DNA of 64,000 nucleotides from assembly GCF_026151205.1 (NCBI RefSeq), contig NC_087082.1, positions 4,905,908-4,969,907 on the forward strand. Reading direction: 5' to 3'. Positions within the stretch are counted from its first letter, which is position 1, and the number at the start of each line of letters is the position of its first letter. Both the position numbers and the translations under genes were made by a program. Below are positions 1 through 64,000 of the stretch, one piece after another. The DNA is from Bolinopsis microptera (taxonomy: Eukaryota; Ctenophora; Tentaculata; Lobata; Bolinopsidae). Below the pieces are notes generated by a model. That model had not been told where the DNA came from and did no database searches. It was given only the letters and a program-made list of their open reading frames with translations.

Positions 1-3000
1 TCAGGTGACGGACCTGTCTACCTGACAGGAACACACTCCCAAGAAATAGAGGAGGAGATGGACAGTGACGGTAAGAGCTTTTACAATTAGACGACTGATG
101 CCCCCCCCCCCCCCCCGACTGATGTCTAACATTTACAACATTCTGATATCCAGTCGCTGTTTTGATACATTTTTCTCTATTATCTAAGTAACTTACAAAT
201 TAACGATATTGCACTCCAAATGTAAAAGTTGTGTATAATCACTGTACAGATGAAGGTGAAGGTATGGAGGTGCCCCAGCTGGTAGACAATGAAGCTGAAG
301 AAGAAAGTGGTGAAGATGAAGAAGAATCATCATCAGATGATGAGGTGAGATCATTACCAAGTATATTAATGTATACTAATTTATATATAAGTTATTTTTG
401 TGCGGAAATGTAAGCTTTGGGACGTCAGACATTTTTACTGTGGAGCTATCTTTAACTGATGTTACATGAAAAGTTCAACATTTGTTATCTCATGGAATGA
501 TAGTCCATTAAATATTTGCCAAGCAAGTACAATAGATTTGAAGATCTAAAATATCATGCACACGGTCATTTCATTTCCTCAAATTACATGTCTTTATATT
601 TGGTATTTGCAGGAGATAGATGAGGATAAGATGTTGGAAGAACTGGCTGCTGCACAAGCAAACAAACTGAAGAGTTTCATGAAGAAAGACAAAAGTAAGA
701 TTATCATTCAGTTTTAAACGCTTCTCTGGGATCCAAACTTAATTATATACGTATAAGTACGTATATATAATAGTAAACGTATATTATATAATAGTTAATA
801 CGTATTATCCGTCGGTTTGGAAGTTATTTCAATTAAAATATAATTTTCAGAAGCGATCGCCAGCTCAAAGCCTGGCCCCGCCTCCAAAAAGGCGCCAAAA
901 CCTGAAACAAAGGTCGCAGAGGTAGTAGAAGAAGCAAAGGAAGAAGTACCAGCCAAAGAAGACGAAGAAATGGAAGAAGCACCTGCAGCCCCAGCAGAAG
1001 CAGTAGAGAAGAAAGATGAGCCAATGGAAGAGATAAACACACCTGCCGCTGCGGTGGTAGCTGAGGAAGAATCAGACGATGAAGAAGAATCAGGTATGAA
1101 ACATTTTCATAGAGCTCACAATTCAGTGGTTCTGTGTCTTTCGGGTGGTTTATCCTAATTTGCTATTTGTTCTTCTGTCCAGTTAAGGGGGGTATCTAAC
1201 CCCAAAAAACCCATTTAACCTCAAAAATTCCCATTTTAGGGTTGGGTTTTTTGGGGTCGGACATCCCCAGTTAAATTTTGTTTTCAGTAATGAATATTTA
1301 CAGATGAAGAGGATGACGACGATGAGGAGGATGATGACGAAGATGATGAGGATGAAGACGGTTTGTGTTAACTTTTCTCTGATTTCATGACTATCGGATT
1401 CTTCCCGCCTAGGCACATGCGTACTGACGGTCACAATTTAAACTTTAAGTTTGCGTCGCGCGCTGGTTATATTTCGTGTGAAAACTACGTTTTTCAGCGC
1501 TCGTCGATCAAAAATTTTCATTTTGCGCGGCTCATCTTACGAATTTTCCATGTGATGACACTCTTTAGGGGCCACCTATTTTAGTAAGGGGAAAAGTGGC
1601 ATTCCGTTGGATTCGAATGTTCACAAGGATTTCTCAACGGAATATGGTAGTTAGGACCCCTACGAACATAATTAGACTTGTTGCCAATTTTGTATCTCAA
1701 CGGAAACACCACTTTTACCACTTTTTACCACCTTTGTACCACCTTTCTGGTTTGCCAAATATCTTTAGTTGTGAACATCATAGAAGGCTGAAAATTAACC
1801 TAGAATGTTTATCTTATCAAGGAGTAAAACTTTTGTATCAAAAGTTTTTACATCGGACAATCAGCTAATTGGATAATTACCAATTAGTTAATCACCAAAA
1901 AAAGTGAAAATTTTTTATTGGCTTAAAATGATTGAAATCGTTTGAAACACGGAGAAATGTAGTTTTTAGAAAAACATCAAAAATTTTTCACTTAAATTTT
2001 TTTTTCGAGACTTGAAAAAAAGTTTGAAAATTTGAAAATATTTTTTTCCGCCAAAAGTGATCGAATTGCATGAAACGTGGATAAAAATGCCTTGCAGAAA
2101 AATTTCGAAGATTTTTAGATTGAGGAATACTAAAATCATCAATATTTGAAGTTGGAGTTCAGTAAATCTCGACATATTTTAGTAATTAGGAATAGCTTAG
2201 CGGAAAGGGCTGGACCTGAAAAAGGTTAACCACACAATATTAGACTTTCGTAACTAATTACAATACAGCTTTATCAAATTCCACATAAAGAAACAGCACA
2301 AAAGGACCATTTAAGATCGAACCGATTTTACCTGCTGTACTATCATTTTATTGATTTCAATGATCAAAACCTCTGTCAATCTTGCCAATCTATACCGGGT
2401 ATCTGAATGTACCGGACCTCTTATTTACCTCTATAATTAGACCCAGTTGTGCAAGAAATGCGATTTCTCACAGGGGTTTCTTTAAACTGTGCACTTTTTG
2501 TCACTCTCGCAACTCGCAAGAGGCCTGGTATTATAGGGGGGTATAGGAAGCGAGTGTAAATATACCTTCCATCATCCATTGTGGCTTTTTTGTATTGTGA
2601 ATGCGCATGCCGCTTCGTTTGCTATGCCATATACCTCGAATAACCCCCATATGTCATTGCCAGGGTCGGGATAGAGCTGGAGATAGCATTGAAAAGTTGC
2701 TAGAAATAGCTAGATTTAGAGTAAACTGGTGGTAGCTGGGTGGTGCTAGCATGGATGTAGCAGAACGTAGCTACACGGGGTTTCATTGGAGTTGGTTATT
2801 TTAATGGCCAAAGAGTGCCGGAACTAAAGTTACTTAAGATTGCAGTTTAGGGGCAGTGTAAACCACGGTGTAGTCAGGGACACAGAGCTACAGTGCAGGA
2901 GTACTGCAAAAGAACAGTGCAAGTGATACAGTCTGCAACAGTAAAACTCCGAAGAAGGAGATTCAGATAAGATTGTGGCTGCAGAGGAGGAGAGTAGCTG

Positions 3001-6000
3001 GAACCTGATTGTGTTTGTGTTGAAAGAAGAGGAGGAAGAAGAGTTTCCTGCTCTGGTAACTGTATTTTTGGAAGAGGTGGGGTGAGAACTTATTTTCAAG
3101 CGACAAGGGTGGGCTGGAAGCAACCAGATACAGCTATCCGACCTATTAAGATCACCGTCCTGAGCTTAACAGCATTTCATCAGAATCTTATGAAAACAGA
3201 GAGACTGACCCACCCTTTTTCGATCCAACGAAACCCTTTATATAAATCGACTTTTCTGCATGAATTACTTCATGGTATCTTCTTATCAAGGCTACAGACC
3301 TTGCCGTACCGGATTTATTGATCAAAGTGAGTCTCTTTAGCCCTCTTCTTCTTTAGAGCTTTAGGTTAGTGATCAAACTCTTCGCTACTCGCTCTTCACT
3401 GGATCTATCAGGACAGATTCACATCTTTTTAGGTCTCAACCAGCCTTAGTTTTCCTGTTTTCATCATGTAGTACGTTCTGCTACCTCCATTTTAGCACCA
3501 CCCAGCTTCCATCAGTTCACTCTAAGTCTAGCTTCGTCGGCGTTTTACTGTTGCAGACTGTATCACTTGCAGACTGTATCACTTGCACTGTTCTATTGCA
3601 GTACTCCTGCACTGTAGCTCTGTGTCCCTGACTACACCGTGGTTTACACTGCCCCTAAACTGCAATCTTAAGTAACTTTAGTTCCGGCACTCTTTGGCCA
3701 TTAAAATAACCAACTCCAATGAAACCCCGTGTAGCTACGTTCTGCTACATCCATGCTAGCACCACCCAGCTACCACCAGTTTACTCTAAATCTAGCTATT
3801 TCTAGCAACTTTTCAATGCTATCTCCAGCTCTATCCCGACCCTGGCAATGACATATGGGGGTTATTCGAGGTATATGGCATAGCAAACGAAGCGGCATGT
3901 GCATTCACAATACAAAAAAGCCACAATGGATGATGGAAGGTATATTTACACTCGCTTCCTATACCCCCCCTATAATACCAGGCCTCTTGCGAGTTGCGAG
4001 AGTGATAAAAAGTGCACAGTTTAAAGAAACCCCTGTGAGAAATCGCATTTCTTGCACAACTGGGTCTAATTATAGAGGTAAATAAGAGGTCCGGTACATT
4101 CAGATACCCGGTATAGATTGGCAAGATTGACAGAGGTTTTGATCATTGAAATCAATAAAATGATAGTACAGCAGGTAAAATCGGTTCGATCTTAAATGGT
4201 CCTTTTGTGCTGTTTCTTTATGTGGAATTTGATAAAGCTGTATTGTAATTAGTTACGAAACTCTAATATTGTGTGGTTAACCTTTTTCAGGTCCAGCCCT
4301 TTCCGCTAAGCTATTCCTAATTACTAAAATATGTCGAGATTTACTGAACTCCAACTTCAAATATTGATGATTTTAGTATTCCTCAATCTAAAAATCTTCG
4401 AAATTTTTCTGCAAGGCATTTTTATCCACGTTTCATGCAATTCGATCACTTTTGGCGGAAAAAAAATATTTTCAAATTTTCAAACTTTTTTTCAAGTCTC
4501 GAAAAAAAATTTTAAGTGAAAAATTTTTGAAGTTTTTCTAAAAACTACATTTCTCCGTGTTTCAAACGATTTCAATCATTTTAAGCCAATAAAAAATTTT
4601 CACTTTTTTTGGTGATTAACTAATTGGTAATTATCCAATTAGCTGATTGTCCGATGTAAAAACTTTTGATACAAAAGTTTTACTCCTTGATAAGATAAAC
4701 ATTCTAGGTTAATTTTCAGCCTTCTACGACGTTCACAACTAAAGATATTTGGCAAACCAGAAAAGTGGTACAAAGGTGGTAAAAAGTGGTAAAAGTGGTG
4801 TTTCTGTTGAGATACAAAATTGGCAACAAGTCTAATTATGTTCGTAGGGGTCCTAACTACCATATTCCGTTGAGAAATCCTTGTGAACATTCAAATCCAA
4901 CGGAACCCTTAAATCGACCACTTTTCCCCTTACTATTTTTAACGGCCAGGTAGCGCAGTTGGTTAGAACGCCTGTCTTACAATCGTTAGGTTGCGAGTTC
5001 GAAACCCACTGACTGCCTGGTCGTGGGGTGAGCGTCGTCGACGTTCAGCTAAGGATCATGAGTGGTCTATGCAGCCCCCCGGTCTACTCAGCCGAATACT
5101 CGAGAAATCGGGTGTGAGGGTTAAATGAGGAGCTGCACATTGCAGCAAAGTCTCGGACGAAGAAAGTATGGTACACACTACCTTAACCGTCACTGGCCAA
5201 AAAGATCCTTCGGCTTCCTGTAATTGGCTGGTTGCACTTGTGTAACATTGTGGCTGTTGGAATACACCGAAGTAAAATAAGTGTCTAGATAAAAAAAAAA
5301 AAAAAATTTAGGACGTCCGGCGAATGGGGGGGGGGGGGGGGGGGGGGGGTTTGGAATTTCGAACAAACCCGGGGAGGGGGGGGGGGTTGTTTCTGCAAAT
5401 CCGGACAGGGGGGGGGGGTGGTCTGAAAATCTGCCCCCTACAAATTTGTCCTCTGAAAAGCATTTCGATGGTGGCCTGTTTGTAAATTCACCCACTGTCT
5501 GCACACGATTACACACGAATATTGCCTTTGCTGTTCACTCCAGTTCGACATATTATATGAGACTATTCACACGTGTAAATTATCTATTCCTCAGGAGGCG
5601 AAGAAGTGGAATCTGATGATGAAGAAGAAGAAGATGACGATGATGAAGAGGATGGCGATGAAGAATCAGAGGAAGAGAGTGAAGAGGAGGCCGCTCCAGT
5701 TACTAAAAAGAGGAAAACCGAAGCTCCAGCCCCGGTAAGTTGTACGACTCAGCTTTTAACCTAGGCGAATCTATTTTTTGTTTTCCTTGTTTTAAATCGT
5801 CCCAATTCTTTACTGCTTGTGTAATAACAGCTTAGCATGTTGGTCATTCAAGAGATAATAAGGGATGAAATTTAAAACAGGAAACTTACGAATAAGGTAT
5901 TTCAAGTGAACCAACATGTAACAGCGTATTAGAGTTGTATAAACCTTGCAACAGAAAGCAGCTCAGAATCCAATAATCTATTTCCTATTTAATAAATCTT

Positions 6001-9000
6001 ATAACGATAAGATGCTAGCATGTAAAAACCAATCGCTGGCCCATATGAAATAACATTAAACTTAACATTACACTTTCATTAAAAGCAAAAAGAAGCCGGA
6101 ATCATGTTCCACAATCGTGTCCCTACTACACTGACGTATCAAGTCGGAATCTTACTTTCCATTTTAACGGTTGTGTTCTCCTTTTGAGGCGTATTTTCCT
6201 CTTCCACTCCATTATTCTCCGTCTTCCCAATCTTCAATAACATCACGAGCAACACACCGGCAGAAACAGTGCTGACAATAGCCACTACCATAAACAAGTA
6301 GTAGAGCTTTCTCTTTCTTATCTTTCCGTCTCCACCCTCTCTTGGACTGATACGTTTACAGAGCCTTGGTTTAGCATCCTCCGAACATGTCACTGTCTGC
6401 ACTGTTGTATAGTTGAGACTTGTCACTCCGTAACCCTGGTCACACTGTATCTCCACCTTGTTTCCTGGTAGGAATAAAGGGACGTTATCTTTGTTTTCAA
6501 CTCTTCCGTGAGGTACGGAGAACTGGTGTAGGGGGCAGGACTGAGCTCCAGTTTGTTCAGGCTCCTCAAAGCTTACCCCAAGAAGTGATTCTGCGTAATT
6601 GCCATTGCTAGTGAAGAGTATGTAAGATTGGTACGAGACCGAGTATATTGTGTGTCTTTCATAGTCTACTATCGACGATTCATTTGTCAAGAACATTATT
6701 TGTGGGTCCTCCTGGTTTGTCATTGAAATGTCCCGACACTTGGCCAATACAGCTCGAAATACTACCTCGTTCTTCTCGCTATAATGAACATCCAAACAAA
6801 AGTCCGGTCCTTTTACTGGTGTTATCTGATAATATTCTAAAGCGTCATTTTGGATCTCAACGGTTTTCAGCGCCCATCTGCCAGCTTCTGCGCAACTTTT
6901 CCAAGCCAAATGGTAAATTTCCTCCTTTACGTTCTGTAACGGTGTTTTGCGTTTAGTCAAACAAGCTAACTCTGCTCTGTCTTGCCGGATCAGAAATCCT
7001 GCTCCGGATTGACTTAGTGATACTACCTCTGAAATGCTCAATCCTGGAGTACTTCGTTGGACGTTCTCGATGCAGTACTTAAGAAGTGTAAAGTACAGGA
7101 GCCTTTCACGCTTTTGCTGTTTCGTAAGGAAATCTTGCGTGAATAAAGAACAAGTGCCGTTTGTGATATCGAACGAAAGAGCATAGCATTTGAAGATGTG
7201 TTTACAGTACAGCCAGCATTGGTGCGCCCCAGCCGTAGTGAAGGTGGCCAAGTGACTATCATCAGGAATTATTTTCCAGCCGGTTTTTAAACATGCTACA
7301 AAATTGTCATCTTTATCCAATGCACTGCACCTGCAAGCCTGAACTGCGATCATTAACACAAGAAGCGTTGTTGCGAATCCAGAGGACATTGCTACAAACG
7401 AATATTGTTGTTTAGCTACCACAGGCACTTTCCTAATATAAGAGATTTTAAGGAGTTGGTTTAGTGTCCTTAATATGGCCAGAATTTTGTCCCTTTTTCT
7501 CATTTATATAATTGAAGAGAACTGCAATAACCTTAATTCATCCTAATTTTTTGTGAAACTTATTTTCGAGATGGCATTTGACCAAAATATTTGGTCGCTC
7601 AATTGTTTTGGAAACTTAAATCAAAAATCAGCAAAGTAAATAAAGTGTGAAATGCGATTTTGCACCTATACCATCTTGAGCCTTATGCTCAAAAAATGAG
7701 TCTGCGACCACCTCAAAAATGTGGTCATGGGTTATAGATTGTTGGTCTTATCTCGAAAACACGTTTTACAATAAATCAGGGTGAACAGGCCTTACAAGAA
7801 AAAAAGTTCAAAAATTAAGCATTTGATATAGATTATCGTGCAAATAAAAATGGGCTATTCTAAAATGTTAGAGTGGCCCGTTGCCCGGGGCCCCATACAA
7901 ATTTTAAAGAAAATATTTTCAACTCTGGAAACATAAAAAGATAATAAAGGATCTTGAATTCTGCTGCTAAAAATAACTTCTCATTTTGAATTGTTTTTTA
8001 ATAATGTCCTGCGAACATCTGACCGTTCACGTGATGCGGTGATCTGTCACGTGGGCCAGTGACCGAGAGTGCCCATTGTCATGGATTTCAACTACGAAGA
8101 AAAGGAAGATGTAGAGGGCTGTGCTGAAAGATGGTTCACTTCGATGGCAAGAGAACTGAAATTAGAAAACTTCGAGATTCGTGGAAATATGGACCAGGAA
8201 ATACTCATGTCTCCGTCTATCTATAAAAGGTATATGGCAAACTGGGTTATGCAAGCAGCAGACCTCGTACGACGGCAGAGTAGTCAGATGAGCGCTATGA
8301 TGGAAATCGTTGAGTGCCTCAAGACGGAAGCACTAGCAGACAATGAAAAGATGGTCAGGTTGCAGGACCAGTTGCTAGTGCAGAAGGACGAACAGCTACA
8401 GTTGTTTAAGACGTTAGTTGAAGAGACAGTACAAACAACGGTGGAGACAGGAATTAAGAGCTACAGTGCAGCTGTACAAAAGAACAGCACAAGTGGCGCG
8501 GTCTGCAACAGTAAAATTCTGAAGAATGTAATGAAGAGTGTGGCTGCAGAGGAGGACAGGAGCAAGAATCTGATAGTGTTTGGTCTGAAAGAAGAGGATG
8601 AAGAACAGCTACCAGCTCTGGTAACCGCACTATTGGAGGAGATCGGGGAGAAACCTCATTTTGAAGCGACTAGAGTCGGCTGGAAGAGGCCAGGTACGGC
8701 TATCCGACCAGTCAAGATCACCGTCCCAAGCTCAACAGCAGTTCATCAGATTCTGATGAAAACAGGGAGACTGAAGATGGCTGATGCACACAAAAATGTA
8801 TGGATCTGTCCTGATAGATCCAGTGAAGAGCGTGCAGCAAGGAAGAACGTGGTAACTGACCTGAAGAAGAAGAGGGCTGAACAGACTCATCTCGACCACT
8901 ACATCCGTAACGGGAAGGTCTGTAGCCGGGTTAAGAAGACACCATGATGACGTAATTCATGTTTCTCGGACACCACCGATCAGTATAATATGTACTTGTA

Positions 9001-12000
9001 GGGGTATTTTAAGAGTTAACGGACGTTATCTGTATTTGAGAGACAATTATATTATATACATACATTATTATTTGATTGTTTCAAACTTTTCACATTTCAT
9101 AATTTTATTACTAGGTGGAGGTGATGTTATTGAGACTTTGGGCGGCCAAAAAACTCTTGTTCTGAAAGTTGTCCTCTGTACTTGTTTCACTGACCCACGC
9201 TTTTTAGCATTTATACATTTCGGCCCATTTTATATGTTTGTTCGAATTGCTGTACATTTGTATACTTGCTATTTTGTAAAAGTTTCAAATCAAATCATGA
9301 TAATATACGACAAGATTTGACAATATATGACAATACATGGCAATACTTGACACTATTTATTCGACAATAAACGACAACATTTGACAATATATGCCAATAT
9401 AAGACGATACATGGCGATACTTGACACTATTTATTCGACAAAAAACGACAATATTTGACAATATACGACAAAATGATATGACAATATACAACAAGATTGG
9501 ACAATATGCTACAAAATGATATGACAATATATGACAATATATGACAAAATACGACAAGATTTGACAATATACGACAGTATATGACAGATTGACAATAAGT
9601 GACAAACCGTGGGAAAATGGGCACTCTTGGTTCCTGCTCCACTTGTTAGTGTTATTTTTGTATTTAACAAGAAATATCATAAATATTCAATGTTAGCATA
9701 ATACTAGGTACAAAAGACTGGCTGAAAAACCTGTTGGATACATTTTAACGGAATTTATATATCGCGAGACAAATGGAAATGGTGTTTGTGACAGAAAGAA
9801 TAAGATCTGTACTAAAATGATAATTTGACGATGATTCAGATGTTTTTAATTTTTCTAAAAAGTATCTACAATATTCACGATCAGCAACTTTCTCCCGCGG
9901 TGTTTCAGCAGCATGAAATCCCCATCAACAATATTTGTTCGCATTCCCTCATCAGCAAGGAATACGTCTATCGCATCATTTCACAGCAGTGCCCCAACAA
10001 TCAACATCCAAATAATTTGTACCTCTTCCAGATTCTCCCCATTACGTTTTAACCCATCACCTGGACGCAAAAAAAAACACAAGTAATAACCACAGCTCAC
10101 TTCAAATTCATCTGAATGCATGGGGGCGGGGGGGGGGGGGGGGGGGGGGGAGTAATGACTACTTTTGGGGACTTGGGGAATTACGTCAACGATTTTACCC
10201 CGAGTCCCCATGATTTTTAGTCCCCATTAGTCCCCAAAAGTCTCCATTAGTCCCCATTTAGATTTCAAAAAAATCTGGCTTCTCCAGACCAGATCGTAAA
10301 CTTCTCAAGACTGAAGTCTAGAATATTTATCAATGGTCACTGGACATTCCTGACTTCTTGGGAGCTACTTGAGGGCTGTTAGAGTACCTCAGGTAAATTA
10401 AGGGAGGGGGCGGGGGCGACTACCAATGACAACATTGAGGAGACATATTGCATATATACGCTTATTTTATCAGATTGATCTAGTAACACGAGTTGTAGCG
10501 CAAGGAAAATAAACGCATTATCAAGGGGCCAGGGGGGGGGGGGGGCAACGCCCCAAAAAGCCCTACACATATAAAAAATCCGAAGAGGGCCCTAGAAATC
10601 GGGGCCTTTTGGGGCCTTTTGACCCTGTATTTTTGGCATGAATTTTGTTCAATTTAAAACAAATATACACGAATTTGAAAGATGTGAGAGGGATGTAATT
10701 CTTTTCATACTCGACTATCTGACAGAGAAATACATTCACCGGGGGGGGGGGGGGGATTTCAGCATCAGCATTCGATCAAGAAAGCGAAGCTGAGAGAGTG
10801 CAAATATCAAGATTGTCAAGGGTCGGGTCAAGTTTGTTTCGCAAAACTATACTCCAGCAAAGTTTGCTTATCCTGTACAAACCGGGGGGGGGGGGGGGGG
10901 GGGGGGGGTCCAACCCGATTTCCACATGAGTGTTGATGAGGCCAAAATCGGAAAAATCGGAAAATTGAGAAATTTACAGAATCGATCTCAAAAACCTCTC
11001 AAAAGGGATATAAGTCCTCCTCCTCCTTAGTCTTCCTCCTCGTCCTGAGTCCTCCTCCTCCTCCTCCGATCCTTCTCAGTCCTCCTCCTCTTCAGTCCTC
11101 CTCCTGACTCCTCTTCCTCATCCTCCTCCACCTCCTGAGTCCACCTCCTGAGTCCTCCTCCTCCTTCTCCTCCTCCTCCTCCTCCTCCTCCTCCTCCTCC
11201 TCCTCCTCCTCCTCCTCCTCGTTCTTCCTCTTCCTTCTCCTCCTCCTTCTCCTCCTCTTTCTTCTCCCTATCAGTCCTCCTCCTCAGTCCTCCTCATAGT
11301 CGACCTCGTCCTTAGACCTCGTCCTCGTCCTCCTCCTGGGTCCTCCTCCTGAGTCCTCCTGAGTCCTCCTCCTTCTCCTCCTCCTCCTCCTCCTACTCCT
11401 CCTCATTCCTCCTCTTCCTTCTCCTCCTCCTTCTCCTCTTCCTTCTCCCTATCAGTCCTTCTCCTCAGTCCTCCTCACCCTCCACCTTAGTCCTCATTCC
11501 CCCTCCTCCCCCTCAGTCTTACTCCCAGTACTCCTTCTCCTCCTCCTCCTCCTCCTCCTCCTCCTCCTCCTCCTCCTCCTCCTCCTCCTCCTGCTCCTCC
11601 TCCTCCTCCTGCTCCTCCTCTTCCTCCTGCTCCTCCTCCTCCTCTTCCTCCTCCTCCTCCTCCTTCTCTTCCTCCTCCTCCTCCTCCTCCTCCAGTGTGA
11701 CATAATCATGATTGAGTCGATCCAACGCTCATTCACTGCAAAAATAGCAGGATACAAGTATCTTAGCTACTGGGAGCGCCTGAAGCAGCTTGATCTCTAC
11801 TTCCTACAGCGCCGCCGCGAGAGGTACACGATCACACTTGTCTGGAAAATTTACTACGGTGAGATTCCCAACAGTGTAAACATTACTTTCCAACACTCTC
11901 AAAGAAGAGGAGTTACATGTCTTCGTCCTCTTGGCGGATCAAAATACAAAAGCACCAACACCATGAGGTTTCATTCTTTCCCTTTAGTGGCCTCTGCTTT

Positions 12001-15000
12001 GTATAACGCTGTGCCTCACGACATCAAGTCTATCCCAACCTTGCCAAAAATCCTCCTCCTCAGTCCCCAGTCCTTCTCCTACTCGTCAGTCCTCATCCTC
12101 AGTTCTCCTTCTCCTACTCCTAAGTCTTCCTCCTCGTCAGTCCTCCTCCTCTTCTCAGTCTTCCTCCTCCTCCTCCTCATCCTAATCAGTCCTCAGTCCT
12201 CCTCATCCTCCTCAGTCCTCTTCCTCAGTCCTCCTCCTCCTCCTCCTGCACGTCAGCCCTCCTCCTCCTCCTCCTCAGTCCCCAGTCCTTTTCTTACTTG
12301 TCAGTCCTCATCCTCCTCCTCATCCTCATCCTCCTCCTCAGTCCCCAGTCCCCCTTCTCCTCCTACTCCTAAGTCCTCCTTCTCCTCCTCCTCAGTCCTC
12401 CTCCTCTTCCTTCTCATCAGTCCAGCCCCAGTCTTCCTTCTCCTCTTCCTTCTCATCAGTCCTCCCCCAGTCTTCCTTTTCTTCATCCTCAGTCCTCCTC
12501 ATCAGTGTTCTTCCTCCTCCTTATCCTCGTCATCAGTCCTCTTCCTGATCCTCCCCCAGTCTCCTTCTCCTCCTCCTCCTCTTCACTCATCCTCAGTCCT
12601 CCCCCAGTCCTCCTCTTCATCAGTCCTCCTCCTCGTCCTTAGTTCTCGTCCTCATCCTCCTAGTCCTCGTCCTTAGTTCTCGTCCTCATCCTCCTAGTCC
12701 TCGTTCTCGTCCTCCTCAGTCTTCTTCCTCAGTCTTCCTCAGTCTTCCTCAGTCCTCCTCCTCAGTCCCTCAGTCCTCCTTCTCAGTCCTCTTGCTCCTC
12801 AGTCCCCAGTCCTCTTCTACTCGTCAGCATTCTCCTCATCATCCTCCTCCTCATCAGTCCTCCTCCTCCTCAGTCTCCTCCTCAGTTCTCCTCCCCCTTC
12901 TCCTACTCCTAAGTCTTCCTCCTCGTCAGTCCTCCTCCTCAGTATTTCTCCTCCTCCTCCTCCTCTCCAGTCCTTTTCCTCCTCCTCATCCTCCTCAGTC
13001 CTCAGTTCTCCTTATCCTCCTCAGTCCCCTTCCTCTGTCCTCCTCCTCAGTCCTCCTCCTCAGTCCCCAGTCTTCCTCCTGCACGTCAGTCATCCTCCTC
13101 ATCCTCATCCTCCTCCTCCTCCTCAGTCCTCCTCTTCCTTGGAAGTTCAGACTGACAGCACGGGTAGAGATCAGAGCTTAAGTCCCCCCCCCCCCCCCCC
13201 CTAATATGCAATATGGTACAACATTAAATTAGATAGCTCCACCCTGTTAGATCATTGCTTTTCTCTATTTGATAGTGTTTATGGACCACATTCTCCATGT
13301 AATACACTCAAATAAACATAAAAGTACTGTGCAAGTAGTCAGATAATATCATTTAAGCACTTAGCATATATCAAACTTGATGAAATTGAAGTTAATTCTA
13401 GGGCCCCAAAAGGCCCCACACAATACACATATCGAAATCCATAAAGGGCCCTAGAAATCGGGGCTTTTTGGGGCCTTTTGGGGCGTTGGCCCCCCCGCCC
13501 CCCCCCCCCTATCAATTTTTCTTATTACTTTTGTATTGATTTGTCTGAAATGATATGCTCAGTAATTTGAAATTGGCGTTGGTTTCTTTTGTTTTTGACG
13601 ATCATTGATGGAAATATTCACAAAAGAGTGCTTGTCAGTGCTTAAAATAAAGATCATTCAAGTCTGTTCACAGAACGGCTGTTATAAATACTCATTCACC
13701 CATCATCTAACATCTTTAAGTGTATTAGGAGGGTAAGTCGAAGGGTTAATTCATGATTTTTCAGCGAGTCGGCTACTTCTACCTACTTCTACCTTCACGA
13801 GAGCTAAACTTCAATTAACCTCAATTTGAACTGACTTGTACAGTGGTAGAACACATTACAACCGGGCTTATCATTTTACTTTTAAGTCAGATTTATCCTA
13901 CTCTTATCTTGGACAAAACATCTCGATCGTATTGTTATTAAACTAACTTGAAAACCATGAATAACTGTCAAAAATTCTGGGGACTTATGGGGACAAATGG
14001 TGAATTACGTCAACGAGTTGACCTCTAGTCCCCATGATTTTTAGTCCCCATTAGTCCCCAAAAGTCTCCATTGGTAGTCATTACTCCCCCCCCCCCCCCC
14101 CCCCCCCCCCGAATGCATTTATAAGTATTATTTAGGGGGGGGGGGGGGGGGTACCACTGTCCATTTTATCCCTGCACAAAAAAAACTGGACAAAGACAAA
14201 AGGGACAAAAAAAAGATAATAGGGACAAAAAAGACAAAAAAGACGGGGACAAAAAGGACAAAATGGACAAAAAGGACAGGGACAAACGAGACAAATAGAC
14301 AGGGACAAAATGGACAGTAAAGAAAATAAGGTCAATTATCCGTTGAAATGCAAAAAATAAGTTCAGGCACAGTTCCAACAAGCTAATTATAAGTTGGGTA
14401 AATTCAGACAGAACAGTAAAGTCAATCTTGATTATATATAATCAGCCTTAGTGTACTCACTGTTCAAGACAACTTGGTCTAGTCCGATATGCCTGCTCAC
14501 TGATTCACATTTGACGTATGAGCTATTAACTTGATGATGACTTTTTTGATATCACCACTTGATTAATGGGATTAATGAAATATTGACTGAACCGTGTACA
14601 CATTTATTTATGTGATGCCGTTGATGAATTCTGCTTATTTCAGTCCCTTCAGTGGTTTCAGTTGATTCTAAGTACAGCAAAACACTGACATGAACCCACA
14701 TCCAGAAACACGCCATCTTGCCAGGCAGCCTGGGAGGAAATTTTTTTTGGGAGGAAAAACGGGAGAAAAAGAGGAAATTTTTGAGAAGTTACTCCTAAAT
14801 TTCGAAATATTTTTTTGGAATGAAGACAAATTAATGGAGGAAATTTTTGAAGAAAATGTTTCGATTGTATAAAAAATCAAAGAGGAACATCCTGTCAGTT
14901 TTGGAACACAGTGAAATATTCTGATTGGAGAATGCAGATTGCTGTTGTGAAGTTATCAAATTTACGTGAGTACTTGATTCTTTTCAATCCCAGTTTATTG

Positions 15001-18000
15001 CTGTCCTACAAATTTCTTTAATGCCAAATGCCGTCTAAAACACCCTATTTCGCAAAAAATTTCCGGGGGGCTGCGCTCCCTAGCCCCCGCCAAGGGGCTT
15101 CACCCCTGGACCCTGCTGGGGGCTGCGCCCCCAGACCCCTGCCACAGCTTGCTCGCTACGCTCCCTGCGCAGCTGGATTGGACACGTCGACTTGCTTCGT
15201 TCGCCGACAGCCCCCTTCCCAAACTTGCGAGTGAAGCGAGCGGGCCACAGAATTTAGAAAAAAACGCATCTGGGAGGAAATATAAAACTTTCTGGATGTG
15301 GGGACATGAAAATCTAAATTGTTGATGTCGAGTAGAATATATACATTCTCTACATTTGAGCTTGTCTAATTTTTTGTCTCATTTGTCCAAAATTTTTGTC
15401 CATTTTGTCCATTTTATCCCCAAAACACTGTCCTTCACAAAAAAATGTAAAAAAAGACAAAATGGACAGTGGTACCCCCCCCCCCCCCCCCCCCCCCCCC
15501 CCCTTTAGGTAACATTGTATAGGAGTTGTAAAAACCTTGAAATAGGTGCCCTAGTGGTTAGAGCATCTGCCTTCTGCGCAGAAGGTTCAGGGTTCGAATC
15601 CCAGTGTCACCTAGTCTAGGAAGTAGCTAAGGATCCATAATTGGATCTATTCGATCTCCTCGGTCGATTCAGCCGAATGATAAGAAACTTGATTTAGGGT
15701 GAAATGAGGAGGGGTACCTGTTAAAAGTTCAAGAAACTTCCTAAGATACCCCTTCAGTACATACTGTAAACAAAGTACTATTATTATTATTAACAGAAAG
15801 CAGCTCGATGACTGATTTCCTATTCAATAAATCTTATAACGATAAGATGCTATAGCTAGCACTTACAAATCAATCGCTGAATTATCATAAAACTGTTAAC
15901 ATTGTTCTTTCATCAAAAGCAAAGAAAATACGTAATCATGTCCCACAATCGTGTTCCTACTGACATATCAAGTCGAAATCTTACTTAACATTTTAACGGT
16001 TGTGTTCTCCTTTTGTAGTTTCCTCTTCCACTCCATTATTCCCCGTCTTCCCAATCTTCAATAACATCACGAGCAACACACCGGCAGAAACAGTGCTGAC
16101 AATAGCCACTACCATAAACAAGTAGTAGAGCTTTTCCTTTCTTATCTTTCCGTCTCCACCCTCTCTTGGACTGATGTAACGTTTACAGAGCCTTGGTTTA
16201 GCATCCTCCGAACATGTCACTGTCTGCACTGTTGTATAGTTGAGACTTGTCACTCCGTAACCCTGGTCACACTGTATCTCCACCTTGTTTCCTGGTAGGA
16301 ATAAAGGGACGTTATCTTTGTTTTCAACTCTTCCGTGAAGTACGGAGAACTGGTGTAGGGGGCAGGACTGAGCTCCAGTTTGTTCAGGCTCCTCAAAGCT
16401 TACCCCATGAAGTGATTCTGCGTTATTGCCATTGCTAGTGAAGAGTATGTAAGATCGGTACGAGACCGAGTATATTGTGTGTCTTTCATAGTGTACTATC
16501 GATGATTCGTTTGTCAAGAACATTATTTGTGGGTCCTCCTGGTTAGTCATTGAAATGTCCCGGCACTTGGCCAATACAGCTCGTAACACTGCCTCGTTCT
16601 TCTCGCCATAATGAACATCTAAACAAAAGTCTGGTCCTTCTACTGGTGTTATCTGATAATATTCTAGAGCGTCATTTTGGATCTCAACGGTTTTCAGGGC
16701 CCATCTGCTAGCTTCTGCGCAACTTTTCCAAGCCAAATGGTAAACTTCCTCCTCCACGTTCTGTAACGGTGTTTTGTGTTTAGTCAAACAAGCTAACCCT
16801 GCTCTGTCTTGCCGGATCAGAAATCCTGCTCCGGATAGACTTAGTGATACTATCCTCTGAAATGCTCAATCCTGGAGTACTTCGTTGGACGTTCTCGATG
16901 CAGTACTTAAGAAGTGTAAAGTACAGGAGCCTTTCACGCTTTTTCTGTTTCGTAAGGAAATCTTGCGTGAATAAAGAACAGGTGCCGTTTGTGATATCGA
17001 ACGAAAGAGCATAGCATTTGAAGATGTGTTTGCAGTACAGCCAGCATTGGTGCGCCCCAGCCGTAGTGAAGGTGGCCAAGAGACTATCATCAGGAATTAT
17101 TTTCCAGCCGGTTTTCAAACATGCTACAAAATTGTCATCTATATCCAATGCACTGCACCTGCAAGCCTGAACTGCGATAATTAACACAAGAAGCGTTGTT
17201 GCGACTCCAGAGGACATTGCTACAAACGAATATTGTTGTTTAGCTACCACAGGTACTTTCCTAAGAGATTGTAAGGAGTTGGTTTAGTGTCCTTAATATG
17301 GCCAGAATTTTGTCTCTTTGCAAATTTTCACTTATCTAATTGAAGAGATCTGCAATAACCTTAATTCATCCTAATTTTTGTGAAACTTATTTTCGAGATG
17401 GCAGTTGACCAAAATATTTGGTCGCTCAATTGTTTTGGAAACCTAAATCAAAAATCAGAAAATTAATTAAGTGTGAAATATGATTTTGCGCCTATCTTGA
17501 GCCTTGGGCTTGTGAGTCAAAAATTGACCAAATACGAGCATTACTGCACCATTGAGCGTCCGGGTCCCCCTCAAAAGTTAGGTCAAGGGTCATAGTTTTT
17601 GGTTAACTGGTTATCTCGAAAACACGTTTCTACAATAAAAAAAATAAATCAGGGTGAATAGGGCTTTACTAAAAAACAAGCCTATTTCAAGTATCTAGAT
17701 TTGCTAAAGAAAAAAGTTCCAAAATTAATTAGATTTAGAATCAAATTTACACTGCAATAAAATGAAAATAGTAAACAATTTAGAGATGCTCCGATCTGCT
17801 CACTGCTGTGCAGGACATTCGAATCAGTCAAAAATTGTCGAGTCAAAGAATGCCCTTTTAAGGACTAAGAGAGGGCCGGGACTACGAGTGCCCATTGTCA
17901 TGCTACAAAACGGTAATCTTTATCCAATGCACAGAGGGTGGGGGGGGGGGGGGGTAATGGCATAAATGGAGAATTACCCAAGGTTTTTCCATTTTCTCCA

Positions 18001-21000
18001 TAGAAAGAGTCTCCATTTATGCCATTCAAAAACTGAAAGATACAACATACTGTACTCAATTTTGTTACAAAATTTTGATCTTTAAGGACGAAATAATTTA
18101 AATACAATATTCATCTAGTAAATAGAATGTAAATATCATTTCGAACACCAAAAAAACAATTTACCAGCTTGAACACAAGGGTCCCCCCCCCCCCCTTGTA
18201 AATTTTGAAAAAATTGTAAAATAATTTGTTTTTCAAATATCATAATTTTGGTACTAAACGTTTTGCCTTTCCATGCTGAAAACAATCATTTAAAAATATT
18301 TCCAAGATTTATAAGTTTTCATGCTTTCTATCCCGATTTCGAAGTCCCCACATCACCCTCGATATGCGATCTTGGAGTCGAGGCTTCCCCTTTGTAATGC
18401 GATCTCGAAGGGCAGGCCTCCTGTATGCAATACGAGCTCGGGAGCAGTGAGTCAGCCTTTACCTATCAATCGAATAACTCAGGCCGAAAATTTTCTTAGT
18501 CAAAAACTTTAAGTGGTTTTCCTGGAAACCACTTTTCTCCAGTGTTCATGTTACTTTGATCATTATGAGCCGAAAATATTTTTCGGGACCTAGCCCTCGA
18601 TAATTTTTCCTGAAAATTAATGAAGTTTCTGATTGACATCCGGCCAAGCACCTTCTTAACTACTTACTATAGCCGGATATTCGATCGATTCCTAAATTGT
18701 ATCACTATCAGAGTGAAATTGAGTGGAATTTGAATTGCAAAATTTACACAGCAATACAATAAAAACAGTAATTAATTTAAAGATGCTTCGATCTGCTGTG
18801 CAGGACATTCAAATCAAGCCAAAAGTGTTTAAATAATAGAGTGTTATTAATAGAGTGCCCTTCTAAGGACTAAGAATCAAAACATATAGTATTATATAGT
18901 ATTATATATCTATACTATAATTTAAACTTGACGAAATTTCCCCGGCAACGGGGACATAGAAGAAAAAACACCGAAAATCCGACCTCAAAATGAAGCCTCT
19001 GGTGAAATCAAACCCAGCTCGCAAATGGAGTTGAAAACCTCGCCATTTTTTAGCAGGGTTGTAGAAAAAGGGATAGAATAGGCTATAGCATTCTTAGGAA
19101 TTTTGATTTAGGCTTTAGATTTTTTATAATTAACGTCGGAAGTGAGGTAAAATAACCGTTAGAATAATGTCGTTTTTTAGCAAAGGTTTACTGCGCTGTT
19201 GCGTAGCAACGTAAAAGTGCATCGTGCGCGAGCAAAAACATCTTAACTACGCGCGTTGTTATGCTGTATGCTACGTCATAAATTCAAAACTAGCTCACAT
19301 TTACGCTTCACGCTATGACTTATTTCATAACTTTGGTTGTGATTGGTATTTTTTGATGCGGTAAAAAGTATCGTTTTGGGAATCCGAATACTAACACGCT
19401 TCGCCATTGTTAGATAAATCCATTATGTCTACAGTATAACAGAGCTATATGATGAGAGGAGAAATTAAAACATAACTGATTTTTAAAATTTCCTCGAACA
19501 AAGCTTTCGACTAGCGGGTTTCTAGTAAATAATAAGTTAATGAGTATAAACTATGGTATGTTGGTTTAATTAAGCATTTGATATAAATTATCGTTCAAAT
19601 AAAAAGAAGCTATTCTGAAATGTTAGAATTGACCCGTTGCCCAATACAAATTTTAAAGAAAATATTTCCAACTCTATACATAAAAGGAGAGTATAATGCT
19701 TTGCAGGGGTGTAGGAAGCAGGGGGGGGGGGGGCCAATTGCCCCCCCCCCCACCCCCATAAAATCTGGGCAAGGGGAAACATTTTTATCCAATGCACTGC
19801 ACCTGCAAGCCTGAACTGCGATCATCAACACAAGAAGCGTTGTTGCGACTCCAGAGGACATTGCTGCAAACGAATATTGTTGTTTAGCTACCACAGGCAC
19901 TTTCCTAGAAGATTGAGGGCACTTTCAAAAACATCTGTCACGGAAAAAATTTTAAAATTTGTCAAAAATCAGATTTTGTGGCATAATTTGGTGGATAATT
20001 TTTGGAACGGGATGAAACTTCAGATATGGTGTGCTAAACCCTAACCTTTACTATCTCCACTTTTTGTTTCGATTTAGGGCTAAATCTGGTGGATAAAAGT
20101 GAAACAGACCGATCCACTTCAGGTGGGCCTTTAAAAATATTTAATTCCATCTAAACTCCTAAAATTGATTGAGACTTATAAATAATCGTTATAACTTCAC
20201 AATTTCATATGTTAGGCCGGGATTTTTTTTAAGGGCCAAATTTGGTGGATATATTTTTTTACATCTTTTTTAAGACTGTTATTTGTTAGCTAACATCAAT
20301 TAACTGGTCTTAAAATGGTGCAAAAGCAATGTTAAATCTATTGGCATCAACTATTAAAGTTCGAAGATTCAATTTAAATGGGCAAACTTTGGTGGAAAAA
20401 AGTCAATTTTAAATTAAATTTAACACGTAAATGCTCCCAAAAAATCAATAAATAATCATAAACATGATTAAAAACCATTTGAAAAAATGAAATAAAAGGA
20501 TGTTGAACTTTAAATGTAAAAGGAAAGAAATGGTTTTTTAAGCTTTTGGGGCCAATTTGGGGGATAATTAACTCAAAAATATTTAAAATATGACCGGTAT
20601 TTTGATACCCAAAATCAATTTTGGGCCCTTTAAAAAAGTCGGTTTGGGAGTTTATCAAAATTTTTTTGGCTGAAAAAGAAAAAGGTCTAAACAAACCCAA
20701 ATTTTCCAGTATATGATTTCAAAATTGGGGCAAATCAAAGGCCAGAAAAAGTGGATAAAAAAGGGAAAATTTTAAAACCCGGGTTTTTTAAGCTAATTTC
20801 TTAGGAAATTTACCCCCAAAAAAAACCGGCCCAAAAGGGAGAAATTTGGGGGCAACTTTATTTGGGAAACTATACCCCCTTTCTTTAGGGACCCAGGGGC
20901 AATAATTTTCAGCTCTTTGGGCCCCTTTAAGAAATAATTTTTTGGTTTTTAAAAAAGGGGAAACCCACATACGTTATCAGTAAAGAAATGGTTTTTTCCC

Positions 21001-24000
21001 AAACGGAAGGGAAGGTTACCCACTTTTAAATTTATCTCCCAAATTTTTTAAACCTTAAAAGTCTTTTGGGAAACTGAAAATTTCTTTTTGAACGGGACTC
21101 AGAAAAAAGGGATTTTCTATTAAAACATTTGTAGTTTTCATGATAGAACACATTTTGGGGCCAAAAAAAATTTGTAAAAAAAAGAAATTTTCCCTTTTTG
21201 TAGGGTTTTTAAAATCCACCAAAAACGGCTCTAAAGGCTGAAAGGAGACATTTGTTAATTTGGGTATGAAACTTTATCCTTTTCTTTAAAGGCCCCTAGA
21301 GCAATAAAGGAATACATTTCCGCTTAAAGACGAAAAAAGGGGGCCCTAAAAAAGGGGATTCCCCAGCATTTTTGACTCAAAGGACTTCCCAAATCCCTTT
21401 CCCCGGGGGAATTTTTTGACCGGGAAAAGTGGGGGGTTTTTAGGGAAATTTTCCGCCATATTTTTCCCGAACCCCCCAATTTTTCACCCGGCGTTAATAA
21501 ACCCCCTACCGGGGCTTTTAGGTTCCCAAAGGGGAAATGGGGGGCTCTTTTTTTTAATCGTTTCTTATATTCACTAAAGAAGACTACCTTACTCGGATTA
21601 TTACGACGGGGTTTATTAACGACCGTTAAAATATGGTTCGGGAAAAATATGGCGAAATTGCTCAAAACCCACCACATTTACCGGTCGCCATTTTACCGGT
21701 GTCCAACCTTTCAATTTTAGATTCAAAAATTTTGTCTCAGATGTAAATTTCCTTATTAGAGATAAGCAAGTTTAGAAATTTTCGCATTGCTAAACTTGTG
21801 AAACAAGTCGAATTATCAATAATTGTTGAAAGTAGACAGAAATAATGACTCGTGGGAATCAAACAAGATGGAAAATAATTACATTTGAAGCGTAACAACC
21901 AGATCGATATCTTACTATATTTAAAGCGAGACATATATATATATATATTTATCTGTGCCATTTTACTGACACCAAGGCATCATCTTTAAACGCAACTTTC
22001 CCCGCAAAAACCGTAAAAGATATACAACTGAAATTTGTTTGACTGAGTCAAATGCTTTTATGCTTTTCAAATCAGCATGAAAAAATAAAAAATTGGCCAA
22101 GGAATAATTATTTTAGTGCCCAAAATTTGGACCCCCAAGTGGTGTCAAAAACGCGAATTAAATAGGTAATAATTATTTTAGTCTCTTGAGTCTTGACACC
22201 ACTTTAGAGTAATACGGGTTCCTGTTAGTTAAGATAAAGGGAGAGCTGTTTAGTCTTCCAATAAGTTGTAATCATCTTCGTTATCTTCATCTGGATCATC
22301 CCTTTCATCAGTTTTAATTAATTCAAGTTTTAATTTAACTGTTACTTTACTTTGAGTCCTATTTCATTATGTAGAGATAGTCATACCTAAGAAATTAAAA
22401 ATTGGCCTATTTAAATCAAATTTGACAATAAGGATATATTGACAAGAATTGGCAAAAAGGTGAATTTTTTGCAATTTTTAGCCAAATGAAGTCGAAAAAC
22501 CTACAACAAGTGTCCCAATACTAATAGTCTTCTTTAGTGAATATAAGACAACGATTAAAATATGAGCAACCCATACCCCTTGGGAACCCTAAAAGCTGAG
22601 TAGGCGGGTTTATTAACGACCGGTGAAAATGTGGTTCGGGAAAAATATGGCGAAATTACCCTAAACCCACCACTTTATCCCGGTCATAATAATCCCGAGT
22701 AAGGTATTGGGACACTTGTTGTAGGTTTTTCGACTTCATTTGGCTAAAATTGCAAAAATTCACCTTTTTGCCCATTCTTGTCATATATCCTTATTGTCAA
22801 ATTTGATTTAAATAGGCCAATTTTTAATTTCTTAGGTATTGACTATCTCTACATAATGAAATAGGACTCAAAGTAAAAGTAACAGTTAAATTAAAACTTG
22901 AATTAATTAAAACTGATGAAAGGGATGATCCAGATGAAGATAACGAAGATGATTACAACTTATTGGAAGACTAAACAGCTCTCCCTTTATCTTAACTAGC
23001 AGGAACCCGTATTACTCTAAAGTGGTGTCAAGACTCAGAGACTAAAATAATTATTACCTATTTAATTCGCGTTTTTGACACCACTTGGGGTCCAAATTTT
23101 GGGCACTAAAATAATTATCCTTGGCCAATTTTTATTTTTTCATGCTGATTTGAAAAGCATAAAAGCATTTGACTCAGTCAAAAAATTTCAGTTGTATATC
23201 TTTTACGGTTTTTGCGGAAAGTTGCGTTAAAGATGATGCACTAATTTTGGGCACTAAAATAATTATTCCTTGGCCAATTTTTATTTTTTCATGCTGATTT
23301 GAAAAGCATAAAAGCATTTGACTCAGTCAAAAAAATTTCAGTTGTATATCTTTTACGGTTTTTGCGGAAAGTTGCGTTAAAGATGATGCCTTGGTGTCAG
23401 TAAAATGGCACAGATAAATATATATATATATATCGTCTCGCTTTATATATAGTAAGATATCGATCTGGTTGTTACGCTTCAAATGTAATTATTTTCCATC
23501 TAGTTTGATTAACCACGAGTCATTATTTCTGTCTACTTTCAACAATTATTGATAATTCGACTTGTTTCACAAGTTTTAGCAATGCGAAAATTTCTAAACT
23601 TGCTTATCTCTAATAAGGAAATTTACATCTGAGACAAAATTTTTGAATCTGAAATTGAAAGGTTGGACTCCGGTAAAATGGCGACCGGTAAAATATGGTG
23701 GGTTTTGAGCAATTTCGCCATATTTTTCCCGAACCATATTTTAACCGGTCGTTAATAAACCCGTCGTAATAATCCCGAGTAAGGTAAAATCATTCTTGAA
23801 GCTCGAATATATCCACCAAAAATGGCCTAAAAATTAAATCTTCTATGCTATAATAAGCTTGAAACGATTTCCAACCTGATCCGTTCACTGAGTAAAGCTG
23901 GTGAACTTGTTGACCAATATAATTTTTTCAGTTGAAAATTTTAGGTATTGAATTTTATTTCATCGTTTTATTATCCACCATATCTAGCCTTAAAATTGGA

Positions 24001-24658
24001 ATCTTTCTTTATTTTCGCCTTTTATCATAAAGGCATATCGATTTGCTACAATTCTATCTTTAAATAATCACCATAAATTAACCACACGTAAAGTTACAGG
24101 CCAACAAATGATATATCCACCAAACCCCTCTGAAAAGTATATCCACCATTATTAGCCCTGATTTAAATGCTTGTATCTCTGCTCATAGACATAGTAGACA
24201 TTTTATTCTTTTTGTAAAAGTTGAACTATCGCAAATCCTCTGCTGAAAAAAGTTTAATCAAAATATTGAGTTTATCCACCAAATGAGAGCTTCTAGAAGT
24301 TGAAATTTTTCCCGTGACAGATTCGTTAACATAGTTTTTGAAAGTGCCCTTAGGTCCCCTGATATGGCAACAACTTTGATTCATTCGTCATTTAAATCGG
24401 ATAAGACTAACACCCCTACGTTTCACACAGGTGCCAGTTAAGAACGGAAAGCCGGCTGCTACCCCCAAGCAGAAGAAGGAGAAACTTCAAACACCCTCCA
24501 AACCCAACCTTAACGATCTGAAAAAGAAGCTCCTCGCATCCCCCAGTCTCCCAAAGAAGTACGAGAAGTTCGTTAATCTTATGAAAAATGCTCATAAAGT
24601 TACCGACGAGAAGGAAATCAAAAACACGTGGGAATTTGTTCAAAAGAACAAGAAATAG
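1..24658 (+). CDS. NPM1-like: Nucleophosmin/nucleoplasmin-like histone chaperone, 5'-partial
   Basis: Exons as I read them: 1-70, 250-344, 613-694, 851-1093, 1304-1360, 5595-5734, 24431-24658; phases agree at every junction, giving 304 residues. The gene starts outside the window. The first exon holds the end of the nucleoplasmin core (GPVYLTG), followed by several Asp/Glu-rich tracts, a basic KKRK motif near the end of exon 5595-5734 that looks like a nuclear localisation signal, and a C-terminal segment (KYEKFVNLMKNA, TDEKEI, TWEF) that matches the three-helix C-terminal domain of NPM1. Family members are pentameric nuclear or nucleolar histone chaperones that also act in ribosome assembly. 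The 4.2-kb and 18.7-kb introns are packed with mobile elements and, in the larger one, antisense genes. Family assignment is firm; orthology to NPM1 rather than NPM2/3 rests on the C-terminal domain. Confidence 0.88.
101..116. repeat. C16 run flanked by an 8-bp direct repeat
   Basis: Sixteen C residues lie between two exact copies of GACTGATG (93-100 and 117-124) in the first nucleophosmin intron. An 8-bp direct repeat around a bare homopolymer looks like a target-site duplication around the smallest remnant of a G/C-ended element. Confidence 0.6.
1187..1268. mobile_element. Short G/C-ended hairpin element (82 bp)
   Basis: Flanked by AGTTAA (1181-1186 and 1269-1274). The left end is GGGGGG followed by a tract containing ACCCCAAAAAACCC; the right end contains GGGTTTTTTGGGGT and finishes CCCC. 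The two halves are largely complementary. It sits in a nucleophosmin intron and has no coding capacity. Confidence 0.65.
1582..4933. mobile_element. Long palindromic (foldback) element, intron of nucleophosmin
   Basis: The left arm, about 1582-2945, is repeated in reverse complement at about 3553-4933, ending in AGTAAGGGGAAAAGTGG on both sides. The arms are nearly identical, so the same short ORFs appear on opposite strands (1596-1868 against 4639-4890; 1966-2175 against 4331-4519). Each side of the 600-bp loop carries decayed stretches similar to the ORF1-like gene at 8069-8947, in opposite orientations. I see no transposase. Confidence 0.8.
4942..5306 (+). mobile_element. tRNA-derived SINE, copy 1
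   Basis: The head resembles a tRNA: a box A-like TAGCGCAGTTGG, then a box B-like GAGTTCGAAACCC, with complementary acceptor-like ends GCCAGGT and GCCTGGT. The anticodon stem does not pair well, so this is not a working tRNA. A body of about 280 bp follows, ending in a run of A. Part of the body (AGCTAAGGATC, TCAGCCGAAT, AAATGAGGAG) is shared with the SINE at 15544. Confidence 0.72.
5307..5594. other. Intronic G-tract cluster
   Basis: This is the end of the fifth nucleophosmin intron in the window. Several long G runs (about 5325-5420) are separated by short AT-rich spacers. The proline-rich reading frame on the - strand here is only a translation of these runs. I see nothing else in it. Confidence 0.5.
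5735..6138. other. Start of the large nucleophosmin intron; 3' flank of the sushi receptor gene
   Basis: There is no coding signal. The part next to the receptor gene is repeated, diverged, at about 15505-15990, where it is interrupted by a SINE. This places one edge of the duplicated segment at about 5900. Confidence 0.5.
6139..7389 (-). CDS. Type I membrane protein with PAN-like and sushi/CCP modules
   Basis: The chosen start is the Met (7389) that opens a signal peptide (TTLLVLMIAVQACRCSA), giving 416 residues; the frame stays open 38 codons further upstream, to 7503. The order is: signal peptide, a cysteine cluster with PAN/apple-like spacing (HQCWLYCKHIFKC, then TCSLF), a middle extracellular region with a few more cysteines and no family I recognise, a four-cysteine sushi-like module (SCPL, IQCDQGYG, VTCSED, RLCKR), a basic stretch, one membrane helix (YYLFMVVAIVSTVSAGVLLV) and a short hydrophilic tail. 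It is intronless and antisense inside a nucleophosmin intron. A pseudogene copy and smaller fragments lie downstream, so this is a duplicating surface receptor family. Immune or recognition function is inference only. Confidence 0.8.
   Translation of the reverse strand: MSSGFATTLLVLMIAVQACRCSALDKDDNFVACLKTGWKIIPDDSHLATFTTAGAHQCWLYCKHIFKCYALSFDITNGTCSLFTQDFLTKQQKRERLLYFTLLKYCIENVQRSTPGLSISEVVSLSQSGAGFLIRQDRAELACLTKRKTPLQNVKEEIYHLAWKSCAEAGRWALKTVEIQNDALEYYQITPVKGPDFCLDVHYSEKNEVVFRAVLAKCRDISMTNQEDPQIMFLTNESSIVDYERHTIYSVSYQSYILFTSNGNYAESLLGVSFEEPEQTGAQSCPLHQFSVPHGRVENKDNVPLFLPGNKVEIQCDQGYGVTSLNYTTVQTVTCSEDAKPRLCKRISPREGGDGKIRKRKLYYLFMVVAIVSTVSAGVLLVMLLKIGKTENNGVEEENTPQKENTTVKMESKIPT
7390..8068. 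other. Upstream region of the sushi receptor gene
   Basis: This AT-rich stretch lies between the receptor gene and the ORF1-like gene. Parts recur next to the other copies: about 7800-7930 resembles 19575-19690, and the phrase GAGTGCCCATTGTCATG at about 8055-8072 recurs at about 17886. It is a mosaic of the duplicated segment and I see no clear promoter element. Confidence 0.5.
8069..8947 (+). CDS. LINE ORF1-like (RNA-binding, coiled-coil) protein
   Basis: Intact 292-codon frame. The N-terminal half is helical and rich in Gln, Glu and Met (coiled-coil-like). The C-terminal half has the layout of ORF1 proteins of CR1/L2-type non-LTR retrotransposons: KNLIVFGLKEE, then RPVKITVPS, then VWICPDRSSEERAARKNVV and a final YIRNGKV. 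A second start codon lies four residues in (MDFNYEE). No reverse transcriptase follows, so it is either an orphan ORF1 or a captured copy. The long palindrome at 1582-4933 contains decayed homologues in both orientations, linking this ORF to that element. Confidence 0.72.
   Translation: MPIVMDFNYEEKEDVEGCAERWFTSMARELKLENFEIRGNMDQEILMSPSIYKRYMANWVMQAADLVRRQSSQMSAMMEIVECLKTEALADNEKMVRLQDQLLVQKDEQLQLFKTLVEETVQTTVETGIKSYSAAVQKNSTSGAVCNSKILKNVMKSVAAEEDRSKNLIVFGLKEEDEEQLPALVTALLEEIGEKPHFEATRVGWKRPGTAIRPVKITVPSSTAVHQILMKTGRLKMADAHKNVWICPDRSSEERAARKNVVTDLKKKRAEQTHLDHYIRNGKVCSRVKKTP
8948..9299. other. AT-rich intronic DNA
   Basis: I see no gene, RNA or clear repeat between the ORF1-like gene and the GACAATA minisatellite. 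Confidence 0.4.
9300..9600. repeat. Degenerate GACAATA minisatellite
   Basis: About 300 bp of variants of ATATGACAATAT and TTTGACAATA, with a longer internal duplication containing CTTGACACTATTTATTCGAC (about 9347 and 9419). The ORFs on the - strand here are translations of the repeat. Confidence 0.8.
9601..10113. other. Unremarkable intronic DNA
   Basis: I see no gene or repeat with support between the minisatellite and the 10122 element. Confidence 0.4.
11015..11695. repeat. TCC-rich microsatellite, block 1
   Basis: A (TCC)n tract with interspersed CAGTCCTCC units, strongly strand-asymmetric (pyrimidine on +). It includes a pure TCC stretch at about 11165-11220. The Arg-rich and Glu-rich frames on the - strand are artefacts of it. 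Confidence 0.92.
11705..12053 (+). mobile_element. 3' end of a CR1/Rex-like LINE reverse transcriptase (fragment)
   Basis: The frame encodes the conserved C-terminal tail seen after the RT domain in many LINEs: IESIQRSFTAKI, LSYWERLKQLDLYFLQRRRE, then VWKIYYGEIPN and FPLVASALYNAVP. It is about 115 codons long and bordered on both sides by TCC satellite, so it is a fragment carried inside the satellite. Confidence 0.8.
12054..13150. repeat. TCC-rich microsatellite, block 2
   Basis: An irregular array built from CAGTCCTCC and TCCTCC words, about 1.1 kb. It probably shares its origin with block 1 and is separated from it by the LINE fragment. The Ser/Pro/Leu-rich frames are not genes. Confidence 0.9.
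14137..15503. mobile_element. G/C-ended element with TACCACTGTCC termini
   Basis: The left end is a G run followed by TACCACTGTCCATTTTATCC; the right end is AAAATGGACAGTGGTA followed by a C run. TTTAGG occurs at 14131-14136 (its last bases merge with the G run) and 15504-15509. The interior has GGGACAAAA-type repeats near both ends and a GC-rich island at 15063-15245. There is no transposase. Confidence 0.65.
15063..15245. repeat. GC-rich palindromic island
   Basis: A 180-bp block far richer in G+C than its surroundings, with repeated small palindromes such as GGGGGCTGCGCCCCC and CGCTCCCTGCGCAGC. It sits inside the 14137-15503 element and looks like a separately inserted GC cluster. Confidence 0.6.
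15544..15792 (+). mobile_element. tRNA-derived SINE, copy 2 (different head)
   Basis: The head carries box A TAGTGGTTAGAGCA, an anticodon-arm hairpin CCTTCTGCGCAGAAGG and box B GGTTCGAATCC; the tail is (TTA)n. The body shares AGCTAAGGATC, TCAGCCGAAT and AAATGAGGAG with the SINE at 4942. The empty site is visible: the corresponding duplicated segment near 5945 reads ACCTTGCAACAGAAAGCAGC without the insert. Confidence 0.82.
15993..17217 (-). pseudogene. Second copy of the sushi receptor, frameshifted
   Basis: Nearly the same as the gene at 6139-7389 over its whole length, including signal peptide, PAN-like cysteines, sushi module and membrane helix. One extra base at about 16852, compared with the intact copy, shifts the frame after LSISE, splitting it into two frames (16780-17250 and 15993-16787). 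The C-terminal tail also differs, ending GEHNR. Unless the extra base is a sequencing error, this copy cannot make the full protein. Confidence 0.82.
17251..17937. other. Upstream flank of the second receptor copy
   Basis: It is diverged from the flank at 7390-8068 and partly matches 18730-18860. A 30-bp scrap of receptor coding sequence (catgctacaaaacggtaatc, about 17901-17936) lies at its end. There is no gene. Confidence 0.5.
17938..18195. mobile_element. G/C-ended hairpin element, TGGCATAAA family (degenerate)
   Basis: Begins with a G run followed by TAATGGCATAAATGGAG, has the complementary CTCCATTTATGCCATT at about 18010, and ends in a C run near 18192. This is the same hairpin as in the elements at 36307 and 36983. 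I see no clear target-site duplication. Confidence 0.5.
18196..19778. other. Mosaic of repeat fragments
   Basis: At 18330-18620 there is a fragment related to the interior of the 36983-38293 element (shared GAGGCTTCCCC and GGCAGGCCTCC words). 18730-18860 and 19575-19690 match flanks of the receptor copies. 18900-19560 shows nothing I can name. A G/C-run hairpin lies at about 19722-19756. Confidence 0.45.
19779..19861 (-). pseudogene. Third receptor fragment: signal peptide only
   Basis: Matches the first 28 or so codons of the receptor gene from the initiating Met (TTLLVLMIAVQACRCSALD). The match continues into the 5' flank as far as about 19915, where the 19916 element begins. Confidence 0.75.
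21587..23784. mobile_element. Nested element with CCTTACTCGGG ends and TA duplication
   Basis: TA at 21585-21586 and 23785-23786 flank inverted ends CCTTACTCGG and TTATTACGACGG. Most of the element is itself palindromic about a centre near 22600. The element at 47531-48409 has the same ends. Confidence 0.68.
22871..22974 (+). other. Short coding-like stretch with acidic C-terminus
   Basis: A frame reading KVKVTVKLKLELIKT and then an Asp/Glu-rich tail ending LLED-stop. The mirror copy lies on the - strand at about 22267-22370. It has the same layout (beta-like basic stretch, then acidic tail, then stop) as the end of the ORF at 47831-48127 in the related element, so it may be a decayed element-borne gene. 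Confidence 0.35.
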
Positions 24659-25036
24659 AATAACGGGTTTTAATGGTGGACTTGATGACAGATTTTTTTA
24701 CTAATTTATTTCTTTTATTATTTATTCGATGGTTTGACACGGGTTTTTTGCCAGTCTTCATTATATCGTCGCGGTTGTAGTGGACTCTGAATCTCAAAAT
24801 ATGAACATACCAGCGTTTGATTATATTACGAAAGTTAATTTTTAACATTATTACAATAATAACAACGTTTTACTCTTATTGCTGTCCCAAAATTTTGCTT
24901 TGTTGATAATAGTCCAAACTGAAGTTGAATTTTTGAATTTTGTCAATGATATCGCATTAATTTCCTACAACGGAAAAATGTGAATATTTGAATACGTAAA
25001 TAAGTAAATACGAAGCTAACCAACAAAACTGTAGCA
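24659..25036. other. Intergenic, nucleophosmin to CHID1
   Basis: An AT-rich 378-bp spacer with the nucleophosmin 3' UTR at its start. I see no canonical AATAAA and no other feature. Confidence 0.45.
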
Positions 25037-28000
25037 ATGAGACGGGTTGTGCTCCTCTGTATTAGTGTTTACTTTGTCCACGGCACACTAGAGCCCCTTA
25101 CTAAAGAGGAAAAGAAGAAAGGCAAGGAGAAGAAGGTATGTACGACACCCCCCCCCCCCCCCCCCCCCCCCCCTTAATTCAGTAGAGGACTACTGCACAA
25201 TAGAGAGCTATTTTAGGGTTCGATCCGATTGATTAATAGTCACTATTGACCAATCGAACCGAACCACAAAACTATTGACTCTAGTGGAAGCTGATTGATT
25301 TATTGCTGTGACAAAAAATTATATAAATATGGTCACCTCTCCACCAGCATCTATGATATTAAAATTTATTTGTCAGTTTGCGGCCTGTATTATACTGTTC
25401 TTCTATTCAGCACCTGAACAAAAGATGCGAGAGCATTGTGCTGATGATTGGATCTTTGATCATTCTCGAACTGTACTACGAAATACATACAATCACGTCA
25501 TATTAATGATTTCAAAACAAATGAAAATAATATTATTTTTGCAGGAGCAAAGACCGATCCTAAAAACAGTCGGTGAACGAGGTCTCATCAACACGGAGCC
25601 CACTTCTTGGGCTGAAGTAACAAAGAATTATAAGAAGTACAGTAGAAACCATGTTGACAAGAAGATGTTTAAAGGTGACTTGTTGGGTTTTGTCACACCT
25701 TGGAATAACCATGGTTACGACGTTGCTAAGACGTTTGGTGCTAAGTTCAACTACATTTCCCCAGGTTAGTTTTACTATGAGTTCCAGTACTTACTTGGTA
25801 TTTTTGTTCGATGTAAAGTCACAAGATAAACAATCTTTGAATTTAGAAAAAAGGGCGTTCCCAGGGCGTTCACGGTTCATCCCGTTTAATCTTTAAAATC
25901 AGGTAATATACAGGGTGGGCCAAAAGTCAGTACCCATACTATACGTTGGGTCTTATACCTCCGCCTTGTTTTATATTTGAGATTTGTTGCTTAGGGGGGG
26001 GGGGGGGGGGGGGGGGTTCACCCTGATTTTTTTGTGAAACTTGGTTTCGAGATAGCAGTTGACCAGGGGCGGTTTGGCGGTTGGGGTCCCGCTCAATCCA
26101 GGAGCCTAAGTAAGTAGATGAAATCATCTACATTTTCTATGGCTTCCCCGGATCGACTTTGTAGGTCGCTAGATCGATCCTCCATATTCAGTGTCATGAC
26201 CTTGGTCTTGCCTTCGTTTATGTGTAGTCCCACGCTTGCTGCCGCCGATTCTACTCTGAGCAGGAACTCCGAGTAGATCACCAAATTTGATCGATTTTGG
26301 CCCATAAATTGGTCAAATATCAATATTTTTGAATGAAACCAACTTTATATGGAAGGTTAGCTTATACTACACATTATTTATGATTATCAGCTCTGTATCT
26401 ACCTAACTAAGGATTCTGTGTTCAAATAATCGCAAAAAATGAACAAAATTGCCCATATCTCAGTTCACGATATTTGCAAAACTGACTTCGCTCAAAACAA
26501 TAGAACTCAATAGGGTTTCAATATTTTTTCATGAAATTTTCAGAATCAACGTAGAATTGTCTCATGACCTTAAGTTTTGGGACAGAATTTTGAGTTAGGC
26601 CTTTAAAAAAATTTGGCGGCCAAATTCTAAATTTAGCAGTGCAAATTTTGGAATTTGGCCGCCAAAATCGATCAAATTTGGTGATCTACTCTGAGTTCCT
26701 GCTCAGAGTAGAATCGGCGGCAGCAAGCGTGGGACTACACATAAACGAAGGCAAGACCAAGGTCATGACACTGAATATGGAGGATCGATCTAGCGACCTA
26801 CAAAGTCGATCCGGGGAAGCCATAGAAAATGTAGATGATTTCATCTACTTAGGCTCCTGGATTGAGAGCACATATAGGGAGGTAAGGGTAAGAAAGGGAA
26901 AAGCGTGGGGTGCCCTACATAGACTGAAGGATATCTGGAAATCCAAACTCTCAAAGAGCCTCAAGATTAGATTGTTCATAGCGGCTTGTGAATCAGTACT
27001 GCTCTACGGATCAGAAACCTGGACACTGACAAAGGCTCAAGAGAAAAGTTTGGACGGGACATACACGAAGATGTTGCGTATGGTGCTGGGTATCTCATGG
27101 AAGGACAAGGTCAGCAATATAACTTTGTATGGTAGCCTCCCAAGGCTGTCAAACAAGTTACGAAGCAGGAGATTAAAAATGGCGGGACACTGCATCCGAC
27201 ATTCTGAGCTACTTGCCAGTGATTTAGTCTTATGGGAACCTACGCACGGTAGAGCACAGCAAGGCCGACCAAGACAAAGCTACTTGTCTATGTTACTGAA
27301 GGAAGTTGGGACAAACTCTAAAGAGAAACTGCGAACCCTGATGCGGGACAGGGATATATGGAGGGGGTTTTCTGGCGTAGATCGGACTTAGCTCCGACAT
27401 AGTAGTAGTAGTAGTAGTAGTATTTGGTGCGTATGCCCAAATATGGTCATATGGTTTTTTGCTCATAACTCAGTCATTTTTTGTCCAATCTTGATGAAAA
27501 TTCATATACGAGTTCAGGGAACCACTAGCTACAAGTAGAGTACCTAAAATCTGGATTTTCGGCATGTTCAGGGTATTTGGCTAAATTGGGCCTAATTTGG
27601 ACCAAATATGGGCGTGGCTGCCCCGCGAGCACCGTTTGGCGGTTAGGGTCCGGGACCCCCTCAAAAGTTCGGTCACTGGTCCTAGTTTGTTGGTCAACTG
27701 CTATCTCGAAACCAAGTTTCACAAAAAAATCAGGGTGAACCTCCCCCCTTAAGGGGGCCGGGGGGGTCTTCATCAAAATTCTCTCGAAATTGACTTTATA
27801 GTTGTTTCTGGTAGAAGGGGGTGATATCTACCAGCTGCTTTTGATATCTACCAGCTGCTTTTGGTCCAATGGAAAAATATTGTTCCTAGCCGAAATTATC
27901 GCCGGTCTAAGGTCAGCGCTTATGTGTAATTGTATTGTTCGAGCGATTTTCAATCGCAAATTCTGAAAATCGAGTCGAAAAATCTATCTTCTCCTACATT

Positions 28001-31000
28001 TTTAGAGCAATCACCCTGAAACTTTCAGGATATGTTCTAGGGACCATTTAGAAGAGATCGTTCATGTCAAAATTTTGAGATAGGCCTTTAAAGAAATTTA
28101 TTCAATTTTGAAAATCTTTGACCTCGTTTTTTTACGATGATCGTTTTTTGGCATGAACGATATCTTCTAAATGGTCCCTAGAACATATCCTGAAAGTTTC
28201 AGGGTGATTGCTCTAAAAATGTAGGAGAAGATAGATTTTTTAGACTCGATTTTCAGAATTTGCGATTGAAAATCGCTCGCACAATACAATTACACATATA
28301 AGCGCTGACCTTAGACCGGCGATAATTTCGGCTAGGAACAATATTTTTCCATTGGACCAAAAGCAGCTGGTAAATATCACTCCCTTCTACCAGAAACAAC
28401 TATAAAGTCAATTTCGAGAGAATTTTGATGAAGACCCCCCCCCCCCTCGGCCCCCTTAATGCTTTTCAGATGGCATACTGTACCTACTTGTTCGAGGATT
28501 CCGTCGCCAAAATTTGAAAATTCGAATATTTTAGACCACGCTCTGACGCTCATTGAATATTAAGGGGGGGGGTTCATCCTGATTTTTTTGTGAAACTTGG
28601 TTTCGAGATAGTAGTTGACCAACAAACTAAGACCAGTTACCGAACTTTTGAGGGGTCCCGGACCCCAACCGCCAAACGGTGCCCGCGGGGCAGCCACGGC
28701 CATATTTTGTCCAAATTAGGCCCAATTTAACCAAATACCCTGAACATGCCCAAAATCCAGATTTTAGGTGCTCTACTTGTAGCTAGTGGTCCTCTGAACT
28801 CGTATATGAATTTCCATCAAGATTGGACAAAAAATGACTGAGTTATGAGCAAAAAACCATATGACCATATTTGGGCATACGCACCAAATTTGATCGATTT
28901 TGGCCCATATATTGGTCGAATATCAATATTTTTGAATGAAACCAACTTTATATGGAAGGTAAGCCTATACTACACATTCTTTATGATTATCAGCTCAGTA
29001 TCTACCTAACTGTGGATTCTGTGTTCAAATAATCGCAAAAAATGAACAAAATTGCCCATATCTCAGTTCGCGATATTTGCAAAACTGATTTCGCTGAAAA
29101 CAATAGAACTCAACAGGGTTTCAATATTTTTACATGAAATTTTCAGAATCAACGTAGAATCGCATTTCGACCTTAAGTTTTGGGACAGAATTTTGAGTTA
29201 GGTCTTTTTAAAAATTTGGCGGCCAAATTCCAAAATTCGCAATGCGAAATTCAGAATTTGGCCGCCAAACACCTATATTGTTCTCTCTGAACATGCTGGA
29301 CGCCTAATCTTTTCAGAGACGGTAGATTATTAAATATTGCATCTGATCTGAAAAAATGATGCGAGACGGATTAGGATTTAGGAATGACGAAATTATCAAG
29401 CATTTTGTGTACCTCGTTAGCAAAATTGATTGGGTGAATATGTGACACCGTGACAGGACACCTTAATTGGACATCTTTAACAATTCCCATAATGGTTACC
29501 GGGATCACCTTATCACGTGATTAGGTAAGCCAATCACCTGATCACACGTAATGAATAAACTCATTATGCTTCGTATCTCAATCATCTGAGAAGCTACAAC
29601 TCTAATTTTTTTTTTCAGGACAAGCGTAATTCGAATGGCCAAACACAATCCAATAAAATTTAGCTCGATCCGACTATCCAAACTATCAAATAAATGCGAA
29701 AACGAACCTTCATTTGAAAAAATGAAGACGAATATTTTTCGAGTTGACAAATTCCTCGAACTAGTAGTAGTACAGACAGATCCGTCTGAAAAAATCGATC
29801 TGCCGACACACAAAGCTTACAAAGGATTTTTGACGTTTTTGAGTCCTAATAGATGTCCTTTATGGCTGACCAACTTTTCCAAACTTTTCCACGTGTCTTA
29901 AGGCCACTTTTTGCCACTTTACCACTTTTTACCACCTTTCTTGTTTGTCGAATATCTTTAGTTGTGAACATCGTAAAAGGTTGCGGATCAATCGAGTGTG
30001 TTCATATTACCATGAAGAAAAACTTTTGTACTAACAATTTTTACGTCAGAAAATCAGTTAATTGAATAATTATCAATTAGCTAATTAGCAAAATTCTAAA
30101 AAATTTTTATTGGCTCAAAATGATCAGAATAGCTTAAAACACGGAGAAAAGTAGTTTTTAGAAAAACTTCGAAAATTTTTCACTTACATTTTCTTTCGAG
30201 ACTTGGAAAAATTTCGAAAATTCAAAATATTTTTTTCCGCCAAAAGTGATCAAATTGCATGAAACGCGGAGAAAAATGCTTTTCAAAAAAACTTAGTAAA
30301 TTTTTCGTTTCAAGAATACTTAAATCACCAATATTTGTAGTTGGAGTTCAGTAAATCGCGGCAGATTTTAGTAATCAGGAATTACTAAGTGGAAAGGTCT
30401 GAAACTGAAAAACGTTAACCATACGATATAAGAGTTTCATAACTAATTACAATACAGCCTTATCGATTCTCACAGAAACTGCACCAATGGCACAGTCAAG
30501 ATCGAAAGACGAAACGATAGCCTGCTGTACTATCATTTTATTGATTTCAATGATGAATCAGTGGGGTTAAGATAATCACATTTGTAATAAATAAAACCTC
30601 TCTGTACCGTCAATTGTGCTAATCTAAACCGGCCTACCTGGATTACCAGACCTCTTCTTTTCCTCAACAATGAAGCCAAGTTGTCCATATCGCATTTGGT
30701 GGGCGATGTAAGTACATATCGAGCTGTATTCAATCACAATACGACACAATGCAATACGTGTATATTATATTATGGCCCTTAATGAGGTATATGAAACGTT
30801 CTATACCGTACACTTCTCGTTTCTCCCGTGAGAGGCCCGGTATGGAGAGGTTTTACAGTTTATCACGAAAACGTCTACTTGGCCTCATGACTCTTTGACA
30901 GATCAAAGAAGGCAAGAAAAGACCAGAAAGCTTAAAATGTCAACTCGCTCTTTTCAATGCTCTTAGATCTGTCCCACGTTAATCTCGAGCTGATCATCAT

Positions 31001-34000
31001 GGGCCCCGAATATCCTGCGGGAAGAACCTGTATTTTTACTTCACAACGTCCAGATTTCAAATCAACATCCTCAATAACATTAACAATCCTTCCTGATCAG
31101 GATCTGTCTCTATTAGCAATTTCCAAAATATCCTGACTCTCGTGGAATATTTTACTGAATGAATTATTACCGGTTCTTTACTAACCCTTGCCCGACGCTC
31201 GTATCTAAATCTTATCCTTGCCCGTAGTTACCCTTGTTGATTTTACTTTTAGCCGACCCTGACAAATGGGGGTGTTTTTATACCGCATAGCAAATGAAGC
31301 GGTATGCAGTACAATACAAAACAAGTCACAGTAGATGTTGGAAGGTGTATTTACACTTGCTTCCTGAATCTGGCTGTTCCTTAGTTTCCCTGGTCTGTTC
31401 TTGCCTTCTTCGAACTGTAAATGAGCCATGAGGCCAAGTATATATGTACGTTTTCGTGATAAACTGTAAAACCTCTCTATACCGGGTTTCTCAAGGTATT
31501 AAGCGTTTCATAAACCTCATTAAGAGCCATATAATATACACGTATTGTGTCGTATTGTGATTGAATACAGCTCGATAAGTACTTACATCGCCCACCAAAT
31601 GCTATATGAACAACTTGGTTTGATTGTTGAGGAAAAGAAGAGGTCTGGTAATCCAGGTAGGCCGGTTTAGATTAGCACAATTGACGGTACAGAGAAGTTT
31701 TATTTATTACAAATGTGATTATCTTAACCCCACTGATTCATCATTGAAATCAATAAAATGATAGTACATAAATAAAATAAATAAGTACAGCAGGCTATCG
31801 TTTCGTCTTTCGATCTTGACTGTGCCATTGGTGCAGTTTCTGTGAGAATCGATAAGGCTGTATTGTAATTAGTTATGAAACTCTTATATCGTATGGTTAA
31901 CGTTTTTCAGTTTCAGACCTTTCCACTTAGTAATTCCTGATTACTAAAATCTGCCGCGATTTACTGAACTCCAACTACAAATATTGGTGATTTAAGTATT
32001 CTTGAAACGAAAAATTCACTAAGTTTTTTTGAAAAGCATTTTTCTCCGCGTTTCATGCAATTTGATCACTTTATGTAAGTGAAAAATTTTCGAAGTTTTT
32101 CTAAAAACTACTTTTCTCCGTGTTTTAAGCTATTCTGATCATTTTGAGCCAATAAAATTTTTTTAGAATTTTGCTAATTAGCTAATTGATAATTATTCAA
32201 TTAACTGATTTTCGGACGTAAAAATTGTTAGTACAAAAGTTTTTCTTCATGGTAATATGAACACACTCGATTGATCCGCAACCTTTTACGATGTTCACAA
32301 CTAAAGATATTCGACAAACAAGAAAGGTGGTAAAAAGTGGTAAAGTGGCAAAAAGTGGCCTTAAGACACGTGGAAAAGTTTGGAAAAGTTGGTCAGCCAT
32401 AAAGGACATCTATTAGGACTCAAAAACGCCCAAAATCCTTTGTAAGCTTTGTGTGTCGGCAGATCGATTTTTTCAGACGGATCTGTCTGTACTATAGTGG
32501 TACTGAGTCATACCAGAAAGAAGTATTTCAATTCGGCACTCAGTGACTGAGCTATAAAAGCCAACGTATGGGTACTGACTTTTGGCCCACCCTGTATTTT
32601 CATTGTAAAAGTATATTCACACTATCCTGACTCACAAACTGTACGTATTTATCAGTGTGGCTGCAAATAGTTCCCACAACTCAAGGAACCTTCAAGATAA
32701 AAGGAGGGCATGATATAGATGCAGGGTGGGTTAGAGATGTCCGGGCTAACAATACAAATGTTAAGATAGCTCCGAGACTCATATTCGGGGAGTGGTCCAT
32801 GGCACATCTCACTCAGGTAATGAAGAGATAACTTTTTTAGCGGCCAGCTTTTCGAACATTTGACTGCTAAACATCTTTAAAAATGTCAGTTTCGTCTGAC
32901 ACAGAAGACATGTTGCAAGTGTCTACAATTGCAATGTGATAACAAAACCCTTACATAATATGTATAATGCTTGTATAAATTGTCCTAACTTGCTTGTGTA
33001 ACTTACATAACTTGCATAACCTGCTTGTGTAACTTGAATTGCTTGTGTAACTTGCTTGTGTCTAGGTAACATCGTCAGAAGGTGAGCTTATGCACTTGGT
33101 ACAAGTTGTGGTGGAGTTCTTCAAGGGAGAAAAGTTTGACGGGGTTGTTCTGGAAATCTGGAGACAGTTTCAAGGAAGGGTTAGTAGTTGGGGGGGGGGG
33201 GGGGGGCCAATGCCCATTAAGTAGTCTGAAGTTAATTTATCCAATTATCCTGGGAATCATATCCTGACCAGCTGTACCATTCGCTTACAATTTATCCAGA
33301 GAAGTCAGAAAAAAGTTACTTCCATTCGGGAACTTATCCTCTATGATCTGTATTGTGCAATTCTTTATCATAATTTCAACCTTATCATTGGTAACGTTTC
33401 AATATAACCCAGGAAAAGCCAAGGCTGCACCAGATAATAAAAGCGATAAGCGAGGGAATGTCTGAGGGACAAATGACAACCCAGCTGGTCATACCACCCG
33501 GAGTGAGACCCTTCCCTGAGATATTCGACAAGTACGACTTTCAGATCCTGCAACCGTACATCGAGAAGTTTGTGATGATGACGTATGATCATCATCACGG
33601 TACTGGAAAAGCAGGTACGTTAGGGCCGGGGTCGTTTACATATTACGTAATCAGCCGAGGGGGGAGGGGGTTTTTTAAATGATTACGCTAGTGTAATTTT
33701 GACACAATAGCTATACGTGTAAAACTGATTACGGAGGGGGGAGGGGGGTTAACAATTTTCCAAAAAGTGATTACGTAATATTTGGACGACACCTTATCAT
33801 CATTAAAACCAGGATGGGTCAAGGCTGAGTCTGAATTGACCCTAACGGGGGGAGGGGGGTACACTACCCTGACTAGCATGTTTCAGATTGTTTTGTATCT
33901 CTTTTTCACTTAGCAGAACCAGGTATTGATATTGACGATTAATTTACCATAGGTCGATTTAACCATAGGTACCATGGCCGTTTAAAAGCTATTAAAGCCC

Positions 34001-35218
34001 GCCCACCCCCCACCCGGCCCCTGTCCTCCAGCCATTGGAGTTTAACGAATATTCCACTCAATATTACCATGACAACCATGTGTTCAGGTCCGGTGGGTCC
34101 TATGGACTGGGGTCTGCGGAATATACTGCTGATCATGGAACACGAAAATAACGATAACTACCGACACAAGCTCCTCTATGGAGTCAACTTCTACGGGGCT
34201 GACTTTAGAGGAGACGGGCACTTTGATGGTGAGTTGATGTAACCTAGTAACCTAGTAACATAGTAACCTAGTAACCTAGTTGATGTAATCTAATAGAAAT
34301 AGAAGACATCTTTATCATAGCTTTACCATCTGATAGTGTAACTTAGCAGGTGCTATGATGTTTCATTCCACAGATTTCTGAGGATTTAGGTTCAATCAAT
34401 GATCAAGCATCATTTTGATTTATTTGATTTATTTGATTTATTTGATTTATTTGATTTATTTGATTTATTTGATTTATTTGATTTATTTGATTTATTTGAT
34501 TTATTTGATTTATTTGATTTATTTGATTTATTTGATTTATTTGATTTATTTGATTTATTTGATTTATTTGATTTATTTGATTTATTTGATTTATTTGATT
34601 TATTTGATTTATTTGATTTATTTGATTTATTTGATTTATTTGATTTATTTGATTCAACTTAATAAGAACAGTGTATTGATACAGTAAACCCTGCAGCTAT
34701 TGTAGGAAGCCAGTATATTGACCTACTCAAATCCGCGAAGCCCTCACAGTTCTCCTGGCACCTAAAGGCATCTGAACTAAGTTTTGAGTACAGGGATAAC
34801 AAACAGATACACAAAGTATTCTACCCTTCTTTACGGGTAAGTTATTAAGTTACTATTGGTATGAGTGTGGATGTTATTGAGTTACTAGTGTTGATGTGAT
34901 GTGTGTGGAAATTAGATTCACATTTACACGGCGACCAATACTGTATCCCCATAAGGTCCATACATTAATGTAGTTTTACTGAAGTCAAGTTAAATACTTA
35001 AATAGCATTACTGTACGAATTACATGCTTTGACTGTTTTTACGATGTACGGTTTCGACCATTAAAATCAAATTCACCATAATGTTATAATCATATTTAAA
35101 TCAATTTGTCCCCTTTCAGTTTATCCAGAAAAGAGTGGAAGCAGCTGAAAGATTCAAGATTGGTATCGCTATATGGGAGATAGGTCAGGGTTTAGACTAT
35201 TTCTTTGATTTATTATAA
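25037..35218 (+). CDS. CHID1: CHID1-like chitinase-domain protein (GH18 family)
   Basis: Exons 25037-25135, 25545-25764, 32656-32816, 33066-33179, 33413-33614, 34088-34228, 34697-34836, 35120-35218; all phases agree, giving 391 residues, close to the vertebrate length. It opens with a signal peptide ([13 protein letters not shown]) and contains the CHID1 hallmarks [55 protein letters not shown] and the terminal [13 protein letters not shown]. The DGxDxDxE active-site motif of true chitinases is reduced to DGVVLE, as in known CHID1 proteins, so it is a lectin-like secreted or lysosomal protein rather than a chitinase. The 6.9-kb second intron contains a TIR-bounded composite of LINE and palindrome insertions. 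Intron 1 (25136-25544) holds a long C run and nothing else I recognise. Confidence 0.93.
26093..26305 (-). mobile_element. Inverted copy of a LINE fragment
   Basis: Reverse complement of 26655-26870, near-identical, coding for the same segment ([20 protein letters not shown]). The two copies face each other across about 350 bp. Confidence 0.85.
26655..27391 (+). mobile_element. LINE reverse transcriptase, C-terminal part
   Basis: Continuous frame from the late RT domain onward: [41 protein letters not shown], then [15 protein letters not shown] and [19 protein letters not shown]. This is the 3' portion of a non-LTR element; the catalytic FADD/YADD box is missing because of 5' truncation. It is followed at once by (TAG)n (27397-27421). 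Confidence 0.88.
27422..28889. repeat. Palindrome centred near 28130
   Basis: 27422-28100 is repeated in reverse complement at about 28150-28889 (for example GGTGCGTATGCCCAAATATG at one end and its complement at the other). Each arm includes a G or C run and the phrase CCCTGATTTTTTTGTGAAAC. Direct repeats of the sequence outside (26281-26640 and 28885-29270) show further shuffling. It lies in CHID1 intron 2. Confidence 0.75.
29768..32495. mobile_element. Second long palindromic (foldback) element
   Basis: The left arm, about 29768-30892, is mirrored at about 31433-32495; the 70-codon frame at 29853-30065 reappears at 32197-32409 on the other strand with the same translation. The arms are related to those at 1582-4933 (shared TTAGTTGTGAACATC, TTCAGTAAATC and ACACGGAGAAA words), so this is a family of at least two members, each in an intron. 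Confidence 0.8.
33620..33792. mobile_element. MITE with TTACGTAATCA subterminal repeats
   Basis: Inverted ends (GGGGTCGT, then ATATTACGTAATCA; complement TGATTACGTAATATTTGGACGACACC at the right, with differences) around two GGGGGGAGGGGG tracts, in CHID1 intron 5. Similar short MITEs with ACGTAA termini are known from other animals. Confidence 0.55.
34408..34652. repeat. 9-bp minisatellite (GATTTATTT)n
   Basis: About 27 nearly perfect copies of GATTTATTT in CHID1 intron 6. A 9-bp unit leaves all frames open, which explains the FDL, IYL and NQI repeats on translation. Confidence 0.97.
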
Positions 35219-35819
35219 ACTGTGTGGTAAGTCTTAAAATTAAGTTAATTTTAATTTACTCGTGTTTTAACTGCTAAACCTAAGTGACATATGTCTCATC
35301 TTGATGTGAAATGTTGTTATAAAGTTGAATTTTGTGTTACTGGTTTTTGGTCTAGAAGTATAGATGAGATTGATGATTTTATTTTGTTGTATAATGTTTG
35401 AAGTTTTAATGCACCGTTATTGTATATTTATTCAGAATTTTGGTTTATTTTATGTTTTGCATGAATTATGAGTTTTGCACGAACTAAATTGCATGATATT
35501 GAAGTTTTTGAGGCACCTACGATTGTATACAGCCGTTTGATTATGTTCAGAATTCAGATAAAAATGTAAAGTGGCTGTTTCAGTCGCTGGGTTGTGAAGG
35601 TGTGTTTCAATATTATTTACATTCTGGCTATCAACATTAAAGCATCCACAGATTCGCCATGTTGGTGTATAATTAAGTGGCCTCTAATTAAGTGGCCTCT
35701 ATTTCCATGAAAAGACATTTCTGAGCTGATGAGATCTTTAAACTTCCTGACCTCAATGGATAATGTACATGGTGTGTTTAACTCAACCCTGGCCTTATTA
35801 ATTAAATATTATTCATAGC

Positions 35820-38800
35820 ATGGATTCAGAAGATGATGGCTCAATGGAAGAGGGGGATTTGGAGTATTTCTCGGATAAAAGGTCCTACAAATTCCTTCTC
35901 AGCAATCTTGAAGAGGATAAACCCTCTAAAAAGTAAGCAACATATTCTCGGAAAAATTAGTGTTTATGCACTTATTACAGTCTGCAATTCCTTGACAATA
36001 TATCTAGAACACTGCAGGAATCAAATTATGTTACTAATCAGTAATTAGCTGATTTAAATCGCTCAATTAGCCAATTAACACCACGTGATAGCTAACCTAG
36101 CAACTGTTGATAACCTAGCAACTGTTGCAGATCTAAAACCACAGAGGATGTGTACGAAGAGAAGAGGTACAAGGAGGAGAAGGGTAAGCCAGTAGAGGAG
36201 ATACACCACTTGTTACCTTTCAAGACAAAAGAGGGGCTCCAACAGCGGTCTAGAGTCATTGAGAAGGTAACACTGATTATCATAGTGTTAGATTTTTTAC
36301 TATATAGGGGGGGAGGGGGGGGGGGGGGGGGCAATGGCATAAAATGGAGAATTACTTATGGGTTTTTCCCTTTTCACCATAGAAAAGGTCTCCATTTTAT
36401 GCCATTTTATGCCATTGCCCCCCCCCCCCCCCCCCCCCCCCTTCCCCCACTATATATATTGTGTTCATTTGTCGTTGAATTGTTACTGTTTGGTATCAAA
36501 ATAGATCCACTAACTGTTGCAACTGTGAACGCCTCTGTGGTCTTTCTATGATATGTCATTTCTACTTTTCTAGGAGAAGCCGGAATTGTAGTATTAGATA
36601 CTACCTTAGTTCCCAAAAATTAATTAATCAAAACTAACTGCTGCAACTTTGAGTTTCTTTTGCACTTCACAGATTTAACATTTATCACTTGTAGGAGAAG
36701 CCGGAGGTTGAAGCAGCACCAGAGCCGGTAGAGGAAGAGTACCAACCTACATCTGTTTCAGAACTTTACTCTTTGAGACAACAGTATATTGCTAAAGCAA
36801 AACAGGCAAGTTCAAGTTGAGAATTTATTCACCTAATGTCTTATATCTATTGTATATACTGTTAACTGAACCATTCTTGACGTTCTATATTAAGACGCAA
36901 TGAAACTACCGGACCACGATGTATGGGGACTTCGTTATATCGACTCTGTTACATCGTTTCCTCAAATTATTTGTTATATAGTGGGGGGGGGGGCCAATGG
37001 CATAAATGGAGAAAATGGAGAATTACTCATAGGTTTTTCCATTTTCTCCATAGAAATAGTCTCCATTTTATGCCATTTTATGCCATTTTATGCCATTGAA
37101 AACCTGAAAAATTTAGAATTTCGAGAAAAATTATTTTTTAAAAAGATATTTTCGGCTAATAATGAACAGAGTATCATGAAACATGGAGAAAAGTGGTTTT
37201 CAGAAAAAACTTTGAAAAATGTTGACTTAGAAAATGTTAGGTCCGAGTCATTTTCGATACGTACCTCCCGTACCGAGAGCTCCCGATTCCGAGCTCGTGT
37301 TGCAAAGGGGAGGCCTGCCTTCCGAGATCGCATTACTTCGAGTCCAAAATTGTGTATCGAGGGGAAGTTGTGGACTTCGAAAAACCGAAAAAATATTTTC
37401 GGCAAATAATGAACAGAGTAGCATGAAACGTGGAGAAAAGCGGTTTTCAGAAAAAATTTGAAAAATTTTGACCGAAAAAATATTTTCGGCTTATAATGAA
37501 CAAGGTAGCATGAAACGAGTTTTTCAGAAAAACTTTGAAAAATTTTTACTTAGAAAATTACCCCTCGGTACACAATTTTGGACTCGAGGCTTCCCCCTGG
37601 TAATGCGATCTCGGAAGGCAGGCCTCCCCTTTGCAACACGAGCTCGGAATCGGGAGCTCTCGATACGAGAGGTACGTATCGAGAATGACTCGGGTCGAAA
37701 ATTTTCTAAGTCAAAATTTTTCAAAGTTTTTCTAAAAACCACTTTTCTCCACGTTTCATGCTACCCTCTTCATTATTAGCCGAAAATATTTTTTTGGTTT
37801 TTCGGTTTATCGAAGTCTGCACCTACCCCTCGATACACAAATTTGGACTCGAGGCTTCCCCCTGGTAATGCGATCTCGGAAGGCAGGCCTCCCCTTTGCA
37901 GTGCGAGATTGTTTCGACCGTCGAGGATGTAGGTCTCACTTCTCAGTACCTATTACTCTCCCCTATTACTCACTCCTGCTGTAGCCTGTAGAAATAACTT
38001 TACACTAGAAGAGTAATTATGAGTTTGCCTGAAGTGTGCCTCTACTAACCTAGTATAAGCATCTAGTAGCATACTATGAGCTTTCATAAGCTTGTTACGC
38101 CCCTAGTAAGCGTAAATAAACATGTTAGGATGTCCAATTTAGGTGTTAAATGGTGTTAAAGATGAAATTTCGAAGACAAAATTCATGGCATAAAATGGAG
38201 AAAATGGAGAATTACTCATGGGTTCCATTTTCTCCATAGAAAAAGTCTCCATTTTATGCCATTTTATGCCATTGGCCCCCCCCCCCCCCCCCCTATATAG
38301 TAGTGTTGAAAGTATCAATATATCTCAACCATTCACCAGCTTGACGTTCTATATCCCATTGCTAGAAGGTAGGTTGCTAGTTTGCCAGGTAGGTTGGTAG
38401 GTAGGTTTAACCGTGCTATATCTACAGGATATAGCGAAGCTGTGCTGTGGAATAACAGAAGACCCGTATAATAACATAGCGGCAATGAAGAAGCTCCGAC
38501 ATTACTGTGCTACTGAGGACAGCAAGGCTGGTATGTATCTCTTTACTCTTCTTTGCTAGTAGGTAGGTTGCTAGGTTGCTAGGTAATGAAGAAGCTCCGA
38601 CATTACTGTGCTACTGAGGACAGCAAGGCTGGTATGTCTCTCTCTTTTTACTTTTACTCTTCTTAACCTGGCCTTGCTGGCACTATTTAGGGCCTTAATG
38701 GATTTTGAAAATCGCCATAATTAATTCATACATAATTCGCCAAAATTCCCCTTGGCTTCCCCCCCTATTTACCTTAGTCCGGTATTTTAGATCTCTTTTA

Positions 38801-41800
38801 CATCACAGAAAAGGTTGAAATTATCCACGATCCTTGGTAGCTTTGCTAACAACATAGCACACTAGACAAATATTCTAGTAAACAAATGTTTAAAAGCTCA
38901 AAATCTATTAATAAAACAAATGTTTAATAAAACAAATTTTTATTTTTACGGCACAATCAAATAATATCAATGATATATAAATCAGGGGAGGTTTGAGGAG
39001 GTTTCAAGTGCCGAAGGCCACTGCTTATCTTTAGATTTGAGAGTGACCTGTGCTTGAAACCCCCTCAACCATCCACTACGTCAATATACTTATTATCCCA
39101 GGTCAGACTGTGAGAAAGTTAGCTATAATCTCTCTGACTGCTATCTACAATGACATCCTGCCCTCTTACTCCATCAACCCATCCAAGGAACTAGAATCTC
39201 TCAGCAAAGAGGTATAACTTAACCCTGCTAATATCTCCCTCAATATCTTCCGTTATTCGGCCAGTTTCTGATATCTCCTTTCAGATTTGTACGCTAAGTT
39301 GTTTAAATCCACGATTTCTGATCGAATACGATGCAGGTGTCGTTATCGATATCTTCGTGAGAGATCTCACTTATTTATAAACAGCACATTCAATCAGGTG
39401 AAAGTGCAGCATAGTTATGAGACTGACCTCTTGAGGAACTACCGTGTATTCCTTGACTTGCTCTTTGAAAACCTTAACGTTGCCTTCAAGGTTAGCAAGC
39501 TCAATCTTCATTTTTATTGATAAGATAACACGATCTCCAAACAGTTATCTCTATTTTGAACACAAATTATCCCGTGAATCTGTTATCTGAGTGTATTTAT
39601 AATGATTTATAAATCATAATAAATACCCTTGCTACAGTCGAAGGGAAAGATTAGACTTGGACGTTATTATGAACTATCCCTTTACTTGTTTAGAACCTTT
39701 ATTTAATAATTCTTGCTGCAGAATAAGAAGCGAGCAGAGAGAGTAGCAACAGAAGTGTTCCAAGCCCGCCGGAATCTAGGACTCCTCTCCCTAAAGTGCA
39801 TGGCAGAGCTGCTCTCAAAGAACTACAACTTTAACTTCAGGTCTAACATTGTGGTTACTCTGATCCCTTACGGGGCTAGTAAAGCTAAGGGGGGTCAGCT
39901 GGCTGATGTCGTCACTGCTACTATAGTTGAGGTTTTTACTTTTGGTTTTTACTTTTGGTTTTTACTTTCGGTTTTTACTTTCGGTTTTTACTTTCGGTTT
40001 TTACTTTCGGTTTTTACTTCTGATTTGTCTCCATTTATTTGTGTCTGGGGTAATAATAGTGTAAGATTTCATCCTTGACATAATCCAGAGATCATCTTCC
40101 AAATATTATAGAAACATTCTTATTCAGATATTTGAAAAGGACAAGCAAGGTGAATGTTCGGTCGAGATAGTCAGAGTGATAGCCTCGCTAGTCAAAAAGA
40201 AGGGCAGCAGTGTTAATGGTTCGTGACATATCTTTAATTTAAAGTATCAGCGTCACCATGGTAACCATCAGTGTGAAGTCTTGTAAACATTTTCACCGTG
40301 TCTGTAGTTAATAAGCCAACAAAAGGGAATTATTTTAGTGTTTCTTGTTTTAACCACGTTTATGCAACGTGCAGATAAATATTCAATGATATGCCACGTG
40401 CAGGTAAGCTGATCAGCTGTCTAATGCACGTGCGCCTGGTGGAACTAGGGGAGGTGAAGAGAGAGGAAAAAGAAAAGTTACCGGACACAGCCATGCTCAG
40501 CAAGAAACAGAGAAAACACAGGAAGGAACAGGTATGTGGTGACTGATAAGTTTTGGAGTGCTTTGCAATGTTATGTATTCTTCTACGTTTACAATCCCTA
40601 ATAATTCAAAGAGATCTGTGAGTATGAAATGGTGTTTGCATATAAATTGTGCTGTAAATAAACTTTAATGACTACTGATATGTAAAGTTTATTTGAATTT
40701 TGAAATTTTTTAAAAAAATAAGGGTCCAGGTCAGAAATATATAGCACGCTCTCCTGAAAACCTTGATTAATTTTACCTTTCATTTCAGGCTAAAGTGAGG
40801 GTTGAGCTACGTGAGGCAGAGGCAGTGGAGAACAAAAAGAAGAAGTTCAGGCTTCAGTCAGAATCACTCGATCACATATTTGTGACGTATTTTAGAGTAT
40901 TGAAACAGTTCCACGATACCCCACTTCTTCCTCTTGCCTTAGCTGGTATGATTTAGTTACTTCTCACATTTCTAGAGAGCTGGTATGATTTAGTTACTTC
41001 TCAGTTCTCACTTTCTTAGAAAAGTGATCTGAAATTTTCTACAACTTCTTCCTCCTGTATCAATATCATAGTACATAGTATATTCTCTACCCCGTCTATG
41101 ATACCCGATTAAATTCACTTTTCTGCCATTCTTTATATCTAAGCCCAGTTTTACAATGCTACTGTAACGACAATGATATCACAACTTTAATTCTCAATAG
41201 GTTTATCCAAGTTCGCTCACCTGATAAACGTTGACTTCTTCACCGACCTGTTCGAGTGTCTGAAGAGTATTATAAAGGAGGAATCACTGAACCTAGCGGA
41301 CTCGCTCAACTGTGTCTCTACTATTTTCACCATCTTATCAGGTTTATATTTCTATGCAATGTTATATCGAAATATTTTCCTCAGTATCCAACCTTACGCA
41401 GATTGAATACCATCGAAGACCATTTTTATTGAAGCCTGATAAATTTAGGTAAAATTGTATTATTTTGAAATATTTTAGGTAGTACATTGTACACAACTCT
41501 CAATTGAAACAAACACTCTTCAGGCCAAGGATCAGTTCTTGAAGTTGACATAGGAGAGTTTTACTCCTTACTCTACCAAAACATCCTCCTCTTCACCCCT
41601 GACACGCCCATGAAGACCTTCCACCAGCTCAAAGCAAGTCTCACCAGCACCCTAAAACGTAAAGTACCCCTCGCCTGCCAGATGGCAATGGTTAAGCGCC
41701 TCTGCACCATGTCCACCCACTTGAACCCTGAACAAGCCCATATCCTCCTCTGTGAGTCCAGGAAGATCATCAGAACCGCCCCGAGGATAGCTCAGATGTT

Positions 41801-42176
41801 AGAATCAGATGAGGACTTCGGTAAGCCTTTCTACCCGGAAGCAGACGATCCTGGTCAGGCTAATGCTGAGGCGGCGGTTCTGTGGGAACTGTCTGCTATT
41901 GCAGGGCGGTCTTATCATGAGTCTGTTAGGACTACTGCCAGGCATCTCAGTAGGTACGATCCTAATTCTACTAAGCGTTCAGAGGTCGACTATTTTCTGA
42001 ATAATAAGTTCAAACGCAGTGCGGAGTGCTGTGTTTTGTTGGAGGAGAGTTTCCCTAATAGTTGTAAGAAAATGCATAATAGACGGGCACATTTAAATGG
42101 TCCGTTAACGACCGATCAACAAACTGATGATGTCAAACATTTGGAGTTTTATAATGATATTAAAGCAAATAGGTAG
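35820..42176 (+). CDS. NOC3L: Nucleolar complex protein 3 homologue
   Basis: Exons 35820-35932, 36131-36266, 36695-36805, 38428-38530, 39102-39211, 39398-39490, 39722-39931, 40128-40218, 40404-40531, 40789-40945, 41201-41341, 41524-42176; phase is kept throughout, giving 681 residues (human about 800, so shorter, mostly at the N-terminus, or a short exon was missed). Diagnostic stretches include LPFKTKEGLQQRSRVIEK, PYNNIAAMKKLRHYC, KLAIISLTAIYNDILPSYSI, RNLGLLSLKCMAELL, the NFNFRSNIV segment and the C-terminal CBF/NOC domain (YHESVRTTARHLSRY). NOC3 works with NOC2 in pre-60S ribosome assembly and has been linked to replication licensing. The third intron uses a GC-AG boundary (CAG|GCAAGT at 36806). 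Two introns carry G/C-ended elements. Confidence 0.93.
36307..36448. mobile_element. G/C-ended hairpin MITE, 142 bp, 8-bp duplication
   Basis: ACTATATA at 36299-36306 and 36449-36456 flank a near-perfect hairpin: G run, CAATGGCATAAAATGGAG, loop, CTCCATTTTATGCCATT, second ATGCCATTG, C run. It sits in a NOC3L intron and is the cleanest example of the family. Confidence 0.82.
36983..38293. mobile_element. G/C-ended element, 1.3 kb, same family
   Basis: TATATAGT at 36975-36982 and 38294-38301 is an exact 8-bp duplication. The ends are a G run with CCAATGGCATAAATGGAG at the left and CTCCATTTTATGCCATTGG with a C run at the right. Each end is itself a small hairpin, and the interior (37130-37930) is a further palindrome containing repeated TATTTTCGGC and GAGGCTTCCCC words. 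No transposase; non-autonomous. Confidence 0.8.
38484..38631 (+). repeat. Duplicated exon end plus 5' splice site
   Basis: The last 47 bases of the fourth NOC3L exon with the following GTATGT (38484-38536) recur at 38585-38637. The spacer contains GGTTGCTAGGT repeats. The second copy has no acceptor of its own and reads as intron, or as an alternative donor. Confidence 0.85.
39932..40022. repeat. 13-bp minisatellite GGTTTTTACTTTY
   Basis: Seven copies of GGTTTTTACTTT(T/C) starting at the 5' splice site of the seventh NOC3L intron (GAG|GTTTTT), so the donor hexamer itself is part of the repeat unit. Confidence 0.85.
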
Positions 42177-42654
42177 GGTTTTTTTTATGAAACGAAGGTT
42201 TTATTTTACGACTTTGGGGTAAGCTTGATTATTTAAGTTATGATAAGCCGACATGTTATATGGAAACTTATACTGCACTGGATAAGTGAATATTAATTAA
42301 TTAACGAGACATTGTACATATATTCTTGTTTCTATATGCTTTAAAACGCTTTCTCTCTCTGAGCTCATCGTATTGATTATTTAAGCATCAGTGCTTAACA
42401 TGATGAATAGACAACCGTATACATTTGTTTAAAAAGAAATACCTTTATTTTAAATATTGGCTTTATTTGACATTTTCAGTGTAACCTCTCCAGAAAATTA
42501 TTCCTATCGATTCCATCTTTTTAGGAAGTATTCCAGCTGACGAATCTCGCTATTGACATCAAACGGTAGAAATGTTAAAACAGAATAATCTTTGTTTCCA
42601 GACATGAAGTTATTGTCCACAGTTCAACACACTTAGAAATTCTTATGATCTGTA
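42177..42654. other. Intergenic, NOC3L to CCDC174
   Basis: A 478-bp AT-rich spacer with 3' UTR of NOC3L and 5' UTR of the next gene. I see no repeat. Confidence 0.45.
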
Positions 42655-43704
42655 ATGTCTTCAACTAGCAAAGCTTCCACACTATTCAATCTCAAAGATG
42701 AGTACTTGAAAGCCAAGTCTGATACGAACAAGTCAACAGCTCAAGGCCCAAATAACCACAAGAAACTAAAAGACATCATCCACTACAAGAAGGAGGAGAA
42801 AGATAAACGACAGGCGGAGAGGGACGCGAAACAGAGGAAAAGAGAAGAGCGTCTAGCACTGACTCAGAAAGAAAAGCAAGACTTGGAAAACTCTAGGTCA
42901 ATCTTGGAAGCGAAGAGTGCTGTTTACGACAAACTCTTAAAACGAGATGGTGAGTCTTCAGAAAACATCCTAGTAGATTTCTCTCAGAAACGTATTGAAG
43001 GACACGAGATTCCCTTTGATTACACCTCCAGAACTAGGAACTATGATGAGAATAGCGTACCTGTGGACGAATCTGAGGCGGAGTACGATGAAATTCATCT
43101 CTCGAATGTCGACAAGGGCGAGATTCGCAGCAAGGGTGTCGGGTTTTATAGCTTCTCCAAAGACCCTGAAATAAGAAAGCAGCAGATGGATTTTCTTAAT
43201 TCTATGAGGGAATCAACAGAAAAGTCTAGAGAGATCTTCCAAGCCACAAAAACAAAGAGGAAGCAGGAAAAATTAGACAGACTCAACCGGCTAAGAAAAC
43301 GGTTAAACATGGATCCTTTAACTGTTCTGCCAAACGAGAAATCTGTTGAAGACGAAGAAATAGATCCGAATGTATCAGAGATTGTCACACAGCCAGAGCC
43401 GAACTCGACTGCTAACTTGCAAGATCAATCTTCCCAGCCCCTGGACGTAGGAAAATCAATCGAAGAGAAGTTCCTGATCAGGGAACAAACACTTTGGGAG
43501 AAAAAGGTGGAGGACCTGAGGAATGAGCGGGAAATGGAGTTTGCTCCCGTGTATCCAGGACAACTGTATCCAGGCAACCATGATGCTCCCGTGTATCCAG
43601 GCAACCATGATGCTGGTAGGTCGAGTAGGACTGAGGAGCAGGAGTTGGACGATGAGGATGATGCTATCGTTAACTTTATATCTTTTGTCAGACAGAACAC
43701 CTGA
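42655..43704 (+). CDS. CCDC174: CCDC174-like coiled-coil protein
   Basis: Single exon, 349 residues. The layout follows CCDC174: N-terminal FNLKDEYLKAK, charged coiled coil, AKSAVYDKLLKRDG, LVDFSQKRIE, the signature GVGFYSFSKDPEIRKQQMDF, KLDRLNRLRKRLN, DLRNEREMEFAPVYPG and a short conserved end (IVNFISFVRQ). Vertebrate CCDC174 is a nuclear protein implicated in RNA processing and neuronal development. Shorter than the human protein (467). Near the C-terminus the peptide YPGNHDAPVYPG is part of an in-frame duplication. AATAAA lies 91 bp after the stop. The lack of introns contrasts with its neighbours. Confidence 0.85.
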   Translation: MSSTSKASTLFNLKDEYLKAKSDTNKSTAQGPNNHKKLKDIIHYKKEEKDKRQAERDAKQRKREERLALTQKEKQDLENSRSILEAKSAVYDKLLKRDGESSENILVDFSQKRIEGHEIPFDYTSRTRNYDENSVPVDESEAEYDEIHLSNVDKGEIRSKGVGFYSFSKDPEIRKQQMDFLNSMRESTEKSREIFQATKTKRKQEKLDRLNRLRKRLNMDPLTVLPNEKSVEDEEIDPNVSEIVTQPEPNSTANLQDQSSQPLDVGKSIEEKFLIREQTLWEKKVEDLRNEREMEFAPVYPGQLYPGNHDAPVYPGNHDAGRSSRTEEQELDDEDDAIVNFISFVRQNT

Positions 43705-43794
43705 GCTAATGTTCTATTAAGTCTTGCAAGGTTAAGCAAGTTACCCTGAATTCAAAATGCCAGAAGACGAGCTAAAGCGGAAGAAATCAGTTTA

Positions 43795-43800
43795 AATAAA
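43795..43800 (+). terminator. Polyadenylation signal of the CCDC174-like gene
   Basis: AATAAA, 91 bp after the stop codon. Confidence 0.6.
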
Positions 43801-44110
43801 AGAGACTTCATTGTTATGATGGATGATGGCTTGTTGACTGTTCAGATAATTGCGTTTTGTATATTATTCTTTGGAGTTATCTTTGATTATGATCAAAACA
43901 TGATGCTATCAACTTCTTTGAGAGTTTCAATCGATCTTAATTCATTCATGTTTGATTCATGTTTGATATTACGAAGTTAAATTTACTTGATATTCTGATG
44001 CTTTCACAAAAAGAGATTGCTACTTGCTATACTTCTCAGTCACATCTTTATCCATGCCTAAAAGCACAATCCTAAGATAAGGAATGAGATAGAAATGAGT
44101 AGAGATCACG
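43801..44110. other. Intergenic, CCDC174 to MLYCD
   Basis: Short AT-rich spacer. I see no repeat or clear promoter element. Confidence 0.4.
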
Positions 44111-47100
44111 ATGAAGTACCCACTATTCTGCAACACAACCCTCCAACACACTTTACACCGGTATAACGCACCCAGCTTCAGGGGTGCTCTAGCTCGGTTA
44201 ACCCCGTGTGTCGCTACTCGGAGGTTTTCTAGTAGAGTTGGAGCAGATGATCGGAACCGTCAGCTCTCTTCGCTCCCCATAAGAGGTTAGTTCCAGTCTC
44301 AATGTTGTCATTTGACGGCAATGTTTTTAACAACAAAAACGTTTACCCCCATTTACTTAAAACATCTGACATTACTTTCAAGGTTATATTTCTATGTTCA
44401 GGCATTTGATGGTTCATACAATGATTGAGTTTGTACTAATTTAATCCTCCTAATATCACCAGGAGATTATGTTGGCGAGGCCATAAAGAAGTCGTCTGAT
44501 CTGACACCGAGAGAAAATGTGCGCCACTACTTAGAGATCATGAACAAGTCTATTGATAGTGAGTAAGTGAGTTGTTATTTGAGAATACATAGAAACAACG
44601 CGGCAGCTACAAAATTGGTTAGTTATTGAATTTTAATCCTCCTTTCTTATAAAACTTTTGGAAATGCCCTCCCCAGCTCAGTATCGCATGTGAATTATAA
44701 TTTTGCATTAATACGAAACGTTTTGAAAAAATAAATGCCTCCCCCGGTATCGTATTTAATTTTGATATCAGTCACCTGAATAATAAAACTGTTTCTACGC
44801 TTATTGTTAACTCCTCACTTTCCAGTTGAAAATGATGTTCTGAAACGGCTCTGTGAATCACCTGAGGGACTTACCGCGGTTATGGACGCTAGAGGTCAGT
44901 GAGCAGTTCGTTGGATGGTATTATGCTGTAAATTGTAATAATTTATAATGATCTATGCATATTGTATTATCCCCATATTATTCTGCTATTTATATTTAGT
45001 TTTATAACATTTTGTTATTGTTTTTATTAATGAGATTTCAAAATATAATAAGATTTTGCTCAAATTTTAGAGATCTGAGTTTTACAATAAACATTTCAGC
45101 TGAATGCAATGACATGATAGTCAAGCTACCTCGACCCGAACTCATGAAACTAGACAAGATACTGTTCAAAGTGTTACGCTTTGCTGTTACTTTTGATAAT
45201 ACTGAGATATCCACAGTTAAACTAGGTTGGTATTTTTCTGAAAATATGAAAATTTTGAAAAGATGTCAGAAGTGGGATTTGAACCCACGCCCACATTCGT
45301 GGACCAGAATGCTCCATCTTACGACGGCAAGAGATTCTTGAGTCTGGCGCCTTAGACCACTCGGCCATCCTGACTGTTATACAAGACGAAATATGATAAT
45401 CGGTCTTTATCTACTTCAACCTATGTTCAACTCTTTCGAAATGCAAAAGCAGAAATGACATTCTGATATAGGAGAGGCTGTAAAATCTTACCGTTAGTAA
45501 AATATGTAAAGCCTCATATTTCAATATTATATATGTTTTTGTCAATAACTCTTCATCAAGTTAGAAATCAGTAGGTTACTTGGGTTACGCACACGAGTTG
45601 AACACACGTCAAAAAAATTGATAATTAATTGCGATTTAGGCAAACTAGTTCTCAGACCACAATGTTTTATATTTACAATAGTTTGAAAGATTTGTTACGT
45701 CTATATTATATAGTCTCATTTTGCTTACAATAACACGCAATTTGTATTCAGAGTCACCTAAAGCAATTGTGGAAATGGTAAGGAGCAGTGACAGAGTTCA
45801 CCCTATTAAAACTCAACTAGACCTTCAAAACAGACTTGCTGAAAATCGTAGGTACTCCAGTTGAAACGTCATTAAACTTCGTTCCGACGTCTCTTTCAGA
45901 AGCTTTGGTTGTTTGTACGAAAAAGGTGAAGGGTCGATTTCCCAGATTTTCAAATTGTATCCCATACTCTAAATCTGAAATAATCCACAGGTTCCGTATT
46001 TGTACTGACCCACACCCTCCTTCCCTCTCGCCCCCTGGTAATCCTGCACGTGGCTCACAGTTCAGGAATGTTCCAGTGTGTCTCAGACATCAAGGAGGGT
46101 CTGGATGAGAGCTTAGCTAGCTCTCTTTGTACTCCAACAGACGGACGGACACACGGACTAGACCACGGGAGGGAGATTAGTTCTGGAGCTGAGGATGGGG
46201 AGATATTGTCCTGTACTCGGTTTACAGAGGATGCTTCATATAGGAGAGTCAATACTTTCTACTCTATTTCTTCTCTGGAAGTTGCATTAAGAGGTATGGA
46301 TCATGCTGCTCTCTTCATTTCAATTAAATGTCTGTACCATGACACCATAGATCAGATAAATAAAAGTGATGCTCCCAGTCCCTCTCACACTCTCATGACT
46401 AGGTATCCCCTGCGGAGGCTGGTGTATAGGTAAAGCAAAGTCCCAACTAACAGCACCCCGAACCCTCTACACCACCCTGTCTCCAATACCTGGTCTCAGG
46501 AACTGGATTAGCGTTTCTCTGAAGCGACCTAACCCAAGGGTGCTCAGACTTATCGGTAAATTCCAGATATTTATTTTGGGTTTTTTGTCTGAATTTCTTA
46601 ATTCAGGGACTACGATTTAACCTTATTGTTTTCTGCCCTGTCATGTAAAATGATAACGTTATTTATGTATTATGTAAATAATATTTTCATTCCTTTCTCT
46701 AACCTTGGTAAAATTTAAAATTGAAACAGAAATATCCAGCTACAGGATCATATCGCACTGAACTAGAGAACATGTTGTCGTCTCCCTCAATAGTTGCCGT
46801 CCCTGAGGGTCTGCAAGCTACTGTCTCCAGGCTGGCAGCTTACTACCTGACCTCAGAGAAACAAAGAGGGAATGTTCTGGACCCAGTGGGTCACTTTCAT
46901 GTCACCAATGGAGCTGTTGTGTGGGGTCTGAGATGGGGTGGCACCCGGTTAGTTTACATTAAAGAGTTTAGTGCTCAGTGATAAATTGGGGGGGGGGGGG
47001 GGATAACATTTTTTTGTTTTTTTTGTTTAGGTAAAAGTAGTTTTTTGAAAAAACCAAAAAAGGAAGGGAAAAAAAGGAAAAAAACCAATAAAATGATAAA

Positions 47101-47326
47101 AATATAGCTCAAAATCGAAATAGCTACTATTAATTATAGTCTCTAGATTAATGTCCCTAAAGTAACCATATCTCCGCTCAGGAGTGTTGAGATGCAGGAG
47201 CAGTCACTGGGACTAATGGTCAACTACTTGTACGACACCTCCTCCCCCCACAGAGCGACCCAATACGCCTCAGATGACAGGATTATATCTGTGGGTCCAG
47301 CTGTCAGCAACCTGCTGCTTGATTGA
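44111..47326 (+). CDS. MLYCD: Malonyl-CoA decarboxylase
   Basis: Exons 44111-44285, 44463-44558, 44826-44894, 45100-45225, 45752-45847, 45991-46293, 46430-46555, 46740-46947, 47182-47326; phase is kept, giving 447 residues (human 493). It converts malonyl-CoA to acetyl-CoA and CO2, relieving the block on fatty-acid oxidation. Family stretches: RVHPIKTQLDLQNRL, PLVILHVAH, FYSISSLEVALRG, TLSPIPGLRNWI, AAYYLTSEKQRG, HFHVTNGAVVW, LGLMVNYLYD. The HFHVTNGAV histidine and the FYSIS serine match the catalytic pair of the family. The N-terminus is Arg-rich with few acidic residues (a mitochondrial presequence by appearance). The usual peroxisomal SKL is absent (it ends NLLLD). The fifth exon end is the least certain junction: GTAGGT after AATC keeps the frame. 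Confidence 0.93.
45264..45374 (-). tRNA. tRNA-Leu(CAA) with intron
   Basis: The reverse strand gives a full class II tRNA: GTCAGGA acceptor, box A TGGCCGAGTGG, anticodon arm CCAGACTCAAG with anticodon CAA, a 27-base intron directly 3' of the anticodon, the remaining TTCTGG stem, a long variable arm, box B GGTTCAAATCC and TTCTGAC closing the acceptor. It is antisense within an MLYCD intron. The sequence is close to animal tRNA-Leu(CAA), which commonly carries an intron at this place. Confidence 0.96.
46983..47181. other. Last MLYCD intron with G run
   Basis: A G run at 46987 lies between GATAAATT and GATAACAT, an imperfect match that might be a decayed duplication. The rest is A-rich. Confidence 0.35.
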
Positions 47327-47360
47327 CATTTTTAGTTATAATGAAACGGAAAACGCTCGT

Positions 47361-47366
47361 AATAAA
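47361..47366 (+). terminator. Polyadenylation signal of MLYCD
   Basis: AATAAA, 35 bp after the stop codon. Confidence 0.65.
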
Positions 47367-47530
47367 ATGTTGCTTTTCTGGTCGGGACTTTAGATTTATA
47401 ACTGTTAAACGATTTTTACCTAATTATAAGTTTTTATTTCATAATAGTGATAGATAAAATTCTATAAACGAAATATTTTTTCATTCTGCATTCTAAAAAG
47501 AAATTTTACGGTAATTTGTGTTTTTGAGTA

Positions 47531-48409
47531 CCTTACTCGGGAATATTATAGCGGGTTAATTTATGACTGGGAAAAGTAATAACCGGGAAAAATATGGCGG
47601 ACTTTCCCAAAACCCGCCAAATTATCCCGGTCATGTATTTACCGGTGGCCGACCTTTCGAGTTTTTTTTTTTCAGAGGTCAACAAATTTTCAACCGAAAT
47701 TTCTGTTTTTGTTACTTGTTAAAGAAGTTATTTCAATTTACAGTTACTGATATTACTCAGAAATAGAAAAAAAGACACGTCTAGTATTTAAAGGAAAATA
47801 AATCTATAGCAATAATAAGTCAAATCTTCATTAAAGCGTATTCTCATTCTCATTATCGCTAATGTCCCCTCCATTATCATTATTGATATCCCCCTGCTGC
47901 TGACCGTCAAATTCGAAGTTGTATTGTTGTCTTAACAAGACTTTCATTTTGTCCGCTAATGGGGCTACTGCTCTGAAGGTCAGCCGGAGCTTAATTTCCT
48001 GCCCACCGCTTGGTATTGGGGAACGTCTTGGCTTTGCATCTTCAACTGCTCCAGTAATCAATCCACCGTGGACCATGAAATAGTGGCACAGTTTACTCAC
48101 TTCATGGGCAAGAAAAGTGAGAATCACGGTCCACCCTGAAATCTGATTTCTATAACCAAATTGTGATTTTTATAACGAAATTATGGTAGCAACTGCCAAT
48201 AAAGTTACAGCCCTCCATCCACTGCTTCAAAAGTCTTCTCTAGCACATATGAGACTTCAGGTAAAATATGATGATCACCACCCCCTTGGAACCCCATAAT
48301 CTGAGTCGGCGGGTTTTTTTATGACTGGTAAAATTTTTGACCGGGAAAAATATGGCGGAATCTTCCAAAACCCACCACTTTATCCCGGTTATAATAATCC
48401 CGAGTAAGG
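47531..48409. mobile_element. CCTTACTCGGG-ended element carrying an ORF
   Basis: TA (47529-47530 and 48410-48411) flanks inverted ends CCTTACTCGGGA and TCCCGAGTAAGG. Subterminal CCGGGAAAAATATGGCGGA words recur at both ends. Related to the element at 21587-23784. The interior holds the - strand ORF 47831-48127. Confidence 0.7.
47831..48127 (-). CDS. Unrecognised small protein with acidic tail, inside a TIR element
   Basis: A 98-codon frame, or the last exon of something longer since the first Met is not well supported. The N-terminal two thirds mix hydrophobic and basic residues (FLAHEVSKLCHYFMVHGG, RSPIPSGGQEIKLRLTFR); the C-terminus is Asn/Asp-rich. I recognise no family. It sits between the inverted ends of a transposon; a decayed sequence of similar layout is in the sister element at 22871. 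It may be an element gene or a captured host exon. Confidence 0.45.
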   Translation of the reverse strand: MILTFLAHEVSKLCHYFMVHGGLITGAVEDAKPRRSPIPSGGQEIKLRLTFRAVAPLADKMKVLLRQQYNFEFDGQQQGDINNDNGGDISDNENENTL

Positions 48410-48411
48410 TA

Positions 48412-48742
48412 TGTCACTTTCTAAAGTGTGTGCGATATGATTTTTGTATAGAAGTTCAGATCTTATCAAATATTTCTTGGTATCTTCAGTATTGATTTTA
48501 ACCGCCAAATTTAAGGATTTGTTTCCCTTCTGTGTAGAATTTTACAAGACAATTAAATACGCGGCATTTTTACTTGGAAGCTAATTGTAATTAAAACGCT
48601 AAAATGGTAACCATTTTTCCGAAAAAGATTGTTTCCTTTTGTTCATACACTTATTTTTATACTTATTTTAAGGATGGTATATTAACGGAACCTCTTGAAA
48701 GAATCTAAAGAAATGTTAGGAATGTGAAGAAACCGAGCTGAG
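48412..48742. other. Upstream region of the MBD-PHD-F-box gene
   Basis: An AT-rich 330 bp between the 47531 element and the start codon. I see no clear TATA or repeat. Confidence 0.4.
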
Positions 48743-62423
<13,681 letters not shown>

Positions 62424-63190
62424 ACTAATCTGATGAGGTACAAGTTCGTTTTGGTATTGAGATCTGACAGTTGTTCCGGATTTAAACCATTGTCTCCGAT
62501 ACCGTAAGACCGGGATTCGACCCCCCCCCCCCCCTCCACTGTCTCCGATCGTTTTGGTAGATAAGAGTGCCGTCTTGGTGGTGGTGTCCGATATTTCTAC
62601 CTATCCTGGCATCCTGTGGACCACGTCAAAGAATTGTCAGATCAGTTCTACTGAGCGGCCTGTCTTGACCCCCCTCTAATGACTAGATCGTGGATTGAAC
62701 ACCGATTAAATAATTAATTTTATGATTAATTATATTTATAGACATTGCTCCGATAGCTCAATATGTGGCTGAATACTGCTGACTAATATGAAAATCGGCT
62801 GATTCTTTTTTTTTTGCAATTTCGAAATCAATTTCTCAAACTGTACAGATTATGCAGGGATAATTGTCCTACTTTGTCCTTTTTTCTTTGAGCCTTATTC
62901 TTGTATAATTTATATGATTATATTTTGAGTAAACATTGTCTGGTTCTACGAGCCAGTCCCCAATCAATCGTGTGTACTTATTGGACGCAGGTTTTAGTTT
63001 CTAATCAAAGTTTTCCGTTTTGATGTGTTAAATTTACCTAAATCACAAAGAAAACTGTACTATAACAAAATTAAAACAAAAAATCCCAATTTCATTTCAA
63101 TCGTGTTGATATCTCTTTAAGTTTTAGCTCTCATCATATTCATAATTAAAATTAGGCCATTGTGTGATTGTGCAAGTTAAATGTTCCTTA
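62424..63190. other. 3' flank of the MBD-PHD-F-box gene
   Basis: ATTAAA at about 62705 may be the polyadenylation signal. A C run near 62521 is bracketed by CATTGTCTCCGAT and CACTGTCTCCGAT. Nothing else. Confidence 0.45.
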
Positions 63191-63198
63191 CCAGCATC

Positions 63199-64000
63199 GG
63201 GGGGGGGGAGTAATGACTACTTTTGGGGACTTGGGGAATTACGTCAACGATTTTACCCCGAGTCCCCATGATTTTTAGTCCCCATTAGTCCCCAAAAGTC
63301 TCCATTAGTCCCCATTTAGATTTCAAAAAATCTGGCTTCTCCAGACCAGATCGTAAACTTCTCAAGACTGAAGTCTAGAATATTTATCAATGGTCACTGG
63401 ACATTCCTGACTTCTTGGGAGCTACTTGAGGGCTGTTAGAGTACCTCAGGTAAATTAAGGGAGGGGGCGGGGGCGACTACCAATGACAACATTGAGGAGA
63501 CATATTGCATATATACGCTTATTTTATCAGATTGATCTAGTAACACGAGTTGTAGCGCAAGGAAAATAAACGCATTATCAAGGGGCCAGGGGGGGGGGGC
63601 AACGCCCCAAAAAGCCCTACACATATAAAAAATCCGAAGAGGGCCCTAGAAATCGGGGCTTTTTGGGGCCTTTTGACCCTGTATTTTTGGCATGAATTTT
63701 GTTCAATTTAAAACAAATATACACGAATTTGAAAGATGTGAGAGGGATGTAATTCTTTTCATACTCGACTATCTGACAGAGAAATACATTCACCGGGGGG
63801 GGGGGGGATTTCAGCATCAGCATTCGATCAAGAAAGCGAAGCTGAGAGAGTGCAAATATCAAGATTGTCAAGGGTCGGGTCAAGTTTGTTTCGCAAAACT
63901 ATACTCCAGCAAAGTTTGCTTATCCTGTACAAACCGGGGGGGGGGGGGGTCCAACCCGATTTCCACATGAGTGTTGATGAGGCAAAAATCGGAAAATTGA
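63199..64000. mobile_element. Second copy of the 10122 G/C-ended element, cut by the window end
   Basis: Matches 10122-10985 almost base for base, including internal G runs that differ mainly in length. Its right end and duplication lie outside the window. Confidence 0.88.

Follow-up and report, generated by a model that had tools for sequence, protein, structure and literature searches.

Results

Elements ending in G and C runs

The DNA analysed, here called the window, is a stretch of 64,000 nt (GC 39%) from an assembly of 265 Mb in 232 contigs, with about 97.5% of its sequence in the 13 large ones. It contains six inverted-repeat elements with a run of G at the left end and a run of C at the right, adjoined by exact 8-bp or 6-bp target duplications, and a seventh at a TTAA target site. 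The common plan is a duplication, a G run, a unique inverted repeat, a C run and the duplication again. Elements of this kind had been claimed in a first-pass annotation, and the claim is borne out: the named tips and duplications are present (GAATGCAT, ACTATATA and TATATAGT of 8 bp; TATCAA, TTTAGG, TGGTTA and AGTTAA of 6 bp), and the tip patterns occur far above their reversed controls. Coordinates are those of the window, and no strand is assigned to the elements.

A AATGACTAC-family element at 10122-14110 (left tip G5-C-G23, right tip C25) is flanked by the 8-bp duplication GAATGCAT (10114-10121 and 14111-14118) and carries nested within it a CAACGCCCC element at 10525-13509 (left GGGGCCA-G14, right C7-G-C12), which has its own 6-bp duplication, TATCAA (10519-10524 and 13510-13515). 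A second copy of this composite begins at 63199 and is cut by the window end at 64000 (tips G10 and C30). The two copies agree fully over the final 419 bp, and the 3.4 kb before that are 92.9% identical, repeats included. The second copy has another 8-bp duplication, CCAGCATC (two C of which overlap the right run), in place of GAATGCAT. The composite with its nested passenger moved as one unit.

Next to the first copy lies a TACCACTGTCC element at 14135-15503 (G17, C29) with the 6-bp duplication TTTAGG, two G of which overlap the left run. A CAATGGCATAAA hairpin of 142 bp at 36307-36448 (left G7-A-G17, right C24-TT-C5) is flanked by ACTATATA (36299-36306 and 36449-36456), a CCAATGGCATAAA element of 1311 bp at 36983-38293 (G11, C18) by TATATAGT (8 bp; 36975-36982 and 38294-38301), and a AGCCAAGTGG element of 390 bp at 53213-53602 (G8, C7) by TGGTTA (6 bp; 53207-53212 and 53603-53608). 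The seventh, a TCTTCATC element at 27753-28455 (left G5-CC-G7, right C12-TCGG-C5), has TTAA at 27749-27752 and 28456-28459 and was absent from the first list of duplications. Directly before it, an element at 25994-27748 with tips G23-TTCACCCTG and CAGGGTGAACCT-C6 has the flanks CTTA and TTAA, and so no exact duplication. Other bases interrupt the run at 10122-10150 and the runs at both ends of 10525-13509 and of 36307-36448. A further CAATGGCATAAA-family copy at 17940-18026 consists of a left tip (G15) and the hairpin core without a right tip; a C13 at 18183 was considered as its mate and rejected.

The 82-bp hairpin at 1187-1268, whose coordinates had been given for the class, is the weakest of the set. 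It is indeed a repeated hairpin flanked by AGTTAA (1181-1186 and 1269-1274), and of 97 candidate places 40 were scored, which gave 38 further copies at 79-89% identity. As an example of homopolymer ends it serves less well: the runs are G6 on the left and C4 on the right, the arms are imperfect, and the duplication can be read as AGTTAA, CCAGTTAA or TTAA. Its ends are not settled, because many alignments of the copies start 3 bases outside the G run and most end before the C end.

A G6/C7 pair at 2536 and 3970 was rejected as a pair of element termini, since both runs belong to the 1.37-kb arms of a foldback at 1582-4935. Long foldbacks occur at 21585-23786 and 29768-32494 as well, the arms of the three being about 0.5 to 1.4 kb with 89-98% identity. 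A 31-bp near-palindrome, G13-CCAATTG-C11, lies at 19721-19751 without a clear duplication.

Inverted-repeat candidates without G tips are found at 14695-15302 in the window (duplication GACATGAA) and at 25982-26417 in an unselected 40-kb sample of contig C5 (duplication CCCTTAAC). The scan for such repeats gave mostly palindromes within long arms, and the two remain candidates because about as many were counted in a shifted control (79 in the window). G tips, though common here, are not universal.

Copies across the genome and their target duplications

Searches of the whole genome with four exact tip patterns gave 359, 246, 88 and 41 matches, against 1, 1, 0 and 0 for the same patterns reversed. 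The 246 are AATGACTAC tips, and all four patterns require six G, so that copies without a run go uncounted; a single-G end was seen once (locus L115). A typed pattern, G8-N9-C8, gave 152 matches versus 64 for its reverse, overlapping shifts being counted in both. With core-only queries, which contain no part of the run, at least one run tip was found in 29 of 30 loci of the AATGGCATAA family (including the window's own copy; the exception, L030, has no tip) and in 30 of 30 loci of the AATGACTAC family (two of them from the window and one a duplicate of a window copy).

Inspection of the flanks for 6-8 bp duplications, as had been proposed, found them directly outside the runs in many copies of several families. 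Of the 18 paired copies in the AATGGCATAA family, 17 are flanked by a duplication of 8 bp or more and one, L017, by none (two of the 18, L023 and L024, share one insertion site, and a row that paired tips of two elements was dropped). The AATGACTAC family has at least 8 bp in 10 of 13 paired copies and 7 bp in one more. The remaining two AATGACTAC copies stand head to tail at 1480-2250 of locus L055, the C run of one joined directly to the G run of the other; no duplication separates them, and GACAGACT flanks the pair as a whole. A 6-bp duplication fits six of seven AGCCAAGTGG pairs, the remaining pair giving 5, and is present in both of the two TACCACTGTCC pairs. A further family, seen in the flank of locus L036, has the tip G7-ATGCAACG, a C11 and the duplication TCTAGTA or CTCTAGTA.

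Long G runs are hard to sequence, and long G/C runs are frequent in this assembly, as would be expected if the runs were sequencing or assembly artefacts, or homopolymers already in place that were hit by insertions. Such an origin is contradicted by the exact non-G duplications on both sides of the runs in many copies; moreover, the core-only searches recovered runs on nearly every copy, and insertion into homopolymers would leave G on both outer sides. We consider it extremely unlikely. The same duplications bear out the proposal that the homopolymers are the ends of mobile elements, though assembly error may remain in the precise length given for a long run.

Target sites of 8 bp, of 6 bp and of TTAA occur among the families, so that transposases of more than one superfamily are probably involved; the earlier suggestion of one class served by one unusual transposase is not supported.

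Run length and the interrupting base

The AGCCAAGTGG family is young, being 98-100% identical to the query at the 40 places scored (of 178 candidates). From 34 slices and the window copy, 46 tips could be read. Thirty-five of them have an A between the run and GCC, and their run is G7 in 18 and G6-G8 in 26; one has G4 and eight have G9-G24. In the other 11 tips a G stands in place of the A, which joins the run to the G behind it and gives at least nine G in a row. These tips all lie at G9-G27, with a median of 12, one of them reaching the slice end and hence giving a lower bound. The difference between the two groups has a Mann-Whitney p of 5e-5, with tips that are not independent of each other (common descent, paired ends). 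Thus a single interrupting base separates short stable tips from long variable ones, the signature of slippage that sets in above a threshold length.

Tip lengths in the two largest families are broad, 5-112 (41 tips) and 3-36 (50 tips), with no ground state, and their runs may have been born at a different length. Within a copy, the length of the left run shows no clear correlation with that of the right (Spearman 0.25, p 0.32, 18 copies).

The same insertions compared

A second version of the block from about 8.6 to 15.5 kb of the window (runs were read over 10.1-15.5 kb) lies some 56-57 kb upstream on the contig that holds the window (L047, L121 and L122), and window 1165-1290 recurs at the same distance. 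Part of the window therefore lies within a segmental duplication, which allows the same insertion to be read twice. Run lengths differ at seven of seven long runs in the block (23/15, 14/11, 15/17, 25/24, 25/34, 17/14 and 29/36), and among these the internal, non-tip runs have changed too (15/17 and 25/24). For the left part of the block, an alignment of 3,107 columns has 14 mismatches and opens 29 gaps. Other pairs with shared flanks gave G 19/26 with C 15/15, 13/14, and 7/7, the G7 being stable. Assembly error could add to the spread between copies.

Comparison of L122 (C11:4864340-4864440) with window 15475-15520 shows that the two sequences diverge past the poly-C of the TACCACTGTCC element, and the segmental duplication seems to break exactly at that homopolymer.

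Length variation of this kind fits slippage, as A-interrupted tips stay near G7 and single insertions vary, and there is no need for the replication-based mechanism that had been raised for these elements. Two observations sit less well with slippage, namely the eight A-interrupted tips at G9-G24 and the tip pair that kept C15/C15. A different origin of the lengths would be untemplated tailing, in which C residues are added to the free 3′ ends once the transposon has been excised, and the G strand is synthesised by fill-in when these have been joined, so that every insertion starts with G/C ends of random length. The C run on both 3′ ends, the unequal ends of a copy and the broad lengths in the two largest families would all agree with it. 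It would predict neither the sharp G7 mode of the AGCCAAGTGG family (18/35), where length depends on one interrupting base, nor the changes at non-tip runs in the same duplicated block, and we regard tailing as very unlikely. Slippage at the tips is the reading that we favour.

Search for a coding partner

The search for an autonomous copy coding for a protein between such ends, suggested with the original observation, found neither such a copy nor a transposase among the loci read. By eye, none of the 60 longest open frames in the loci that were fetched looked like a transposase; the frames listed resembled reverse-transcriptase pieces, tandem repeats and host genes. All six frames of loci L114 and L115 were compared with Pfam, again with no transposase. 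A 143-aa frame in L114, a copy of 2.97 kb, was considered as the coding partner and set aside, as it has no Pfam match and none of its six homologue candidates is significant.

Among the first 100 of the 246 AATGACTAC tips, at least five pairs lie 14-21.5 kb apart (C1:13029993, C2:9030632, C2:14528353, C3:422024 and C4:11096583). They were rejected as a long autonomous element: at the two pairs read, the sequence beyond one run is repeated in inverted orientation beyond the other, and hence the run there lies inside the longer terminal repeat of a large element. A 2.2-kb piece of one such pair has no frame above 92 aa.

G/C tracts across the genome

Tracts of at least 18 bp number 9,546 for G/C and 1,395 for A/T in the 265 Mb, or 36 versus 5 per Mb, and the window itself has 35 G/C runs of at least 10 against 4 A/T runs. 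In the accessible part of a study of Caenorhabditis poly-G/poly-C (PMC2211496), tracts of at least 18 are likewise far above expectation for G/C and not for A/T, with 396 G/C tracts in the 100 Mb of C. elegans compared with 9,546 in 265 Mb here. Some of the tracts here are transposon ends; the word stem 'transpos' is absent from the text of that paper (PMC2211496).

Most tracts show no partner. In the unselected C5 sample none of the four G/C runs of at least 12 has an inverted partner. The fetched DNA had been selected around tips, and 82 of its 151 runs of at least 10 belong to the four families; a partner was found for 10 of the other 69, partners outside the 3-kb loci being missed. Of neighbouring tracts no more than 2 kb apart, among 100 of at least 18 taken from the start of contig 1, 5 pairs read G-then-C, 3 C-then-G and 18 the same letter twice, giving no sign there that most tracts are element ends. 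Element tips are one part of the genome-wide excess of G tracts and not its sole source.

A homopolymer flanked by its own 8-bp duplication was found once among 253 G/C runs of at least 7 (301,003 bases), with a mean of 0.005 and a maximum of 1 in shuffles. This case, at window 93-124, is a bare C16 (101-116) with GACTGATG on both sides, as if an element had left the homopolymer alone. As a single case among the 253 runs it led us to reject homopolymer-only insertions as a general class.

The distribution of tracts bears on whether the G tips have a function, that is, whether transposases or a host factor need the tract. Several superfamilies would then have arrived at it by convergence, with selection during transposition maintaining runs of sufficient length. 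G tips are carried by families with different inner sequences and three target-site classes, and only one of the 46 AGCCAAGTGG tips is below G6, as a functional tip would predict. It would not predict tracts so common away from tips (59 of the 69 other runs partnerless in the fetched DNA and 4 of 4 in the C5 sample), the candidate elements without G tips at window 14695-15302 and C5 25982-26417, or the single-G end in L115. A functional tip seems to us unlikely. A wider proposal is doubtful to the same degree: G tracts at transposon ends would be used by the transposases or by a host factor, which would have led several unrelated superfamilies of this lineage to converge on G tips, and transposition would then seed unstable tracts across the genome that act as rearrangement breakpoints.

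Discussion

The elements have terminal inverted repeats with flanking target duplications and exist in many copies without transposase coding, as MITEs do. They are probably non-autonomous cut-and-paste DNA transposons, namely MITEs with somewhat larger deletion derivatives, that belong to more than one superfamily and fall into at least three classes by target site, and slippage would lengthen the G runs at their tips. In each family the inverted repeat would start with a short G run, the ground state being G7 in the AGCCAAGTGG family, the sole one where it is visible. A transposase supplied in trans would cut at the outer edge of the run, and the ends would be joined to a staggered target to give the 8-bp, 6-bp or TTAA duplications. 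Runs near 7 would then be stable, and those beyond about 9, for example where the interrupting base has become G, would grow or shrink by replication slippage, the same process as in long G/C tracts elsewhere in the genome. Because no transposase or autonomous copy was found among the loci read, the argument for cut-and-paste is one from anatomy.

Slippage does not explain why G stands at the very tip of several families, and it is this point that keeps the system of interest. The tract as the very terminus, in several unrelated families, is unusual. An unstable homopolymer end also poses the question of how a transposase finds the outer edge of a run that changes in length. As the duplications mark the exact edge of the run, the copies form a natural series for measuring slippage, the threshold near 8-9 G and the effect of an interrupting base. 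Elements with G tips are, in addition, one possible origin of the G/C tracts whose abundance in some animal genomes lacks an explanation.

Several known systems can be compared with these elements. PiggyBac and Kolobok are TTAA-specific superfamilies, and the likeness is confined to the TTAA duplication at 27753-28455, where the tip is G5-CC-G7 and no transposase was seen. hAT transposons make 8-bp duplications, with a hAT dimerisation domain in the partner, and are likened to the elements here by duplication length alone. Polinton/Maverick elements are 15-20 kb long, make 6-bp duplications and carry polymerase and integrase genes; three families here have 6-bp duplications, and the largest of their copies that were read are about 3 kb and show none of these genes.

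Merlin/IS1595 elements, which are reported from ctenophores, duplicate 8-9 bp of their target, and their inverted repeats end in a conserved GG, according to the accessible part of the source (PMC8101967). The AATGGCATAA and AATGACTAC families resemble them, judged by ends alone, in the 8-bp duplication and the terminal GG of the inverted repeat. They differ in the G homopolymer at the tip, which that part of the source (PMC8101967) does not describe, and Merlin does not account for the 6-bp and TTAA families. The Ac-mMITEs of pineapple are, in the part of the report available, high-copy non-coding inverted-repeat elements linked to simple repeats and inserting into (TA)n (PMC8449440). In these microsatellite-associated MITEs the repeat is the site of insertion, whereas here it forms the end of the element itself. 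None of the titles and abstracts listed from the literature searched, which covers subscription journals thinly, dealt with transposons that end in G homopolymers.

Other features of the window

A tandem array with a 41-bp unit extends for about 2.1 kb at 58932-61015. Two copies of a sequence at 5950-7806 and 15792-17680 are 89% identical and hold a 454-aa frame with a weak Sushi match, and a reverse-transcriptase frame (Pfam RVT_1) lies on the minus strand at 50835-51929.
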